A stretch of 64,000 bases of DNA. Source: Stenotrophobium rhamnosiphilum. Its GTDB lineage: Bacteria; Pseudomonadota; Gammaproteobacteria; Nevskiales; Nevskiaceae. The notes under the pieces are model-generated. The model saw only the letters and a list, made by a program, of their open reading frames with translations. It ran no database searches and was not told the origin of the DNA. This document shows positions 1 through 64,000 of the stretch, in pieces; within the stretch, counting starts at the first letter, position 1; every line of letters begins with the position of its first letter. Position numbers and translations under genes: made by a program. The DNA lies in the NCBI RefSeq assembly GCF_003052265.1, contig NZ_QANS01000003.1, positions 186,001 through 250,000 of the forward strand, given 5' to 3'.

Positions 1-693
1 TTCACCACCGATCACAAGGCGGAAACGATCACGCATCTGACCGACGCGGTGAAGGCATACAGCGATAAATTCCAAGTTGATAAGCGCATCAAATTCCGCC
101 TCGCATCCGGCAACATCGGCGTGATGGCAGCAACCAACGAGGAAGTTCGTCGTAACGAACTGCCGGTGGTTGCTTGGGTTTATGCGGTCATCATCCTGTT
201 CCTGTGGCTCTCGTTCCGCACCGTCTCCGGCGTGCTCTGCGTAATTCTGCCTTTGGGCATGGTGACGCTGTTGGGCTATGCACTGATGGTTGCGATGGGC
301 ATTGGCCAGAAGGTGGCGACGCTACCGGTCTTGGCATTCGCCTGCGGTGTCGGTGTCGACTACGGCATTTACAGTTACTCCGTGATTGCGGCGGGCCTAC
401 GTAATGGCATGTCACTTGAAGAAGCGTATTACCAAAAGATGCGCTCAACGGGTAAAGCCACGCTATTCACCGGTCTGGGTCTCGCAACCGGTGTGGCGCT
501 GTGGATCTTCTCTGATCTTCAGTTCCAGAAAGACATGGGCATCTTGTTGGTCTTCGGTTTCACCACCAACATGATTGGCGCCATCGTTGTACTGCCAGCA
601 CTTGCGCACTTCCTGTCGAAGGAAGAGCTCAAGCATGCAGGTAAAGATCTCACCGCTGGCGCAAATGATGCGCTCAGCGAAGATCACAAGTAG
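1..693 (+). CDS. RND/MMPL family exporter, C-terminal part
   Basis: The reading frame is open from the first base, so the start lies outside the window and only about 230 C-terminal residues are seen. The visible part has a short periplasmic stretch followed by at least five hydrophobic segments, including the glycine-rich GVGVDYGIYSYS segment typical of the second membrane half of RND/MMPL proteins. This family exports lipids and other hydrophobic molecules across the inner membrane using the proton gradient. The class (RND superfamily, MMPL-like) is clear; the substrate cannot be read from the fragment. A small gene follows after 13 bases and probably shares its transcript. Confidence 0.85.
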   Translation, partial: FTTDHKAETITHLTDAVKAYSDKFQVDKRIKFRLASGNIGVMAATNEEVRRNELPVVAWVYAVIILFLWLSFRTVSGVLCVILPLGMVTLLGYALMVAMGIGQKVATLPVLAFACGVGVDYGIYSYSVIAAGLRNGMSLEEAYYQKMRSTGKATLFTGLGLATGVALWIFSDLQFQKDMGILLVFGFTTNMIGAIVVLPALAHFLSKEELKHAGKDLTAGANDALSEDHK

Positions 694-706
694 TACGCGT
701 CAAATC

Positions 707-913
707 ATGCAAAAAGATTTGCGTGAGACTTTGGGTACAGAGCGCCGCCTGGATTTCCTGGCGGCGCTTCCTGAATCTGCCCAAGCCAAATTAAGTGAAG
801 ACATCCATGCTTCACGCAAACGTCAGCGCCAGTCGCTGGATGATGCGATCGAAAACGGCATGCGGATGGTTCCGATGTTGTTGCGCGGTCCGCTAAAGAA
901 AATTCTTTTCTAA
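707..913 (+). CDS. Small conserved-looking protein of unknown function, 68 aa
   Basis: I do not recognise this protein. The frame is open well upstream inside the exporter gene, but the ATG at 707, 13 bases after the exporter stop, gives a compact 68-residue product. It is charged and helical in its first 50 residues (many Arg, Lys, Glu, Asp) and ends with a short hydrophobic-basic tail. It has no signal peptide. Its stop codon overlaps the start of the next gene (TAATG), which argues for translational coupling and for a real gene. Its job is probably tied to the neighbouring repeat protein or exporter. Confidence 0.6.
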   Translation: MQKDLRETLGTERRLDFLAALPESAQAKLSEDIHASRKRQRQSLDDAIENGMRMVPMLLRGPLKKILF

Positions 914-2478
914 TGAGTCAACTCGAAGTTTTAGCCGAGACGGTCAAACTTGCCCGTCTACTTGGTACAACGCCTGAAGCACTCGACTATCTGAAGCCAC
1001 TCGATGCTGCGCAATTGCGCGAGCTGCGCGAACGACTCAGCGAAGCCGAGTTCGCACGCACGCGGCCGATGTTTCAAAAACTGACTCAGGCTAGTCGTTT
1101 ATTACCGAACGCCTTGGTCGCCATGATGGGCGAGAAAGTATTTGGTGCTGTGCTTTGCGCACGTATCGCAGGCTTGATGCCAGCCGATCGCGCGATCGAC
1201 CTTTCGCTAAAAATGTCTGATGCGTTTCTGGCCGACGTCGCTGTTGAGCTTGATCCACAAAGCGCACGCGATGTGATCGCTGCAATGCCATCAAAACGCG
1301 TTGTCGCTGTTGCATTGATTTTGGTTGCGCGCGGCGACTACATCACGATGGGTCGATTCGTTGGTTACTTATCCGAGCCAGTGATTGATGCGGCGATGAA
1401 AGCAGTCACCAGCGATGAAGCTTTGCTACGCACGGCGTTCTTCGTCGAGTCGAAGGAAAAGCTCAATTCACTGATTGGTCTGCTGCCCGAATCACGTCTG
1501 CGTTCCAGCATCCTGCTGGCTGCGGATGATCACTCCGGCTTGTGGACTGAAGCATTGGCCTTGATGGACCACGCCGATGACAAGTGGAAGCGCAAGATTG
1601 GTGATCTTGCTGCGGATCAGGACGAAGCGGTACTCAACAGCATGATGCAAGCAGCGCAGCGTCTACAGGTTTGGGATTCGGTGTTGCCGATTGTGGGCTG
1701 CATGAGCGTCAAGAGTCAGCGCAAAGTTGCTGCCTTGCCGGGCCTTGCCGATCCAGAAGTGCTGAACGGCATTATTCATGCGGCCGAACATCACTCGCTG
1801 TGGAGTGATCTGCTGCCGCTCGTGGGTTACATGCACGAGAAAACGCGTCGCGTTGCCGCGCAAGTTGTTGAGCACTTGCCGCGTGAAGTGCTGCTGAATC
1901 TTTTGAGCACTGCTAATAGCAAGAAGCTGTGGCCTGATCTGGTTTCTATTCTCAAGCTGATGGATGAAGCCGAACAACGCACGGTGGTTCGTCTCATCGG
2001 CGAACAAGACGAAGCCGTCTTGAAAGAACTGATGCTCGCGATGGATCGCGCCGGGCTGTGGGGTGAAGTATTGCCACTCGTTCGTATGATGGATGCGCCT
2101 GCACGCAAAACCGCAGCGCTGCTGGTGCCGCATTTTCCAGAAGAAGTTTTGCTGCGCTTGATTGAGACCATCGACCAACTCAATCTTTGGCCAGATCTAT
2201 TCGCACTTTCCAGCGATATGGGCGACGCCGAGCTGCAGACGATTGCTGATCTGATTGCGCAACAAGATGCTGCACTGCTGGATCGCCTGATTCAGGGTGT
2301 CGATCAGTACGACCTTTGGCCGCAGTTGTTACCGATTGCGGCGCGCATGAATAAGGACGTACTGCTTAAATTCCGGACAGCCTTATTACCGCTGAGCAAT
2401 CGTATTGCTTCGATTCAAGCTCAAGCAGAAAAGCTCGGACTTATGAAATCTTTAGGACCACTGTTCGCCGATTCGTAG
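913..2478 (+). CDS. Helical repeat protein with exact 43-residue repeats, unknown function
   Basis: This 521-residue protein has no signal peptide and no family I can name. From residue 211 it is a tandem array: tryptophans at 211, 254, 297, 340, 383, 426 and 469 are each exactly 43 residues apart. Each unit has the pattern L-W-x-(D/E)-(L/V)-L-P-(L/I)...M near its start and a (E/A)-V-L-(L/N)-x-(L/I/M) helix near its end. This suggests a solenoid of paired helices, like HEAT or ARM repeats, which usually bind proteins. The region before residue 200 looks like a degenerate version of the same fold. The start overlaps the stop of the 68-residue gene (TAATG). The product is probably cytoplasmic and may be a scaffold serving the upstream exporter; that is inference. 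Confidence 0.75.
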   Translation: MSQLEVLAETVKLARLLGTTPEALDYLKPLDAAQLRELRERLSEAEFARTRPMFQKLTQASRLLPNALVAMMGEKVFGAVLCARIAGLMPADRAIDLSLKMSDAFLADVAVELDPQSARDVIAAMPSKRVVAVALILVARGDYITMGRFVGYLSEPVIDAAMKAVTSDEALLRTAFFVESKEKLNSLIGLLPESRLRSSILLAADDHSGLWTEALALMDHADDKWKRKIGDLAADQDEAVLNSMMQAAQRLQVWDSVLPIVGCMSVKSQRKVAALPGLADPEVLNGIIHAAEHHSLWSDLLPLVGYMHEKTRRVAAQVVEHLPREVLLNLLSTANSKKLWPDLVSILKLMDEAEQRTVVRLIGEQDEAVLKELMLAMDRAGLWGEVLPLVRMMDAPARKTAALLVPHFPEEVLLRLIETIDQLNLWPDLFALSSDMGDAELQTIADLIAQQDAALLDRLIQGVDQYDLWPQLLPIAARMNKDVLLKFRTALLPLSNRIASIQAQAEKLGLMKSLGPLFADS

Positions 2479-2594
2479 GGTGCGCTGTGCGCACCCTACG
2501 ATCTATTCTCGAAATAGTAGGGCGGGTTAGGCCGCAGTCCGTAACCCGCCAATTTTGATCGAGCGTCATGGTGGGTTACGCTGCGCTAACCCAC
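2475..2594. repeat. Cluster of three intergenic palindromes (REP-like)
   Basis: Three hairpin-forming palindromes lie side by side. The first has an 11-bp stem, GTAGGGTGCGC at 2475-2485 with its complement at 2489-2499, and overlaps the stop of the repeat-protein gene. The second is GGCGGGTTA at 2521-2529 with TAACCCGCC at 2542-2550. The third is GTGGGTTA at 2571-2578 with TAACCCAC at 2587-2594. The GTAGGGTGCGC arm recurs at 35041-35108, so this is a dispersed repeat and not only a local terminator. None is followed by a long T run. Confidence 0.75.
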
Positions 2595-2616
2595 CCTACG
2601 TTTGAACAATGGGCTT

Positions 2617-3348
2617 ATGCGCTCCTATCGCTATTACGATTTCATCGTTGCCGGCATGGTCACGGTTCTGCTGTGCTCGAACCTGATTGGGCCTGCAAAA
2701 GTCGCGGTGTTGGACTTGCCTTTTTTAGGCCCATTTAACTTTGGCGCGGGCAATATCTTTTTCCCGCTCGGCTATATCTTTGGTGACATCCTCACTGAAG
2801 TTTATGGCTATTCGCGCGCGCGTCGCGCCATTTGGTCTGGATTTGCTGCGCTGATTTTTGCCAGCTTCATGTCCTGGGCCATGATTGCATTGCCTGCCAG
2901 CCCAACCGAACCTTTTAACGCCGCACTACAGCCTGCACTTGAAACTGCTTTTGGCAGCACCCTGCGTATTGTCTTGGCAGCCTTAGTCGCTTATTGGCTC
3001 GGCGACTTTGTGAACTCGTATGTGATGGCCAAACTCAAAGTGCTCACACAAGGTCGTTACCTGTGGTCACGCACCATTGGCTCGACAATTTGCGGGCAGG
3101 CTGTCGACTCCATCGTATTTTATCCAATCGCGTTTTACGGCATCTGGACCAACGACACCATGCTAATGGTGGTGTTCGCCAACTTTGCATTTAAGGTGAC
3201 GATTGAAGTGTTGTTCACACCCATCACCTATGCGGTGGTGAACTACCTTAAGCGCAAAGAAGGCGTGGACACCTACGACGTTGACACTAATTTCTCGCCC
3301 TTCTCTTTACGTGGCGATGAAGGTGTACAAAAAGAATTTCAGCGCTAG
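2617..3348 (+). CDS. yhhQ: Queuosine precursor transporter, YhhQ/VUT family
   Basis: The protein of about 243 residues has six hydrophobic segments and the family hallmarks: an early SNLIGPAK motif, the acidic GDILTEVYGY segment after the second membrane span, and the QAVDSIVFYP segment late in the protein. YhhQ-type proteins import the queuosine precursors preQ0 and preQ1 for tRNA modification. An ATG at 2617 is used here; an in-frame TTG at 2602 would add five residues, but neither start has a strong ribosome-binding site. The gene stands alone between a palindrome cluster and a strong terminator. Confidence 0.88.
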   Translation: MRSYRYYDFIVAGMVTVLLCSNLIGPAKVAVLDLPFLGPFNFGAGNIFFPLGYIFGDILTEVYGYSRARRAIWSGFAALIFASFMSWAMIALPASPTEPFNAALQPALETAFGSTLRIVLAALVAYWLGDFVNSYVMAKLKVLTQGRYLWSRTIGSTICGQAVDSIVFYPIAFYGIWTNDTMLMVVFANFAFKVTIEVLFTPITYAVVNYLKRKEGVDTYDVDTNFSPFSLRGDEGVQKEFQR

Positions 3349-3375
3349 ACACGATTATTCTTCGCGCACAAAAAA

Positions 3376-3404
3376 GGCCGCAGCAAATGCTGCGGCCTTT
3401 TTTT
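3376..3404 (+). terminator. Bidirectional intrinsic terminator
   Basis: A perfect 9-bp stem (GGCCGCAGC at 3376-3384 pairing with GCTGCGGCC at 3389-3397), loop AAAT, is followed by seven T bases and preceded by a run of A bases. It can therefore stop transcription from both sides: yhhQ on the plus strand and the GloVer lipoprotein gene, which ends at 3416 on the minus strand. Confidence 0.93.
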
Positions 3405-3415
3405 ATCGCTACGTC

Positions 3416-4615
3416 TTAGTTCAAACGATAGATCGAGCCCTGACCGCTACCCAGACTGGTGCCGTACAGCGCACCGTTGCTGGCTTTGACCAGTGCGCCA
3501 TAAGGCGTTGCGCTATCGGTTGGGTTAGCGCCGAAGGTGTGAACCGTCGACAGCGAACCGCTCGGTGAAACTTTAAACGCGGTGCCGAGGTTGTTCGCGC
3601 CGCCACCTGAAGTGGTGCCGTAGAAACCGTCGCCAACTTTCACCAAGCTTGCGCGTGGGTTGCTACCGTCTGCTGCGCCAGTGAACGAATACAGCGTGGT
3701 GAAGTTGCCAGCAGGCGTGATCTTGAACAGCGTGCCGAAGTTCTTAGCGCCGCCGTGTGAAGTCGCACCATACAGATTGCCGTCGCCGCCCTGAACCAGA
3801 CCGGCATAAGGCAGCGCGCCATCAACATTCTTGTCAGCTGCAAGCTCAGTGAAGGAATAGATAACGCTGAATGCACCAGCAGGCGTGATCTTGAACACGG
3901 TGCCTTTGCCATTAGCGCCGCCCAATGGCGTGGTGCCGTAGAAGTTGTCGTCGTTCGCTTGCGTCAGACCAGCATAAGGACCGGCTGCATCGGTTTCATT
4001 TACGCCGAAGGAATACAGCGTGGTGACGATGCCGCTAGTCGTGATCTTGTAGATCGTGCCGCCACCATTGGCGCCGCCCGACTGCGTGGTGCCGTACAAG
4101 CTACCGTCTTTGCCTTCTACCAGGTTTGCACTCGGCTCTGCACCATCGGTGCCCGCGCCGAAAGCGTGGATCGTGGTCAGCACGCCTGCTGGCGTGATCT
4201 GGAATACGGTGCCTTTTCCGTTTGCGCCATTTTCAGAATTGGTGCCGTAGAAATTGCCGTCGCGAGCTTGCACCAGCGATGCATAAGGCGCGCCGCCATC
4301 GGTTTCTTTGCTGCCGAAAGAGTAGAGCGTCGTTGGCTTGCCGCCTGGAGCAACCTTGTAAACCGTGCCTGCGTTATTCGCGCCGCCGGAGAAAGTGGTG
4401 CCATAGAGATTGCCATCCTTGCCTTGGACCAAGCCGGCGTAGGGGAAGCTGCCATCGCTATTTGCAGGGTTCAAGGTGTACTGCGTCGCGGCTCCATCTG
4501 GCGAGCTGCTTCTGCTGCACGCTGCAAAGTTTGAAGTGAGCGCGACAACCGCTGCACCCAGCAGCAGTCGTGAGTAAGGAAATGCTGCGCGCCCGTTGTG
4601 GTTCTGGGTAATCAT
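3416..4615 (-). CDS. GloVer-repeat lipoprotein (TIGR03803-type tandem repeats)
   Basis: The start at 4615 is set by AAGGGA about nine bases upstream. The product of about 399 residues begins with a signal peptide ending in FAAC, a plausible though atypical lipobox. The rest is about seven tandem repeats of roughly 50 residues built on DG-x-x-PYA-x-LV-x-x-x-DGN-(L/F)YGTT, then GGAN-x-x-GT-(V/L)-(F/Y)-K-(I/V) and (T/S)-(T/V)-(L/I)-YSF. This is the GloVer tandem repeat found in secreted or surface proteins, usually modelled as a beta-propeller-like fold; its function is unknown. It is the last gene of the long minus-strand metal-linked block, 73 bases after the adaptor gene. Confidence 0.82.
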   Translation of the reverse strand: MITQNHNGRAAFPYSRLLLGAAVVALTSNFAACSRSSSPDGAATQYTLNPANSDGSFPYAGLVQGKDGNLYGTTFSGGANNAGTVYKVAPGGKPTTLYSFGSKETDGGAPYASLVQARDGNFYGTNSENGANGKGTVFQITPAGVLTTIHAFGAGTDGAEPSANLVEGKDGSLYGTTQSGGANGGGTIYKITTSGIVTTLYSFGVNETDAAGPYAGLTQANDDNFYGTTPLGGANGKGTVFKITPAGAFSVIYSFTELAADKNVDGALPYAGLVQGGDGNLYGATSHGGAKNFGTLFKITPAGNFTTLYSFTGAADGSNPRASLVKVGDGFYGTTSGGGANNLGTAFKVSPSGSLSTVHTFGANPTDSATPYGALVKASNGALYGTSLGSGQGSIYRLN

Positions 4616-4688
4616 CGTGTTAATCCCTTTTACTGGTATGCCGTGAACAATTTTTTTGATCTGGGGTCCGCTTGTTCGCACGCGGGCC

Positions 4689-5831
4689 TCAGTGGTACTG
4701 CGAAAGTAAGGCGCCGCCTGCAACAACTAGGCGATCACCCGTTTTAAATTTGTTGCGTGCTGCTTCTGCTGATGCGGGCAACTTCGCTGCATCGCAGGTT
4801 GCAATCTGTCGCTGTGCAAAACGCTCAGCTTCAACATGCAACCAAACACTGGCGACACTGGCCTGACTGATGACGCAGGCTTTAGCGAGTTGGTTTGCGG
4901 CGGCATCTGCTGTGACTTCAAGTTCAACATTCACCGGCATGCCGGGAAGTAGATTCGTATCGTTGGCTGCGACATCGAACAGCAATTTCCACCCCGGTTG
5001 TCCGACCAGCGCTTCCTGTCCACGCAAACGCAGCGGAATCTGTCCTTGTCCTTCACTGACTAACTTGGCCGATTGCAGCTTCGCTAACAGGCGCGGATCA
5101 AAGGTGTAAGCGACAACGCGTAGTTGCGTTGGATTCGCGACTTCAAATACAGACTGACCTGCAACCACCATCTCGCCACTGCGCTGCTTGTTTCTAATCA
5201 GCACGCCAGAAACCGCAGCGCGCAAGGGCAGTCGGTCATGCAAACTCGCCACCATAAAATCTCTTTGCTGCTTTGCTGATTCCAATTCGGCAACCGCTTG
5301 CTCGTAATACACATTGCCGGTGCTATCGCCATCGCCTGCAGCATTCTGTAATCGCAGGCGCTCGACATTGATCTCGGCAATCGTCAAACGTTGTTCGAAC
5401 TCAGCACTCTTGGTGCTACGCGCAGCGGCATCACGCAGACTGATCTGCGGTTCCAGATACGCCAACACTTGTCCCGCTTTGACGACTGCGCCAGGCAATG
5501 GCCAGCCTTCTTCTGTCGCTTCCAAAACACCGGCTTGTGGTGCGGATGTCACTGAGCGTGCTTCAGGACGTGTAGCAATCTCACCCTGCAATTTGATGGA
5601 TGTGCTGGTGTTGTTAGCGACGAACGCTTCGGTTCGAATTCCCAACAAACGCTGCACGGCTTTGGAGATATACAAATCACCATTAGCTAAACGCTGTGGC
5701 TTATCCGCAGCAGTCGTTGCTGATTGCGTCGTCGCGACAGCTTCTTCATGCACTTCGCCTTCGTGCGCGCTGGTCTGAGCACTCCACAAAGTTGCGCCAC
5801 AGCACAGTAGAAATATTTGCGCGCGTGTCAT
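4689..5831 (-). CDS. RND efflux periplasmic adaptor (HlyD/CusB type), 380 aa
   Basis: The first 22 residues are a signal peptide ending SA, and the mature protein begins with a His/Glu-rich stretch (HEGEVHEE) that could bind metal. The two halves of a barrel-sandwich (lipoyl-like) domain are visible near residues 95-130 and 205-235, with a short helical hairpin between them, followed by beta-barrel segments. Such adaptors join an inner-membrane RND pump to an outer-membrane channel. The start overlaps the stop of the second adaptor gene by four bases (ATGA), so the two are translated together. The matching pump is most likely the CusA-like protein at 11480-14584. Confidence 0.85.
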   Translation of the reverse strand: MTRAQIFLLCCGATLWSAQTSAHEGEVHEEAVATTQSATTAADKPQRLANGDLYISKAVQRLLGIRTEAFVANNTSTSIKLQGEIATRPEARSVTSAPQAGVLEATEEGWPLPGAVVKAGQVLAYLEPQISLRDAAARSTKSAEFEQRLTIAEINVERLRLQNAAGDGDSTGNVYYEQAVAELESAKQQRDFMVASLHDRLPLRAAVSGVLIRNKQRSGEMVVAGQSVFEVANPTQLRVVAYTFDPRLLAKLQSAKLVSEGQGQIPLRLRGQEALVGQPGWKLLFDVAANDTNLLPGMPVNVELEVTADAAANQLAKACVISQASVASVWLHVEAERFAQRQIATCDAAKLPASAEAARNKFKTGDRLVVAGGALLSQYH

Positions 5832-6676
5832 CGGCCGACTCCAGCCGCGACTTGCACCGGTTCGCCCGGCATCAGCTGAGATGCTGACTCGCCAATCGCA
5901 AAGAACGCGCGGTTCAATCGCAATTCTGGATCGTAGGTTTCGCTGATGAATTTCAGCGCGATCTGTTGATTGTCGGATGTCAGCGCTTGCTTCAACTGCG
6001 AGCTGTCGATTGTGCGGTCGGAATAGTCCACCGTCACCGCCAATCCGCCCTGCATATTCACTTCAAAAATTTCTTGTCCTGCAACAACGACTTCTCCTGC
6101 TCGCGCAAGGCTATGCACAACAACACCAGCACGCGGCGCGATGATGGAGATTTCACCGTGTAGTGCGCGCTTCAACTGCGCTTCGCGTACCTGCGAACTT
6201 TTGTGATCGGCAAGCAGTTTGAGTGTTGGCGTCGGCAGCTTGATATCGAAAGGCTGCGTGCCATCCAACTTGTAACGTTCAACTTGCAAGCGACTGAGCA
6301 AAGCATCGCGATGCGCGCCCGCATAATCGACACTCAGATCGCGCCGCTCGGTCTGCGGAAATGTTGGACGCAAGCGCGCCAAGATTTGTCCCGCAGCAAT
6401 CTTTTGTCCCGGCAATGCAAAACCACCGGGCGGCGCTTCAAGCACGCCATCCTGCCCAGCAACAATGCGTAAATCTCTTCGTGCATCGACAACCACCGTG
6501 CCAGGCAGCGTGACGCTGCGTGGCGCGGAAACTACGGAAACTACTGGCGTCTGCTGCACCGTCGCCACCGCAACGCCCTGCGACTCGTGAGCCTGTACAG
6601 GCCACAAGTAGCTAAGCCCGATCACGCCGCTGATAGCGGCGATCGTGATCGGATTTTTGGCGAGCGACAGAGACAT
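5828..6676 (-). CDS. Second, short RND adaptor-like protein, 282 aa
   Basis: The ATG at 6676, seven bases after the ankyrin gene stop, gives a protein with an N-terminal hydrophobic segment ending in QAHE, then barrel-sandwich halves around residues 80-110 (VLEAPPGGFALPG) and 175-205 (APRAGVVVHSLARAGE). It ends soon after the beta-barrel (LMPGEPVQVA) and lacks the membrane-proximal domain of full adaptors. A longer in-frame reading upstream exists, but it would overlap the ankyrin gene and is rich in Arg. Two different adaptors in tandem suggest a mixed adaptor ring, or that one is specialised. No outer-membrane factor gene is near. Confidence 0.78.
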   Translation of the reverse strand: MSLSLAKNPITIAAISGVIGLSYLWPVQAHESQGVAVATVQQTPVVSVVSAPRSVTLPGTVVVDARRDLRIVAGQDGVLEAPPGGFALPGQKIAAGQILARLRPTFPQTERRDLSVDYAGAHRDALLSRLQVERYKLDGTQPFDIKLPTPTLKLLADHKSSQVREAQLKRALHGEISIIAPRAGVVVHSLARAGEVVVAGQEIFEVNMQGGLAVTVDYSDRTIDSSQLKQALTSDNQQIALKFISETYDPELRLNRAFFAIGESASQLMPGEPVQVAAGVGR

Positions 6677-6683
6677 GGAAGGC

Positions 6684-7355
6684 TCAGTGCACCGAAGTCT
6701 GGTTTTGAGTCTTGTTTGGCGTCGGTGCGACTGATGGATCCAGCAGCGTAACGATACGACCCTGACCACGAAGCTTTGCAATACGCAGTGGTGAGTAACC
6801 AGCCGTCGACTCGATGCTCTTGTCTGCACCGTTGCTCAACAGAAACTTAACCAGCTCTTCGTGACCGGCAGCGCTCGCAAGAAACAGTGCGGTAACACCA
6901 CGATCATTGCGACCATTGATATCCGCGCCGCTCTTCAGCAGTTCCGTCAGCAGTTCATCGCTAGCGCCAAAGTAAGCGCCATAAATGATTGGCGTCCAAC
7001 CCGAGCCATCGGCCAGATTAGGATTCGCTTTGTGGCTGAGCAGAAGCTTTACACCAGCCAAAGAGTTTTGGCTGACTGCAGCGATCAACGCGGTTTGACC
7101 CAAGGAATCAATCTGATCAACGTTCGCACCGGCAGCGATGTTTTTCTCGACTTCGTCCAACTCGCCACTGCGGGCGTGATTAACAAAGAAGGCCGCGCGA
7201 TCTTCTGGCGTCAAACCACTGATCGTGATCGTTGCAGGCGTCGTCGCTTCAGCCGTTGGCTTGATTGCGCTCTGTGCGCAACCTGCTAGCGCGAGCACCG
7301 AGAAACTCAGTGCAACAGAACGCAGACGCAGCTTGGATTGAACAGATGCTTTCAT
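6684..7355 (-). CDS. Ankyrin-repeat lipoprotein
   Basis: This 223-residue protein has a clear lipoprotein signal peptide with lipobox LAGC, so Cys26 should be lipidated and the protein anchored on the periplasmic side. Residues about 55-205 contain four ankyrin repeats with the usual G-x-T-(A/P)-L-x-x-A and LL-x-x-(G/K)-A-(D/N)-x-(N/D) signatures. Ankyrin repeats bind other proteins. The start is two bases beyond the stop of the preceding isomerase gene, so the two are co-transcribed and probably coupled. The partner is unknown; it may be one of the other secreted proteins of this block. Confidence 0.85.
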   Translation of the reverse strand: MKASVQSKLRLRSVALSFSVLALAGCAQSAIKPTAEATTPATITISGLTPEDRAAFFVNHARSGELDEVEKNIAAGANVDQIDSLGQTALIAAVSQNSLAGVKLLLSHKANPNLADGSGWTPIIYGAYFGASDELLTELLKSGADINGRNDRGVTALFLASAAGHEELVKFLLSNGADKSIESTAGYSPLRIAKLRGQGRIVTLLDPSVAPTPNKTQNQTSVH

Positions 7356-7357
7356 GA

Positions 7358-8260
7358 TTATTTCTTCCCGTTGCCTTGTGCGCTCGACAAGCTGGCGCCG
7401 CTGATTTTGGCGTTAGCCGTCAGACGTGCAGTCAAGGTTTCGATTTGGATCTGGCCGGTCTTCTGGCGCAGTGCCTGACGAACGTTGTCGGGGAGTGCAT
7501 CGTAAGGCTCAGCATTCGTCACCTGACGTGCGCTGTCTTCAAGCTTGATGATGTGCCAACCGAAACGCGTGCGTACTGGCGCTTTGGTGTATTCGCCTTT
7601 CTTCAGCGCTGGCAGTGCATCGGTGAAATTGTGGTCAACGAAAATGTCTGGACGGAACCAGCCCAGATCGCCGCCATTGCTCTGGCCGCCTGGATCTTGC
7701 GTGTACTGCTTTGCAGCTTCAGCGAAGTCCGTGCCTGAATTCAGCTTGTTGAGAATCTCGCGGGCTTCACCCGAAGTCGACACCAGAATCTGGCGCAGTT
7801 TGTATTCAACGATCTTGCCGTTTGCACGATTGAATTCGTATGCCGACTTCAACGTTGCATCGGTGATCGGATTTTTTTCGAAATAGCTTTCGAGATAAGC
7901 GCGCGAAAGAATTTCGCGGGTTTGGAAAGCCAGCTGATCGGCGACAACAGGACGCTTGTCGAGACCGGCCTTACGCGCTTCTTGCGCGAGGACTTCTTCA
8001 GTGATGAGTTCGGCACGCGCAGCAGCGAGAGCATCCGCGCTGTTCAGAGGGCGACCGTTTTTGTCTTTGGCAAAGCCTGAGCTCATCAGTCGAACATGGT
8101 TCTCACTGATCGACTGGCCATTGACGATAATTTCTGGGGCGAGACCCGCGGCGTACGGCGTTGCGTTGGCAGCAACTGCGGCATAAGCGGCGAACAGACT
8201 CGTAAAGCTGATGGCATACAAGGAAAGCTTGAACGCCGATTGATTCTTGAACTGCGACAT
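7358..8260 (-). CDS. Periplasmic peptidyl-prolyl isomerase, PpiC/parvulin type
   Basis: The ATG at 8260 follows AGGAG at a good distance and begins a protein of about 300 residues with a signal peptide (cleavage near AVAA). An N-terminal SurA-like helical region (about 45-150) is followed by a parvulin domain (about 160-255) with the motifs RQILV, GGDLGWF and RFGWHIIKL. Parvulins catalyse cis-trans isomerisation of proline bonds and act as chaperones for secreted proteins. Its likely clients are the large secreted protein encoded immediately upstream or the efflux components downstream. Confidence 0.88.
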   Translation of the reverse strand: MSQFKNQSAFKLSLYAISFTSLFAAYAAVAANATPYAAGLAPEIIVNGQSISENHVRLMSSGFAKDKNGRPLNSADALAAARAELITEEVLAQEARKAGLDKRPVVADQLAFQTREILSRAYLESYFEKNPITDATLKSAYEFNRANGKIVEYKLRQILVSTSGEAREILNKLNSGTDFAEAAKQYTQDPGGQSNGGDLGWFRPDIFVDHNFTDALPALKKGEYTKAPVRTRFGWHIIKLEDSARQVTNAEPYDALPDNVRQALRQKTGQIQIETLTARLTANAKISGASLSSAQGNGKK

Positions 8261-8308
8261 CTGAATACTCCTAAAACATATTGAAACTAATGATGCGTAG
8301 AGAACTTG

Positions 8309-8340
8309 GAGACGCTGCCTACCCATGCAGGCAGCGTCTC
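8309..8340 (-). other. 12-bp inverted repeat between two genes of the block
   Basis: GAGACGCTGCCT at 8309-8320 pairs perfectly with AGGCAGCGTCTC at 8329-8340 around an 8-base loop. It lies between the stop of the large secreted protein gene (8355) and the isomerase start (8260). No T run follows on the minus strand, so it may be an RNA-stabilising or processing hairpin that lowers downstream expression and not a full terminator. Confidence 0.6.
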
Positions 8341-8354
8341 TAGTCCTTTAATGC

Positions 8355-11045
8355 TTAGTGAAGAACGACAGGTTTAGCTGGGTAGTAACCAGGACCGAAC
8401 AGTGCTGCGCCGTCGCGTTCAAAAATCGCCGCGTGCGGTTTAGCTGCACCCTTCTGTCCACGTGAACCCGGCCACAGCCAGCCATCACGTGCCGCGCTGT
8501 CAAAGTCGAGGCAAGGCGTGCCGAGGATTTCGTCGGTGAATGACGTATCCAATACCGAGGCACCCGTTCTGCGATCAACTTTGGCAAGGCAGATCGTGCG
8601 ATCGCCGTCCGAACCCGTACCTGGCAACGGCACGTGATTCAGTTCCACGAAGTACTGGATGAAGGCGTAGCGTTCGACACCCGATGCTGCTGGCTGTCCA
8701 ACCACTGCGTTGCGTGGCAAGCCCAAACCGTTGGCCGTCTTGATCGGTGTCAGATCGAGATAACCACCCGTGCCGGAAGGCGTCGACTGGTAACCGATGC
8801 GATCAACGATCGTGAAGTGAGGACCACCATGCGTGTATAGATTCTGCGGTGAGTTGAGGTTGCCGCTACCAGGTGCACCACCGGTGCCTGAAGGTTCGCC
8901 ACCAACCTGCGCATTGTTCAGAATCACGTTGCTCAGACTGCCGCCTTCAACTTCTTGCAGAACCTGTGCGAGACGGATGTAACCAACGCCGAGCTGGCTC
9001 GAGTTAGACGATTCAGTCGTCGCTGCGCCGATGCCGGTTGGGCCCGTTTCGAACTGTCCGATAGAACCACGAACACGTGGGCAGTCATCCGCTTCGTTGT
9101 TATGACGGAGCACGTTGAACTTGCCACTGATGCCACTCGACAGATCAGCGCGCGTCGCTTTGATACCGAGCGTGTTCTTGCTGACACGTGAGCTGTCTGG
9201 CGGCGGGAAGTCGCAACGGATAGCCGTTTCTGGCGTATTTGCACGACCCTTAGCAAGCAGCGGACGAATGTCGACCGTCAACACGCGGCGGCTGTGTTCA
9301 CGTGGATAGTCACGATCGAACTCAACTGCGCCAACTGGATCAACCGATGCCGGACTTTCGATACCTGCGATTGGCAGAATCAACCAACGGTCGTCATCTG
9401 TAATCGAGAAGTATGAAACGCCGGTGCAAGGACCCACGTCGTATACAGCGCGCCAGTACGGACCCTTGCCGCCAAACACATTGGTCTGGTTGCCTGGGAT
9501 GGTGATGTCAGGGCTGTAGTACAGAACGCCACCGCACATCGCCGCAGTGAATGCGCCATCGTGCGGAATGAAGTTGCTCTTATCTTCGGTGCAATCTGCA
9601 ACGCCGATGTTGGAGCCACTGTTTGCGCCAACGCCAGCAGGCGTTACTGCACGGTCATAGCTTGGATCGCCAAGATTGACCCAACCTTTCTGGTTGCTGC
9701 AGTGATGCGACTGGTGAGGCAGACCGAATGCCATCAGGCCTTCGTTCTCTTCATGGAAAACAACCAGCTCTTCACGTGGACCATCTGGCACCGCGCTCAC
9801 CGAACGGATGTACGGATTGCTTGGGAAGATGTTGGACTTGGACAGCGAGTCCTGCGTCTTGCCGTGCGTGTAGCTTTCGCTGGTCTTGTAGACGCGTACG
9901 GATGAACCGAAGCTTGATCCGCAAATGCCGAGAGGACCTGGATCCAGCGAAGGTGCGCCAGGAATCAGTGACTCCTGATTGCAAAGTCCACGCAGTGCGC
10001 CGTTGATTGCAGCGGCACCGATACTGGCAGCCACAGCGTAATCGGAGTGCACCAGATATTTGCCGTCATACGTCAGGCCCATACCGTGTGGCAGTGCTTC
10101 GATACCGGCATCTTTGTTGCCGAAATAGAACACGCCTTGGTTGTACGCACGCTGTGCGCGCTTATCCGGATAGCTGGTGTAGCCCGTCGGATTGCGTGGC
10201 TGATTTGCCTGTACGCAAGCCGAGTATTCGGTGATGCCGACGTGGCCGAGCAGCGGGCTGTCATCAACATAATCGAGACCACCCAAGCAACCAATCAGGC
10301 CGCCTTGCTCAACGCTCTGCAGAAGCGGGATGACGCCCGGCACTGAAGGCTGGCAAATGCCGCCGAGCAGTGTAGGTGCCGTACGGCCCGGATCAATTTC
10401 CGTCACCGTGCCGCCTGGTCCGTAAACGTAGTTGCTCATGTAGGTGTACAGAATCTTGTGATTCGGACCCTGCGATGGCATGACGATGAAATCGTCTGTC
10501 AGCGATGAACGCGATGGCTGCGTACCGCAAACAGCAACATCCGCTTTACCAATATTGCGGACGCTGGTGATATCAAAACGGAATACGTTCTTGCTGATAA
10601 CGCCGCCAGCGAACGTGTATTTGTGACCTGCCGTGAGTCCATCGCCGCCACCGGAGATGTATGACGTGTAGCTCAGCATGTGGTGCGGATCGTTGTGCGA
10701 GTCCGAACCGAGAATGCCGAGAATATTGCCGGCGACGTTAGACGCCAGAATGTTCGTCAACTCAGCAGTCCAGATCACGTTGCCAAACGTTCTTGAGTTT
10801 GGCTCTGCATCGATGACTGCCAAAAAGTCTTGGCTTGAAGTGGGATTGCAGACTGGCGTGCTGCAGCCGTCGCCCGTCCACACCAACAGCGTCGAGCCGT
10901 TGGGGATGACTTTTCCCGTGTATTTGTTAATGGCTTCTGGTGCACCGGCGCTCACAACACTAGCGCTGGCCAACAGGCCGATCCCTAAACAACCGGCGAA
11001 CCAGCGCCGTAAAGATCGCGTTCTCGTTTGAGATGGCGAATTCAT
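8355..11045 (-). CDS. Large secreted protein with selenium-binding protein/methanethiol oxidase-like features
   Basis: The ATG at 11045 has AGGAG upstream and starts an 896-residue protein with a signal peptide (about residues 1-33, containing SLRRWF). The mature N-terminus has DFLAVIDAEP (73-82) and HNDPHHML (117-124), which resemble the DFLATVD and DELHH motifs of the SBP56/methanethiol oxidase family; later come HGMGLTYDGKYLVHSDY and IPHDGAF. Known family members are about 450-470 residues, so this protein is nearly twice the usual size. It has many Cys, Gly and His. Bacterial methanethiol oxidase is a periplasmic copper enzyme whose gene lies near copper-chaperone and MauG-like genes, which fits this neighbourhood. 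The family assignment is from motif resemblance and is tentative; the oxidase activity is not shown. Confidence 0.5.
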   Translation of the reverse strand: MNSPSQTRTRSLRRWFAGCLGIGLLASASVVSAGAPEAINKYTGKVIPNGSTLLVWTGDGCSTPVCNPTSSQDFLAVIDAEPNSRTFGNVIWTAELTNILASNVAGNILGILGSDSHNDPHHMLSYTSYISGGGDGLTAGHKYTFAGGVISKNVFRFDITSVRNIGKADVAVCGTQPSRSSLTDDFIVMPSQGPNHKILYTYMSNYVYGPGGTVTEIDPGRTAPTLLGGICQPSVPGVIPLLQSVEQGGLIGCLGGLDYVDDSPLLGHVGITEYSACVQANQPRNPTGYTSYPDKRAQRAYNQGVFYFGNKDAGIEALPHGMGLTYDGKYLVHSDYAVAASIGAAAINGALRGLCNQESLIPGAPSLDPGPLGICGSSFGSSVRVYKTSESYTHGKTQDSLSKSNIFPSNPYIRSVSAVPDGPREELVVFHEENEGLMAFGLPHQSHHCSNQKGWVNLGDPSYDRAVTPAGVGANSGSNIGVADCTEDKSNFIPHDGAFTAAMCGGVLYYSPDITIPGNQTNVFGGKGPYWRAVYDVGPCTGVSYFSITDDDRWLILPIAGIESPASVDPVGAVEFDRDYPREHSRRVLTVDIRPLLAKGRANTPETAIRCDFPPPDSSRVSKNTLGIKATRADLSSGISGKFNVLRHNNEADDCPRVRGSIGQFETGPTGIGAATTESSNSSQLGVGYIRLAQVLQEVEGGSLSNVILNNAQVGGEPSGTGGAPGSGNLNSPQNLYTHGGPHFTIVDRIGYQSTPSGTGGYLDLTPIKTANGLGLPRNAVVGQPAASGVERYAFIQYFVELNHVPLPGTGSDGDRTICLAKVDRRTGASVLDTSFTDEILGTPCLDFDSAARDGWLWPGSRGQKGAAKPHAAIFERDGAALFGPGYYPAKPVVLH

Positions 11046-11479
11046 AACTACTCCTGAGCATTCCCTTGAGTCGTTGTGAGACTTGATGACTGCGCTACAG
11101 AACCGTTTCTGTACGCCGTCACGTCTCATCCGAATATAGACGGGTGACCCTACATTCCGTCTGACTCGATAATACAAAGAATACTCAGCTATAAAAGCCT
11201 GATTTCTAGAAGTTATGTTTAATAGGATAGATCGTTATGGACTATAGGCCAGATTGAACTTAGCCGATTTTGCTTGATCTTATCCTCGTATTTTATTGTT
11301 TATTCTTGTTATTTTTATTATACGGTTATAAGCATATTCCAAAAGCATAAGCTCGCCTGATAGATAACGTGAAATATGTAGGATATTTAGTACGTTTCAA
11401 TGTCTATAACCATCAAAATACATAAATTGATGCCTATACCCATCAAGTCCCGCTTGGGATGCCCGAAGCCGGGCAGACA
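11046..11479. promoter_or_regulatory. AT-rich intergenic region, probable promoter region
   Basis: This 434-base stretch separates the RND pump gene from the large secreted protein gene, both on the minus strand. I see no credible gene in it. The part from about 11160 to 11450 is strikingly AT-rich compared with its surroundings. A short hairpin (TGCCCG at 11460-11465 with CGGGCA at 11470-11475) lies just past the pump gene stop, without a T run. A separate promoter for the secreted-protein operon is likely here, but I cannot define -35 and -10 boxes with confidence. Confidence 0.5.
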
Positions 11480-14400
11480 TTAATAGAGCGCGGCGCCCTG
11501 TTTCTGCTGTTGCAAACGCTGCAAAGGCGCAGCGCCGTATCGATGGAACAGCAGGGGCGTCAGGAAGCTGTCGAACAGCGTGCTGCTGACCAGTCCGCCA
11601 AAAATGACCAGCGCCACCGGGTGCAGAATTTCCTTGCCCGGCGCGTCTGCCGAGAACAACAGCGGCAGCAGCGCGAGTGCGGCGATCAGCGCTGTCATTA
11701 ATACAGGCGCCAAGCGCTCCGACGAGCCGCGAAGAATCAGCGCCGTGCCAAAGCGCTCATTCTCGGCCAGTACCAAATTCAGATAGTGGCTGACCTTGAG
11801 AATGCCATTGCGTGCCGCGATGCCCGCGAGCGTGACAAAGCCAATCAAGCTGGCGATAGAGATCGGCGTGTTCGTTATCGCCAGCACAAAAATTCCGCCG
11901 ACCATGGCGAGCGGAACATTGGCGAGCACAATCAAAGCCAAACGCAGCGAACTGTAACGGCTGTAAAGCACGGCGAGCATCAGCAATAAGGAAACCAGCG
12001 CGAGCTGCAGAATACGAACCGTCGCTTGTTGAGCGGCGAGGGATTCGCCTTCGAGCTTCAACTCATAACCGGCAGGCAGCGGAATTTTCTTCAGCGCATT
12101 CGGCACGCTCGCTGCGCCGTGATCAAATTGTCCGTCAGCTGAATAGGCAGAGACGACAATGCGACGACGTTGTCCTTCTCGCAGAATCTGATTGGGGCCT
12201 TCTGCAATCGCGATGTCCGCCAACCAGTTCAAAGGCACTGCGCCCGCTGGTGTATCAAACAAGGTTTGGCCAATAACATTCGGTGTGATTTTTTCCTGCG
12301 GCAGACGCAGCACCAAATCGAAACGCCGCTCCTGCTCAATCACACGCGACAGCGTTCGTCCGATCGTCAGCTCCGTCAGCGCATCTTGCACACGCGGAAC
12401 AGATGCGCCGTACTGTGCAGCGCGACGTGGATCAACGCGAACTTGCAGTTGCGGTACTGCTGCCTGCTTCTCAACCTGCACATCACCCAAGCCTGGAATT
12501 TCTGCGAGGCGCTTGCGCACGTTCTCGGCGATATCGCGAAGCACGGCGAGATCATCACCGTAAATCTTTACGGCCAGCGGCGCTTTCACGCCTGACAGCA
12601 AGTGATCGAGTCGATGAGAAATCGGCTGACCAAAAATCAAAGTGCCCGGCAGCACAGAAAGCTTTGCACGCAGATCAGCCACAACTTCTGCGCGCTTCCG
12701 ACCATCGGCACGCAGTTTCATTTCCAACTCGGAGTAATAAATGCCTTCGGCATGCTCGTCGAATTCTGCGCGTCCGGTTCGGCGGCCAACACTGAGTACT
12801 TCAGGCACTTTTAATGACAAGGTCTCTGCGAGTGCGCCAACGCGGTTTGATTCTTCAAGCGAGATGCCGGGCTGTAGCAGCACGTTGACCGTTAGCGTGC
12901 GCTCATTAAATGAGGGCAGGAAACTACGCGGGAGTTGTGTTGCCACGACAACAGCAATCACGGCGAGCACGCCAACCACAATAAACGTTGGGCGTGGCAC
13001 AGCCAGCGCGCGCTGCAGTAGCTCGGTGTAACGCACCTTCAATCGCTTGAGCCAAGCCGGTTCTTGCGGCAGCTGCGTTGTTACGGGCAGCGAGAATCGG
13101 ATCAGCACCGGAATCAAGGTGATCGATACCACCAAACTCGCCGCAATCGCCGCCATGTATGCAGAAGCCAATGGAATGAACAGACGACCTTCCACGCCAT
13201 CCAAAGCAAACAGCGGCACGAAGACCAAAACAATCAGCAAGCTTGCGTAAAGAATTCCGGAACGGACTTCCAACGTCGCGTCAGCAATCACACGCCAGAT
13301 CGGCGAGGGCTCAATTAACTCTGCATTGCGACGCAAACGTCTGACGACGTTCTCAATGCCCACAACGGCATCGTCAACCAATTCGCCAACAGCGATGGCG
13401 AGACCGCCCAACGTCATCGTGTTGATGGTGAAACCAAAACCATGCAGCACAAGAATCGCAGCGAGCACAGAAAGTGGAATCGCAAGCAGCGCCACCAAAG
13501 TAATGCGCGCGCTGGCGATGAACAAGAAGAGAATCAGCGCAACAACAAGCGCACCTTCCAACAAGGCCTCGCTGACATTCGCAACCGATTCGTCGATGAA
13601 ATCGGCTTGCCTGAATAATGTTGTGCGATGCGTTCCTTTCGGCAGATGAACATCGGACTCCGCCAAGGCATGTTCGATTGCATGCGTGAGTTGCAGCGTA
13701 TCGGTGCCCGGCTGTTTCTGGATTGCAAGAATCACTGCGGGCTGACCATTCATGCCCGCATCGCCGCGCTTCAGCTTTGCACCAACCGCGACATCGGCAA
13801 CCTGACCCAATCGCAGCGCACCCGTGCCACGCCATGCAACGGCAGTCTGCGCCAGATCTTCCAAGTTGAGCGGACGACCCAAACTGCGAATCGCGAATTC
13901 CGCGCCATTCGCATCAGCAAAGCTGGCGCCAGTGTTATTGCCAAAGCCACTCGTGGCTTCAGTAATTTGCGCGAGCGTCACGCCGTGCAGTTTCAACTTT
14001 TCAAGATCAGGCCGTATCTCGTACTGCTTGACCTCGCCACCAATCACAACAACCTGCGCCACACCCGGCAAGCTCAACAGCTTGGGCCGCAAACTCCAAT
14101 CCGCATGTTCACGCACTTGCTGCGGATTGCTCGTTGCTGGCACGGCCTGCAATGCGACCAGATAAATCTCACCCATCAAGGAAGTGAGTGGCCCGATACG
14201 CGGATCAGCAATCGCGGCGAGTTGAGAACGAATCGAGTCGACACGCTCTGCAACCAGTTGGCGATTACGAAACGGATCGGTGCCCCATTCAAACTCCGCA
14301 TACACCACCGACAAACCCGGGCTGGAGAGCGAACGAATTCTGCTGACACCCTGCAATCCGCTGAGCGCTGTTTCGAGTGGAAACGTTACTTGCGATTCGA

Positions 14401-14584
14401 CATCTTCTGGCGCGAGGCCCGCTGTCTCTGCCTGCACCGTCACCATCGGCCGCGTTAAATCCGGCAGCACATCCACTGGCAACTGCTGTGTCTGGAATAT
14501 TCCGACGGCTAAAAGAATCAGCGCCAATGCGACAACGATGACGGGATTACGCAGACTGACTTCGACGAGGCGTGAGTAAATCAT
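11480..14584 (-). CDS. Heavy-metal efflux RND pump, CusA/CzcA type
   Basis: The 1034-residue length, the N-terminal span followed by LPVDVLPDLTRP, and the TM4 motif VGELVDDAVVGIENV, with the acidic pair of the proton relay, mark a heavy-metal RND (HME) pump. It would expel metal ions from the periplasm together with an adaptor and an outer-membrane channel. The gene overlaps the upstream mbnH gene by four bases (ATGA), so the pump is translated right after MbnH. No adaptor is adjacent; two adaptor genes lie about 5 kb downstream in the same direction. Cu(I)/Ag(I) or divalent specificity cannot be fixed by eye; the MbnPH partners favour copper. Confidence 0.87.
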   Translation of the reverse strand: MIYSRLVEVSLRNPVIVVALALILLAVGIFQTQQLPVDVLPDLTRPMVTVQAETAGLAPEDVESQVTFPLETALSGLQGVSRIRSLSSPGLSVVYAEFEWGTDPFRNRQLVAERVDSIRSQLAAIADPRIGPLTSLMGEIYLVALQAVPATSNPQQVREHADWSLRPKLLSLPGVAQVVVIGGEVKQYEIRPDLEKLKLHGVTLAQITEATSGFGNNTGASFADANGAEFAIRSLGRPLNLEDLAQTAVAWRGTGALRLGQVADVAVGAKLKRGDAGMNGQPAVILAIQKQPGTDTLQLTHAIEHALAESDVHLPKGTHRTTLFRQADFIDESVANVSEALLEGALVVALILFLFIASARITLVALLAIPLSVLAAILVLHGFGFTINTMTLGGLAIAVGELVDDAVVGIENVVRRLRRNAELIEPSPIWRVIADATLEVRSGILYASLLIVLVFVPLFALDGVEGRLFIPLASAYMAAIAASLVVSITLIPVLIRFSLPVTTQLPQEPAWLKRLKVRYTELLQRALAVPRPTFIVVGVLAVIAVVVATQLPRSFLPSFNERTLTVNVLLQPGISLEESNRVGALAETLSLKVPEVLSVGRRTGRAEFDEHAEGIYYSELEMKLRADGRKRAEVVADLRAKLSVLPGTLIFGQPISHRLDHLLSGVKAPLAVKIYGDDLAVLRDIAENVRKRLAEIPGLGDVQVEKQAAVPQLQVRVDPRRAAQYGASVPRVQDALTELTIGRTLSRVIEQERRFDLVLRLPQEKITPNVIGQTLFDTPAGAVPLNWLADIAIAEGPNQILREGQRRRIVVSAYSADGQFDHGAASVPNALKKIPLPAGYELKLEGESLAAQQATVRILQLALVSLLLMLAVLYSRYSSLRLALIVLANVPLAMVGGIFVLAITNTPISIASLIGFVTLAGIAARNGILKVSHYLNLVLAENERFGTALILRGSSERLAPVLMTALIAALALLPLLFSADAPGKEILHPVALVIFGGLVSSTLFDSFLTPLLFHRYGAAPLQRLQQQKQGAALY

Positions 14585-15996
14585 TGCAGTCTCTCGCCGA
14601 GCAACGTGCCTTGTAGTTGCTCATTTAAACCTGAGCTTTGCACGCTGATCTTGATTGCTTGCGATTGTTTAAAGTCGATGCGCTCTGCGGGAATACGATA
14701 AACACCTTCACCATCTTCCGCCGCACGCAGCAATTGATTGCCAACGCGCACGCTCAGATTGAGTCCTTTCAACGGCGTGTTGCTGCCAAAGTCATCGGCG
14801 TAAATCACCAGATCATCAATCTCATGCACCAGCACAAGCTCCACGTTCTCTGATTGCAAGATCAAGCGCGAACGACCTGCACGTGCAGGAGCAACAATGT
14901 CGCTAGAACGCTTTGCAGCAAACACCGAATCAAGCAACGATGGTTTCGCCGTCTTTGCCAGATCAATCTCCGCAAAGCGCACGTCATTGATGAACTGTTG
15001 ATCGGTCAGCGTATTCAAGAAACTCAACAACTCGCGGCGCTGCTGTTGATTCAGTGGAATGCCTTTGGCCAAAAGCGGATCAAGTGCAGGTGACGCGGCG
15101 ACGCCGTGATCGTAATGATCCAGCACTTGTTCCAACTTGGTAAAACGACCGTCATGCATATAAGGCGACGTCAGCGCGATATTGCGCAGCGACGGCACGC
15201 GGAACAATCCATGATCTTCTGACTTGCCTGTTACACCTTTACGCCCTTCATCTTCTGGCTGCGCATCAAGTCCGTTGTTGCGATAGCTATAGTCAGAGAA
15301 CAAGGGCTCGCGATGACATGCGGCGCAGTTCTGGCGAAACAGCTTGAGGCCCGCAGTTTCATCAGTTGAAAACTTTTCTTCACCGGCAACGTAACCGTCA
15401 TAACGCGAATGACTGGAAACCAAGCTGCCGGTGAATTGCGCCAATGCACGCAGCGTGCGTTGCGAATCAATGCCCGGTGTACCAAAGGCCTGCTCAAATA
15501 ATGGCGCGTAGCTTTGATCCGCTTTTAATTTATCAATAATGTTCGACAGCGTTTCGCCCATCTCCAACGGATTGCTGATGGGCAATATCGGCTGCGTCTC
15601 AAGATGGGTTGCCGCGCCATCCCACATCAGCTGCGGTTGCCAGGCGAGGTTGAACAAACCCGGCGCATTACGTTTACCGTTTATGCCGCCGATGCCATGA
15701 CTGACCGGATGATCGAGTTGTGCAAACGCTGCAAATTGCTGATGGCAACTTCCGCAAGACACGCTGCCATCTCGCGATAGCTGTGCATCGTAGAAAAGCT
15801 TTCGACCGAGAGCGAAGCCTTCCGCGGTGATCGGATTATTTTTGAAATCGTATTGCGGTGCTGGCCAGTTCTTAGGGACTTCGAATTTCGGCGCATCAAC
15901 AACCTTGTGCTCGCTGCGATCACGCAAGATGACAGCGCCCAACAAGCCAACAGCAATGGCCAGTCCCGCCCATAGTAATCGTCGTGACCGTTTCAT
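14581..15996 (-). CDS. mbnH: MbnH-like di-haem cytochrome c peroxidase/MauG family enzyme with extra C-terminal domain
   Basis: After an N-terminal membrane anchor or signal (residues 1-25) the protein shows two c-type haem sites, CGSCH (81-85) and CAACH (224-228), in a MauG/cytochrome c peroxidase layout with SPYMHDGRF at about 277-285. Enzymes of the MbnH branch oxidise a tryptophan of MbnP to kynurenine to make a copper site, and an MbnP gene lies directly upstream here, overlapping by one base (TGATG). Residues about 375-465 form an unusual C-terminal beta-rich domain (HEIDDLVIYADDF, GVYRIP, QGTLL) not expected in the family; it resembles an N-terminal domain of some metal-RND adaptors. 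The gene overlaps the pump gene by four bases. Confidence 0.85.
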   Translation of the reverse strand: MKRSRRLLWAGLAIAVGLLGAVILRDRSEHKVVDAPKFEVPKNWPAPQYDFKNNPITAEGFALGRKLFYDAQLSRDGSVSCGSCHQQFAAFAQLDHPVSHGIGGINGKRNAPGLFNLAWQPQLMWDGAATHLETQPILPISNPLEMGETLSNIIDKLKADQSYAPLFEQAFGTPGIDSQRTLRALAQFTGSLVSSHSRYDGYVAGEEKFSTDETAGLKLFRQNCAACHREPLFSDYSYRNNGLDAQPEDEGRKGVTGKSEDHGLFRVPSLRNIALTSPYMHDGRFTKLEQVLDHYDHGVAASPALDPLLAKGIPLNQQQRRELLSFLNTLTDQQFINDVRFAEIDLAKTAKPSLLDSVFAAKRSSDIVAPARAGRSRLILQSENVELVLVHEIDDLVIYADDFGSNTPLKGLNLSVRVGNQLLRAAEDGEGVYRIPAERIDFKQSQAIKISVQSSGLNEQLQGTLLGERLQ

Positions 15997-16802
15997 CAGG
16001 GCGCTGCGGCATTGTCCGCAACAGCAACATTGTGCACATGCTCAACACTGAAGAGCCCAGCAACATTGTCCGCAATCGGCATGCCTGCTTTCGGTGACAT
16101 CGCTTCCGAAAGCTCAGCGATGCGAATGCGATTCGCACCTTCAAAGACCTGCGCGATATCCGCACTAAGATGAATTTGCGCCCGCGTTTTCGCATTCACC
16201 TTGATCGATTCCTTACCCAAAGGCAGGAACACAAGACGCGCGCCGGATGTCGGTCCATTACCGCCAAGGTGATAAGTGAGTTCGTGCTTCTTGCTGGACG
16301 ACTGCGGCGAGTGACCTTCTAACTTGAAGAAGATGTAGCCCGTACTCCAAGTCCAGAACATGCCGCGAGCTGGATCCAGCTCACCGCTTTGCACGCCTGC
16401 GCCATTGCGAACAGGATCAATGCCAATCAGAAACTCAATGCCCGAATACTCGCCGGGCGGCACGAGGCCAATCGGAAAAGTGAGCGATTCCTTTAATGCC
16501 GCATCGACCAAGAAATAGCCTTGGCTGCTCTCCGCACTCTGCGGATTAACAAACCACGTGCCATCCGCGCGCCTCAACCGGAAATTGCTGAGGTAGTAAC
16601 GAACGTGATCAAGCGAGTACTCATCGCCAGCAGAAGTTTTGTAGAGCGTGCCGTCCAGACGCAGCGGCTGCGTCGCAACGTGGTGCGTGATTTCAATGCC
16701 GACCGGAAACGCATTCGTCTCCGCACTCGGTGAGCAGCCACCTAAGAGAGCAGCCAAAATCGCGGCAGCACATGCCTGCCTGAATGATGTTCCGCTCCCC
16801 AT
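15996..16802 (-). CDS. mbnP: MbnP family copper-binding lipoprotein
   Basis: The ATG at 16802 begins a 268-residue protein with a lipobox LLGGC (Cys23), so it is lipid-anchored in the periplasm. Family features are the VRYYLSNFRL segment, GEYSGIEFLIGIDP, and the aromatic core GMFWTWSTGYIFFKLEG with Trp150 and Trp152. In characterised MbnP a tryptophan is converted to kynurenine by MbnH, which helps form the copper site; the gene pair here has that arrangement. The last residues add a His-containing tail (EHVHNV). An earlier ATG at 16841 is possible but gives a poorer signal peptide. Confidence 0.85.
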   Translation of the reverse strand: MGSGTSFRQACAAAILAALLGGCSPSAETNAFPVGIEITHHVATQPLRLDGTLYKTSAGDEYSLDHVRYYLSNFRLRRADGTWFVNPQSAESSQGYFLVDAALKESLTFPIGLVPPGEYSGIEFLIGIDPVRNGAGVQSGELDPARGMFWTWSTGYIFFKLEGHSPQSSSKKHELTYHLGGNGPTSGARLVFLPLGKESIKVNAKTRAQIHLSADIAQVFEGANRIRIAELSEAMSPKAGMPIADNVAGLFSVEHVHNVAVADNAAAP

Positions 16803-16976
16803 GTTGCAGCGTTCCCGAATCCTGATTGCGATAGCCAACATTGGCTCGCAACAGCGAGCTCAACGGTTCGGGGCAATCATATATTCCAGTTTGGTTTAAT
16901 AACCGGGCAAATCTAGACCGTGTCGGAATATGAATATTCGGTTTGGCGTTCTGAACCGAGTTAACCAATATCAAAT

Positions 16977-19900
16977 TTAGGCTGCTGCCCGATTATTGAT
17001 ATCGGAGAGTGTTGCGATGATCTTATCGGCTTCCGCGTCGTTGAAAACGCCGTCAATGCCTTGATGGTGTGCACTTGTGAACGGAGGCTCATACAGTTGT
17101 CCTGGGTCCATCACTCCGCTCTGCGTCAACTTCTCAATGATCATTTCAACAAAACGTATCTGATGGCTGTTGTAGCGAGCTGAGTCTAAGAACTGCCCGA
17201 AAGCATCCTTGGCTGCATTGCGATCCAACCCGACGAGGGAGCGGATAAAAACAGTCAGTGGCCGATCAGCGCCAAAGATCTGCTCGAATCGTTCACGGCT
17301 TTCTACAGCCTCAGATTCAAATACAAATCGCTCCAACTCAGCCAAGTCAGTCGGCGTCAGCGCTTTGTTGTGTTTGAGTTTGGCAATAACAATGTGGTTT
17401 TCGTTATCGCGGATATAGCGTTCTACTTTGCGACGGTACTGAGCGAGATTGATGCCAGTGCTGAAATTGGTCAGCGTGACTTCAGATGACGTACCAATCT
17501 CGTCGGTAAACGCGCTATACACCGGCTTGATCATATTGCGATCAATAAACTGAATCAGGCCGCGCATTTTTTTGCGTAATGCTTCAATCATCGGCAACGA
17601 AATGTCGCGCCAGTAATCTTCGGTTTGCACATCTTGAATCAAAGCAAGTTCAGCCTTCACGGCTGGAATACTGTCTTTCTTTTCGAGATCGCTCGCCAGA
17701 TCAATAATTCTGTCTCGATACGTCACAAAGCCGGGTGTTGAATTGATTAAGGCTAACTGCAGATTAAGGCACGTGAGATCAAACAGCTTGGCGGTTATGT
17801 GCTCTGACTCTTGTTCAGTTGGCAAACCTGCAACATGATCGCGAAGATTGATGAACGACATCTCGTCCAACTCTACCCAACTCTCGGCCTGCTTAAAGCG
17901 CGTTACATGCTCACGCTCAGTACGCACAATAAAGTTGTCGAGATTCATTGCTGCCACTTCAGTGTGAAGTAGTCCGGCTAAATTATTACGCAGTGTCGCT
18001 AGTGGATCATAAGACCCGCCTGCCTCTTGCTGACTACCTGTATTAGTTGATTCATGCTTAGGTAACGCAGCCAATAATTCCAAGCGCCGTTTAAACAAAC
18101 GCTTCTGCAAGGGCTCGGTAGCAGACGCAACAGCGCCTTTCGGGTTCTCGTTGAAATACTCAAAGTTGCCGCAGAAATCAAAGATAAAAAATTCAGATTT
18201 ATCTGCGCCCGGTCCAAACAAATCCGGACACAGGCGCGTGCCTCGGCCAATCATCTGCAGAAACTTGACCTTGCTGCGCACCGCTTTGAAGAACACAAGG
18301 TTCACAACCTCAGGCACGTCGATACCGGTATCGAGCATATCCACCGAAATCGCAATATGCGGGTTCTTGGCCTTGTTGCTGAAGTCATCAATCAAAGACT
18401 GTGCATAACTCACCGCGTGTGTAATCACGCGTGCAAACTCGCCTTTTAGGTGTGGGTAGTGATGATCAAAACGGCTGGCAATAAACTTTGCGTGCTCTTG
18501 ATTCACTGCAAAGATAATGGTCTTGCCTAGCTTGTCGCCGCCATCCACTTTCAGCCCGTGCTGCATTAAATGCTGCAGCATCAGATCAACCGTGCTTTCA
18601 TTGAAGAGCTGCTTATTCACCTCAGAGGCGAGCACTGCGTCTGGCGGCTGATCGTCTTCATGGTCGCCCCAATCAAGTGAATCCCAGTGCTCTCGCTCTT
18701 GCTGGCTCAGCTCGTTGTACTTAATGCCCTCACGCACAAACCTAATCGGCACAGAATGCGACTTAGGCGGCACCAGATAACCATCGGCAACTGCTTCTTC
18801 AAGACCATATGCATCGGTCGGCACACCAGTTTCAAGGCCGAACAGGTGATAGGTATCGTGATGCACCTCATCGCGCGGCGTTGCGGTAAGGCCAACGAGA
18901 TAGCTATCAAAGTATTTAAAGATTGCGCCGTACTTTTGGTACACGCTGCGGTGCGCTTCATCAATCACAATCAGATCAAAGTGGCCCACGCCATATTTGC
19001 GGCGGTCGCCTTCCATCTCTTCAATCAAACCCATCATCGTTGGATAGGTCGAAAGGTAAACGCGCCCTTGGCCATTTTTATCGGTCACCAAGTTCACCGG
19101 GCTGCTATCTGGCAAATGTGCCTTAAAGGCATTTGTCGCCTGCTTTACCAACGCCACGCGGTCAGCCAGAAACAGCACACGCTTAACCCAGTTGGCGCGC
19201 ATCAGCAGTTCAATTAAGGCAATGCTCATGCGCGTCTTGCCGGTGCCGGTGGCCATGGTCAGCAGGCCTGCACGTTTACCTTTGCTCAGGGTCTCCCCCA
19301 TCGACCGAATGGCACGCTGTTGGTAGCTGCGCTCAACAATGGTTTTGCTAATCGCCAAACCTTTAAGGTCGGTTTGCAGGCTGCGACGTTTAATCGCCAG
19401 CTCCAACTCTTCACGGCTGTAAAAACCTTGCACTTCACGCGGTGGCGCGCGTTGGTCATCCCACAACCAAGTGTGGTTTCCGTTGGAGTAGAAGATCAGC
19501 GGGCGCTGACCCTTCATTTGTTCCAAGCAATCGGCATAGAGCTTGGCTTGTTGACGGCCCACATCGGCATCTTTGAGCGTGCGCTTGGCCTCAACTACCG
19601 CCAGCGGTTTGCCGTCAGCACCCCACAGCACGTAATCAACGAAGCCTTCACTCTTTTCATTCGGCATACCAACAACGGGCACTTCAATGCCTGCTGTTTT
19701 GCCTAACTCCCAACCAGCTTCGCGCAGCAGCACATCAATAAAGTAACGGCGCGTATCCGCTTCGTTGTAGTCGTGATGGTCAGGTACCTTAATGCTCGCA
19801 GCCTTGGCTTGTGCCAGCTCTGCGCGCACAGCGGCGAGATCTGCATTGACCTTGGCCAGCAGCGCTTCACGCTCGGCGAGCGTGGCGGCCTGTTCGGCAA

Positions 19901-20459
19901 TGGCGGCTTCACGCACTTCTAAGGTTTTATGTTGTGCGTCAATCTGCTGCTTAAACTGTGCTTCTTGCTTCTTTAGCTCATCGCGTGTCAGCGCCTGCAT
20001 CGCCTCTTTGGCTTCATCGGCTCGCACCAGCTTGGGGATTCGATTGGCGTCAAAGGTAGCTTCAATCGATTTGGGATCACTTGCCCGTGTATACGTGCGC
20101 GCCAGCCAAAACAAAATATGAAACAACTCTCGCACCAGATTTTGCGCATCACCTGAGCCGATAAATTGACTGGAATGTACGGCCTGGTTGCCAACCTTCT
20201 GAATCAGTCTCGCTTTTTGCAGAATCGGCGGCGGTAATAACTCTTCAAAATCTGAGGCCGTGAGTAGCGCATTGAGGCTGCGGTCATACGGCATGCGTAG
20301 ATCGCGGTCGTGTTCGTACAACCAATGAACCGCCTGTTCCAACGCAAAGCGGGTGCGCATGCAAGATGCACGGGAATCAGAATGAACCAGTTGCTCCGCA
20401 CCCTTAGCTGGTTCGAGCAGCGTTTTGAATTCAGGGTGGAGATACTGGAAGTTAGTCAT
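16977..20459 (-). CDS. hsdR: Type I restriction endonuclease subunit R
   Basis: The 1160-residue protein has an N-terminal DUF4145-like region (1-125), a coiled coil (about 160-225), a PD-(D/E)xK nuclease core (Asp275, Glu290, Lys292 in VVEAK), and a superfamily 2 motor with Walker A ATGTGKT (403-409) and the DEAH box IDEAHRS. HsdR moves DNA past the HsdM-HsdS complex and cuts unmethylated DNA far from the recognition site. All key residues are present, so it looks functional. It is the last gene of the hsdM-hsdS-hsdR operon and starts three bases after hsdS. Confidence 0.95.
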   Translation of the reverse strand: MTNFQYLHPEFKTLLEPAKGAEQLVHSDSRASCMRTRFALEQAVHWLYEHDRDLRMPYDRSLNALLTASDFEELLPPPILQKARLIQKVGNQAVHSSQFIGSGDAQNLVRELFHILFWLARTYTRASDPKSIEATFDANRIPKLVRADEAKEAMQALTRDELKKQEAQFKQQIDAQHKTLEVREAAIAEQAATLAEREALLAKVNADLAAVRAELAQAKAASIKVPDHHDYNEADTRRYFIDVLLREAGWELGKTAGIEVPVVGMPNEKSEGFVDYVLWGADGKPLAVVEAKRTLKDADVGRQQAKLYADCLEQMKGQRPLIFYSNGNHTWLWDDQRAPPREVQGFYSREELELAIKRRSLQTDLKGLAISKTIVERSYQQRAIRSMGETLSKGKRAGLLTMATGTGKTRMSIALIELLMRANWVKRVLFLADRVALVKQATNAFKAHLPDSSPVNLVTDKNGQGRVYLSTYPTMMGLIEEMEGDRRKYGVGHFDLIVIDEAHRSVYQKYGAIFKYFDSYLVGLTATPRDEVHHDTYHLFGLETGVPTDAYGLEEAVADGYLVPPKSHSVPIRFVREGIKYNELSQQEREHWDSLDWGDHEDDQPPDAVLASEVNKQLFNESTVDLMLQHLMQHGLKVDGGDKLGKTIIFAVNQEHAKFIASRFDHHYPHLKGEFARVITHAVSYAQSLIDDFSNKAKNPHIAISVDMLDTGIDVPEVVNLVFFKAVRSKVKFLQMIGRGTRLCPDLFGPGADKSEFFIFDFCGNFEYFNENPKGAVASATEPLQKRLFKRRLELLAALPKHESTNTGSQQEAGGSYDPLATLRNNLAGLLHTEVAAMNLDNFIVRTEREHVTRFKQAESWVELDEMSFINLRDHVAGLPTEQESEHITAKLFDLTCLNLQLALINSTPGFVTYRDRIIDLASDLEKKDSIPAVKAELALIQDVQTEDYWRDISLPMIEALRKKMRGLIQFIDRNMIKPVYSAFTDEIGTSSEVTLTNFSTGINLAQYRRKVERYIRDNENHIVIAKLKHNKALTPTDLAELERFVFESEAVESRERFEQIFGADRPLTVFIRSLVGLDRNAAKDAFGQFLDSARYNSHQIRFVEMIIEKLTQSGVMDPGQLYEPPFTSAHHQGIDGVFNDAEADKIIATLSDINNRAAA

Positions 20460-20462
20460 GGA

Positions 20463-21560
20463 TTAAAGATTGCCTTGGAATGCCTGTTGCTGCAAAGCAG
20501 CAAACTGTAAATCCGACTTGAGCAGCTGATTTGTCATCTGCACCTGAGACGCCCTTACTTTGGCGATCACCGACAGATATTTTTCTTGTACGGCTTGCGA
20601 CGGCATTAGTACCTCAAGAGATCGAAGATCATTGAAGTTCAACCCAGCTTTTACAGCTGACCTATTCAATTTCTGGAACTGCTGTTGGCCGCCAGAACTT
20701 GCAAGGAAATGTGAGACGAAAGCCGGATTGACGTCGACAAGACGAAGTATCGCGATGTGCTGATTAATATGTGCGCGCCCGATGTCGGTTGGAACCACTG
20801 CTGTACGGCCTAGATCTGCAGTAATACTGACCAGCACATCGCCGGGCTGAACCAAAGTTCGTCGTGCCTCAGCAGAATCCGGAGGATTTACGAATGCGCA
20901 GTCTTCCATGTCTAGTTCACCACCGACTAGATTCTGAATTCGAATAAACAGCGCTCCCGATTCTGAATAGTGCGCCGCCCAGCCGCGCGAGCCACTCGTA
21001 ATAAAGGAAGCAAGTTCGCCGATGGTAGCCTTCGGCCAACCTTTAGGATTCGTGACCGGGTCGCCGAACATGTCGAGGAACACTGACTGCAAAAGCTGAT
21101 CGAGCTTGGCGATGGCTTCGCGGCGCTTGGCGCGTAGCGCGTCAGCCTTGTCCAGAATCGCTGCGATGCGGCGTTGTTCCGGAAGGGGTGGTACTGGGAC
21201 CAGTTCACGATGCACGACGTTGCGATTTAGCGTCGGAACGCCCGTGCCTTCGTGGTACTGTTCAAGGCGCATTTGTCGTAGTAGCCAATAGATGTAGCGT
21301 GGCTCATTACCGTGAAAATTCTTCACGTACAGCGACGTATTAAGCGGCCAGTACGGACCCTCTGAGTAGTGAACCTTGCCAATGCTTCCGCTTCTTCCGG
21401 TCACGACTCCTGGACCGCGGGCTTGGTGCTCAGCATGAAATCCAACTATGCCGTTGGCAGCGAAAATCGGAACGGTGCCATCCCGTCTGTCCTGAACCGG
21501 CAGATCGTATCCACGCTGGAGCGTTGCAACTGCTTCTAATGGTCTCTGCTCCCAATTCAA
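20463..21560 (-). CDS. hsdS: Type I restriction-modification specificity subunit S
   Basis: The 365-residue protein has two target-recognition domains (about 1-125 and 175-310), each followed by a conserved helical spacer. The first spacer carries PLPEQRRIAAILDKADALRAKRREA. HsdS decides which two-part DNA sequence is methylated and cut. The length is on the short side but both domains are present, and there is no frameshift. The start overlaps the hsdM stop by four bases. The target sequence cannot be predicted from the protein by eye. Confidence 0.93.
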   Translation of the reverse strand: MNWEQRPLEAVATLQRGYDLPVQDRRDGTVPIFAANGIVGFHAEHQARGPGVVTGRSGSIGKVHYSEGPYWPLNTSLYVKNFHGNEPRYIYWLLRQMRLEQYHEGTGVPTLNRNVVHRELVPVPPLPEQRRIAAILDKADALRAKRREAIAKLDQLLQSVFLDMFGDPVTNPKGWPKATIGELASFITSGSRGWAAHYSESGALFIRIQNLVGGELDMEDCAFVNPPDSAEARRTLVQPGDVLVSITADLGRTAVVPTDIGRAHINQHIAILRLVDVNPAFVSHFLASSGGQQQFQKLNRSAVKAGLNFNDLRSLEVLMPSQAVQEKYLSVIAKVRASQVQMTNQLLKSDLQFAALQQQAFQGNL

Positions 21561-23032
21561 GACAGCATCCCCTCCAACTCCTCCATTCCCTTCAGAATCT
21601 CTACCTCCAGCGCCTTTAGCTCCGCCAGAATCTTCTTCGGCGATTCGTGCTGCACCTCAGCATAGACAATCTGCTTGTAGCGGTTAATGGACAGGTCGTA
21701 GTCATTGCCGGCGATCTCGGCCTTAGGTACGAGGAAACTCCGCTCTGTGCGCGTACGGCCAATTTCGGCGCTGCGGTGAGTCCAGCGTTGCAGGATGTCA
21801 GGCAGGTTGTTGGTCTGGGAATTCGAGGCATCGAGCGGGGCGCGCTTATCGTCCAGCGAGTAGCCGTCTGCCTTCATATCGTAGAACCAGACGTTATCCG
21901 TGCCGCCGGAGTCGGTGCGGGTAAAGAACAGGATGGCGGTAGAGACGCCAGCATAAGGCTTGAATACGCCGGAGGGCATGGAGACGATGCCGTCCAGCTT
22001 GTGGTCTTCAACAATGGCACGGCGCAGCGTTTTGTGCGCCTTGCTGGAGCCGAACAACACGCCGTCTGGCACGATGACGGCGGCGCGGCCGCCGGGCTTG
22101 AGCAGGCGCAGAAACAGGGCGAGAAACAGCAGCTCAGTCTTTTTGGTTTTGACAACCGTCAGCAAATCTTTGGCTGTACTTTCGTAATCAAGACTACCTG
22201 CGAACGGCGGGTTGGCGAGGATGAGGCTGAACTGGCCTTCTACCCCGGCGTGGCCTTCGCTTAAGGAATCACGGTTTTCGATGGCGGGGCTTTCTACGCC
22301 ATGCAGCAGCATGTTCATGCTGCCGACGCGCAGCATGGTGTTGTCAAAGTCAAAACCGTGAAAGGTTTCGGTGTTGAAGCGTTGCGTGCTGGCTTTGTCC
22401 TTATAAATTTCCGATTCGTGCTGGGCTTGCAGGTATTCGGCGGCGGCAACGAGGAAGCCCGCAGTACCGCAGGCGGGATCACAGATGGTGTCGTTAGGCT
22501 TGGGCGCCATCATGTCCACCATCAACTTGATGATGTGGCGCGGGGTGCGAAACTGGCCGTTCTGCCCAGCGCTGGCAATTTTGCCTAGCATGTATTCGTA
22601 GAGATCGCCCTTGGTGTCGCGGTCCTCCATCGGGATAGCATCGAGCAGGTCCACCACCTTGGCCAGAAGTGCTGGTGTGGGGATGGTGAAACGCGCATCT
22701 TTCATGTGCGTGGCATAGGTACTGCCTTCCCCCAGGGTTTTAATGAAGGGGAAAACCTTATCTGCGACCATGGCGTACATGGCCTTGGGGTCGCCCATTT
22801 GGCGGAACACCGACCAACGCAGTTTTTCTTGCGCGGGTGTGAACACGGGCTTTTCGATGGCGCGCTTCAGGCGGTTGGCTTTCTTCTCCTGCACGGTGTG
22901 CAGCTCATCCAGACGCTTGATGAAAAGCAGATAGGTCATCTGCTCAATGATTTCCATCGGGTTGGCGATACCGCCGCTCCAGAACGCATCCCAGATGCGA
23001 TCAACCTGACTTTTGATTTCCCCGGTGATCAT
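21557..23032 (-). CDS. hsdM: Type I restriction-modification DNA methyltransferase subunit M
   Basis: The 491-residue protein has the helical HsdM N-terminus (1-150), the SAM-binding motif DPACGTAGFL (185-194) and the catalytic N6-adenine methylase motif NPPF (274-277). With HsdS it methylates adenines at the host recognition sites and protects them from HsdR. It is the first gene of the operon; its promoter should lie in the 418-base region upstream that also holds the 42-bp repeats and serves the divergent fic gene. Confidence 0.96.
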   Translation of the reverse strand: MITGEIKSQVDRIWDAFWSGGIANPMEIIEQMTYLLFIKRLDELHTVQEKKANRLKRAIEKPVFTPAQEKLRWSVFRQMGDPKAMYAMVADKVFPFIKTLGEGSTYATHMKDARFTIPTPALLAKVVDLLDAIPMEDRDTKGDLYEYMLGKIASAGQNGQFRTPRHIIKLMVDMMAPKPNDTICDPACGTAGFLVAAAEYLQAQHESEIYKDKASTQRFNTETFHGFDFDNTMLRVGSMNMLLHGVESPAIENRDSLSEGHAGVEGQFSLILANPPFAGSLDYESTAKDLLTVVKTKKTELLFLALFLRLLKPGGRAAVIVPDGVLFGSSKAHKTLRRAIVEDHKLDGIVSMPSGVFKPYAGVSTAILFFTRTDSGGTDNVWFYDMKADGYSLDDKRAPLDASNSQTNNLPDILQRWTHRSAEIGRTRTERSFLVPKAEIAGNDYDLSINRYKQIVYAEVQHESPKKILAELKALEVEILKGMEELEGMLS

Positions 23033-23124
23033 GCGTACAGCCCCAGTTTTAAATAGTTATTTTTGATTTCTTTTGGATTGTGCAGCAAAACGATCATTTT
23101 CAGGCAATTCAAAAACATTAATTA

Positions 23125-23232
23125 TTGATTTTCGTAAAAGGCTTGGTAACAGTCCGTTTTTGATTTGATGCCGTGGCGCGGTTGTATCGAACCTGAGCGA
23201 AACATATATATGGCTTTGAATGGCACACGCCA
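23125..23232 (-). pseudogene. Remnant of an NAD(P)-binding oxidoreductase gene
   Basis: Translation of this stretch gives a 36-residue segment containing PFKAIYMFRSGSIQPRHGIK, which matches PFKAAYMFRPGMIQPLHGIK of the intact oxidoreductase at 24559-25218. About 23 of 36 residues are identical by my count. The fragment has no start, and the sequence around it does not continue the match. It is in the same orientation as the intact gene, with fic between them. The identity is too low for a recent duplication, so it is probably the decayed end of a paralogue left when the restriction-Fic block arrived. Confidence 0.65.
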
Positions 23233-23336
23233 CGCTGGGCTTCGCAAGAAACAAATGGAGCCAGACTCATCCATGTCCTTAAACCGTAAGCCTCTGCGTT
23301 TGGCATGGGGCAATCCCTGAGCATTTCTGGCTAAAT

Positions 23337-23438
23337 CTATACATGTCGAATTTAACATGTATAGAAAAGTGGCATTATCTATACATGTCCCATGAAACAT
23401 GTATAGAAAAATGGCATTATCTATACACGTTATCTGCC
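23337..23438. repeat. 42-bp tandem repeats, each with a palindrome: probable operator array
   Basis: The palindrome CTATACATGT-N8-ACATGTATAG occurs perfectly at 23337-23364 and again at 23379-23406. A third, degraded copy starts at 23421 (CTATACACGT). The starts are exactly 42 bases apart, four turns of the DNA helix, and the linkers between palindromes are nearly identical (GAAAA-x-TGGCATTAT). Equal phasing of palindromes directly before fic is what one expects of binding sites for a dimeric repressor. The winged-helix domain of Fic itself is the closest candidate regulator. Confidence 0.85.
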
Positions 23439-23450
23439 AGATGTTCATAA

Positions 23451-24542
23451 ATGAGTACTTATTCGCCACCCAAGTCACTCTTACAGGCCATTGACCCGGC
23501 CCGGTTTGAGACCCCGGCTGTGCTGAAGAAGCTGATCACTGCCAATCGCCAGCTTGCTGAACTCAAAGGCGTGGCTGCCTCTATTCCTAATCAGGGCATC
23601 CTCATCAGCACCCTCGGCCTGCAAGAGGCTAAGGAAAGTTCAGCCATTGAGAATATTGTCACTACGCATGACGAACTGTTCCGTGATGCCTCACCAGAGG
23701 CACCGGGCAGCGCTGCGGCCAAAGAAGTGCGGCTGTATGCGCACGCTTTGCAGATCGGCTTTTCAGCAGTTCAGGAAACTGGGTTGCTCACAGGCAATCA
23801 CATTCAAGAGATTCAAGCTGTCTTGGAGCAAAGCCGTACGGGTTATCGCAAGGTAGCTGGCACCACGCTCAAAGATGGCGCGGGTCGCGTCATTTATACG
23901 CCACCGTCACCAGAGCTGTTGCCGGATCTGATGGGCGATCTTGAACGCTTCATTAATGACAACTCATTGTTCGATGCCGACCCGCTAGTGAAGATGGCAC
24001 TGATTCATCATCAGTTTGAAAGCATTCATCCGTTTTATGACGGCAATGGACGCACAGGGCGCATCATCAATGTGCTTTATCTCGTGAAGGAAAAGCTGCT
24101 GGATATTCCGGTGCTCTACCTGAGTCGTGCGATTGTGGGCAGCAAGGCGGATTACTACAGCAAGCTACAGGCTGTACGTGAACGTGATGCTTGGGAAGAG
24201 TGGGTGTTGTACATGCTCGACGCCGTGGAGAAAACTGCAGCTGAAGGCATCACCACCATTCAGGGCATCAAGAGTCTACTGCTGGAATATAAGCATCGTA
24301 TTCGCGAGAAACATCGCTTCTACAGTCAAGATCTCATCAACAATCTGTTTTCGTTTCCGTACACCAAGATCGACTTTGTTCAGCATGACCTTAAAGTTTC
24401 GCGCCTGACCGCTACGCGTTATCTGGATGCGTTGGCGGATGATGGTCTGCTGCGCAAGAGCAAGCTCGGACGAAACAATTACTACATCAATGAGCCGCTG
24501 TTCCGCATTCTCACTGGGGAAGCACCGCCTGTGGGCGAGTAG
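23451..24542 (+). CDS. Fic family protein (probable AMPylase) with C-terminal winged helix
   Basis: The 363-residue protein has a Fic N-terminal domain with the inhibitory motif SSAIEN (63-68; pattern S/T-x-x-x-E-G/N), and a Fic core with the intact catalytic motif HPFYDGNGRTGR (193-204). Fic enzymes usually transfer AMP from ATP to a hydroxyl of a target protein; the inhibitory glutamate keeps them off. Residues about 290-360 look like a winged-helix DNA-binding domain, which suggests self-regulation through the palindromes upstream. Fic genes are often found with type I restriction systems, as here. The target is unknown. Confidence 0.92.
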   Translation: MSTYSPPKSLLQAIDPARFETPAVLKKLITANRQLAELKGVAASIPNQGILISTLGLQEAKESSAIENIVTTHDELFRDASPEAPGSAAAKEVRLYAHALQIGFSAVQETGLLTGNHIQEIQAVLEQSRTGYRKVAGTTLKDGAGRVIYTPPSPELLPDLMGDLERFINDNSLFDADPLVKMALIHHQFESIHPFYDGNGRTGRIINVLYLVKEKLLDIPVLYLSRAIVGSKADYYSKLQAVRERDAWEEWVLYMLDAVEKTAAEGITTIQGIKSLLLEYKHRIREKHRFYSQDLINNLFSFPYTKIDFVQHDLKVSRLTATRYLDALADDGLLRKSKLGRNNYYINEPLFRILTGEAPPVGE

Positions 24543-24558
24543 TGAAGTCGACAAGCAC

Positions 24559-25218
24559 TCAATACGTGCTGATGTCTGCTGCTTCCAACACAGGGCGAGA
24601 CGCTCCATCGCGCGCGACTTTAATCATTGCGCGACCTACTTGCTCTGTCGTGGTGATGGCACTCGGTGCCATCGCTTTAATCAGCGGCAGCAATGGCACG
24701 GTGACCGCGTAAATCGCGCGATACAAACCCGTTTTGGATTTGATGCCATGCAACGGTTGAATCATGCCCGGCCTGAACATATAGGCTGCTTTGAATGGCA
24801 AGCGCAGCAATGCGTTTTCAGTTTTGCCTTTCACGCGCGCCCACATGCTGCGGCCGCGTTCGCTGCTGTCGGTGCCCATACCGGTGACATATACAAACGT
24901 CATCTGCGGATTCAGTCGCGACAAAGTTTGTGCGGCGGCGAGAGTAAGGTCGTAAGTGATGCGATGGTACTGCGCTTCGCTCATGCCAGAAGCTGATACG
25001 CCGAGGCAGAAGAAGCAAGCGTCGTATCCCGACAACTCGCTTTCAATCGCACTGTAGTTATAGAGATCTGCGTGAACCAGATTGTTTAACTTGGAATGGG
25101 TTTGCTCGAGTGCTGTGCGTCCAACGGAAAGTACTGACTCCACTCCGTTATCCAACAGACATTCACGCAGAACACCTTGCCCCACCATGCCGGTAGCGCC
25201 GAACAGAATTACTTTCAT
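24559..25218 (-). CDS. NAD(P)-binding oxidoreductase, atypical short-chain dehydrogenase
   Basis: The 219-residue protein starts with a Rossmann nucleotide-binding motif GATGMVGQGV (8-17), and residues to about 140 follow the pattern of NAD(P)H-binding epimerase-like proteins (FCLGVS, FVYVTGMG). The usual YxxxK catalytic pair is not obvious. The substrate is unknown. It converges with fic (16 bases between stops) and may form an operon with the crotonase gene upstream (32 bases). A decayed relative of its C-terminal part lies at 23125-23232. Confidence 0.82.
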   Translation of the reverse strand: MKVILFGATGMVGQGVLRECLLDNGVESVLSVGRTALEQTHSKLNNLVHADLYNYSAIESELSGYDACFFCLGVSASGMSEAQYHRITYDLTLAAAQTLSRLNPQMTFVYVTGMGTDSSERGRSMWARVKGKTENALLRLPFKAAYMFRPGMIQPLHGIKSKTGLYRAIYAVTVPLLPLIKAMAPSAITTTEQVGRAMIKVARDGASRPVLEAADISTY

Positions 25219-25250
25219 ATCTTGCGCTCCGGCTTGATGAGTTGAAGGAC

Positions 25251-26132
25251 TTACTTGGCCCAGTCCTTATAGAAGGACGGCATATCGCTCGACACTTTCG
25301 CTTTGAAATCCGGTGCACGCTTTTCGAGGAAGGACTTCACGCCTTCTTTGCCGTCTTGTTGGCTGGCGTAGAAGATGGCGAGTGAATCGACCTTGTGTGC
25401 ATCCATCGGATGCGGCTGTGCGGAGTTGCGGTACATCATCTGACGCGTGAGGGCGATGCCGACTGGTGATTTGTTGTCGACGAAACGACGCGCGAGTTTG
25501 TAGGCTTCGGGCAGCAGTTGATCTGGTGCAACGACTGCACGCACCAAGCCACCGCGCTTGGCTTCTTCTGCGTCGAAGATGTCTGCGCTGTAGTTCCACT
25601 CCAATGCTTGTTCGATGCCGACGATGCGTGGCAGGAACCAGGTTGAGCAGGCTTCTGGCGTGATGCCGATTTTGCCGAAGACAAAACCGATGCGAGCTTT
25701 TTCTGATGCGAGGCGGAAGTCCATCGCACAGATCATGGTTGCGCCGATGCCGACTGCTGCGCCGTTGATGGCAGCAATCACTGGTTTGGTGCAATTAAAG
25801 ATAGAGAGAGTGACGCGGCCGCCGGTGTCACGCACGCCTTCATGAATCGCAAGATCGTCTTGACGCTCTGCCATATCTTTCAGCGTTGGCTTCTGTGATT
25901 CATCGAGACCAAACACATTGCCCGAACGCGTGAGGTCCATGCCTGCACAAAACGCTTTGCCTGCGCCGGTGACGACGATCGCGCGCACGGCGTCATCAAC
26001 GCTTGCACGATTAAATGCGTCGACGAGTTCATTCGCCATTTCGACGGTGAATGAATTCATCTGCTCAGGACGATTGAGCGTGAGGGTGAGGATGCTGTCG
26101 CTGACGGACCAGTTGAGGGTGTTGTAGTTCAT
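25251..26132 (-). CDS. Enoyl-CoA hydratase/isomerase (crotonase) family protein
   Basis: The 293-residue protein has the crotonase fold signatures: AFCAGMDLTR (oxyanion hole region, about 61-70), and KPVIAAINGAAVGIGATM near 115-132. The family hydrates or isomerises enoyl-CoA esters in fatty-acid or aromatic degradation. The exact substrate cannot be told. The start at 26132 has only a weak ribosome-binding site (GAGA). It precedes the NAD-binding oxidoreductase gene in the same direction, and both lie near the fatty-acid desaturase locus. Confidence 0.9.
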   Translation of the reverse strand: MNYNTLNWSVSDSILTLTLNRPEQMNSFTVEMANELVDAFNRASVDDAVRAIVVTGAGKAFCAGMDLTRSGNVFGLDESQKPTLKDMAERQDDLAIHEGVRDTGGRVTLSIFNCTKPVIAAINGAAVGIGATMICAMDFRLASEKARIGFVFGKIGITPEACSTWFLPRIVGIEQALEWNYSADIFDAEEAKRGGLVRAVVAPDQLLPEAYKLARRFVDNKSPVGIALTRQMMYRNSAQPHPMDAHKVDSLAIFYASQQDGKEGVKSFLEKRAPDFKAKVSSDMPSFYKDWAK

Positions 26133-26219
26133 GTTGGCTGTCTCAATGTTGTGTTGATTCGCGTGGGACGCGCTGAGGACATATTACAAGCTCGCCCATC
26201 TGTACTAATTTTATTCGTC

Positions 26220-26299
26220 GTCATGCTCGCGTAGGCGGGAAGCAAGTGTGTTGCAAGCTATTAAAAGAAGAACTGGATTCCCGCCTGCGCGGGAATGAC
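26220..26299. repeat. Imperfect inverted repeat, dispersed-repeat type
   Basis: GTCATGCTCGCGTAGGCGGGAA at 26220-26241 is nearly complementary to the segment at 26278-26299 that begins TTCCCGCCTGCGCGGGAATG. The arms lie 36 bases apart between the crotonase and repressor genes. The arms resemble intergenic repeats common in beta- and gammaproteobacteria. A second GACAAGCAACT copy follows at once (26296 and 26311), a small tandem duplication. Confidence 0.65.
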
Positions 26300-26320
26300 A
26301 AGCAACTAATGACAAGCAAC

Positions 26321-27049
26321 TTAAGGCTTAGCGACTGGTTCTTTCCATGAAATGGCGCCGAGAAAAATCAGGCGCAGCTGTTTCACAAAATTATCGAGGA
26401 GCTCTTGTTCCAGCGTCGGCTCATCGGGCGGCATGTCGAGAATATCGCTCGCCGCATTGAGCATGGTGTTGACCACGAGGCCGCAGAGCATTTGTAGCGT
26501 GGCGGTGGAGAGGTGCGGCAGAAAATTGAGGCGCCGCAAATCCTGGCTCATTTCCAACACAAACAAATTCACTTGGTTGCGAATCGCGCTGCGAATCACC
26601 GGCGAGCCGCCGCTGCGCTCGCCCGCAATGAACATGAAGTGCATGTGTCGGTCGAGCAGGAACTCTTTATAGATGGTGACGGAGCGGCGAATGATGTCGC
26701 TGACCGGTGCAGATTCTTTGCGCGCTTCGCGAAGGAGTGAGCGCAGCGTTGCGCCGCCATCATCGACGAGCGCCAGACCGAGCTCGTCCATATCGCGGAA
26801 GTGGCGATAGAAGGAGGTGGGCACCACGCCGGCTTCGCGGGTGATTTCGCGCAGGCCGAGGCTGGTGAAGCTGCGGCCTTGTTGCATCAGGGTCAGCGCT
26901 GCATCGAGCAAACTGCTGCGCGTGCGTAGTTTTCGCTCATCGCGCGTGGCCAATTCTGGCGCGCTGGAGCGACCCGATGCCGATGATTTGCCGCCTCCCT
27001 TGTCCACAATGACCTCTTTGATGAAACGCGTGTATCGAGTATAACGCAT
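26321..27049 (-). CDS. desT: TetR family repressor, DesT/FabR type (unsaturated fatty acid sensing)
   Basis: The N-terminal helix-turn-helix (about residues 35-85) has SLGLREITREAGVVPTSFYRHFRDMDELG, very close to the FabR/DesT signature. These repressors sense the ratio of unsaturated to saturated acyl-CoA and control desaturase genes. The gene is divergent from the reductase-desaturase pair, the same order as desT-desC-desB of Pseudomonas. Two starts are possible: ATG at 27049, or GTG at 27007 with AAAGAGG in front, which would remove 14 residues that look like leader sequence. The shorter form may be the true one. Confidence 0.87.
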   Translation of the reverse strand: MRYTRYTRFIKEVIVDKGGGKSSASGRSSAPELATRDERKLRTRSSLLDAALTLMQQGRSFTSLGLREITREAGVVPTSFYRHFRDMDELGLALVDDGGATLRSLLREARKESAPVSDIIRRSVTIYKEFLLDRHMHFMFIAGERSGGSPVIRSAIRNQVNLFVLEMSQDLRRLNFLPHLSTATLQMLCGLVVNTMLNAASDILDMPPDEPTLEQELLDNFVKQLRLIFLGAISWKEPVAKP

Positions 27050-27098
27050 TATCCTGATTGGGTATTTTCCATTTTATGGGACTGCCAGCACAATTTCA

Positions 27099-27146
27099 GT
27101 GAACAGTTGTTGACAAACATTTCCGGTTGAGTGAACATGTGTTCAC
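27099..27146. promoter_or_regulatory. Two operator-like palindromes in the desT-desC intergenic region
   Basis: GTGAAC-AGTT-GTTGAC at 27099-27114 and GTGAAC-ATGT-GTTCAC at 27131-27146 share the form GTGAAC-N4-GTT(C/G)AC, and the second has perfect 6-bp arms. Their starts are 32 bases apart, three helix turns, and the second ends 17 bases before the desC start. This is the expected position for sites of a DesT/FabR repressor, to my knowledge of similar shape to the Pseudomonas DesT site. Confidence 0.78.
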
Positions 27147-27163
27147 CGTAACTGGAGATTGTT

Positions 27164-28288
27164 ATGCCGCAGCTCACCACAAACCGCTTTGCAGACCGCG
27201 CTCTGGACCTCGTCCACAGCGCCCTCAACTCCCGCCTTGCCGCGGCGTTGACCTATCCGCATGGCGTTGACCGCTACGTTGAACAGTTCGCGCCGACCTT
27301 TGCGCTGCGCGAAGTGCGCGCCGAAGTCATCGCCACCCGTCACCAAACCGCTGACAGCGTCACCCTGACGCTGCGCCCCAACCGTAACTGGCAGGGCTTT
27401 GCGGCCGGCCAATATGTTCGCCTGACTGTTGAGATCAACGGCGTGCGCCGCACCCGCTGCTACTCACCGGCCAACTCGGTTCACGCCAAAGACGGCCTGA
27501 TCGAACTCACCGTTAAAGCTCACGGCGACGGTTTTGTTTCCAAACACTTGAAGCTCGATCTGCGCGTCGGCACGACTGTGTTCTTGTCGCAGGCTGAAGG
27601 CCAGTTCGCGCTGCCCGAACAGCGCCCGGATCGCATCTTGCTGATCAGCGGCGGCAGCGGCATTACGCCGGTGATGTCGATGCTGCGCACGCTGTGCGAC
27701 GAAGGCCACAAGGGCAAGATCACTTTCCTGCATTACTCCAACGCTGCAAGCGATCAGATTTATCTCGACGAACTCGCGATGATCAATGCGCAGTTTCTCA
27801 ACGTAGAACTGCTGCGCGCTTATAACGAAGATCAGAGCGGCGAACTGCAAGGCTTGTTCAGCCGCGAGCAGCTCATTAAAGCAGTGCCTGATTACGCCGA
27901 CGCACAGGCTTTTCTCTGCGGCCCTCCGGGCATGATGAAAGTAGTGCAGAAGGTTTGGGCCGATGAAGGCCTGAGCGATCAGCTGCATCTTGAACACTTC
28001 ACCGCAGCACCGGTTGTTATCGACAGCGCGAATGCTGAAGGCGAAGTGCGTTTTATTCGTAGCGAACGTCTCGCAAAGAATTCTGGCGCAACGTTGCTTG
28101 ATCAAGCTGAAGCCGCTGGCCTCAAGCCAGAGTCCGGCTGCCGCATGGGCATCTGCAAGGCCTGCACCTGCATCAAGACCGCAGGCAAGGTGCGCGATAC
28201 GCGCACTGGCGAAATCAGCGATGCCGGCGAAGCCGAAATCCAAATTTGCGTGAGCGTGCCAGTTGGCACCGTCACCCTCGATATTTAA
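27164..28288 (+). CDS. desC: Ferredoxin reductase-like electron donor of the acyl desaturase
   Basis: The 374-residue protein has an FAD-binding barrel (about 45-150, RCYSPANS), an NAD(P)-binding domain (about 155-270, LISGGSGITPVMSM and FLCGPPGMM) and a C-terminal 2Fe-2S plant-type ferredoxin domain (about 285-374) with CRMGICKACTC and a final ICVSVP cysteine. It passes electrons from NADPH to the membrane desaturase encoded 15 bases downstream. GGAG lies eight bases before the ATG. Expression is probably controlled by the two palindromes upstream. Confidence 0.92.
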   Translation: MPQLTTNRFADRALDLVHSALNSRLAAALTYPHGVDRYVEQFAPTFALREVRAEVIATRHQTADSVTLTLRPNRNWQGFAAGQYVRLTVEINGVRRTRCYSPANSVHAKDGLIELTVKAHGDGFVSKHLKLDLRVGTTVFLSQAEGQFALPEQRPDRILLISGGSGITPVMSMLRTLCDEGHKGKITFLHYSNAASDQIYLDELAMINAQFLNVELLRAYNEDQSGELQGLFSREQLIKAVPDYADAQAFLCGPPGMMKVVQKVWADEGLSDQLHLEHFTAAPVVIDSANAEGEVRFIRSERLAKNSGATLLDQAEAAGLKPESGCRMGICKACTCIKTAGKVRDTRTGEISDAGEAEIQICVSVPVGTVTLDI

Positions 28289-28303
28289 TAGGAGCACTCA
28301 CTC

Positions 28304-29428
28304 ATGAGTACTTTCAGCAAACTGACCCCTGAACAATTCCAGCAGATTGGCGCCGAGTTCGACGCCATCCGCAACCGCGTGCGCGCCGACCTCGGCGAGC
28401 GTGATGCTACTTACATCCGCACGCTGATCAAGCGTCAGCGCCAGCTCGAAATCGGCGGCCGCATCATGCTGATGATTCCGCCAGCATGGCCACTCGGTGT
28501 TGCTGCGCTGGGCGTGTCGAAAATTCTCGACAACATGGAAATCGGCCACAACGTCATGCACGGTCAGTACGACTTCATGGGCGACGCTGCACTCAACTCG
28601 CAGAAGTTCGATTGGGACAGCGCCGACACCGCGAAGAACTGGAAGCTGACGCACAACTACGAACACCACACCTACACCAACGTGCTCAACAAAGATCACG
28701 ATATTGGTTACGGCCTGCTGCGCATGTCGGAAGAACAGAAGTGGGAGCCACGCTTCCTCGCCAACGTTCCGCTCACCGTCATCCTTCACACTTTCTTCCA
28801 GCACTTTGTTGCTGTGCAGAATCTGAAAGTTGAAGACGTGCTGATCTACAAGACCAAGACCAAGGCGCAGTTGAAGGAAGACTTCAAGCCTGTCTGGCAG
28901 AAGATGCGCAAGCAGCTGGCGAAGGACTATGTGTTCTTCCCATTGCTCGGCGGCCCAATGGCGCCGTTTGTTTTCGTAGGCAACGTTGCTGCAAACCTGA
29001 TGCGTAACGTCTGGGCTTGCGCCGTTATTTTTAACGGTCACTTCCCAGAAGAAGTTGAGCAGTTCCCTGAATCCGTGATCGAAAACGAAACGCGTGGCCA
29101 GTGGTATGTGCGCCAGCTGCTCGGCTCGGCCAACTTCAGCGGCGGCAAACTGATGCACATCATGAGCGGCAACCTCAGCTTCCAGATTGAACATCACTTG
29201 TTCCCAGATCTGCCTGCACATCGTTACGCAGAGATCTCGCCAGAAGTGCGCGCCATCTGCGAAAAGTTTGGCCTGCCTTACAACACCGGTTCGTTCATGC
29301 GCCAGACGCTGAGCACCTGGAAGCGTATCGTGAAGTTGTCTTTCCCGAGCCGCACGCCTGCTGTGCGTCCGTTGGTGACGGTTGATGCGGTGAATGACGC
29401 AGCGCCCGCTTACAAGCTGGCGGCGTAA
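28304..29428 (+). CDS. desB: Acyl-CoA/lipid desaturase, membrane di-iron type
   Basis: The 374-residue protein carries the three histidine boxes of membrane fatty acid desaturases: HNVMH (about 84-88), HNYEHH (about 118-123) and QIEHHLFP (about 293-300), between hydrophobic spans. It inserts a cis double bond into saturated acyl chains at the cytoplasmic face of the inner membrane. Together with the reductase upstream and the divergent repressor it forms a complete DesT-DesC-DesB-like unit. AGGAG lies before the ATG. Confidence 0.93.
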   Translation: MSTFSKLTPEQFQQIGAEFDAIRNRVRADLGERDATYIRTLIKRQRQLEIGGRIMLMIPPAWPLGVAALGVSKILDNMEIGHNVMHGQYDFMGDAALNSQKFDWDSADTAKNWKLTHNYEHHTYTNVLNKDHDIGYGLLRMSEEQKWEPRFLANVPLTVILHTFFQHFVAVQNLKVEDVLIYKTKTKAQLKEDFKPVWQKMRKQLAKDYVFFPLLGGPMAPFVFVGNVAANLMRNVWACAVIFNGHFPEEVEQFPESVIENETRGQWYVRQLLGSANFSGGKLMHIMSGNLSFQIEHHLFPDLPAHRYAEISPEVRAICEKFGLPYNTGSFMRQTLSTWKRIVKLSFPSRTPAVRPLVTVDAVNDAAPAYKLAA

Positions 29429-29450
29429 GTTTTAAGCGGAACCACACTGT

Positions 29451-29574
29451 CCTCTCTCCCCTCGTGGGAGAGAGTTAGAGAGAGGGGCGAGCGTAGTGAG
29501 TGCTTGTGGACTTTAAAGCAATCGCTGCGCTCATCCCCCTCTCCCTTAATCCCTCTCCCTCAAAGGGGAGAGGG
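29451..29574. repeat. Intergenic palindromic repeat, CT/GA-rich
   Basis: CTCTCTCCC at 29452-29460 pairs with GGGAGAGAG at 29466-29474, and CCCTCTCCC at 29551-29559 pairs with GGGAGAGGG at 29566-29574. The outer halves also pair with each other, so the whole stretch can fold into one long cruciform. It lies 22 bases after desB and may act as its transcription end, though no T run is present. Confidence 0.7.
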
Positions 29575-29612
29575 AAACGTTAAAACTCAGAACCTAGTAG
29601 TCAGGTGCTGCC

Positions 29613-30839
29613 ATGCCGAAAGAACTGCACGTTAAACCCAATGATGTTCGCGGCTACGGCAAGCTCGCTGTTGACGCGACTCAACGCGTCACCGATTTGG
29701 TCGAAGCGATTCACCAGCGCATTGCACGTCCATCGATGCTGTTTGGTCAAAGCAAAGATGAACGCACCACCGGCATCACCGGTTTGGTTTATCGCGGCGT
29801 TCGCGAGATCACTGGTGCAATTGGTTTTGGCATTGATCAAACGCTGCAACCGATTATTCCGTTGCTTGAAAAAGCCGTAGCGCAAACGCCTTCATCGCCT
29901 GCGCGAGAAATTTTGCTCGCGGTGGTGAATGGCGTTGTCGGCGATCATCTTGAAGCGAGTGACAACCCTCTCGCGCTGCAGATGACGTTTCGTTATCAGG
30001 ACAAACCGCTATCTTTAAATCCGGAAGCACTCAGTGCTGCAGTACCGGATGCACGTGGTCATGTACTCGTTGTTGTGCATGGTCTCTGCATGAATGATTT
30101 GCAGTGGACGCGCGACGGCTACAGTCATGTCGATGGCGTGGCGCAGCAGCTCAATGCCAGTGCGGTGCATCTCCGCTACAACAGTGGCCGTCATATTTCT
30201 CAGAACGGTCGTGAATTTGCGGCGACGCTGGAACTACTGCTCGCAAGCTGGCCAACCAAAGTCACTAAATTGACATTGCTTACCCACAGCATGGGTGGCC
30301 TCGTTACGCGCAGTGCCTGCCATTACGGCATGCAGAAAGAATATCGCTGGCTGCGCGTATTAAAGAATGTGGTTTTCCTCGGCACGCCACATCACGGCGC
30401 GCCGCTGGAACGTCATGGCAACTTATTTCAACGCGCTGTTGGCGTGATTCCTTTTGCTGCGCCGCTTGCACGCTTAGGCATGTTGCGCAGCGCAGGCGTT
30501 ACCGATCTACGTTATGGCGCGCTCGTTGATGAAGACTGGAATCGTCGCGGACGTTTTGATCACGCCCCGGATGACCGTACCATCGTGACGCTACCTCCGG
30601 GCGTTCGTTACTTTGTCGCCGCTGCAACGCTGGGCAAAACGCTTGGCGACAACAAAGACACCTTGCTCGGTGATGGTCTGGTTCCGGTGGACAGTGCTTT
30701 AGGTAAACATCCGGAATCGGCGCGCTGCCTGTATTTTTCACCGTCTCACCAAGCGCTGTTTTATCAGCACAGCCACTGGGATCTGCTGTATCGCCGCGAA
30801 GTAGGTACGCAAATCCTGCAATGGCTATCAAACACCTAG
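29613..30839 (+). CDS. Alpha/beta hydrolase, lipase-like
   Basis: The 408-residue protein has no signal peptide. The hydrolase core is in the middle: VVVHGLCMND (oxyanion region, about 149-158), the nucleophile elbow THSMGG (about 224-229), and a late GDGLVPVDSALG segment followed by SPSHQALFYQHSHW, which should hold the acid and the histidine. The N-terminal 130 residues are a separate helical region. It resembles PGAP1-like or triacylglycerol lipase-like esterases. The substrate is unknown. It stands alone between two palindromic repeats. Confidence 0.82.
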   Translation: MPKELHVKPNDVRGYGKLAVDATQRVTDLVEAIHQRIARPSMLFGQSKDERTTGITGLVYRGVREITGAIGFGIDQTLQPIIPLLEKAVAQTPSSPAREILLAVVNGVVGDHLEASDNPLALQMTFRYQDKPLSLNPEALSAAVPDARGHVLVVVHGLCMNDLQWTRDGYSHVDGVAQQLNASAVHLRYNSGRHISQNGREFAATLELLLASWPTKVTKLTLLTHSMGGLVTRSACHYGMQKEYRWLRVLKNVVFLGTPHHGAPLERHGNLFQRAVGVIPFAAPLARLGMLRSAGVTDLRYGALVDEDWNRRGRFDHAPDDRTIVTLPPGVRYFVAAATLGKTLGDNKDTLLGDGLVPVDSALGKHPESARCLYFSPSHQALFYQHSHWDLLYRREVGTQILQWLSNT

Positions 30840-30845
30840 GCTTTT

Positions 30846-30953
30846 GTAGGAGCGCCTCGGCAACTGCTCCTGCCTTGCTCTACCTCGGGCATCCATGCCC
30901 TCGTCTTAGGCGCGATTGGCGATTGCACCATCGCGCCTAAGAGGCGCTCCTAC
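30846..30953. repeat. Nested inverted repeat of the GTAGGAGCG type
   Basis: Outer arms GTAGGAGCGCCTC (30846-30858) and GAGGCGCTCCTAC (30941-30953) enclose inner arms TTAGGCGCGAT (30906-30916) and ATCGCGCCTAA (30930-30940). The GTAGGAGCG core is the well-known ending of REP-type intergenic repeats in Pseudomonas and Xanthomonas relatives. It fills most of the gap between the lipase-like gene and the next small gene. Confidence 0.82.
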
Positions 30954-31014
30954 ATTAGCTGCAAATTCGTTTAAGGTAGCGTCATAGCGTATTTCAACCT
31001 TGATGGAGCCCGAT

Positions 31015-31368
31015 ATGAGAAAACTTGAACGCCTGCAATTACTCAAAGACATGATTCAAGAAGCTATCGACCGTGGCGCAAGCTCGGTTGAGCAGGTTCA
31101 CCAATACATCGCCGAGTTGCCGTTTGATGCGCTGGAAAAAGCCGGCGTGCTCGATGACGACAAGCTCAAGCTGAAAGCTAAACAGCGCCACACCATCGGC
31201 ATGGTTTACGACGCGATCCGTCGTATCAATCGTGAGATTGGTCAGCTGATCTCAGATCAGTTTGAAAATCTTGAAGAGAGCCAGCAGGTCGCTAAGGTGC
31301 TCAACGAGAAATCAGCAAAAGCAAAACCCGCTGGCAAAGTCCGCGTCAGCACACGCGCCAAGCGTTAA
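31015..31368 (+). CDS. Small helical protein of unknown function, 117 aa
   Basis: I do not recognise a characterised family. The ATG at 31015 has GGAG upstream and is preferred to earlier in-frame TTG/ATG codons at 31000-31003. The product is strongly charged and helical (ERLQLLKDMIQEAIDRGASS, then IRRINREIGQ), with a Lys/Arg/Ala-rich tail (AKAKPAGKVRV). It has no signal peptide or membrane segment. Such short helical proteins with basic tails can bind nucleic acids or act as small regulators. A strong terminator follows at once, so it is a single-gene transcript. Confidence 0.72.
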   Translation: MRKLERLQLLKDMIQEAIDRGASSVEQVHQYIAELPFDALEKAGVLDDDKLKLKAKQRHTIGMVYDAIRRINREIGQLISDQFENLEESQQVAKVLNEKSAKAKPAGKVRVSTRAKR

Positions 31369-31374
31369 TTAAAG

Positions 31375-31414
31375 AACAGCGCAGCGATGGCACGCTCCAT
31401 CGCTGCGCTGTTTT
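31375..31414 (+). terminator. Strong stem-loop terminator
   Basis: AACAGCGCAGCGATGG at 31375-31390 pairs perfectly over 16 bases with the segment at 31397-31412 around a six-base loop, and the stem runs into TTTT at 31411-31414. It sits six bases after the stop of the small helical protein gene. Confidence 0.85.
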
Positions 31415-31453
31415 GCGCTATTCATAAAAAGCTTCTTCGCTGAGTCTTTTTCT

Positions 31454-32218
31454 ATGAACGCTCCCAAAAAATCTACTCCGCGCCGCATTGATCTGCTCGA
31501 TTGGCTGATGCTGGTCCTCGCGGTGCTGTCCGTAGGTTTGTTGGTATTCGAAACTTGGGGCAATGCTTCTGCAGAAGTACGCAGCGCCATTCTCACCGCC
31601 GATTACGTGATCTGTGCGATTTTCGCAATCGAGTTTTTCTGGCGCTGGAACGCCGCCAAGTGGACGTTTCAGCATCTGCGCCGTAATTGGTATGACGCAC
31701 TCGGCATGATCCCCGTCGCGCATCCGGCGCTGCGCGGTCTGCGTTTGATTCGCGTACTGCGCTTCATCACCTTGTTCTCGCGTTTTGGCATGGCGGCGGA
31801 TCGCGCACTCGGCGAAGAATTCACCTATCGCTTGGTCAATCGTTTTAAAGCGGCGATTGTTAACTCCATCAGTAGTGCCGTCACCGTGGCAGTGCTTGAT
31901 GAAGTGCAACAAGTGCTCACGCGCGGTACATACACGCATAACATTGCGCGCGCGCTGAAAGAAAATCAGGCAGCGCTGCGCGCAACGATTATTCAGAAGA
32001 TGCGCGAGGATAAGCAGGCGGGTCGTCTGCATCGACTGCCGTTCTACAACGACATCGTCGAAAGCGTGATCGACGCTGTGATGCGCGTACTTGAAGAAGT
32101 GCTGACTGATCCACGGACTGATGAACTGGTTGCGGATCTGTTACGTGAAAACTTGCAGCAGATCAGAAATTCCATCGAATCGAATCAGCTAGAAAAGCAG
32201 CGCGGACATATTTCCTAA
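31454..32218 (+). CDS. Voltage-sensor-like membrane protein without a pore domain
   Basis: The 254-residue protein has three or four membrane segments in its first 120 residues and an S4-like stretch, LRGLRLIRVLRFITLFSRFG, with arginines at every third position. The segment FFWRWNAAKW followed by NWYDALGMIP matches the S2-S3 linker pattern of ion-transport proteins. No pore loop or selectivity filter follows; the second half is a long, soluble, charged helical region. It may be a sensor, a regulator or a proton channel-like protein. It has its own promoter region after a strong terminator. Confidence 0.68.
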   Translation: MNAPKKSTPRRIDLLDWLMLVLAVLSVGLLVFETWGNASAEVRSAILTADYVICAIFAIEFFWRWNAAKWTFQHLRRNWYDALGMIPVAHPALRGLRLIRVLRFITLFSRFGMAADRALGEEFTYRLVNRFKAAIVNSISSAVTVAVLDEVQQVLTRGTYTHNIARALKENQAALRATIIQKMREDKQAGRLHRLPFYNDIVESVIDAVMRVLEEVLTDPRTDELVADLLRENLQQIRNSIESNQLEKQRGHIS

Positions 32219-32224
32219 ATTGAT

Positions 32225-33112
32225 TTAGGTTTCTGTTGCTCTTGGCATCGCCACGCGGCAAGTCACGATGCCTGCCAACACAATCGCGCCACCGAGTGCT
32301 TGTAGCGTTCCGAAAGGCTCCGCCAATATCAGCCATGCGAATGCTGCAGCTGCGACAGGCTGCACCAGCAAACCCACGGCTGAGAATGCTGCAGACAAAT
32401 GTGCGAGCGCCCAAGCGATCAAACCTTGGCCTGCGACATGAGACAAGAGCGCCAAACCAATCAGCACCCACCAGCCGTGTGCAGACTGCGGCCAGAAACT
32501 ATCGCCTTGCACATTGCCAACAATGCACAGCAACACAGCGCTTGATAGCGTGGACCAGAACATCACTTCCATTGCGCCATAGCGTTGACGTGCGCGCGAC
32601 ACGCCAAGAATGTAGCCCGCATAAAACACCGCAGAGATGCAGGCGAGCAGATCACCGAGCAGATTGTGTGCGCCGAGTTTCATGCTGCCGGACATCAGCA
32701 CCACCGCACCGACCAAGGCCAACGCAATGCCGGCAATAAACGCGGGGCGAAAGCGTTCGCCAAATATTAAGAATGAAGCGAGTGCGACGAACACGGGTGC
32801 GAGGTTGGTCATCAGCGTGGCGTTGGCGACGGAGCTGAGATGTATCGACTGATGCCAGAACACGAGGTCGCCAGTGAAGAAGACGCCTGCGAGCAATAGC
32901 CAGCCGATGCCCGGCTTGATTTTGATGCCGCCGGTTTCGCGCAGCATCAAGACGCCAAGCAAGGGCAGTGCTAGCGCCATGCGCCAGAAGCCCGTCGCAG
33001 TGAGACCCACATCGCTGAGTCGAACAAAGATCGGCGCCAAGCCGATCAGCACCGCACCCGTGATGAGAGCGGCGAGGGCGCGCAGATCAGAGCGCCCGAC
33101 GTCTACGCTCAT
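32225..33112 (-). CDS. EamA/DMT family exporter
   Basis: The 295-residue protein has ten hydrophobic segments in two EamA repeats, typical of drug/metabolite transporters. The two halves are visible by the repeated pattern of a glycine-rich span followed by a proline-containing span (ALIGLA-type and PVFVALASF). These export amino acids or other small metabolites; the substrate is not evident. Its start overlaps the stop of the carbonic anhydrase gene by four bases (ATGA), so the two are one operon. Confidence 0.86.
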   Translation of the reverse strand: MSVDVGRSDLRALAALITGAVLIGLAPIFVRLSDVGLTATGFWRMALALPLLGVLMLRETGGIKIKPGIGWLLLAGVFFTGDLVFWHQSIHLSSVANATLMTNLAPVFVALASFLIFGERFRPAFIAGIALALVGAVVLMSGSMKLGAHNLLGDLLACISAVFYAGYILGVSRARQRYGAMEVMFWSTLSSAVLLCIVGNVQGDSFWPQSAHGWWVLIGLALLSHVAGQGLIAWALAHLSAAFSAVGLLVQPVAAAAFAWLILAEPFGTLQALGGAIVLAGIVTCRVAMPRATET

Positions 33113-33759
33113 TTGTTGTTGAGGCGCCCGATTGCGTCGCGATAGCCGGTCATCACTTCTTCGGGTGCGCTGGCGGTGAGACCGAGGTCATGCACGCGGC
33201 CAGTGATCAAACCGTAGATCCAGCTATGCACATGCAATTGCTGCCCACGTGCCCATGCGTCTTGCACGATGCTGGTCTGGCAAACGTTGAGCACCTGCTC
33301 CAGCGCATTGAGTTCGCACAGGCGATCTTCTTGTTCGCCGACAAATTGCAGCGACTGCAGATGGTCGATGTGTTTATCGCGCACGTCTTGTACGTGGCGA
33401 ATCCAGTTATCGACCAAGCCGAGGCGGCGGTTATGCAACGCGGCATTCACGCCACCACAACCGTAATGTCCGACGACCATGATGTGCTCAACCTTGAGCA
33501 CGTCGACTGCAAATTGAATCACCGACAAACAATTGAGATCGGTATGCACGACCACGTTGGCGATATTGCGATGGACGAAGATTTCGCCCGGCAGCAGACC
33601 GGTGATCTCATTGGCCGGCACGCGCGAGTCGGCGCAGCCAATCCACAAATACTTGGGCGCCTGCAAACGCGCCAGACGTTCAAAGAAACCTGGCTGTTCG
33701 GCTTCAACCGCAGCCGCCCATTTGGCGTTGCGTTCGAGCAGCTCTTCCAATTTTTTCAT
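33109..33759 (-). CDS. can: Beta-class carbonic anhydrase
   Basis: The 216-residue protein has the zinc ligands and active-site pair of beta-carbonic anhydrases: Cys42, Asp44 and Arg46 in CADSR, then His98 and Cys101 in HYGCGG. It interconverts carbon dioxide and bicarbonate in the cytoplasm, supplying bicarbonate for carboxylases such as acetyl-CoA carboxylase. The length and motif spacing are typical. It is the first gene of a two-gene operon with an EamA exporter, and is divergent from the antiporter gene. Confidence 0.96.
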   Translation of the reverse strand: MKKLEELLERNAKWAAAVEAEQPGFFERLARLQAPKYLWIGCADSRVPANEITGLLPGEIFVHRNIANVVVHTDLNCLSVIQFAVDVLKVEHIMVVGHYGCGGVNAALHNRRLGLVDNWIRHVQDVRDKHIDHLQSLQFVGEQEDRLCELNALEQVLNVCQTSIVQDAWARGQQLHVHSWIYGLITGRVHDLGLTASAPEEVMTGYRDAIGRLNNK

Positions 33760-33862
33760 GTGCCTACTTCTCCGCGTTCGCTGTATCTGCCGTCCAAACT
33801 AGCCTGTGCAGATGGCATTAATATTTTATGGGACTATACCGAGGCCCAAGTTCTGAGATTTT

Positions 33863-35041
33863 ATGCATTTTGATCCCATCTTGTTGAAGCTGGTCGGCTG
33901 TCTGCTGGTTATTCTAATGGTCGTGCTCGCTACGCGCAGGCTGAATCAGCCGCATGTGGTCGGTTATCTGCTATCCGGCATTGTGCTCGGCCCGGCAGGC
34001 TTTGGCCTTCTGCAAGAGCCTGAAACGCTGGCCCGCGTCGGTGAGTTCGGGGTGGTGCTGCTGCTGTTCTTTGTGGGCATGGAAACCTCGCCGCACCGCT
34101 TGCTGGCGAGCTGGCGCATCACATTTATTGGCACCACTGCGCAAATTTTCGGCAGCGTGTTCCTGATGGCGATGGTCGGCTGGTGGTTGAACTGGCCGAC
34201 ATCGCGCATCGTTCTCACGGGTTTTGTGCTGAGCCTCTCCAGCACCGCCGTCGTGCTCAATTATTTACGCGACTCAGGCCAGCTCAAAGCCAAGATCGGT
34301 CGCGACACGCTCGGAATTCTACTGGCGCAAGATTTGGCGCTAATTCCGATGCTGATCATCGTTGGCGTACTCAGCGGCGATAAACCGGATGCGGTGAGTC
34401 TGTCGCTGCAAGTGGTTGGCGCCAGCCTCACGATCGCGCTCGTCGCGTGGATGATGTGGGGCAAGCATGTGCATCTGCCGATGGGCGACAAGCTGCGCGC
34501 CGATCACGAGCTGCAAGTGTTCTTTGCCTTTGGTCTTTGCCTGGGCTTGGCGCTGCTCACGGGACTGTTCCATCTCTCCACCGCGCTCGGGGCGTTTCTT
34601 GCCGGCATGCTGGTGGGTGTCGCACGCGAAACCAACTGGGTGCATCACCGCCTCGAACCGTTCCGCGTCGTCTTCGTGGCGGTGTTCTTTATTTCGGTTG
34701 GATTGCTGGTCGACGTTCACTTCGCACTCGAAAACATTTGGCTGATCGTGCTGATAGCCACCGCGGTTTTCGTCGGCAACACCGCGATCAACGCAGCGGT
34801 ACTTCGCTCACTTGGCGATCCCTGGCGGTACAGCATTTACGCTGGCGCGCATCTGGCACAGATTGGTGAATTCAGCTTTGTACTTGCAGCACTTGGCGCG
34901 CAAGCATCGCTGATCAGTGAGTTTTCACATCAGCTCACAGTTGCAGTGATCGCACTTACCTTGTTGCTCTCACCAAGTTGGATTTCACTCGTAGGCCGCG
35001 TTCAAGGCCGCATCATCGGCAAGCCCGCAGAGCTCGGCTAG
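33863..35041 (+). CDS. Cation:proton antiporter, KefB/CPA2 type
   Basis: The 392-residue protein has about twelve hydrophobic segments and CPA2 features: a first segment ending in GYLLSGIVLGP, FSLSSTAVV-like LSLSSTAVVLNYL (about 127-139) and LGAFLAGMLVGVA (about 243-255). It ends after the membrane domain and lacks the cytoplasmic TrkA-N (RCK) domain found in KefB/KefC. It probably exchanges K+ or Na+ for protons. The stop codon lies inside a dispersed palindrome at 35041. Confidence 0.88.
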   Translation: MHFDPILLKLVGCLLVILMVVLATRRLNQPHVVGYLLSGIVLGPAGFGLLQEPETLARVGEFGVVLLLFFVGMETSPHRLLASWRITFIGTTAQIFGSVFLMAMVGWWLNWPTSRIVLTGFVLSLSSTAVVLNYLRDSGQLKAKIGRDTLGILLAQDLALIPMLIIVGVLSGDKPDAVSLSLQVVGASLTIALVAWMMWGKHVHLPMGDKLRADHELQVFFAFGLCLGLALLTGLFHLSTALGAFLAGMLVGVARETNWVHHRLEPFRVVFVAVFFISVGLLVDVHFALENIWLIVLIATAVFVGNTAINAAVLRSLGDPWRYSIYAGAHLAQIGEFSFVLAALGAQASLISEFSHQLTVAVIALTLLLSPSWISLVGRVQGRIIGKPAELG

Positions 35042-35108
35042 TAGGGTGCGCTGTGCGCACCATTTTTTCGGCATTGCCCCAACCCCGCGTGCGCACGGCG
35101 CACCCTAC
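35041..35108. repeat. Dispersed palindrome, same family as at 2475
   Basis: GTAGGGTGCGC at 35041-35051 pairs with GCGCACCCTAC at 35098-35108; a shorter inner hairpin GTGCGC-TGT-GCGCAC sits in the left arm. The same 11-base arms form the hairpin at 2475-2499. It fills the whole gap between two converging genes and overlaps both stop codons, so it could serve as a two-way transcription end. Confidence 0.8.
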
Positions 35109-35860
35109 GCCAAGTATTCCGAAACCAATACGAGATCCTTGATCATCGTCTGATACTCGGCATGCGTTTCGTATTCATCAGTGCGCCAGACTTTGCCTTC
35201 GTTCTCGTGCATATAAGCGCGGTACTCCGGCGCGCCAGGGAACTTAATGTTATCCGCGACGACCAATCCACCGCGTCGCAGCCAGCCTTCTCGCATGATC
35301 AGTTTTAGATCTGGCAGATAAGCATTTTTATCGTGGTCTACAAAAACCAAATCGATAGTGCCTGCTGCAAAGTTTTGCTCTTGGTTCAGTGCACTTGCTG
35401 TTTTTCCGCCGTCACCCAAAGTACCCACAACAACCGTCACGCGTGAGCTAACGCCAGCATGTTCAAAGATGCGTCGCGCGATCTTTGCGTTTTCTGCATT
35501 GAACTCGATGGAGACAATGCGTGCAGTCGGTGCAGCAGCTGCCATGCGTAGTGCGCTATATCCGCAATACGTCCCCAACTCGAGAATGCGACTAGGCTTT
35601 GCGCGTTCGACAGCGGCATCAAGGATCAAACCTTTCTCATCGCCGACATTAATTAGAAAGCTTTCGTTGTAGCAGTACTCATCGATGATACGAATCACAT
35701 CCTTCGCATCACCTTGCTTAGCTTTCGCAACGACATACTCCGCAAGCCGCGCTTCACGGCCATCGCCGACCTGCCAATTCTTCAGCAGATGCGGCATGCC
35801 TAAAAATAGGCGTATGAATGACCAGCGTAGAAACGGGATTTTTCTCGAGAGTGTCGACAT
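35105..35860 (-). CDS. O-methyltransferase, catechol O-methyltransferase-like
   Basis: The 251-residue protein has the SAM-binding motif ILELGTYCGYSALRMA (about 92-107), an acidic residue ending the second strand (IVSIEFNAEN), and DLVFVDHDKNAYLPDL (about 170-185), whose Asp residues bind the metal in COMT-like enzymes. It should transfer a methyl group to a catechol hydroxyl. AAGGAC lies before the ATG. It is the last of three closely spaced minus-strand genes (27 bases from the dioxygenase-like gene), which suggests a common pathway. Confidence 0.85.
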   Translation of the reverse strand: MSTLSRKIPFLRWSFIRLFLGMPHLLKNWQVGDGREARLAEYVVAKAKQGDAKDVIRIIDEYCYNESFLINVGDEKGLILDAAVERAKPSRILELGTYCGYSALRMAAAAPTARIVSIEFNAENAKIARRIFEHAGVSSRVTVVVGTLGDGGKTASALNQEQNFAAGTIDLVFVDHDKNAYLPDLKLIMREGWLRRGGLVVADNIKFPGAPEYRAYMHENEGKVWRTDEYETHAEYQTMIKDLVLVSEYLA

Positions 35861-35887
35861 GTCCTTGTCCTTTGTATTCCGCGCAAA

Positions 35888-36742
35888 CTAAATTTCTATT
35901 GGCCCAAACGTGAGTCGATGAAAACGCCACGCAGCAACAGGGCGCGTTGCTGCGTCTCTTCCATGTAACCAGCGACGATCATCCATGAGATATCCCTCAC
36001 CTCTGCGCAGTCTGATTTTCATCGCTGCTTTTTGCAGAGAAAGACTCAACTCGTCGCTCCATTCATTCGCGCCCCCGTGAAGTATTCGAAACAGCTTATC
36101 GAATGAGTCACGCGAGACTTTGCCGCACATGAGCTGCCGGACGTCTTTCAACGCACTGACAGGAAACTTGGGCTGCTTCTTCAGAAGATGCAAAAGATTT
36201 TGCCGCGACATGAACAGCGACGCACCACTTTTATCATCAGGAACATCGTCAAAAATTAGCCAGAGTTTGGATGAAAGAAAAAGATCTGCATGTAAGGGAA
36301 ATCCAAGATCTTTTCTTTCTGGGGTGACAGGCGCCGATAACGATGCTCGTTGATCGCCGTAAATTTCCGTTACTGCAACGCGTAAGAGCGAAAACAGTAC
36401 GCGCATTTTTCGACTGTCCAAAGCTGCCGGAAACATGTCGCGGAACAGAATCATCTTGTCGCTGATGCGCCAGTCGTCTAGGCTCTTTGCGAAATCCAGA
36501 AGCAGTGGCCAGTAAGTCGCTTTTCGAGGATCTTTATCCGGATGATACGTCGTCGAGTAGGGCGCACATCCGCGAATATTTTTCATCGTGACGCGACGAT
36601 TTAACTCGCCAGCAGACTCTAGCTCGGCAACAAACGCTCGAAATGACTTTGACCATGTCAGCCAAATGGCTTCACGCGAAAATTTTGAACCTTTGTGTTC
36701 ACGTGGGGCAGCAACTTCGCAGAAGATAGGCTCACGAGACAT
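35888..36742 (-). CDS. TauD/2-oxoglutarate dioxygenase-like protein
   Basis: The 284-residue protein shows the facial triad pattern of Fe(II)/2-oxoglutarate oxygenases: HAD (His151, Asp153) and, about 107 residues later, DDRRWLHGR (His260), followed by WRFHRL with an arginine that could bind 2-oxoglutarate. The D-x-R-R-x-L-H-G-R motif is that of the TauD/clavaminate synthase group. Overall resemblance to known members is low, so the reaction is unknown. AAGGAG precedes the ATG. The gene looks richer in A and T than its neighbours, a sign of possible transfer. It lies between a membrane isomerase-like gene and an O-methyltransferase gene. Confidence 0.55.
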   Translation of the reverse strand: MSREPIFCEVAAPREHKGSKFSREAIWLTWSKSFRAFVAELESAGELNRRVTMKNIRGCAPYSTTYHPDKDPRKATYWPLLLDFAKSLDDWRISDKMILFRDMFPAALDSRKMRVLFSLLRVAVTEIYGDQRASLSAPVTPERKDLGFPLHADLFLSSKLWLIFDDVPDDKSGASLFMSRQNLLHLLKKQPKFPVSALKDVRQLMCGKVSRDSFDKLFRILHGGANEWSDELSLSLQKAAMKIRLRRGEGYLMDDRRWLHGRDAATRPVAAWRFHRLTFGPIEI

Positions 36743-36768
36743 GACCGGCTCCTTCCATTTTTAGTCGC

Positions 36769-37233
36769 TCATTGTTCGGCGCTTTTCGCACGGAACAGCC
36801 CGTATAGCGTCAGCAGCAAAGCAATCATGATGGTGACGCCGCACACCTGAAGTGAAGCCGATACCAGCGCACTGTCGGTTCCATTCGGTGGCGGAAATTT
36901 TTCGTTCAGCGTCGGCATCAATTTTGATGAAGCGCCAATGAATGCGGCCAGAACGCCCGCACCACCATTCATCCAAGTGCCAATCTGCAAAGACGCGAAC
37001 CACACTTTGAATGCCGTAGCATTCAAGCGCATTTCCATGACAAGAAAGCTGAACACAACCATCAATACACCATTGGCTGTGAACTCAATATGCGCCATCA
37101 CAATGCCGCGAAACCATTGCACAGCAGTCGGAGGTATAAATCCGACGATGCACCCGACTGTAATTTGTAAAACGCCCAGCAACATTGTGTAGCGTTTGAG
37201 ATTGGCTTTCAGAGTTTCGATATCACGATCCAT
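36769..37233 (-). CDS. Four-span membrane protein, styrene-oxide-isomerase-like
   Basis: The ATG at 37233 is chosen because AAAGGAG lies just upstream. The 154-residue protein has four membrane spans. Its second span carries MAHIEFTANGVLM, which matches RAHSGPALNGMMV of styrene-oxide isomerase in the His-x5-Asn spacing (His48, Asn54), and the third span has WMNGG like WANVG there. In that enzyme the histidine binds haem, and the protein turns epoxides into aldehydes. The sequence match is weak and from memory, so the family call is tentative. It begins a tight three-gene unit with the dioxygenase-like and methyltransferase genes. Confidence 0.45.
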   Translation of the reverse strand: MDRDIETLKANLKRYTMLLGVLQITVGCIVGFIPPTAVQWFRGIVMAHIEFTANGVLMVVFSFLVMEMRLNATAFKVWFASLQIGTWMNGGAGVLAAFIGASSKLMPTLNEKFPPPNGTDSALVSASLQVCGVTIMIALLLTLYGLFRAKSAEQ

Positions 37234-37257
37234 GTGTGATCTCCTTTCCGTGCTTTT

Positions 37258-37293
37258 GTAGCCCGGGTGCAACCCGGGTTTCACCCGGGCTAC
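37258..37293. repeat. GC-rich palindrome (GTAGCCCGGGTG type)
   Basis: GTAGCCCGGGTG at 37258-37269 pairs with CACCCGGGCTAC at 37282-37293, 12 bp, with a further CCCGGGTT element inside the loop. It lies between the stop of the ParA-like gene (37301) and the start of the membrane protein gene. It belongs to the same general class of intergenic repeats as those at 2475 and 35041 but has a different core. Confidence 0.78.
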
Positions 37294-37300
37294 GTCGCGG

Positions 37301-38047
37301 CTAGAACTTTAATAATTTTTTTGTTTCGAGCCACAACTCCGCATACGCAATCAGCGCCGCATCATCAGACGGCGCAAACGCAGGAATCGGCGCGCGATGT
37401 TCGCCCATGCGTTCAACGGTAGAAGAGTAGGGCACCACGGTTTCTAAACTGCGCGCCATGCTCTTTGGGCGATTCTCGAGCAGATCGCGATGCAGTCCAC
37501 GACGGCGATCCGCCATAGAGTAGAACGGGCGCAGGGCTGAGTTCTCGTAGCCTTCTTGTTTGAAATATTCTTGCACTTGTTCAAGTGCGCGCAGTGATAA
37601 GAACGTGGGCACGACGGGTGCAAGCACGAGATCAGCGGCGGTGAATACGTTGTCTGCTAGGTGCGAGATGCTGGGTGCGCAGTCGAGAACGATCAATGAA
37701 TATTGTTCGCCGAAAGGTTTGAGCAATCGCTTGAGTGCTTCACGTGGCGGCACTACTTTTTTCAGCATGATGTCGAGATAGCGGCTGGAAAAATCTGCCG
37801 GGATCACGCCAAGATTGTCGTACGGTGTGGGTTTCGCGAGGCGGCCGATGGGCGTGTTGCCTTCGACAACTTTTTTAGTTTTGCCGTCTTCTGTTTTGAT
37901 ATCGAAATACCAAGTCGCGGCGGCTTGGGGATCGAGATCCCACAAGAGCGTTGAGTAGCCGTCGGCTGCGGCGAGGTAGGCGAGGTTGACTGCTGCGGCT
38001 GATTTGCCGACGCCACCTTTCAAGTTGTAAAGCGCCAAGGTCTGCAT
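37301..38047 (-). CDS. ParA family ATPase, orphan
   Basis: The ATG at 38047 gives a 248-residue protein starting directly with the deviant Walker A motif KGGVGKS (10-16), typical of ParA/MinD ATPases; DLDPQAAAT (about 38-46) and LIVLDCAPS (Walker B) follow. These ATPases position cell cargo such as chromosomes, plasmids or protein clusters. No ParB gene or other cargo gene is adjacent, so it is probably not the chromosome partition ParA; the neighbour upstream is degV. It may instead position another structure. Confidence 0.87.
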   Translation of the reverse strand: MQTLALYNLKGGVGKSAAAVNLAYLAAADGYSTLLWDLDPQAAATWYFDIKTEDGKTKKVVEGNTPIGRLAKPTPYDNLGVIPADFSSRYLDIMLKKVVPPREALKRLLKPFGEQYSLIVLDCAPSISHLADNVFTAADLVLAPVVPTFLSLRALEQVQEYFKQEGYENSALRPFYSMADRRRGLHRDLLENRPKSMARSLETVVPYSSTVERMGEHRAPIPAFAPSDDAALIAYAELWLETKKLLKF

Positions 38048-38147
38048 GACTTGCGAGCTCCCACGACTGATGAAACGAGATTTAACCACTGCGCTCTCGC
38101 TATGACGCGAGAACGGTATTCAAATCTTTTTCAGCAGCGTGTAGCGC

Positions 38148-39092
38148 TCAACCTTCGAAGGTGCGCAACTCTCCACCGTATGCGATGGCGACGCATGCGC
38201 CACCGGCATTCACTGCTGCGGTAGCAGACATGATGCTGCTCATAATTTCGATGCCGTTTTCGCGCGCGACTTGTGCGAGCGCTGCGTAGCCGGGCAGGCG
38301 TGCGATGAGTGCAGGATCACCGCCATAACTGATGCAGATGTGGCGCGTTGAAATGCCGCGTTCAATCTGACGCGCAACGTGGGCAAACATTTTTTCTACG
38401 GCGCGGTCGTAACCGAGGAATTTTGCAATGGGCTCGGTCTCGCCGCGATACGACTGAATCACCGGTTTGATATCGAGTGCGGAGCCGATGGCGTAAGTCA
38501 TCAGGCCAATACTTTTTTCGCCTTTTTTCATGCCGCGTGTGCGGATGTAATAAAGGTCGCCAGGCACCATGTAACCGCAGAGGTTGTCGCGCACTTCGTC
38601 TACGCGGCGACGAATCTCATTAGGGGCGAGACCTGCACGTGCGAGCTTGGCTGCTTCTGCTGCGAGCACACCCGTGGCGCAGAACATGTTTTTGCTATCG
38701 ACCACACGCAGCGCAAACGGGCCAGTGACACCGGCAGCAGCGCGAATCGATTTGTAGTCGTTGAGAATGGCGAACGATGCACGCGTGGCGTTTTCAAAAA
38801 TCGCGCTGCGCGTAGAAGAAACGGTGATGCAAAAAACGTAGTCGTAATCGATGACGATACGATCTAGAAATTTTTGGCGAATTTGTTCGGCGGTGAACGG
38901 ACTGGTTTCTGCTTCGAGTCCTTTCGCTGCGAGTTGCTCGGTGTAGAACTTGAGCGTTACATCGGGATCGCGCATGTCGACAAGCAGTTCATCGCCAAGG
39001 CGAATGCTGACCGGCAAGATGCCGATGTTGTGCTCGCGCAGGAACTCCGGCGGCAAATCGCAGCTGGCGTCGACGACGACTCCGATACGCAT
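38148..39092 (-). CDS. DegV family fatty-acid-binding protein
   Basis: The ATG at 39092 has GGGAG in front. The 314-residue protein starts with VVVDASCDLPPEF, the DegV N-terminal signature, and contains RVVDSKNMFCATG and the late HICISYGGDPA segment. DegV proteins (FakB type) bind a fatty acid and present it to a kinase partner in Gram-positive bacteria; their role in gammaproteobacteria is less clear. It stands 55 bases upstream of a mirrored gap to ParA and downstream of gyrB. Confidence 0.88.
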   Translation of the reverse strand: MRIGVVVDASCDLPPEFLREHNIGILPVSIRLGDELLVDMRDPDVTLKFYTEQLAAKGLEAETSPFTAEQIRQKFLDRIVIDYDYVFCITVSSTRSAIFENATRASFAILNDYKSIRAAAGVTGPFALRVVDSKNMFCATGVLAAEAAKLARAGLAPNEIRRRVDEVRDNLCGYMVPGDLYYIRTRGMKKGEKSIGLMTYAIGSALDIKPVIQSYRGETEPIAKFLGYDRAVEKMFAHVARQIERGISTRHICISYGGDPALIARLPGYAALAQVARENGIEIMSSIMSATAAVNAGGACVAIAYGGELRTFEG

Positions 39093-39211
39093 CCTTATCT
39101 CCCAAACGTCGCTACAACGCACGAACGTGCATTGATGATCGGCTCGCTAGGCATGCCGATTGAATTCTTATCGCGTCGCTATTATGCCCACGCATCCATG
39201 CAGGGCAACCA

Positions 39212-39243
39212 CCTCTCGCGCATTACTGCGAATGAGCGAGAGG
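39212..39243. other. Stem-loop downstream of gyrB
   Basis: CCTCTCGC at 39212-39219 pairs with GCGAGAGG at 39236-39243 around a 16-base loop. It lies 13 bases past the gyrB stop. The T-rich stretch (TTTTACGTTTTTT) is on the plus-strand side, which is the wrong side for gyrB, so its use as a gyrB terminator is uncertain. Confidence 0.4.
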
Positions 39244-39255
39244 GTTTTACGTTTT

Positions 39256-41697
<2,442 letters not shown>

Positions 41698-42774
41698 TTA
41701 ACACTCACGAATCAGGCCATGTTCCACGTGGAACATTGACGAATCAGGCAGCAAATCGAACGCAGGAACCCGTTCAAACGCCGTGATAAACAGCTGCCCT
41801 GTATGTTGAGCAAACAAGCCGGCCAAGGCGCGTTGAAACTCCGTGGCCAACTCTGCGGAGAAGTCATCCACCAACAAAATGGGTGACCTGCCCGTGTGTC
41901 GGTACATCAATTCGGACTGCGCCAGAATCAGGGCCGAGATCAGCAACTTCTGCTGGCCGCGACTGATCCGGTTCTTCACCTGATGACTGTTCAGCTTGAG
42001 CTTCAATTCGGCTCGATGGGCACCTTCTACGGTCATCCCCATTTTGCGGTCACGTTCCAGGTTTTTGCGGAGACCCTCAATATAAGGAGTATCCGTAGAC
42101 CAACCCGGTTGTAGCTCAATCGACCAATCCTCGGTGTTGAACAGCTTGGTCACCATTTCACCCAATATGGGTTTCAAGGCGGCCAGATGTTCTATCCGGT
42201 ACTGCAAGATGAGTTCGGCAGCACCTGCCAACTCCTCATCCCACGTAAGAATCTCTTTAGGGCTGCTCTTTAAGCGCAGCGCCTTATTGCGTTGCTTGAG
42301 CGCCCTTTGGTGTCGCCGCCAGACCGGGAAAAACTGTTGTTCCACGTGGAACACTCCCCAATCCAGAAAGCTCCGCCGGTAGCTCGGGCCATCCTGTAAC
42401 AGTCGGTGCATGGCCGGCTCGATGATCTGAGTCGGGAGTTGAGACACCAATTCGGCGGTGCTCGGCTTGGTGCTTTCCCCAAACCGAACCGATGTCCCTT
42501 CCGTGTTCCACGCAACTCTTACTGTCGTCGACGGCGCATCAGGCTTTTGCAACTTGGCCATCACCTGCCAATGCTTACCCAGCGCACCTGCCAACTCTGC
42601 CGGACCATTTCCGCGAAACGACTTTGCGCGGCCCAAGCAGTAAATCGATTCCAACAAACTGGTCTTCCCCGCCGCGTTCTCTCCAGTGATGAAGGTCACG
42701 CGTGGATGCGGGTTGAAGTCCAGCTTCTCAAACAGTCGAAAATTTTCACCCTTGATACGGGCGAGATGCATCAT
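41698..42774 (-). CDS. recF: DNA replication and repair protein RecF
   Basis: The 358-residue protein has the SMC-like ATPase layout of RecF: Walker A GENAAGKTS (about 31-39), the RecF signature ISRGQQKLL (about 272-280) and Walker B ILLVDDFSAEL (about 301-311). RecF loads RecA at gapped DNA together with RecO and RecR. Two adjacent ATG codons at 42774 and 42771 can serve as start. It lies between dnaN and gyrB, the standard order. Confidence 0.97.
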   Translation of the reverse strand: MMHLARIKGENFRLFEKLDFNPHPRVTFITGENAAGKTSLLESIYCLGRAKSFRGNGPAELAGALGKHWQVMAKLQKPDAPSTTVRVAWNTEGTSVRFGESTKPSTAELVSQLPTQIIEPAMHRLLQDGPSYRRSFLDWGVFHVEQQFFPVWRRHQRALKQRNKALRLKSSPKEILTWDEELAGAAELILQYRIEHLAALKPILGEMVTKLFNTEDWSIELQPGWSTDTPYIEGLRKNLERDRKMGMTVEGAHRAELKLKLNSHQVKNRISRGQQKLLISALILAQSELMYRHTGRSPILLVDDFSAELATEFQRALAGLFAQHTGQLFITAFERVPAFDLLPDSSMFHVEHGLIREC

Positions 42775-42787
42775 GCAATAGACCCGA

Positions 42788-43888
42788 TTAGAGCCTCATC
42801 GGCATCACAACGTATTTGCTCGATGGATCGTCGAGTGCGTAAACCAAGCCGCTGGAATCCGCATTCTTCAGTTCCATCACGAACTCTTCACTGGTCAACG
42901 CGCCGAGCGCGTCGAGCAGATAGTTCACGTTGAAGCCAATCTCAAGTGCGCCACCGTCGTAGTTCACTTCCAGATCTTCTTCGGCTTCTTCGTGCTCTGG
43001 GTTGTGCGTTTGCAGAACCAGCTTGGAGTTTTCCAACTGAAGACGAACACCGCGGAATTTTTCGTTAGACAGAATTGCGGTACGGCCCAGCGCACGCTTC
43101 ACCAACTCGCGGTTTGCCTGCAAACGCTTGTCGCCTGACTCAGGAATAACGCGCTCGTAATCTGGGAAACGACCATCAATTAATTTGGTGGTGAGACGGA
43201 CAACATCAAGGTCTGCCTGCAGCTGACCGGCTGCAATCTTGAGGGTGACTTCTTCGTCCCCTGCTTCCAACACGCGCAGCAACTCGATGATGGCTTTGCG
43301 CGGAACGATGATTTGCGTGGCTTCTTTGAAACCGGTTTCGAGCGTTACTTCGCTCATCGCCAAACGGTGACCATCGGTAGCAACCGTGCGAACGCGGTTT
43401 GCGGTGATCTCGAGCAACATGCCGTTCAAGTAATAACGAACATCCTGCTGCGCCATTGCGAACTGCGTGCGCTCAAAAATAGCTTTGAGCTGACCATGCT
43501 TCAAAGTCAGCGAGCGACCATCGGCAACCTGACCCATCGCTGGATATTCATCCGCTTTCAAGCAAGCCAGTGAGTAACGGCTGCGACCTGATTTAAGCGT
43601 TGCTTTGTCGGCCGTGGATTCCAATTGAATCTCGGCGCCTTCTGGCAAACCTCGGCAGATGTCGAACAGCTTTCGTGCTGGCACGGTGATACGGCCAGGC
43701 GCGATGTTCTGCACGCGAGCGCGGCTTTCCAGTTCGATCTCGAGATCAGTACCGGTCACGATCAGTTCGTCATCCTTCGTTTCCAAAAGGAAGTTCGACA
43801 GAACTGGAAGGGTCTGTCTGCGCTCAACCACACCGATTACGGCTTGTAATGCAGAAAGAAGTTCGTTTCTGCCGACTTGAAGTTTCAT
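42788..43888 (-). CDS. dnaN: DNA polymerase III sliding clamp (beta subunit)
   Basis: The 366-residue protein starts with MKLQVGRNELLSALQAVIGVVERR, hallmark of DnaN, and shows the three repeated clamp domains and the C-terminal YVVMPMRL end that shapes the client-binding pocket. The dimer encircles DNA and tethers the polymerase. Its length is standard. It follows dnaA after a 249-base AT-rich region that may be the replication origin, and precedes recF by 13 bases. Confidence 0.98.
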   Translation of the reverse strand: MKLQVGRNELLSALQAVIGVVERRQTLPVLSNFLLETKDDELIVTGTDLEIELESRARVQNIAPGRITVPARKLFDICRGLPEGAEIQLESTADKATLKSGRSRYSLACLKADEYPAMGQVADGRSLTLKHGQLKAIFERTQFAMAQQDVRYYLNGMLLEITANRVRTVATDGHRLAMSEVTLETGFKEATQIIVPRKAIIELLRVLEAGDEEVTLKIAAGQLQADLDVVRLTTKLIDGRFPDYERVIPESGDKRLQANRELVKRALGRTAILSNEKFRGVRLQLENSKLVLQTHNPEHEEAEEDLEVNYDGGALEIGFNVNYLLDALGALTSEEFVMELKNADSSGLVYALDDPSSKYVVMPMRL

Positions 43889-44137
43889 GTCATCACCAAT
43901 TAAGTATATTTTTTAAAAAAGATAATTAAACAGTAGTATTAGGCGACACAGATTTATTTGGATAACTAAATTTTCTTCTTGAAAATCAATAACTAATAAA
44001 CGTTTTTACTGCTTGCAATACTGTCATTTCATCCTAGAGCGAGCTGTGGATAAGCACTTAATTAATCTGTTAAGTCGACTTATCCCGCACATATCCACAA
44101 TTAATTCTAGATTTTCCTAAGTACTTTCTAACAACTT
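43889..44137. promoter_or_regulatory. oriC: Candidate replication origin (oriC) between dnaA and dnaN
   Basis: This 249-base region is much richer in A and T than its flanks, especially 43900-44030 (runs such as ATATTTTTTAAAAAAG), which fits a DNA-unwinding element. It has one perfect DnaA box in reverse (TGTGGATAA, 44045-44053), a one-mismatch box (ATATCCACA, 44091-44099) and a weaker CTTATCCCG just before it. It also must carry the dnaN promoter. In gammaproteobacteria the origin may be here or upstream of dnaA; the cluster of boxes favours this side. Confidence 0.55.
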
Positions 44138-45496
44138 TCAATAACCGAGCTGCCGAAGCAGGTTTTCGTAATCTTCACGGATCTTTAGGTCCTCATGCCG
44201 CAGCTCTGCCACCTTGCGGCAAGCATGCAGAACGGTCGTGTGGTCCTTGCCAAAGGCCTCTCCAATCTCCGGCAGGCTGTGTTGCGTCAGTTCCTTAGAC
44301 AAGGCCATGGCAATCTGCCTTGGACGCGCCAGCGAGCGCGTACGGCGCGGCGAGCTTAGGTCCGTGAGACGGATGTTGTAATAGGTGCTGACCGTGCGCT
44401 TGATGTTGTCCATCGTCACCATGCGCTCGTAAGCGGCCAGGCGATCCTTCAGCGTCGAGCGGGCGAACTCTACGGTTAGCGGTTCGCCGCGCAGGCGTGC
44501 GGTGGCGGACAGCGTGGCCAGCGCGCCTTCGAGGTCACGAACGTTGGAGCGAATGCGTTGTGCCACGAAAAACGCGACGTCTTCTGGCAGGCGAACTTTG
44601 TTCTGCTCAGCTTTGGCCAAAAGAATGGCGACGCGCGTTTCGAGTTCTGGCGGTTCAACAGCAACCGAAAGTCCCCAGGTAAAACGGGATTTCAAACGCT
44701 CGTCGATGCCATCAACATCTTTCGGATAACGATCACAGGTCAACACGATCTGCTTGCGGTTATCGATCAGCGCATTAAACGTGTGGAAGAATTCTTCCTG
44801 CGTACGTTCTTTATTGGCGAAGAATTGAATGTCGTCGATCAGCAGCGCGTCGACCGAACGGAAGAACGAGCGGAACTCATCGGCGCGGCCGTGGCGAATC
44901 GCCATGACCATGTGATTCATCCACTGCTCTGCGCCCAAGTAAGCAATGCGTGCGCGGCCGGTGCGGCGCATCACGGCGTTGCCGACAGAGTGCATTAAAT
45001 GCGTTTTGCCTAGGCCAGACTGACCGTAGATCAGTAGTGGGTTGTAGGCGGCGCCTGGCGTTTCTACGACATGCTGAGCCGCCGCACGTGCGTGGGCGTT
45101 GGATTTGCCTTCGATGAAATTTTCGAGCGTGAACTGCGGATTCAGATTCGCCGTAAACGCTGCGGGAACTTCATCAATGCTGCTGGTCGAGACCGGCGCA
45201 GACATTTTGCGAGGTGCGGTGGGCTCAGGATCTGGCGCGCGAGCTTGCTCAGCGGCGCCGACGGCTAATTCAACTTCTGGGGCTTCGTCACCAGCGCTGG
45301 CTTTAACGGCGCGGCGGATGGGAGCAAGGAAATCAGCTTTAACGCGATCCAGCACAATGCGATTGGGCGCCAGCAAAAGCAGGCGCTCGCGGGATGCCAC
45401 CGGATGTAAGGGGCGGATCCAAGTGTTGATGTCCTTGTCTGGGAGCTCCCCCTCCAGCCAACGCACACATTGTGTCCAAATATCTTCGGTATACAT
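44138..45496 (-). CDS. dnaA: Chromosomal replication initiator protein DnaA
   Basis: The 452-residue protein has DnaA domain I (1-85), a short variable linker, the AAA+ domain with Walker A GQSGLGKTH (about 158-166) and DALLIDDIQF (Walker B), and domain IV with the DnaA-box-binding motif GKDHTTVLHACRKV near residue 420. It binds DnaA boxes and melts the origin. It is transcribed away from rpmH, the usual arrangement. Confidence 0.98.
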   Translation of the reverse strand: MYTEDIWTQCVRWLEGELPDKDINTWIRPLHPVASRERLLLLAPNRIVLDRVKADFLAPIRRAVKASAGDEAPEVELAVGAAEQARAPDPEPTAPRKMSAPVSTSSIDEVPAAFTANLNPQFTLENFIEGKSNAHARAAAQHVVETPGAAYNPLLIYGQSGLGKTHLMHSVGNAVMRRTGRARIAYLGAEQWMNHMVMAIRHGRADEFRSFFRSVDALLIDDIQFFANKERTQEEFFHTFNALIDNRKQIVLTCDRYPKDVDGIDERLKSRFTWGLSVAVEPPELETRVAILLAKAEQNKVRLPEDVAFFVAQRIRSNVRDLEGALATLSATARLRGEPLTVEFARSTLKDRLAAYERMVTMDNIKRTVSTYYNIRLTDLSSPRRTRSLARPRQIAMALSKELTQHSLPEIGEAFGKDHTTVLHACRKVAELRHEDLKIREDYENLLRQLGY

Positions 45497-45573
45497 GTAT
45501 CGTTTAATAGTTATTGTCGGGCGCTCTATAACCCTAGTGCACCGGGGAGCCAGTCTAGCGTCTTGAACCAGAC

Positions 45574-45582
45574 TTATCCACA
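45574..45582 (+). promoter_or_regulatory. DnaA box upstream of dnaA
   Basis: TTATCCACA is a perfect DnaA box in the 157-base region between dnaA and rpmH. It is probably used for autoregulation of dnaA, or as part of a second set of origin sites. Only one perfect copy is present here. Confidence 0.7.
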
Positions 45583-45653
45583 GTTCTCTTGAAGGTCGGA
45601 AGGTAACACGCTAGAATCCGCGCCCTTTTTAGATTTACTGTGATTGGTGTTTC

Positions 45654-45788
45654 ATGAAACGTACATTCCAGCCGTCAAATCTGCGCCGCGCCCGTACCCA
45701 CGGTTTCCGCGCTCGCATGGCCACCAAAGGTGGTCGCCTTGTGCTGGCGCGTCGTCGCGCCAAGGGCCGCAAGCGTCTGATCCCGTAA
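45654..45788 (+). CDS. rpmH: 50S ribosomal protein L34
   Basis: This 44-residue gene translates as [20 protein letters not shown], followed by RMATKGGR and a basic [10 protein letters not shown] tail, the standard bL34 sequence; the final residues LIP differ slightly from the common LSA/LSV end. It is the first gene of the rpmH-rnpA-yidD-yidC-mnmE unit and diverges from dnaA. Confidence 0.98.
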
Positions 45789-45847
45789 CAGACGTTTCGG
45801 CATCGACCGTTACGCCCGCTGTACCCCTCGTCGTTAATGGTGATGCC

Positions 45848-46201
45848 ATGGCGCGCTTCCCTAGGCGCGCCCGTCTATTAAAACCAGACGATTTTAAAGC
45901 TACCTTTGAAGGTGGCAGACGCGAACAGCAACCTTTATTCAGTGCTGTCGTTTCTAAAGGCCAAGGCGAACAAGTGCGATTGGGGCTCGCCGTGGCAAAA
46001 AAAGCGGTTGCAGATTCTCACGATCGCAACCGCATCAAGCGACATATCCGCGAAAGCTTCCGGCTTAACCAACATCGACTGCCTTGCGTCGACTTGGTGA
46101 TTTTGCCGCGCACAGCTGCCGCCACCGCTCCTGCTGAAGAACTCCGTCTGCAACTCGAAAAGTTGTGGACCCGGGTGGCCGAGCGATGGGCCAAGTCCTG
46201 A
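45848..46201 (+). CDS. rnpA: Ribonuclease P protein component
   Basis: The ATG at 45848 gives a 117-residue basic protein that aligns with RnpA from its first residues ([13 protein letters not shown]). The RNA-binding RNR motif is [15 protein letters not shown] (about 64-78). It helps the catalytic RNase P RNA to process tRNA precursors. The frame stays open upstream through rpmH, but that part is shadow. It overlaps yidD by 16 bases. Confidence 0.96.
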
Positions 46202-46416
46202 TTTACATTTTTCGTGCCTACCAGCGCTTTATAAGTCCGCTGTTGGGCCCGCGTTGCCGCTTTTATCCCAGCTGTTCCAGTTATGCTATCGAAGCTGTTG
46301 AGCGCTTTGGTCCGCTAAAAGGCAGCGCTCTGGCCGTACACCGTATATGCCGTTGTCATCCGCTTAATCCGGGTGGCATTGATCCTGTGCCTGATAAACA
46401 AAAAAGTAACGAGTAA
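46186..46416 (+). CDS. yidD: Membrane protein insertion efficiency factor YidD
   Basis: The 76-residue protein has the YidD signature: [28 protein letters not shown] and [12 protein letters not shown]. YidD lies at the inner membrane and helps YidC-dependent insertion. The start at 46186 lies inside the end of rnpA, the usual overlap. It is followed five bases later by yidC. Confidence 0.96.
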
Positions 46417-46421
46417 CCGCG

Positions 46422-48158
46422 ATGGAAAACCGCCGTTTTATCCTGATCGCCCTTTTGGGCGCCGTGCTGTTCTTTATGTATCAAGCATGGGTCAAGGACT
46501 TTGCACCTGCTGCCGTAACGCCAGCAGAAACAACAGCAAATGCAGCACCTGCTATCGCTGATGAAATTCCAACGGCGTCGACCGCAACGGCTGCTAAGCC
46601 TGCGGCCGCAGCAGAAACGACGACGCCTGGCGCAGCTGTTGAAAGCGGCGCACGCGTCCACGTGCAGACCGATGTGCTCGCGATTGATATTTCACTGACC
46701 GGCGGCGAACTGCGTCGCGTGGAGTTGGTGGGTTATCCAGTTGCCAAGGATCAGCCGAACAATAACTTTGCATTGCTCAGCGATAAGGACCACAACTGGT
46801 TCGTGTTGCAGAGCGGCTTGGCAACACCCGAGCAACCTCTGTCGAGCCCGCAGACGGCTTTCACCTCTGCACAAAACAGCTACAAGTTGGCAGACGATGC
46901 GAGCACGCTTGAAGTGCCGCTCGATTTTGTTGCCGCCGATGGCAGCACGCTGCGCAAAACCTATCGCTTCAAGCGCGGCAGCTATGACATTGAATTGGTG
47001 CAGAGCGTGAAGAACGCTGGCGCTGCCAATATTTCGGTAAGCCCTTACGTTCGCATGTGGCGCACGCCGCCTGCAGATAGCAGCAGCCATCACATGGGCA
47101 TCAGCACCTTCACCGGTGTTGCGTTCTACGAGCAGAAACCAGAGTCGACCAACTACCGCTTCAAGAAGCTGAAGTTTGATGAACTGGCTGAAGAACCGCT
47201 CAACACCAAACAGCAAGGCGGTTGGATTGCGATGTTGCAGCATTACTTTGCTGTCGCCGTGATTCCACCAGCAGGCGAAGCCAACACCTTCTCGGCCAAG
47301 CCAAGCGCAACCAAAGGTTTCCTTGGCCAGTACGTAGGTAGCGCCGCAGTTGTTGCGCCACAAACGCAGCACGATTTCAGCACGCATCTCTACATCGGCC
47401 CCGAGTTGCAGGACGGCATCGGCAAACCGAAAGAAGGTGATCCACTCGCCTTCTTTGATCTGCACGGCATGAACACCGTTGCACCAGGTCTCGAATACGC
47501 CATCGACTACGGCATCCTCACGCCAATCGCCAAGCCGCTGTTCTGGCTGCTCAAGAAATTCCACACGCTGACGGGCAACTGGGGCTTTGCGATTATCTTG
47601 TTGACGCTGGCTGTGAAGGGCCTGCTCTACAAGTTGTCGGAAGCGCAGTACCGCTCGATGGCGAAGATGAAAAAATTCGCACCGCGCATTGCAGATCTCA
47701 AGGAACGCTACGGCGACGACCGTGAGCGCATGAGCAAAGAGATGATGAATCTCTACAAGAAAGAAGGCTTCAATCCGCTCGCGGGTTGCTGGCCGCTGTT
47801 GTTGCAGTTCCCGATTTTCATGGGCTTGTATTGGGTATTGTTGCAGAGCGTAGAACTGCGCCAAGCGCCGTTCGCATTGTGGATCAACGATCTCTCCGCA
47901 GCCGATCCTTACTTCGTATTGCCCGTGTTGTTCGGTATCAGCATGTTCGTGCAGCAGAAGCTGTCGGGCCAGCAGATTGCTGATCCGATGCAGCAGAAAG
48001 TAATGCAGATCATGCCGATCATGATGACCGCATTCTTTGCGTTCTTCCCTGCAGGTTTGGTGCTGTACTGGTTCGTGTCGAACTTGGCTGGTATCACGCA
48101 GCAGTGGTACATCACGCGCAAACTCGAAAACGAAACACCCGTTCGTAAAACGGCTTGA
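46422..48158 (+). CDS. yidC: Membrane protein insertase YidC
   Basis: The 578-residue protein has an N-terminal span (IALLGAVLFFMYQAW), a long periplasmic domain preceded by an Ala/Thr-rich linker (about 30-75), and the conserved C-terminal five-span insertase domain with the hydrophilic groove (PLFWLLKKFHTLTGNWGFAI and GCWPLLLQFPIFMGLY). It inserts and folds inner-membrane proteins. The order rnpA-yidD-yidC-mnmE is standard. Confidence 0.98.
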   Translation: MENRRFILIALLGAVLFFMYQAWVKDFAPAAVTPAETTANAAPAIADEIPTASTATAAKPAAAAETTTPGAAVESGARVHVQTDVLAIDISLTGGELRRVELVGYPVAKDQPNNNFALLSDKDHNWFVLQSGLATPEQPLSSPQTAFTSAQNSYKLADDASTLEVPLDFVAADGSTLRKTYRFKRGSYDIELVQSVKNAGAANISVSPYVRMWRTPPADSSSHHMGISTFTGVAFYEQKPESTNYRFKKLKFDELAEEPLNTKQQGGWIAMLQHYFAVAVIPPAGEANTFSAKPSATKGFLGQYVGSAAVVAPQTQHDFSTHLYIGPELQDGIGKPKEGDPLAFFDLHGMNTVAPGLEYAIDYGILTPIAKPLFWLLKKFHTLTGNWGFAIILLTLAVKGLLYKLSEAQYRSMAKMKKFAPRIADLKERYGDDRERMSKEMMNLYKKEGFNPLAGCWPLLLQFPIFMGLYWVLLQSVELRQAPFALWINDLSAADPYFVLPVLFGISMFVQQKLSGQQIADPMQQKVMQIMPIMMTAFFAFFPAGLVLYWFVSNLAGITQQWYITRKLENETPVRKTA

Positions 48159-48171
48159 TCTAACGTTTCTT

Positions 48172-48202
48172 AGAGGCTCGGCGCCAATGTGTCCGAGCCT
48201 CT
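48172..48202 (+). other. Stem-loop between yidC and mnmE
   Basis: AGAGGCTCGG at 48172-48181 pairs perfectly with CCGAGCCTCT at 48193-48202 around an 11-base loop, 13 bases after the yidC stop. No T run follows, so it may only weaken read-through into mnmE or stabilise the yidC message. Confidence 0.5.
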
Positions 48203-48233
48203 GCAGATCACAACAGGTGATGCAACATAAGTC

Positions 48234-49598
48234 ATGCAGACATCTGTAAAAACCAACACTGAAACCATTGCCGCCGTCGCGACCCCACCGGGTCGTGGCG
48301 CGCTGGGTATTTTGCGACTCTCCGGCCCCAAGGCCGCACACATCGCAGAACAAATTGCGGGCACTTTGCCGAAAGCGCGACAAGCTGCGCTGCGACATTT
48401 TCGTGATCCGCATGGAACGGTGATTGATCAAGGTTTGTTGTTGTACTTCCCTGGGCCCAATTCATTTACCGGTGAAGATGTCGTAGAGCTGCAAGGCCAC
48501 GGCGGACCGGTGCTGTTGGATTTGTTGCTGCGCAGTGTTTGCGCACTCGGCGCACGCGTGGCGCGACCCGGCGAATTTTCTGAGCGTGCATTTCTTAATA
48601 ATCGAATCGATCTGGCACAGGCTGAAGCGATTGCCGATTTGATTGATGCAGCCAGCGCACAAGCAGCGCGCGCTGCATCACGTTCGCTCGATGGTGAATT
48701 CTCCAAACGTATTCATGCGCTCGTTGATGAGTTGATTCAGCTCCGCGTATTCATCGAAGGCGCACTCGATTTTTCTGACGAAGATATCGACTGGCTCGCA
48801 GACGACAAGCTACGCACACGACTGGCAACGTTGATTGAGCATCTGCACACGCTGATCACACAGGCTGCACGCGGTCGTCGTTTGCGTGAAGGCATCACGG
48901 TGACGTTGACCGGGCAACCTAACGTCGGCAAATCCACACTGCTGAATCGTCTCGCAGGCAGCGACGCAGCGATCGTGACCGAAATCGCTGGCACCACGCG
49001 CGATGTGTTGCGTGAAAATATTGTGCTGGATGATTTGCCGCTGACGGTCGTAGACACCGCAGGTCTGCGCGAATCCGATGATCCGGTCGAACGCGAAGGG
49101 ATTCGTCGCGCTTGGGCCGCATTGGCACAAGCAGAAATTGCGTTGTATCTCGTCGATGATCGTGTCGGCATTACGCCAGAAGACCAAGCGTTGCTGCGAC
49201 AGTTGCCGACGCAACTTAAAGTTTTAGTGATCGCAAATAAATGCGATCTTAGCGGCCATCCGCCGAATACTGCGACGAGTCACGATTACGAATTAATACG
49301 ACTCAGCGCAGCAGACGGCGCGGGTATGGAGTTATTAACCGAAGCGATCAAACGTATCGCCGGCGTCACCGATAACGCAGAAGGAATTTTCTCCGCACGC
49401 ACACGTCATGTGGATGCGCTGCGTCGCGCGCTGGCGTTTAGCCAAGATGCACAAGCGCGATTGCTGGAAGGCGTTACGCCAGAACTCGCTGCAGAAGAAC
49501 TACGACTTGCTCAAGAAGCACTGGCTGAGATTACCGGGCAATTTAGTAGCGACGACTTGCTCGGTAAAATCTTCAGCCAGTTTTGTATTGGGAAATAG
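48234..49598 (+). CDS. mnmE: tRNA uridine-5-carboxymethylaminomethyl modification GTPase MnmE
   Basis: The 454-residue protein has the tetrahydrofolate-binding N-domain (TIAAVATPPGRGALGILRLSG), a GTPase domain with GQPNVGKST (about 225-233), DTAGLRE and NKCD, and the C-terminal FCIGK motif with the invariant cysteine. With MnmG it modifies the wobble uridine of several tRNAs. The mnmG-rsmG-parAB genes that often follow in relatives are not here; a lipoprotein gene and then the aryl polyene cluster follow. Confidence 0.98.
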   Translation: MQTSVKTNTETIAAVATPPGRGALGILRLSGPKAAHIAEQIAGTLPKARQAALRHFRDPHGTVIDQGLLLYFPGPNSFTGEDVVELQGHGGPVLLDLLLRSVCALGARVARPGEFSERAFLNNRIDLAQAEAIADLIDAASAQAARAASRSLDGEFSKRIHALVDELIQLRVFIEGALDFSDEDIDWLADDKLRTRLATLIEHLHTLITQAARGRRLREGITVTLTGQPNVGKSTLLNRLAGSDAAIVTEIAGTTRDVLRENIVLDDLPLTVVDTAGLRESDDPVEREGIRRAWAALAQAEIALYLVDDRVGITPEDQALLRQLPTQLKVLVIANKCDLSGHPPNTATSHDYELIRLSAADGAGMELLTEAIKRIAGVTDNAEGIFSARTRHVDALRRALAFSQDAQARLLEGVTPELAAEELRLAQEALAEITGQFSSDDLLGKIFSQFCIGK

Positions 49599-49601
49599 AA
49601 C

Positions 49602-50030
49602 TTAGCGCTTCAACTCGCGTTCTATTGCAATCACTTTCTGATTGCTGAAAGACACGCGAACGCGATCACCGGCAGGCTGCGTGTTGTTAACAATCACCGG
49701 CGCAAACCCAGGATAAAAGTACGGGTTATAAAAACCGATGTAGTCGACTGAGGTCGTGGTGGTATCTTGCTTCTTGTAGTGCCAGATACTGACCGAGCCT
49801 TTAACGTCGACGCGCTCGGTGATGCTGTCTGCTTTGCCCAAAGCGAGTTCCACGCCAAAATCCGGCATATCAATCGAGATATCGCCTTTGCGAACCTGTT
49901 CTTGCTGCAACGGCGTCAACTTGCTGTAACTCGTTGGATCTTTCTCGATGCGACGCTCAGGCGAAGCACAGCCTGCCAGCAGGGTGATGCCGACTAGAGA
50001 TGCCATCGCGGTAGTGCGGAAGATATTCAT
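49602..50030 (-). CDS. Small lipoprotein of unknown function
   Basis: The ATG at 50030 is fixed by a perfect AGGAGG a few bases upstream; a TTG two codons earlier is ignored. The 142-residue product has the lipobox LLAGC, so it is a lipoprotein. The mature part is about 115 residues with SVSIWHYKK and DRVRVSFSNQKVIAIER, which looks like a small beta-rich outer-membrane-associated fold. I do not recognise the family. It converges with mnmE with only three bases between stops. Confidence 0.82.
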   Translation of the reverse strand: MNIFRTTAMASLVGITLLAGCASPERRIEKDPTSYSKLTPLQQEQVRKGDISIDMPDFGVELALGKADSITERVDVKGSVSIWHYKKQDTTTTSVDYIGFYNPYFYPGFAPVIVNNTQPAGDRVRVSFSNQKVIAIERELKR

Positions 50031-50158
50031 GACCAAAACCTCCTAAGGGGGTGACGCTTGGACAGCGGCTAGACACATATAGTGCAATTAGCTGCAAACG
50101 GATGCATCAAAATTAGCGATAAATGGGCGGTCCCCTGTGATGAACGCAGGAAGGGACT

Positions 50159-50611
50159 ATGCTCAAACCCTATAAACGTGGAGTAAACGTGGCAACCAAG
50201 AGCATCCTCGATAGCGCATTGAACGGCGGCCGCGCTAGCCGTAACGGTGATCTGGTGATTGTTGCCATGCCCAATCAGGGCTTTGTGACCACGGCGCAGG
50301 AATATCAGATCGTCATGTCGTGGGCGCGTTCCAAGCAGTCCAACGGCCTGCCGCACAAGGATCGAGCGATGATGCTGGAGCGCTTCGAAACGCTGATTCC
50401 CCGCAATAACTCGGGCCTTGCGGCACGTGGCAATCGCAAGGTGTTGAAGCGCATGGTGGATGACATGGAGCAGCTCGGCATGATGCTGGAAGACTGGACC
50501 ATTCCACGCGATCTGGACGACGACGGCATGAAGCCGAGAAAGAAAATCGTTGCTGCTGATGGCACTGAAACCGAAGTCGACGACGATCAACAGCCGGAAG
50601 AGAAAGCTTAA
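50159..50611 (+). CDS. Unknown protein, about 150 aa, acidic C-terminus
   Basis: I do not recognise this family. The ATG at 50159 has AGGAAGGG just upstream; a GTG at 50189 with GGAG in front is an alternative start and would shorten it by ten residues. The central part is helical and amphipathic (YQIVMSWARSKQSNGLP, MLERFETLIPRNN), and the C-terminus is strongly acidic (EVDDDQQPEEK). There is no signal peptide. The stop overlaps by four bases the end of the converging dehydratase gene of the pigment cluster. Confidence 0.65.
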   Translation: MLKPYKRGVNVATKSILDSALNGGRASRNGDLVIVAMPNQGFVTTAQEYQIVMSWARSKQSNGLPHKDRAMMLERFETLIPRNNSGLAARGNRKVLKRMVDDMEQLGMMLEDWTIPRDLDDDGMKPRKKIVAADGTETEVDDDQQPEEKA

Positions 50612-51093
50612 GTCGAGGTCGTGGCACCCGGCAGCGTCAATACTGAGACGCGACCGCTCGCAACACGACGATCTCCAGCATCAATTGAAAACTCATAAAT
50701 TGAGCCTGACGCGCCGGAGATCAGAACCTTCGCGGTTCCTGTAAGCACAGCGCTAATGTCGTCAATGCGCGGAACGTGCATCTCGAAATCCTTCAGCGAA
50801 GTCAGTACGCCGGGAGCCAGTGTGCCGCCCGTATTTTTGCGCACGAGCAGCGCCCCGTGAATCGCCATCATCTGTGCGCCGTATTCAGCAAGATGAATCG
50901 ACGATAAGGCACCGTCGCGACGTAAAGGATTCTTTACGTCGTTATGCGTGGAAGTGCTGCAACTCAAACTGTTGTCATCCCACGCTTCAACCGATTGCCA
51001 CAAGACCATGCGCTCTGCGTGAAACAGCAGCGCGCGAATTTCAGTCTCATTGCAGCGTGAGTCACTCACAGCCACTGCACCCGCAATTGCCAA
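50608..51093 (-). CDS. apeP: ApeP-like 3-hydroxyacyl-ACP dehydratase (hotdog)
   Basis: The 161-residue protein matches the layout of the ApeP-type dehydratases of aryl polyene clusters: an early ALLFHAERMVL segment in place of the usual PH-x-x-x-M-x-L-L, and a hotdog helix HLAEYGAQMMAIHGAL (about 68-83) holding an acidic active-site residue. It removes water during chain extension to form the polyene. It is the last gene of the left operon and overlaps the chain-length-factor gene by 28 bases. Confidence 0.72.
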   Translation of the reverse strand: MAIAGAVAVSDSRCNETEIRALLFHAERMVLWQSVEAWDDNSLSCSTSTHNDVKNPLRRDGALSSIHLAEYGAQMMAIHGALLVRKNTGGTLAPGVLTSLKDFEMHVPRIDDISAVLTGTAKVLISGASGSIYEFSIDAGDRRVASGRVSVLTLPGATTST

Positions 51094-51857
51094 CGCTGCT
51101 CACCGGTCCCAGCCAGACAAACATCGCCAGATTCTTCTGCAGCTAATAAGTGCATTAGTGGTAGCGCGCGACAAGCTGGATTGCCTAAGCGCAGTGTTTC
51201 CAATGACGCATCGCGCATCGTTGTTTCGCTGACGGATGTTGGTGCAATGTCGAGCTGCGCCAAAGAACGTTCAGTGCGTTCCGCAGTTAAAACCAACGCG
51301 ACACCCGCATTGCATAGCAAAGGGCGCCCACCAAACAATGGCTCAGGCGGACGCAAGTCATACGCGGTGAGTAGCACGCTATAACCATCGCCGTGGACCA
51401 AACCATAGGCTTCGATAAGCCCCGCCATAAATGTCGCATCGTGTGCAGTGAGCGTGACGGATGGCAGTTTCGCAGCCGCAGCAATGCTCCAATAACCTGC
51501 AGCAGCGTTGTGCACTGAGTTATGAAAATCGGTAGGCGACACCGCACGCGAATCTTCGGCGAGTGCACTACAGATGCGATGCAAAACACTGGTGTCTGCT
51601 TCGGCAGTGGCAAACACCCCTGCAAGATGATCCGCAGTCAGGCTTGAGCCAGCGACGGCTTCTTCTGCAACACGAAACGCAAGACGCACAGCCGGTGTTG
51701 CGCGACGACGTTCGTTCGGTGGCAGCAAATTGGGCTGATACGTTTCCAATTCTTGCGCGACGTAAGGCTGTTGTCCACGCAGTACAGCGCGTGCTTGTGA
51801 CCAGCCTGCAAGACCTGGCGCAGCAATGCCGAGCGATTCAATAAATAGGCACTTCAT
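51066..51857 (-). CDS. apeC: Beta-ketoacyl synthase chain-length-factor-like protein (ApeC type)
   Basis: The ATG at 51857 overlaps the stop of the ketosynthase gene by four bases (ATGA). The 263-residue protein is a shortened thiolase-fold ketosynthase. The nucleophile cysteine region reads TLTAHDATFMAG, with no cysteine, and the fold is otherwise kept (DFHNSVHNAAAGYW). Such proteins pair with an active ketosynthase, and the pair sets polyene chain length. This fits the ApeO-ApeC pair of aryl polyene clusters. Confidence 0.82.
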   Translation of the reverse strand: MKCLFIESLGIAAPGLAGWSQARAVLRGQQPYVAQELETYQPNLLPPNERRRATPAVRLAFRVAEEAVAGSSLTADHLAGVFATAEADTSVLHRICSALAEDSRAVSPTDFHNSVHNAAAGYWSIAAAAKLPSVTLTAHDATFMAGLIEAYGLVHGDGYSVLLTAYDLRPPEPLFGGRPLLCNAGVALVLTAERTERSLAQLDIAPTSVSETTMRDASLETLRLGNPACRALPLMHLLAAEESGDVCLAGTGEQRWQLRVQWL

Positions 51858-53029
51858 GGCAACGTCCCAAACAGCAGGCTGCAATTGCTGCCGCCGAAGC
51901 CAAATGAATTCGACAGAACATGCCGTACTTTCGTCTCGCGGGCAGCCAGCAAAATATTGCTGCGCAGGTTGGGATCTTTATGCTGCGTGTTGAGACTGCG
52001 CGGCAGAAAATCATGACTGATGCAGAGCAATGAAATAGCAGCTTCAGTAATCGCAGCGGCGCCTAGCGTGTGGCCGGTCCAGCCTTTGGTAGAACTGCAC
52101 GGTGTCTCAGTGCCGAGTAAGGTGCAGACGCCCTGATCTTCTGAGGCATCGTTGGCAGGTGTCGCGGTGCCGTGAAGATTGACGTAATTAATATCCGAAG
52201 CTGTAAGGCCTGCACGCTCCAGTGCGCCTCGCATCGCCGCTGCTGCACCTGCGCCCTCTGGATGTGGCGCAGACATGTGATGCGCATCGCTGCTTTCACC
52301 GTAGCCGAGCAGCGCTAATCCGGAAGTATTCTTTTCGAGAATTGTGAAACCCGCAGCTTCACCAATCGAGATGCCGCGACGTGTCGCATCCGCAGGCCTG
52401 CAAATTTCCGGCGAGACCAACTGCAGAGAATTAAAACCGTAAAGCGTGGTCAGGCACAGACTATCAACGCCGCCGACAATCGCTGCATCACAAAGCCCGG
52501 CTGAAATCGCACGATGTGCCGAAGCAAAAACTTTGGCGCTGGATGAACAAGCTGTGGCGATCGAAATCGCCGTACCTTCCAGCTTGAGTACACGCCGCAC
52601 AAAATCCGCAGGCGATGAGCAGCTTTGCGTGGTGCGGTAGTTGAACCAGGATGGCAAAGGTCCCAGCGTCTCACGACGCTCGCGATACGCGAGCTCTGTC
52701 GAAAACACACCTGCAGTACTGGTGCCAATAAATACGCCGATGCGTGTCGCGCCGTGACGTTCGCGCAGCTGCAGTGCGGCGTTTAGAAAATCATCTTGCT
52801 GCAAGCCTAGCCATGCGAGTCGATTGTTGCGGCAATCCCATTCCGCATGTTCTGCAGGCAGCGGCACATCGAGGCCATCGACTTCGCCGATCCAGCAAGG
52901 AATCGGGCAGGTTTCAAAAGTCTGGTGGCGCAGCCCGGTGCGTTCTTCGCGCAGCGCGCGCAAATGCGCATCACGTCCGCGGCCGGCGGCGGACGTGACG
53001 GTGTAGTGCGATATGCCGAGCGGCTGCAT
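51854..53029 (-). CDS. apeO: Beta-ketoacyl-ACP synthase of the aryl polyene pathway
   Basis: The 391-residue protein keeps the Cys-His-His triad of elongating ketosynthases: Cys161 in ATACSSSA, His286 in NLHGTATPAND and His320 in TGHTLGAA. It joins malonyl-ACP units to the aryl starter. The ATG at 53029 overlaps the stop of the acyltransferase gene by one base (TGATG). The chain-length-factor gene is coupled directly downstream, which supports a heterodimer. Confidence 0.88.
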   Translation of the reverse strand: MQPLGISHYTVTSAAGRGRDAHLRALREERTGLRHQTFETCPIPCWIGEVDGLDVPLPAEHAEWDCRNNRLAWLGLQQDDFLNAALQLRERHGATRIGVFIGTSTAGVFSTELAYRERRETLGPLPSWFNYRTTQSCSSPADFVRRVLKLEGTAISIATACSSSAKVFASAHRAISAGLCDAAIVGGVDSLCLTTLYGFNSLQLVSPEICRPADATRRGISIGEAAGFTILEKNTSGLALLGYGESSDAHHMSAPHPEGAGAAAAMRGALERAGLTASDINYVNLHGTATPANDASEDQGVCTLLGTETPCSSTKGWTGHTLGAAAITEAAISLLCISHDFLPRSLNTQHKDPNLRSNILLAARETKVRHVLSNSFGFGGSNCSLLFGTLP

Positions 53030-53931
53030 CAAGGAGTCTTAGTCCAGTAATCGTAAAAGTTGAACCAATTGTACGGAGCTTGCTTTGCGTAATGCGCCAT
53101 ACAGTCGGCATAACGCTGCGCGTAATTTTGCAGGGCCTGTTCGCGACTGCTACGCGGCAGCTCAATTTTTTCTGAGACAAGTTCGAATTGCACGTCGTAA
53201 TGATTGCCGCCGCGATAGAGACTGAACGCCAGAATCACTGGAACGTTTAGGGCACTCGCCAAAATCCATGGGCCTGCAGGCAGCTGTGCAGTGCCACCCA
53301 AAAATTCAACACTGACAGCACGCTCGTCGTCACGCACACGATCAGCCATGGTGCCGACGACGGCATCTTCAGCGAGTGCTTCCTTCAGCGCCAAGACCAG
53401 CGTCGGGCCACGCTGTGAAGCATCGATCACACTTTTTGCAAAGACCGGATCGAGCTGTTGAATCAAGGTGCTGAACATGCGGTTCGATGCCATGTCCATC
53501 AGGATGCGTATGCGAAGATCGGTTTCGCTGACCGCGCGTGCGCGCAGCACTTCGAAGCTGCCGAGATGTGCCAGCAGCAATAAACAGCCACGACCAGAGC
53601 GCATTGCGGTGGCAACTTCTGGCGGCTGATTCATCTGCATATCCAGCTTCATCTTGTTGCCAGAAAGAATCAGCATGCGATCCAGCATGACGCTGGCGAA
53701 GGTATGGAAATGCTTGGCGTGATCAAGCCAGCGAGGCTCACGATTCAAAGCCCGCCGCAGAAAATCTCGCGAAGCTTTTTTGGCGCTACCGCCAGTCAGT
53801 AGGAAATAGCCGACGATGGGAAACAGCAAGAGTCGCGCAACGGGTCGGCCGAGGCTGCGAGCAATCCATAAGATCAAACGCAGCATCACCGTATTGCTGC
53901 GCTCTTGTTGTTGATCCCAAGCCTCAGCCAT
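53029..53931 (-). CDS. LpxL/HtrB-like lipid acyltransferase of the pigment cluster
   Basis: The ATG at 53931 is preferred; a longer start at 53946 would deepen the overlap with the dehydratase gene. The 300-residue protein has an N-terminal hydrophobic segment and the lysophospholipid acyltransferase pattern, with LLAHLGSFEVLR (about 119-130; H-x4-E) and a later MADRVRDDERAVSVEFLG segment, as in LpxL. In aryl polyene clusters such enzymes attach the polyene to a lipid at the inner membrane. The gene overlaps the dehydratase gene by eight bases. Confidence 0.82.
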   Translation of the reverse strand: MAEAWDQQQERSNTVMLRLILWIARSLGRPVARLLLFPIVGYFLLTGGSAKKASRDFLRRALNREPRWLDHAKHFHTFASVMLDRMLILSGNKMKLDMQMNQPPEVATAMRSGRGCLLLLAHLGSFEVLRARAVSETDLRIRILMDMASNRMFSTLIQQLDPVFAKSVIDASQRGPTLVLALKEALAEDAVVGTMADRVRDDERAVSVEFLGGTAQLPAGPWILASALNVPVILAFSLYRGGNHYDVQFELVSEKIELPRSSREQALQNYAQRYADCMAHYAKQAPYNWFNFYDYWTKTP

Positions 53932-54229
53932 GACGGGCCCACTCAAACGTACCTTGGCTCAGCAGGCGTTCCCCGCAACTGCAGCGGAATTTTATTTGTG
54001 TGTTATCGCCTTGCAGCAAGATTTCCACCAATTCATCGGCACGCAGCAAGCCAACAAATTTTGTGTGGTTGAATTTTCGAATCCAAGCTTGCGGGCCCTG
54101 CCATTCACGCATTGCGCCAGCAACCAACTCGAGCAGCACCACGCCCGGAACAATCGGATTGCCCGGGAAATGTCCGTCTAGGCAGGGATGATCTGCCGCA
54201 ATGCTGGCGCTGCTGCGGTATTCGTTCAT
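53924..54229 (-). CDS. FabZ-like hotdog dehydratase, short
   Basis: The 101-residue protein starts with HPCLDGHFPGNPIVPGVVLLE (residues 14-34), the canonical hotdog dehydratase loop with the catalytic-histidine region. It is shorter than FabZ but the core is present. It is one of three hotdog dehydratase-like proteins in the cluster. It overlaps the ligase gene by four bases at its start and the acyltransferase gene at its end, so it is part of a tightly packed operon. Confidence 0.8.
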   Translation of the reverse strand: MNEYRSSASIAADHPCLDGHFPGNPIVPGVVLLELVAGAMREWQGPQAWIRKFNHTKFVGLLRADELVEILLQGDNTQIKFRCSCGERLLSQGTFEWARHG

Positions 54230-55500
54230 GACGCCAACAGCTCCATCAATCGCGCGTACGGCAATTTGCCGAGTTCGTTACGTGGCAGTTGCGCGACTTT
54301 ACGGAGCGGGCGTGGCAGAAATACGGCATCGACTTGCGGTGCCAGCGCGCGCAGGATTTCGCTTTCAGCTAAGGACGGCGCAACCACTAAGGCCGCAGGG
54401 CGTGCAGCGCCATCCGGCAGAAACAGAATGCCGTCTTCAACGCCCGGAACAGCCAATAGCTTTTGTGTGAGGTCGCTAAGCGAAGCGCGCTTGCCTGCAA
54501 CTTTAAGCATGTCGGCATTTCGACCGATTAAACGGAAACGACGTGCAGAAGAAATTTCCACATCATCAGCAACAGTAATTGCTTCACTCAGATGTGCGCC
54601 GCTGATCGATACCGCATCTTGCTGTGACGAGATGCGCATGCGTGGGTGCAACTGCCATTGATCCGTCTCGCAACTACGCCGCGAGGCCATGCTGCCCGCT
54701 TCGGTGCAGCCGTAAATTTCACGCACGGGTGCGCCGAGTGCGTGTTCAAGCTGTGTTGCCAGTTCAGCAGTAAGCGGCGCGGTGGCAGAAATAATGAGTT
54801 GCACGGGCGGCAAGACGATGCCAGACGACATCAATGCACGCAGATGGATCGGCGTGCTGATTAATAGTCGTGGCGCGGGCACAGCTGCAAGCGCATCACG
54901 AATATCCGCAGGAAAAAACGGCTTGGCGTGATGGCTCGCGCAATTCGCTGCTAGTGCAAAGAACACGCTGGTTTCGAGGCCATACATATGTTGCGGCGGC
55001 ACGGTCGCGACAACATTGACGGCGTCGATGTCCGGCAAAAAAACTTTGCGTGCGAGCTGTGCGGTGCGCATTAATACGCGCCAGGATTTAGCGTGTGCTT
55101 GCGGCTCGCCTGTGCTGCCAGAGGTAAATGCGATCGCAGCAACATGATCCGCAGCGATGCGGGGCGCACGAGCAGGAATTTTTCCAGCACTCGCCACTGC
55201 CATGCTGTCGTTCAACACATAGCTTTCTGGATAACGCTGCAGCAACGCTTCTACAACAGCCGGTGCGTTGCTCGCGGGCAGCAGATTGCTTTGGCCGCGC
55301 AGGCAGACCGCAGCAAGTCCCAGCATGAAACGGTAGCGGTCTTCGCAGAGATTGATTGCATAACGACCTTGCGGTAGTTGCTGCGCTAGTGCCAAGGCTT
55401 CTGCAGCGAACGTCCCTTGAGTCACTGGACCATCGGCACGCCAGGCCAATACGGCGCTGGGGTGATAGGCAGTGATCAGCGGAAGTGTGGACGCGGCCAT
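54226..55500 (-). CDS. apeH: AMP-dependent acyl/aryl ligase (ApeH type)
   Basis: The 424-residue protein has the ANL-superfamily core: TSGSTGEPQAHAKSW (P-loop-like, about 130-144), IYGCTEAGSMASR (about 258-270) and the C-terminal hinge region ending NELGKLPYARL with the conserved lysine. It is shorter than most acyl-CoA ligases in its N-terminal half, as in aryl polyene clusters. It should activate the hydroxybenzoate starter by adenylation and load it on an ACP. It lies next to the membrane protein gene (one base gap). Confidence 0.82.
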   Translation of the reverse strand: MAASTLPLITAYHPSAVLAWRADGPVTQGTFAAEALALAQQLPQGRYAINLCEDRYRFMLGLAAVCLRGQSNLLPASNAPAVVEALLQRYPESYVLNDSMAVASAGKIPARAPRIAADHVAAIAFTSGSTGEPQAHAKSWRVLMRTAQLARKVFLPDIDAVNVVATVPPQHMYGLETSVFFALAANCASHHAKPFFPADIRDALAAVPAPRLLISTPIHLRALMSSGIVLPPVQLIISATAPLTAELATQLEHALGAPVREIYGCTEAGSMASRRSCETDQWQLHPRMRISSQQDAVSISGAHLSEAITVADDVEISSARRFRLIGRNADMLKVAGKRASLSDLTQKLLAVPGVEDGILFLPDGAARPAALVVAPSLAESEILRALAPQVDAVFLPRPLRKVAQLPRNELGKLPYARLMELLAS

Positions 55501-55501
55501 A

Positions 55502-56098
55502 TCAGAGGCTGCGGTAATTGGTGGTGGCGATATTACGGATGAAACCGATCACGCCTGGATGCGGCAGATGTCGGTAGCGCAGGCGTCGATACAAATATTC
55601 CAGCCCAAACACCGGCACCATAATCACGTAGTTCAGAAAATTGGTGCACCAAGACCACAGCTCAGGCGTGGCCCAAATGGCCAGCGCAGCATTGAGCAGC
55701 GACATGCCCGCGAGCAGCAAAGTCCAAAGCCAAGTGATATTGCGGGTGTAGCTGTAGAGCTCTTGCGGCAACACCCCGCCGCGTTCGACCAGCGCCATGC
55801 GCGTAATCAGCGGCGATTGACCGGCCAGCAAAGTGCGGCCGAAGAACCATGCGCCGAGTGCGGGCAGCAGCACCGGCGGGAGCATCAAAATGTAGTGGCT
55901 GCCACCGATATGCGTCAGTCCCCAGAGCAGTGCCATCGCAACCAGCAGCAGCAACCAACTTTGCGGACGCAAGGCGCGCAGCCCAGCGTAGAGCGGAATC
56001 GCGGCCAAACAGCACAGCGCCAGCCACTGCAACTCAATGCGATGCAGCATGATCGCCAGATGCACGAGTACCGGATACGCCAGAACGAGGACTGGCAT
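55502..56098 (-). CDS. apeG: Polytopic membrane protein of aryl polyene clusters (COG4648 type)
   Basis: The 198-residue protein has five or six membrane spans (for example LALCCLAAIPLYAGLRAL and LLLLVAMALLWGLTHIG) and ends with a conserved-looking FLNYVIMVPVFGLEYLYRRLRYRHLP segment. The function of this family is unknown, but it is a regular member of aryl polyene loci, where it is thought to help place the polyene in the envelope. It lies between the ACP gene (10 bases) and the ligase gene (1 base). Confidence 0.8.
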   Translation of the reverse strand: MPVLVLAYPVLVHLAIMLHRIELQWLALCCLAAIPLYAGLRALRPQSWLLLLVAMALLWGLTHIGGSHYILMLPPVLLPALGAWFFGRTLLAGQSPLITRMALVERGGVLPQELYSYTRNITWLWTLLLAGMSLLNAALAIWATPELWSWCTNFLNYVIMVPVFGLEYLYRRLRYRHLPHPGVIGFIRNIATTNYRSL

Positions 56099-56108
56099 TA
56101 AGGCGTTC

Positions 56109-56390
56109 TTATTGGCCGACGCGCTTCTGCTGCACGAAAGCGCTGAGTGCGCGCAGGGAGGCGAAGGATTTTTTGGTGGCTTCGTCGTCGGACTTCAGTT
56201 CGACGCCGTATTTCTGGCTGATCGCGAGCGCAATTTCGAGCGCGTCGATGGAATCCAGCCCGAGACTGCCGGGGTTTTGGCCAAATAAAGCAGCGTCCGG
56301 CGCGATCGCGCCCGGTTCAATGCCATCAAGATTCAGTGATTGCACCAACAGTTGTGCCAAAGCCAGTTCTTCTGCCGACTGTGCCGACAT
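56109..56390 (-). CDS. Acyl carrier protein 1
   Basis: The 93-residue acidic protein has the phosphopantetheine site GLDSIDALEIA with Ser47. It carries the growing chain as a thioester. It is the first gene of the left operon. A second ACP is encoded in the right operon; aryl polyene systems usually have two with separate tasks. Confidence 0.92.
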   Translation of the reverse strand: MSAQSAEELALAQLLVQSLNLDGIEPGAIAPDAALFGQNPGSLGLDSIDALEIALAISQKYGVELKSDDEATKKSFASLRALSAFVQQKRVGQ

Positions 56391-56585
56391 AATTGCTCCC
56401 GGAAATTTTGTAATTAGACCGCTGATGGAAGCGGTATACGCTAGACGCTATTTGGTCTAAATTCTCGCACGAAAGGGCAACGTTCTGTAACGCGATGAAG
56501 CGTGCAGCATGTTATTAAATATATAACGATTAAAATTAATGCGGATTATTTTCAACATTGTGGATAGCGACAAACACGCACGCGG
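56391..56585. promoter_or_regulatory. Divergent promoter region of the pigment cluster
   Basis: These 195 bases lie between the two operons and must hold both promoters. The half next to the chorismatase gene (56510-56560) is very AT-rich. An inverted repeat TTAGACC (56414-56420) and GGTCTAA (56454-56460), 33 bases apart, with a related CTAGACG between, lies close to the ACP start and could be a regulator site. No -10/-35 pair is convincing enough to call. Confidence 0.55.
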
Positions 56586-57608
56586 ATGGCGTGTATGACG
56601 GCTGTGCGACCAGATCCAACCGTGCGTCCTTATAGTGTCAGTTATGTCGACGAGTCTGTCGCGAAGATTGATGAGCAGACGCTGGCCTGCGTTCGCTTTG
56701 GACGCAATCTGCCGCCTATTGATGATCCGCGCAGCATCACCATCGAACTCGAGCAGCTCGATGCTGCGCCGCAGGCGCAACTCTGGCGCAGCGAAACGCC
56801 GGTGCAGCATGGCATCGACGACAACATCAACTACGCCATCAATGGTGAAGTGTTGTTCGGCAGTATCCGGCTCGAAGAATCTGATCTGCTGCATATCGAT
56901 AACGCCTCCTTTCGTACCTATGTGCGTTTGGATCGGCTGATGCAAAAGCTGGGCTATCCCTGCTGGCAGCGCGTGTGGATTTACATGGCGGACATCACGC
57001 AAGGCGATGGCGATGCCGAGCGTTATCGCCAGTTCAGTCTGGGTCGCCATCGTGCGCTCTCGCTGAAGCCGGGATTTGAATTGAACCTGCCAGCAGCAAC
57101 CGCGATTGGTACGCATGGCAGCGGACTCAATATTTATTTCATTGCGGGCAAATCGCCGGGAATCCAAGTGGAGAATCCGCGCCAAGTCAGCGCGTTCAGT
57201 TATCCGCGTGAATATGGCCCTCGCAGCCCGAGCTTTTCGCGCGCCACGTTGCGGCGCTGGGCCGAAGGCGCTCATTTATATGTGTCGGGAACGGCCAGCA
57301 TTGTTGGTCATGCCAGCCAACATTTAGATGACCCTGCGATGCAGCTCAATGAGGTCGCCAACAACATTCGCGCATTGGTGCAGAACGCGCTTGATCACCA
57401 TTACGCCGGGCAAGACGCCAGCGAGTGCACGCCGCTAGGGCTCAAGCTTTATCTGCGCGATCGTCATTATCTACCTGCGCTTCGCAGCCAGATTCCGCAG
57501 CTATTCGGCGCGGCGACACCGATCCTCTGTATGGAAGGCGATATCTGCCGCCGTGATCTGCTGCTGGAAGTCGAAGGCATCTATGCCATGCCTGGGACAG
57601 CGCAATGA
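56586..57608 (+). CDS. xanB2: Chorismatase (XanB2/FkbO/Hyg5 family) supplying hydroxybenzoate
   Basis: The 340-residue protein matches the chorismatase family: NINYAINGEVLFG, NLPAATAIGT, NPRQVSAFSYPREYGPRSPSFSRA and the signature SGTASIVGHASQH followed by Q-x-N-E-V-x-N-N. These enzymes split chorismate to pyruvate and a hydroxybenzoate or dihydro product. XanB2 of Xanthomonas makes 3- and 4-hydroxybenzoate, the starter of xanthomonadin. Its place at the head of the right operon fits. Which product this copy makes cannot be read here. The start at 56586 or 56595 has no clear ribosome-binding site. Confidence 0.92.
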   Translation: MACMTAVRPDPTVRPYSVSYVDESVAKIDEQTLACVRFGRNLPPIDDPRSITIELEQLDAAPQAQLWRSETPVQHGIDDNINYAINGEVLFGSIRLEESDLLHIDNASFRTYVRLDRLMQKLGYPCWQRVWIYMADITQGDGDAERYRQFSLGRHRALSLKPGFELNLPAATAIGTHGSGLNIYFIAGKSPGIQVENPRQVSAFSYPREYGPRSPSFSRATLRRWAEGAHLYVSGTASIVGHASQHLDDPAMQLNEVANNIRALVQNALDHHYAGQDASECTPLGLKLYLRDRHYLPALRSQIPQLFGAATPILCMEGDICRRDLLLEVEGIYAMPGTAQ

Positions 57609-58432
57609 ATATGCTGAGTCAGCGCTTGGGTTACGGCTGGCGTGTATTCGTTACCGGATTGAGCTTCGCCATTTTTGGTATCGGTGGCGTGTTGATGTCG
57701 CTGACCGTGCTTCCGCTGGTGCGTCTTTTGAGCGCCGATGCTGCCGAGACCAAGCGCGCTTCGCAGCGCGTGGTGCATTATAGCTGGCGCTTCTTTGTCT
57801 GGTTTATGAAAACCGTCGGCATCCTGACTTGGGAGGTGCGCGGAATCGAACGCTTCGCTCAGCCAGGACGTTTGATCGTTGCTAATCACCCCAGCCTGTT
57901 GGATGTGGTGTTCATGATCTCGTTCATCCCGATGATCGATTGCATCGTCAAGCCCGCCATCTTGCGCAATCCATTTATGCGCGGTCCGGCTTCATGGGCG
58001 GGCTATATCCCCAATGGTGATCCCGAGCGTTTGATCGAAGATTGTTCACGCACGCTACGCGAGGGTAATTCGCTGCTGATGTTTCCAGAAGGCACGCGCA
58101 GCAAACCGGGTCAGCCCATTCATATGAAGCGCGGCGCGGCGCAAATTGCGCTGGCTGCAAGTGTTGAGATTTTGCCGGTGACGATCACCGTGGTGCCGAC
58201 CACGCTGACCAAAAATGAACCGTGGTACCAAGTGCCATCGAGACCATTTCACGTCACCATCACCGCCGCCGAGCCGGTGGCCTTATCGCGGTTTTTACAA
58301 GAGGGCGTGAGCCGTGCCGCCGCTGCTCGGCACATCACCGAATACCTTGAGGATCACTTTACAAAAAGCGCCGCGATCCAGACTGCGGAAGTCTGTGCGC
58401 GTATCGGCGGCACTGTCCCTGTGCCCGTATAA
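57605..58432 (+). CDS. PlsC-like 1-acylglycerol-phosphate acyltransferase family protein
   Basis: The 275-residue protein has two N-terminal hydrophobic segments and the acyltransferase motifs NHPSLLD (motif I, about 99-105; the usual H-x4-D) and FPEGTRSKPG (motif III, about 160-169). It would transfer an acyl or polyene chain to a lipid. The start overlaps the chorismatase stop by four bases (ATGA). This is the second lipid acyltransferase of the cluster, next to the LpxL-like one. Confidence 0.87.
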   Translation: MNMLSQRLGYGWRVFVTGLSFAIFGIGGVLMSLTVLPLVRLLSADAAETKRASQRVVHYSWRFFVWFMKTVGILTWEVRGIERFAQPGRLIVANHPSLLDVVFMISFIPMIDCIVKPAILRNPFMRGPASWAGYIPNGDPERLIEDCSRTLREGNSLLMFPEGTRSKPGQPIHMKRGAAQIALAASVEILPVTITVVPTTLTKNEPWYQVPSRPFHVTITAAEPVALSRFLQEGVSRAAAARHITEYLEDHFTKSAAIQTAEVCARIGGTVPVPV

Positions 58433-58474
58433 TCCGCCTATAAAAGAAATAGATTTTGGGAGTGGTGGTGGGTT

Positions 58475-58732
58475 ATGCAGAACAAGCAAGAAATTTACGA
58501 GAAATTGCGCGAGGTATTGGTCGAGCTTTTTGAGATCGAGCCGACCAAAATTTCATTGCAGTCCAATCTGTATACCGAGTTGGATATCGATAGCATTGAT
58601 GCCGTGGACTTGGTGATCAAGCTCAAAGAAATCACCGGCAAGAAAATCCAAGCCGAAGAATTCAAGCAAGTGCGCACAGTGAACGACGTAGTTGAGACGC
58701 TGCACAATCTACTCAACGCGCCCGCAGCCTAA
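58475..58732 (+). CDS. Acyl carrier protein 2
   Basis: The 85-residue protein has the phosphopantetheine site LDIDSIDAVDL with Ser40. GGGAG lies a little upstream of the ATG. It is different in sequence from ACP 1 in the left operon. One of the two ACPs probably holds the starter and the other the extender chain. Confidence 0.92.
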   Translation: MQNKQEIYEKLREVLVELFEIEPTKISLQSNLYTELDIDSIDAVDLVIKLKEITGKKIQAEEFKQVRTVNDVVETLHNLLNAPAA

Positions 58733-58733
58733 A

Positions 58734-59075
58734 TTGATCACTGAGCCGGAAATCCTTTCGACAACGCGCGATGGTGAAACGGTTCACCTGAGCCTAAGGC
58801 TTCAAGCTGAGCTTGAGCAGTTCAAAGGGCACTTCGACGGATTTCCGATGTTGGCGGGCGTGGTGCAAGTTGACTGGGCGATTCAACAGGGCCGCCGTCA
58901 TTTCACACTGCCGCCCAATTTCAAACGACTCACCGCGCTCAAATTCCTACGGGTCATCATGCCCGGCAATGAGCTGCAACTATCACTAAGCCATAACAGC
59001 AAGGGCGAATTGGATTTTCGCTATTTGCGTGATGGCGCCACAGTTTCGTCGGGGCGAGTGCTGTTCGCGGATTGA
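58734..59075 (+). CDS. apeI: ApeI-like hotdog dehydratase
   Basis: The core FKGHFDGFPMLAGVVQVDWAI (two overlapping parts of the hotdog loop) identifies a dehydratase of the ApeI kind. No ATG lies at a sensible place: translation probably starts at TTG 58734, one base after the ACP stop, giving 113 residues, or at TTG 58692 inside the ACP gene. Together with the two dehydratase-like genes of the left operon it would form the double bonds of the polyene. Confidence 0.78.
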   Translation: MITEPEILSTTRDGETVHLSLRLQAELEQFKGHFDGFPMLAGVVQVDWAIQQGRRHFTLPPNFKRLTALKFLRVIMPGNELQLSLSHNSKGELDFRYLRDGATVSSGRVLFAD

Positions 59076-59096
59076 GTCCGCAACGCCACTAACACT

Positions 59097-59849
59097 ATGT
59101 TCAAGCCCTGCATCGTAATTCCGTTTTACAACCACGAAGGTGCTATCGCGCAGACCTTGGCTTCGATCAAGTCCGCGGGCTTGCCTTGCTGGTTAGTCGA
59201 TGACGGTAGTGATCAACGTTGTACGGCTGTGCTCGAAGCCTTGGCTGCACGCGAAGTCTCGTGGCTGCATTTGATTCGTTATCGCACCAATGCCGGTAAA
59301 GGCCAAGCCGTCATGGTTGGTTGTGCTGCCGCGAATCAAGAAGGATTTACGCACGCGCTGCAACTGGATGCCGATGGGCAGCACGATGTTGCCGATATTC
59401 CAAAACTGCTAGCGCTTGCCGAATCCAATCCCACGGCTTTGATCACAGGCGTGCCGATCTATGATGACTCGGTTCCGCGCGGTCGACTGTATGGTCGCTA
59501 CATCACGCACTTCTGGGTTTGGATTCACACGCTGTCATTCCAGATCAAAGATTCCATGTGCGGTTACCGGGTTTATCCCTTGGCTTCAACACTGGATATT
59601 TGGAACACGCAGCACATCGGCCGACGCATGGATTTCGACATTGAAATCATGGTGCGCATGTTCTGGGCGGGTGCGTCGGTGTTGTCAGTGCCGACAAAAG
59701 TCACTTATCCACTAGATGGCGTCTCGCATTTCAATATGACGCGCGACAACCTGCGCATCTCTTGGATGCACACAAAGCTATTCTTCGGCATGCTGGCCCG
59801 CCTGCCGCGTCTGTTGTGGCAGCGTTTCAGTTCGCGGAGATCTGTATGA
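59097..59849 (+). CDS. Family 2 glycosyltransferase
   Basis: The 250-residue protein has the GT-A fold of family 2: VIPFYNHEGAIAQTL at the start, WLVDDGSDQ and the metal-binding LDADGQHD (about 90-97), then a late DFDIEIMVRMFWAG segment. There is no membrane span until a weakly hydrophobic C-terminus. In E. coli-type clusters this domain is fused to an acyltransferase; here it is separate. It would add a sugar to the polyene or its lipid carrier. Confidence 0.88.
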   Translation: MFKPCIVIPFYNHEGAIAQTLASIKSAGLPCWLVDDGSDQRCTAVLEALAAREVSWLHLIRYRTNAGKGQAVMVGCAAANQEGFTHALQLDADGQHDVADIPKLLALAESNPTALITGVPIYDDSVPRGRLYGRYITHFWVWIHTLSFQIKDSMCGYRVYPLASTLDIWNTQHIGRRMDFDIEIMVRMFWAGASVLSVPTKVTYPLDGVSHFNMTRDNLRISWMHTKLFFGMLARLPRLLWQRFSSRRSV

Positions 59850-60265
59850 GTGCGCCGTTGCTGCAACATGAAGTCGAGATCGAGATTCCATTTCACGACT
59901 GTGATCCTGCTGGCATTGTCTGGCACGGCAACTACGCGCGCTATTTTGAAGTAGCACGCTGCGCACTGTTGGAAACGCTCAACTACAACTACGACCACAT
60001 GGCCGAAAGTGGTTATGCATGGCCGCTCATAGATTTTCAGGCGCGCTTTGTCAGACCGCTGCGCTTCAAACAGAAAGTGCGAGTGCGTGCACGGATTGTT
60101 GAGTGGGAATACCGGCTCAAGATCGATTATCTGATGACCGATAGTGTCAGTGGCGAACGCTTGACCAAAGGTTTCACCACACAAGTGGCGGTTGATATCG
60201 CCAATGGCGAAATGAATTTGGCATCGCCAGAAATTCTGTTGAAGAAACTGGGAGTCGGTCAATGA
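59846..60265 (+). CDS. apeK: Acyl-CoA/ACP thioesterase, 4-hydroxybenzoyl-CoA-thioesterase-like (ApeK)
   Basis: The ATG at 59846 overlaps the glycosyltransferase stop by four bases. The 139-residue protein has the hotdog thioesterase motif FHDCDPAGIVWHGNYARYFE (residues 16-35), including the Asp of the active site. It should release or transfer the finished chain, or edit misloaded ACPs. It matches the thioesterase at this place in aryl polyene clusters. Confidence 0.9.
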   Translation: MSAPLLQHEVEIEIPFHDCDPAGIVWHGNYARYFEVARCALLETLNYNYDHMAESGYAWPLIDFQARFVRPLRFKQKVRVRARIVEWEYRLKIDYLMTDSVSGERLTKGFTTQVAVDIANGEMNLASPEILLKKLGVGQ

Positions 60266-60912
60266 AAATGCACCGATTCGCAATGTTGTTGATCGCGGCA
60301 GCATTTAGTGCAAACGCTGCTGCGCCAGTGTTTGATCAAGCGACTAACGCAGAACAACTGAAACAGATCATTGCACCCGCAGCACGCGAGTTGGCAAAAA
60401 CGCCCGTACTGCGCGGTAGTTTTGTGCAGCGCAAATTTCTCAGCGGCCTTCCAAAGCCACTTAAATCCAGCGGCAATTACGTGATTTCGCGTGAGCAAGG
60501 CATCTGGTGGCATACGCAACTGCCTTTTGATTCGGAATTTATTTTGACGCCAGAGAGCATGGCGCAACTCGATGGCGGCAAAGTTGCAACGCGACTGACT
60601 GCAGCACAGCAGCCAGGCTTACGAGTAGTTGGTGATGTGTTCTTCTCAATCTTTGCTTTGGACCCCAGCGCGCTCGCAGCTAACTTCGAATTATTTGGTC
60701 AGCGTGGTGAACGCGATGCTTGGACGATGGGCCTACGTCCAAAATCCAGCGCGATGCGCAGCGTGATGAGTGAGACTGTCATCACCGGCGCGAGCCGCGT
60801 AGATAAAGTTGAAATGTGGGATGCCCACGGTGACCGCACTGAAATCACTTTGACGAGCAAGGGCAATGCAACGCCGCTAACCGCAGAAGAAGCGGCGCTA
60901 TTCAAAAAATGA
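60262..60912 (+). CDS. apeL: LolA-like outer-membrane carrier (ApeL)
   Basis: The 216-residue protein starts with a signal peptide (cleavage near ANAA) and has the LolA-like pattern VLRGSFVQRKFLSGLPKPLKSSGNYV and GIWWHTQLPFDSEF. LolA proteins carry lipids across the periplasm; in aryl polyene loci this version is thought to carry the polyene lipid to the outer membrane. It overlaps the thioesterase gene by four bases and the exporter gene by four bases. Confidence 0.87.
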   Translation: MKMHRFAMLLIAAAFSANAAAPVFDQATNAEQLKQIIAPAARELAKTPVLRGSFVQRKFLSGLPKPLKSSGNYVISREQGIWWHTQLPFDSEFILTPESMAQLDGGKVATRLTAAQQPGLRVVGDVFFSIFALDPSALAANFELFGQRGERDAWTMGLRPKSSAMRSVMSETVITGASRVDKVEMWDAHGDRTEITLTSKGNATPLTAEEAALFKK

Positions 60913-63275
60913 GTACGGAAGCAATACGAGCCCGCGGGGTGCGTCTACGCTTTTTCATTTGGCTCGCACTGATGCTTGCGGTTTGTGGCGCGTTCTTCAC
61001 GGATCTCAAAGGCAATCTCAGCACTGAGACCGATATCTTGGCGTTGCTGCCGGGTGCACAACACGATCCGGTCGTCGATCATGCCTTGCGCGAGTTTTCT
61101 GATCAGGCCGGACGTAAAGTTTTAATTCTTGTCGGCAGTCGCAATGCTGAAGATGCTCGCGTTGCTGGTGCGACCTTTGCCGCTGATCTGAAAGCCGGTG
61201 AAGGTATTGCTGACGTGCAATACGAAGTGCGCAATCGCATTGGCGAAACACTCAAGGCTTATTTGGCTTATCGCCATTCACTGCTCTCGGCACTGGATCG
61301 CGAACGTCTCGCCATAGATCAGGGTGAGGCTTTGTATCGTGATGCACAGCGTGCGCTCTATACGCCAGCGGGGTTGATGCGTCCGGCAACACCGGCTGAA
61401 GATCCGTTGGGTTTGCTCAGCGACTTTTTAATGGCGCAAGTTCCACCGCTTGGCAAAGTGCAACTAGATGGCGGCGTATTGAGCGTTGCAGGTGAGGGCA
61501 AACATTGGGTGCTGGTCATTGCCGAAACGCGTGAGGGTCCGTTTGCCAGCACGACGCAAGAATCGGTGATGCCGGTGATTGAAGCCGCAACCGAAAAAGC
61601 CCGCGCAGCTGGCGCAGACGTTTTGGTATCTGGCTTGTTGCCTCACGCAGCCTATGCAGCCAAACAAGCGCACCATGAAGTCGCGACATTTGGGTTGGTG
61701 TCTTTAATCGGAACCATTTTGCTGCTGTTGTTTGTGCATCGCTCGATGCGCCCGGTGTTGATGTCCGCTGGGTCCATCGCTTTAGGTTTGATGGCGGCAC
61801 TGATTGCCTGTCACTGGATTTTTGGACGCGTGCATCTGCTGACGCTGGTGTTTGGATCCAGCTTGATCGGCGTTGCCGCCGATTACTCCACGTACTTTCT
61901 CACCGACGCGTTTCGCGTGCCGCGTCGTTGGGATGGGCGCGATGCGGTGCGTCATGTGGCGCCGGGAGTATTGCTTGGCTTGGGCACGGCGCTCACGGCT
62001 TATGCCGCGTTAATGGTTGCGCCGTTTCCCGGTCTGCGTCAGATCGCCGTGTTCTCCGCAGTGGGTCTGACCGTCGCTTGCGGTTGCGTGCTTTGTCTTT
62101 TTCCAATGATGCGTCCGCCGCAGGCGCCAGACATTTCACCGGCCATCGAGAAAATATTGCGTGCACTGTTGCCGCAGCCGATACGCAAAGGCGGAATGTT
62201 GATTCTGTTGCTGATCGTCATGGTCGCCGCTGTCGGTCTGATGCGTTTGACCGTCGTGAACGACTTGCACTTGATGCAATCGACGCCGCCGCAGTTGGTC
62301 GATAGTGAACGTCGCGTTCGTGCGCTGATGAACAACCCGACGGAATCGCAGTTCTTCCTCATTACCGGTAGTAGCGAAGAAGAAGTGTTGCAGCATGAAG
62401 AAGCGTTCTTGCCAAAGCTCGATGCCTTGCAAGCAAAAGGCGCGATTAGTTCCTACGCTGCAGTGACGCGCGCACTGCCTTCACAAAAAGCGCAGGCTGA
62501 TAACGCTGCATTGTTATTGCGCACGGCATACGCACCTGATGGATTGCTGCAACGCATGTTGACTGAGCTAGGTTATGAACCGGCACAGATCGCAACACGA
62601 CTCGCAGAGGCACAGGCCGGTACGCGCGCGCGATTGACGGCGCAAGGCTGGCTGGCCAGTGCCGCATCCGATTCCTACCGGCATCTCTGGTTAGGCAAAA
62701 TTTCTGATCGTTACGCCAGTGTCGTCACGCTCGGCGGTATTCGCGATATCGCTGTGCTGCGTGCGATTAAGCAAGCCGACGTGCGTTTGGTCGACAAAGT
62801 CGGGGACATCTCGGAACTGTTGGCACGTTATCAGCGCATCACCTTGTGGATTGTGGCGCTGGGCTACGTTGGCGTGCTGCTGCTGTTCTCACTGCGTTAT
62901 GGTTTCAGCAGTGCGCTGCGTGTGGTGCTGAGTCCTGCGCTCGCGAGTGTCGGTACCTTGGGCATTTTTGGTTTGATGGGTGAGGCGCTGAATTTGTTCA
63001 GCACGTTCTCACTCTTGCTGGTGTTGGGTATCGGTATCGACTACGCCATCTTCCTGCGTGAAGGCCGCGTGTCACCGCTATCATCGATGATCGCAGTGTT
63101 GGTCTGCGCGGCTACAGCGCTGCTGTCATTTGGCATGCTGGCATTTTCGAGCACGCCATTCATTCACAGTTTTGGCCTGACGATGCTGATCGGTATTACT
63201 CTTGCTGTCGTGGTGGCCCAAATATTGGCGCAACCCGCGGGCGCTGTTTCACATGGTGAATTACGTAATGACTGA
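60909..63275 (+). CDS. apeM: MMPL family exporter of the pigment cluster (ApeM)
   Basis: The 788-residue protein has the RND/MMPL two-half layout: a first span followed by a periplasmic domain (about 35-245), five spans (about 250-410), a second periplasmic domain and five final spans with GIGIDYAIFL near residue 715. GVAADYSTYF lies in the first half. It should move the polyene lipid out of the inner membrane, with the LolA-like carrier as periplasmic partner. Overlaps: four bases with apeL and eight bases with the next gene. Confidence 0.92.
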   Translation: MSTEAIRARGVRLRFFIWLALMLAVCGAFFTDLKGNLSTETDILALLPGAQHDPVVDHALREFSDQAGRKVLILVGSRNAEDARVAGATFAADLKAGEGIADVQYEVRNRIGETLKAYLAYRHSLLSALDRERLAIDQGEALYRDAQRALYTPAGLMRPATPAEDPLGLLSDFLMAQVPPLGKVQLDGGVLSVAGEGKHWVLVIAETREGPFASTTQESVMPVIEAATEKARAAGADVLVSGLLPHAAYAAKQAHHEVATFGLVSLIGTILLLLFVHRSMRPVLMSAGSIALGLMAALIACHWIFGRVHLLTLVFGSSLIGVAADYSTYFLTDAFRVPRRWDGRDAVRHVAPGVLLGLGTALTAYAALMVAPFPGLRQIAVFSAVGLTVACGCVLCLFPMMRPPQAPDISPAIEKILRALLPQPIRKGGMLILLLIVMVAAVGLMRLTVVNDLHLMQSTPPQLVDSERRVRALMNNPTESQFFLITGSSEEEVLQHEEAFLPKLDALQAKGAISSYAAVTRALPSQKAQADNAALLLRTAYAPDGLLQRMLTELGYEPAQIATRLAEAQAGTRARLTAQGWLASAASDSYRHLWLGKISDRYASVVTLGGIRDIAVLRAIKQADVRLVDKVGDISELLARYQRITLWIVALGYVGVLLLFSLRYGFSSALRVVLSPALASVGTLGIFGLMGEALNLFSTFSLLLVLGIGIDYAIFLREGRVSPLSSMIAVLVCAATALLSFGMLAFSSTPFIHSFGLTMLIGITLAVVVAQILAQPAGAVSHGELRND

Positions 63276-64000
63276 TGTACTGATTATTGGTGCGGGCCCT
63301 GCGGGCGCTGTTGCGGCAGCGCTACTGGCGCAGCGCGGGCACAAGGTGCTGGTGTTGGAAAAGCAGTTGTTCCCACGCTTCTCGATTGGTGAGTCTCTGT
63401 TGGCCCAGAGCCTTGGACTGATTGATGAAGCGGGGATGTTAGAAGCCGTACAAGCGGCAAACTTTCAGTTCAAGAATGGTGCAGCGTTCGCTTGGCGTGG
63501 GAAGTACACGGAATACAACTTTGCTGAGAAAGTTTCAGTAGGTTACGGACACACCTACCAAGTGATCCGTGCGGATTTCGACCATATCCTGATCAAAGAA
63601 GCTCAACGCATGGGAGCGGAAGTTCGCTTCGAGGTAGAGATCACTGGCGCTGAGTTTGTCGATGGCAAGCCCAAGATCACGACGCGTGATGCGCAGGGCA
63701 ATATCGAAATTCACACGCCGAAGTTTGTGCTCGATGCCAGCGGCTTCGGCCGCACGCTGCCGCGCTTGCTGAAGCTGGAGTCGCCGACCAACCAGCCAGT
63801 CCGTGTGGCTTACTACACGCAGGTGTACGACAAGATTCCTTCAGGCGCTTTTGATCGTCAGAAAATTCGCGTGACAACGCATCCCGAGCATCGCGATATT
63901 TGGTTCTGGCTGATTCCGTTTTCGAATGGCCTGTCGTCAATGGGTGTCGTGGGCACTGAGCAGCAACTGAGTGCTAGAGGCGCGACATATGAAGAACGCT
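63268..64000 (+). CDS. FAD-dependent oxidoreductase with flavin-halogenase motifs (cut by window end)
   Basis: The ATG at 63268 overlaps the apeM stop, and the frame is open to the end of the window (244 residues seen). It has a Rossmann FAD motif GAGPAGAVAAALL (8-20), FPRFSIGESLL (35-45) as in phenol-type flavin halogenases, the second FAD motif VLDASGFGRTLPR, and WFWLIP (212-217), an exact WxWxIP halogenase motif. Xanthomonadins are brominated aryl polyenes, so a halogenase would fit. Related family members without halogenase activity exist in such clusters, and the C-terminal half is missing, so this stays a candidate. Confidence 0.82.
   Translation, partial: MTDVLIIGAGPAGAVAAALLAQRGHKVLVLEKQLFPRFSIGESLLAQSLGLIDEAGMLEAVQAANFQFKNGAAFAWRGKYTEYNFAEKVSVGYGHTYQVIRADFDHILIKEAQRMGAEVRFEVEITGAEFVDGKPKITTRDAQGNIEIHTPKFVLDASGFGRTLPRLLKLESPTNQPVRVAYYTQVYDKIPSGAFDRQKIRVTTHPEHRDIWFWLIPFSNGLSSMGVVGTEQQLSARGATYEER

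Follow-up and report, generated by a model that had tools for sequence, protein, structure and literature searches.

What is a gene block for that joins an MbnP/MbnH pair to a metal pump and to a secreted protein of large size? The block lies in a Nevskiaceae genome, in a stretch of 64,000 nucleotides that we call the window. Because it brings the copper-protein pair together with that pump and the large protein, here p940, which is distantly related to the copper-dependent, propeller-shaped methanethiol oxidase MtoX/SBP56, the block seems equipped to build and supply a new copper enzyme that acts in sulfur chemistry. Our best reading, with about an even chance of being right, is that p940 acts in the periplasm as a copper oxidase, its substrates probably being sulfur compounds, and that it has a copper and modification module of its own. 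The block would then produce, fold and metallate this one enzyme.

Organization of the locus

Every named gene lies on the minus strand at the position given for it here. The initial annotation had described ten genes in a row. Strand and place were right, but there are nine genes (3416–16841), as in that annotation's own list. The one-base overlap of the mbnP stop with the mbnH start (15996) and the four-base overlap of the mbnH stop with the start of the RND pump gene (14581–14584) are as it reported, and the SBP56-like protein, the isomerase, the ankyrin lipoprotein, the two adaptors and the GloVer gene were all found where it had placed them. MbnP is read here in a 281-residue frame (15996–16841) that is longer than the one first annotated (start 16802), and Trp150 and Trp152 of the shorter frame are Trp163 and Trp165. 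The next gene upstream of mbnP encodes a type I restriction subunit, HsdR (16977–20459, minus strand). A gap separates the pump gene, which ends at 11480, from the most likely ATG of p940 at 11045; the long p940 reading frame starts at a TTG at 11177.

Beyond p940 follow a PpiC-type periplasmic peptidyl-prolyl isomerase (7358–8326; PF13616, 70 bits) and an ankyrin-repeat lipoprotein (6684–7355; PF12796, 86 bits; lipobox LAGC by eye), which may aid the folding of p940 or keep it active. RND adaptor a (5828–6829, its start probably at about 6676; PF16576, 30.6 bits, and PF13437, 29.1 bits, over cut-off) is homologous to adaptor b (4689–5831; PF13437, 30.5 bits; HEGEVHEE after the signal peptide), with an HHalign probability of 100%. 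Last comes a GloVer-repeat lipoprotein (3416–4726; TIGR03803, seven stretches). Scans for promoters and terminators gave no clear excess (2 promoter-like sites against a shuffle mean of 7.3; 19 terminator-like sites against 17.0).

p940 is a distant relative of the SBP56 family by profile comparison

Ordinary scans assign p940 (8355–11045) to no Pfam or NCBIfam family at E 0.001. SBP56 (PF05694) is its sole Pfam match up to E 10, at 10.4 bits and far under the cut-off of 34, and the top PDB match of the p940 profile is again SBP56, not significant there. Phmmer searches of the PDB with P0001 and with the relative from genome G139 returned no match. Compared with the SBP56 profile by HHalign, p940 reached 96.1% at E 3.6e-9 (95.0% with the MtoX subset), homology that is secure for about 80–90 columns only, between shallow profiles (Neff 1.8), the p940 profile having been built without loci L087, L103 and L090 and fragments L104–L109. 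Controls stayed low: at most 0.1% for seven other cluster families, 0.2% for reversed SBP56 columns, 0.0% for GloVer and at most 6.6% for 100 column shuffles (best E 0.0055). BLASTP aligned p940 with true MtoX at E 8e-8. Judged by these profiles and alignments, p940 is a distant relative of the SBP56/methanethiol-oxidase family, and the label 'SBP56-like' in the initial annotation is borne out by profile comparison, ordinary family scans staying below their cut-offs.

In its first part p940 carries the His-His copper motif (His165/His166; 10680–10685), which both BLASTP and HHalign align and which is invariant in the seven rows of alignment A2. H287 and H838 of A2 are also invariant; the C-terminal one is aligned only via L150, the middle one by motif reading. 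L150, a Nevskiaceae protein of 410 residues, matches both MtoX (E 4e-11) and the C terminus of p940 (E 6e-4). Beyond the first part the fold of p940 is putative, the prediction from seven sequences having a pLDDT of 24.9. p940 would probably hold copper and most likely oxidizes a periplasmic sulfur compound.

We rejected p940 as a canonical methanethiol oxidase. Besides the PF05694 score below cut-off, NF052453 has no p940 match at E 0.001 and, at E 1e-5, none anywhere in the genome of the window, and the conserved N-terminal Cys is missing. This residue, C40 of L078, is kept in 5/5 MtoX-type sequences, and we equate it by inference with Cys28 of PMC10936201; extending the BLASTP alignment, we found no Cys in p940 near the MtoX position. 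The earlier mention of methanethiol oxidase thus fails in the strict sense. Nor is p940 simply a substitute for MtoX, since the two of 85 Nevskiales genomes that carry true MtoX both hold p940 as well.

An MbnP/MbnH pair with a fused adaptor-type domain

MbnP, a lipoprotein with a WxW motif at Trp163/165, scores 165 bits against PF20243 (cut-off 27) and 45.8 bits against NCBIfam TIGR04052, where the equivalog cut-off of 140 is not reached. Both Trp residues, together with His53, His191, His224, His268 and His270, are conserved in 14 or more of the 15 sequences aligned. MbnH, a di-haem enzyme of 471 residues (14581–15996), has a CCP_MauG match; its best NCBIfam family is TIGR04039 (227 bits, below the cut-off of 363) and its best PDB match is 6e1c, 'Di-heme enzyme'. 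Its two CxxCH motifs (C81..H85, C224..H228) and Tyr295 are kept in 14/14 aligned sequences. Tyr295 aligns with a Tyr of 6e1c and with a Met of a bacterial peroxidase, a position that we take to be the second axial haem ligand, Tyr instead of Met. The identities first proposed for the pair are therefore sustained by the WxW motif, the two CxxCH motifs, the Tyr position and the Pfam score of MbnP above its cut-off, although both proteins score below the stricter NCBIfam cut-offs. MbnH would oxidize a Trp of the MbnP WxW motif, presumably to kynurenine, and thereby create a copper site.

The C terminus of MbnH is an Ig-like domain (14584–14910; AlphaFold2 pLDDT 89) that most relatives encode as a small gene of its own. 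Among 535 proteins its profile matches adaptors L181 (E 8e-14) and L183 (E 3e-14), and a third adaptor locus, L182, was found by tblastn (E 1.7e-8). A fold search with the domain gave nothing at E ≤0.001; the best match had E 4.5e-3, and the matches were mostly beta-sandwich domains by title. On these profile matches the domain is homologous to the N-terminal domain of the adaptors of this pump type. Its fusion to MbnH apparently arose in two lineages.

The core block is conserved in one family

Order and strand of mbnP-mbnH-RND-p940-PpiC-Ank-adaptor-adaptor are kept in all 12 fully covered genomes, and the same order runs up to the contig end in 6 more. The GloVer gene, first counted as part of the system, was found among 11 fully covered relatives only in the sister species. 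The core block is thus eight genes, GloVer excluded, kept in a single bacterial family from soil and water. p940 occurs in 27/85 Nevskiales genomes, the same 27 that carry the higher-scoring MbnP, the split into higher- and lower-scoring MbnP being post hoc. In 21 of the 27, p940 and MbnP lie on one contig, 4.8–5.6 kb apart. Joint occurrence and conserved order uphold the idea of one system; what had been observed is confirmed, and its interpretation is partly supported.

All 27 p940 genomes belong to one family, so that these counts are not independent. This fits neighbours of separate function held together by common ancestry. In a phylum-wide draw of 398 genomes p940 was found in the window's genome only. 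Within four genera (g3, g6, g9, g12), however, presence of p940 is patchy, and MbnP is present or absent together with it. The overlapping reading frames and the MbnH/adaptor-type fusion, apparently made twice, also speak for a functional tie, and we regard functionally unrelated neighbours kept by descent as extremely improbable.

Some occurrences outside these genomes count against our preferred reading. MbnP occurs without p940 in 9/36 MbnP-bearing Nevskiales genomes (with an MbnH-type gene in 7/7 of those inspected), and eight Bacteroidota loci have the MbnP/MbnH pair with no relatives of the pump or p940 within the fetched flanks. In a second gammaproteobacterial family (G139, G263), the p940 relative adjoins an adaptor related to CusB and a pump of the CusA type at 2/2 loci, which speaks for the reading. 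Against it, no MbnP or MbnH was found there in the fetched stretches of about 8–10 kb per side, so that MbnH is not always at hand.

Alternatively, the pair and the pump would scavenge and store copper under limitation for general use, as CorA and MopE do, with p940 as one of several clients or a storage protein. MbnP and MbnH do belong to that class, and CorA is described in the available text of PMC3912023 as copper repressed and as binding Cu(I) via two His, a water and a kynurenine. We nevertheless judge general scavenging quite unlikely: within the block p940 shows the strongest conservation (65–87% identity to relatives), unlike an optional client, and its relatives adjoin a pump where MbnP and MbnH are lacking.

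The pump departs from CusA at the copper site

The RND pump (11480–14584; 1034 residues) is of the HME type, in the CusA/CzcA family (TIGR00914, 717 bits, cut-off 701). CusA Met573, Met623 and Met672, the Cu(I) site of that protein, are replaced by Asn, Tyr and His in the phmmer alignment. All three Met are present in the CusA-type pump beside the p940 relatives of the second family. Pfam detects an outer-membrane factor in none of the nine genes, and among the matches listed for 12 genomes no such gene lies inside a cluster. The block thus resembles the copper/silver pump CusCBA in its TIGR00914 pump and adaptors but differs in these two respects. Copper export, as first proposed, is unsupported because the pump is without the three copper-binding Met of CusA, a lack that also counts against our preferred reading.

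Export of something else could make the block a detoxification system. A divalent metal or a metal-thiol complex would then leave the periplasm through the pump, while MbnP would act as a copper buffer and p940 would break down a toxic thiol or sulfide, with no enzyme being supplied. Membership of the HME-RND family fits, Asn/Tyr/His at the CusA site suggests another metal or oxidation state, and similar pumps often occur where MbnPH and p940 are lacking: in 94/369 genomes of the class the pump finds a match at E ≤1e-150, and at the 15 loci fetched for the nearest pumps nothing matched MbnP, the MbnH core or p940, which weighs against our preferred reading as well. The lack of an outer-membrane factor in the block argues against it, the strict joint occurrence with p940 exceeds the needs of a resistance pump, and in 4/4 Solimonas genomes it is a second cysB, not a metal regulator, that overlaps mbnP. 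We consider detoxification rather unlikely.

Returning to p940 as a supplied copper oxidase, MbnP, the pump, the two adaptors and the Ig-like domain would together govern its copper supply; the metal and the direction of transport are assigned here putatively. More specifically, p940 may be the founding member of a family, so far undescribed, of large copper oxidases that act on sulfur chemistry in the periplasm, with MbnP/MbnH as a dedicated copper insertion module physically tied to the RND pump. As MbnH carries the adaptor's Ig-like domain, the pump would then serve metallation, not resistance, and would feed or clear copper at MbnP and p940. We advance this version tentatively, as possible rather than probable.

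Comparison with known systems

mtoX genes are accompanied by SCO1 and a MauG-like gene according to the text available from PMC5739008, and we found this arrangement at 4/4 fetched loci and at L078, the source of the query genes. For the MauG part of L078 the best-scoring family is MbnH, as it is for the MbnH of the block. In the mtoX-SCO1/senC-mauG locus and in the block alike, a secreted SBP56-type His-His protein is encoded beside a di-haem enzyme of the MauG/MbnH type and a protein that handles copper. p940, however, is about twice as long, stays below all cut-offs and lacks the conserved Cys, and the block has MbnP, RND pump, PpiC and ankyrin genes in place of SCO1.

As in the methanobactin-locus MbnP/MbnH, CorA/CorB and MopE/SACCP, a WxW copper protein (MbnP) adjoins its di-haem partner. 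Here, by contrast, the pair sits within a pump-plus-oxidase block and MbnH bears the adaptor-type domain; Pfam and NCBIfam scans detected no methanobactin biosynthesis genes among the nine.

The thiocyanate dehydrogenase locus of Thiohalobacter and Guyparkeria offers another parallel: a copper enzyme that acts in sulfur chemistry is encoded close to a pump of the CusA type with two related adaptors (cusA, cusB1 and cusB2 in the available text of PMC6504805, which does not name MbnPH). One pump and two related adaptors occur here as well, and p940 might act like that enzyme, which, like MtoX, is a copper propeller of the periplasm with a role in sulfur chemistry. No thiocyanate dehydrogenase chain appeared among PDB matches of p940 profiles up to E 10, in a search run without a positive control, and we rate such an activity as very improbable.

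MbnP and MbnH were called 'mysterious partners' in a 2013 survey (PMC3621798, in the text available). The pairs are conserved far outside methanobactin producers, and the cluster proposes for them a concrete client, p940, and a partner machine, the RND pump, linked via the fused domain. With these candidates present in cultured Solimonas strains among others, the role of MbnP/MbnH becomes directly testable. If our preferred reading of p940 is true, MtoX and thiocyanate dehydrogenase would be joined by one more type of secreted copper enzyme active in sulfur chemistry.

Sulfur-related neighbours

No sulfur gene adjoining the block was recognised in the window itself, which counts against our preferred reading. 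In favour of it, sulfur-related genes recur close to the block in relatives, among them the second cysB that overlaps mbnP in 4/4 Solimonas genomes. Neither these neighbours nor the fusion of MbnH with an adaptor-type domain could be seen in the initial annotation. Among four relatives whose downstream genes were scanned, three have a sulfur-dioxygenase- or glyoxalase II-like gene and two have DUF6691/sulfur-transport genes.

A conserved gene block in the Nevskiaceae

The minus strand of 3416–16841 carries nine genes: mbnP, mbnH, an HME-type RND pump gene, a 940-codon ORF (p940; 8355–11045 from the most likely ATG) for a large secreted protein, and genes for a PpiC isomerase, an ankyrin lipoprotein, two RND adaptors and a GloVer-repeat lipoprotein. 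The block observed in the initial annotation holds, as do the overlaps of 1 and 4 bases given there for the first trio; its count of ten genes is one more than are present and than it listed itself. The same gene order, which it proposed to seek elsewhere, is indeed kept, the eight genes from mbnP to the second adaptor being identical in order and strand in all 12 fully covered genomes (the window genome and 11 relatives). Six further genomes whose contigs end within the block agree up to the contig end, and the short contigs L045 and L050 show just the mbnP–mbnH end. GloVer is found in just one of the 11 fully covered relatives, the sister genome of the window's. The host genome belongs to the Nevskiaceae; the nearest named contig is a Nevskiaceae MAG (L024), and Nevskia and Solimonas are also near. 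Type I restriction-modification genes lie directly upstream of mbnP (16977–24542): HsdR was identified by HMM, and HsdS and HsdM were named by reading, as was a Fic-type gene beside them on the opposite strand.

Across 85 surveyed genomes of the Nevskiales, p940 is present in 27 and the MbnP family PF20243 in 36. The 27 genomes with the higher MbnP scores (128 bits and above, E no greater than 8.6e-37) are exactly the 27 that have p940, and the other nine, at 119 bits or less, all lack it; this split was set post hoc and the gap between the groups (128 versus 119 bits) is small. The split is supported by the low-score loci themselves, which have a distant MbnH and lack p940: in seven of the nine genomes, and at a second copy in genome G033, MbnP neighbours an MbnH about 30–33% identical to that of the window, and p940 was not found beside it. 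p940 and MbnP share a contig in 21 of the 27 genomes, 4.8–5.6 kb apart, and lie on separate contigs in six. Presence is patchy in four genera (g3, g6, g9 and g12), where both genes are there or both are missing. These counts are not independent, since all fall within one family. An in-frame TAG occurs in one p940 match (G817) and a TGA in a fragmented copy (G017). The earlier idea that the block forms one system is supported. The block most probably serves to produce a periplasmic oxidase of sulfur chemistry and to supply it with copper. No description of this gene set was found among the titles listed from the open-licence literature on MbnP/MbnH, methanethiol oxidase/SBP56, thiocyanate dehydrogenase and Nevskia/Solimonas.

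MbnP, MbnH and an adaptor-like fusion

In known pairs, MbnH and MbnP form kynurenine. MbnP of the window passes its Pfam cut-off (165 versus 27 bits), falls below that of NCBIfam TIGR04052 (45.8 versus 140 bits) and has its WxW motif at Trp163/165. MbnH, below its own NCBIfam cut-off (227 versus 363 bits), has as its best PDB relative 6e1c, which we take to be an MbnH structure. Two CxxCH motifs and Tyr295 are kept in all 14 aligned sequences; this tyrosine, presumably an axial ligand by work on MauG, aligns with a methionine in a bacterial peroxidase. For the analogous proteins CorA and MopE, kynurenine formation is described in the available portions of PMC3912023 and PMC3621798. Among eight Bacteroidota MbnP/MbnH pairs (L034–L041), the same MFWTW(N/R)(S/T)GY motif was read in seven; their fetched flanks hold no relatives of the pump or p940.

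Eight of the 12 fully covered genomes have a small gene between mbnH and the pump gene (158–184 codons where the call is complete, that in G033 being incomplete). Its product has AHEGH after a signal peptide (AHDGH in G027) and a C-terminal hydrophobic segment. Three genomes (the window's, G001 and G006) have it fused to the mbnH end instead, and G031 lacks it. Searched against 535 called proteins, the small-gene profile matched, besides its own group, only the N-terminal part of two RND adaptors (L181, E 8e-14; L183, E 3e-14), which adjoin pumps 51–54% identical to that of the window. L182 is a third locus of this kind: there the fused part of the window's MbnH has a match at the beginning of the adaptor region (E 1.7e-8). 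The C-terminal domain of MbnH is a predicted beta-sandwich (pLDDT 89), which by reading of the model appears Ig-like. Judged by these sequence relationships, the fusion links MbnH to the pump. A single pump tree, some deeper nodes of which are weak, places G000 and G001 with unfused Nevskia (support 1.0) and puts G006 among other unfused genomes (0.95); two separate fusions would explain this most simply.

The RND pump

The pump narrowly passes the CusA/CzcA family cut-off (717 versus 701 bits). In our alignment the CusA methionines Met573, Met623 and Met672, whose numbering and role we assume, are replaced by Asn, Tyr and His. Copper export, as first suggested, therefore cannot be claimed for this pump, and it may possibly handle another metal or another oxidation state. 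No outer-membrane factor was recognized by Pfam among the nine genes. The nearest pumps of other families reach 50–54% identity in five genomes and at most 45% beyond these; the 15 loci fetched around them hold no match to MbnP, the MbnH core or p940.

p940 is a distant relative of the SBP56 family

p940 matches no Pfam or NCBIfam family at 0.001. With E up to 10, SBP56 (the family including methanethiol oxidase, MtoX) is its sole Pfam match (E 0.27), and the SBP56 model finds p940 alone in the window's genome (E 0.1). The best PDB chain for the p940 profile is the SBP56 protein 2ECE, at E 0.29 or, with relatives from a second family added, E 0.031, neither significant alone. A single BLASTP comparison with a protein passing NCBI's methanethiol oxidase model (767 versus 650 bits) gave E 8e-8 over a stretch spanning a His-His pair. 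Comparison of profiles from 23 p940-type and 19 SBP56 sequences gave 96.1% by HHalign, with E 3.6e-9 for a local match over 93 columns; under different alignment settings it had given 82.7% (E 1.1e-6). The controls comprised cluster families, GloVer and reversed or shuffled columns: the cluster's seven other protein families reached at most 0.1% against p940 and 0.5% against SBP56, column-reversed SBP56 0.2%, 100 column shuffles at most 6.6% (best E 0.0055) and GloVer 0.0%. p940-type sequences scored 95.0% against the MtoX-type subset and 90.8% against other SBP56 sequences; Nevskiaceae p940 alone gave 91.8% against MtoX, and the two second-family relatives alone 35.6%.

A 410-residue secreted SBP56-like protein in Nevskiaceae genome G022 (L150, 1321–2550), with no Pfam family at 0.001, appears by similarity to bridge the two, matching MtoX (E 4e-11) and the p940 C terminus with its PH(G/A)xxF motif (E 6e-4). 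His165, His166, His364 and His915 of p940 (P0001 numbering, positions checked) thus fall where they could form an MtoX-like four-histidine copper site, just His165 and His166 being securely aligned. Such a site is proposed for methanethiol oxidase in the part of PMC5739008 consulted, and in SELENBP1 mutation of putative copper histidines, the His-His pair included, strongly suppresses activity (excerpt of PMC10362175). A cysteine conserved in five of five MtoX-type sequences is absent from p940; Ruegeria MTO needs Cys28, according to the text seen of PMC10936201. By these tests p940 is thus, we infer, a distant relative of MtoX/SBP56 and not a methanethiol oxidase, a candidate rejected on the missing cysteine.

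Enzyme neighbours and sulfur context

Eighteen SBP56 places were found and the surroundings of eight fetched. SCO1 and a MauG-like gene adjoin MtoX-type SBP56 in all four such loci fetched, as in L078, the source of the query genes, and are absent at the four non-MtoX loci. The best model for the MauG part of L078 is the MbnH family (242 bits versus 204 for MauG), and the window's MbnH resembles it in this (227 versus 199 bits). MtoX-type SBP56 of L140–L143 lacks the GWN motif that other SBP56 proteins show after His-His.

A draw of 369 genomes of the class yielded p940 relatives in two genomes of another gammaproteobacterial family (G139 and G263). Both loci have the p940 relative, then an adaptor, then a CusA-type pump. 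The adaptor's best model is CusB, below the CusB cut-off and over the general adaptor cut-off; the pump is far over the CusA/CzcA cut-off and keeps all three methionines. No MbnP or MbnH was found in the flanks fetched, 8–10 kb to either side. Long ankyrin-repeat genes lie near the p940 relatives in L076 and L077, and L076 also has a DUF6691 gene no more than 10 kb away. As the available text of PMC6504805 describes, a CusA-type pump and two CusB-type adaptors are encoded at the thiocyanate dehydrogenase loci of Thiohalobacter and Guyparkeria.

All four Solimonas genomes (genus g8) have two CysB genes, one overlapping the called mbnP start by four bases and the other elsewhere. All four pass the NF009326 cut-off (516 versus 436 bits in G008). 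Six other genomes tested have one CysB (five) or two (G003), none at the block. Downstream genes were HMM-scanned in four relatives (G008, G020, G023 and G033), and three have a metallo-beta-lactamase-fold gene, for which glyoxalase II and sulfur transferase/dioxygenase models score about equally, both below cut-off. G020 and G023 also have DUF6691 and sulfur-transport-type genes, the latter at the cut-off edge in G023; neither of the two genes scanned in G008 belongs to either kind. By reading, no gene of these types was recognized beside the block in the window.

Elsewhere in the window, with names by reading only, 39256–49598 is a replication-origin type block (gyrB, recF, dnaN, dnaA, yidC, mnmE), and 51066–63275 reads like an aryl-polyene type cluster with ketosynthases, an AMP ligase, acyltransferases, a glycosyltransferase and an MMPL exporter.
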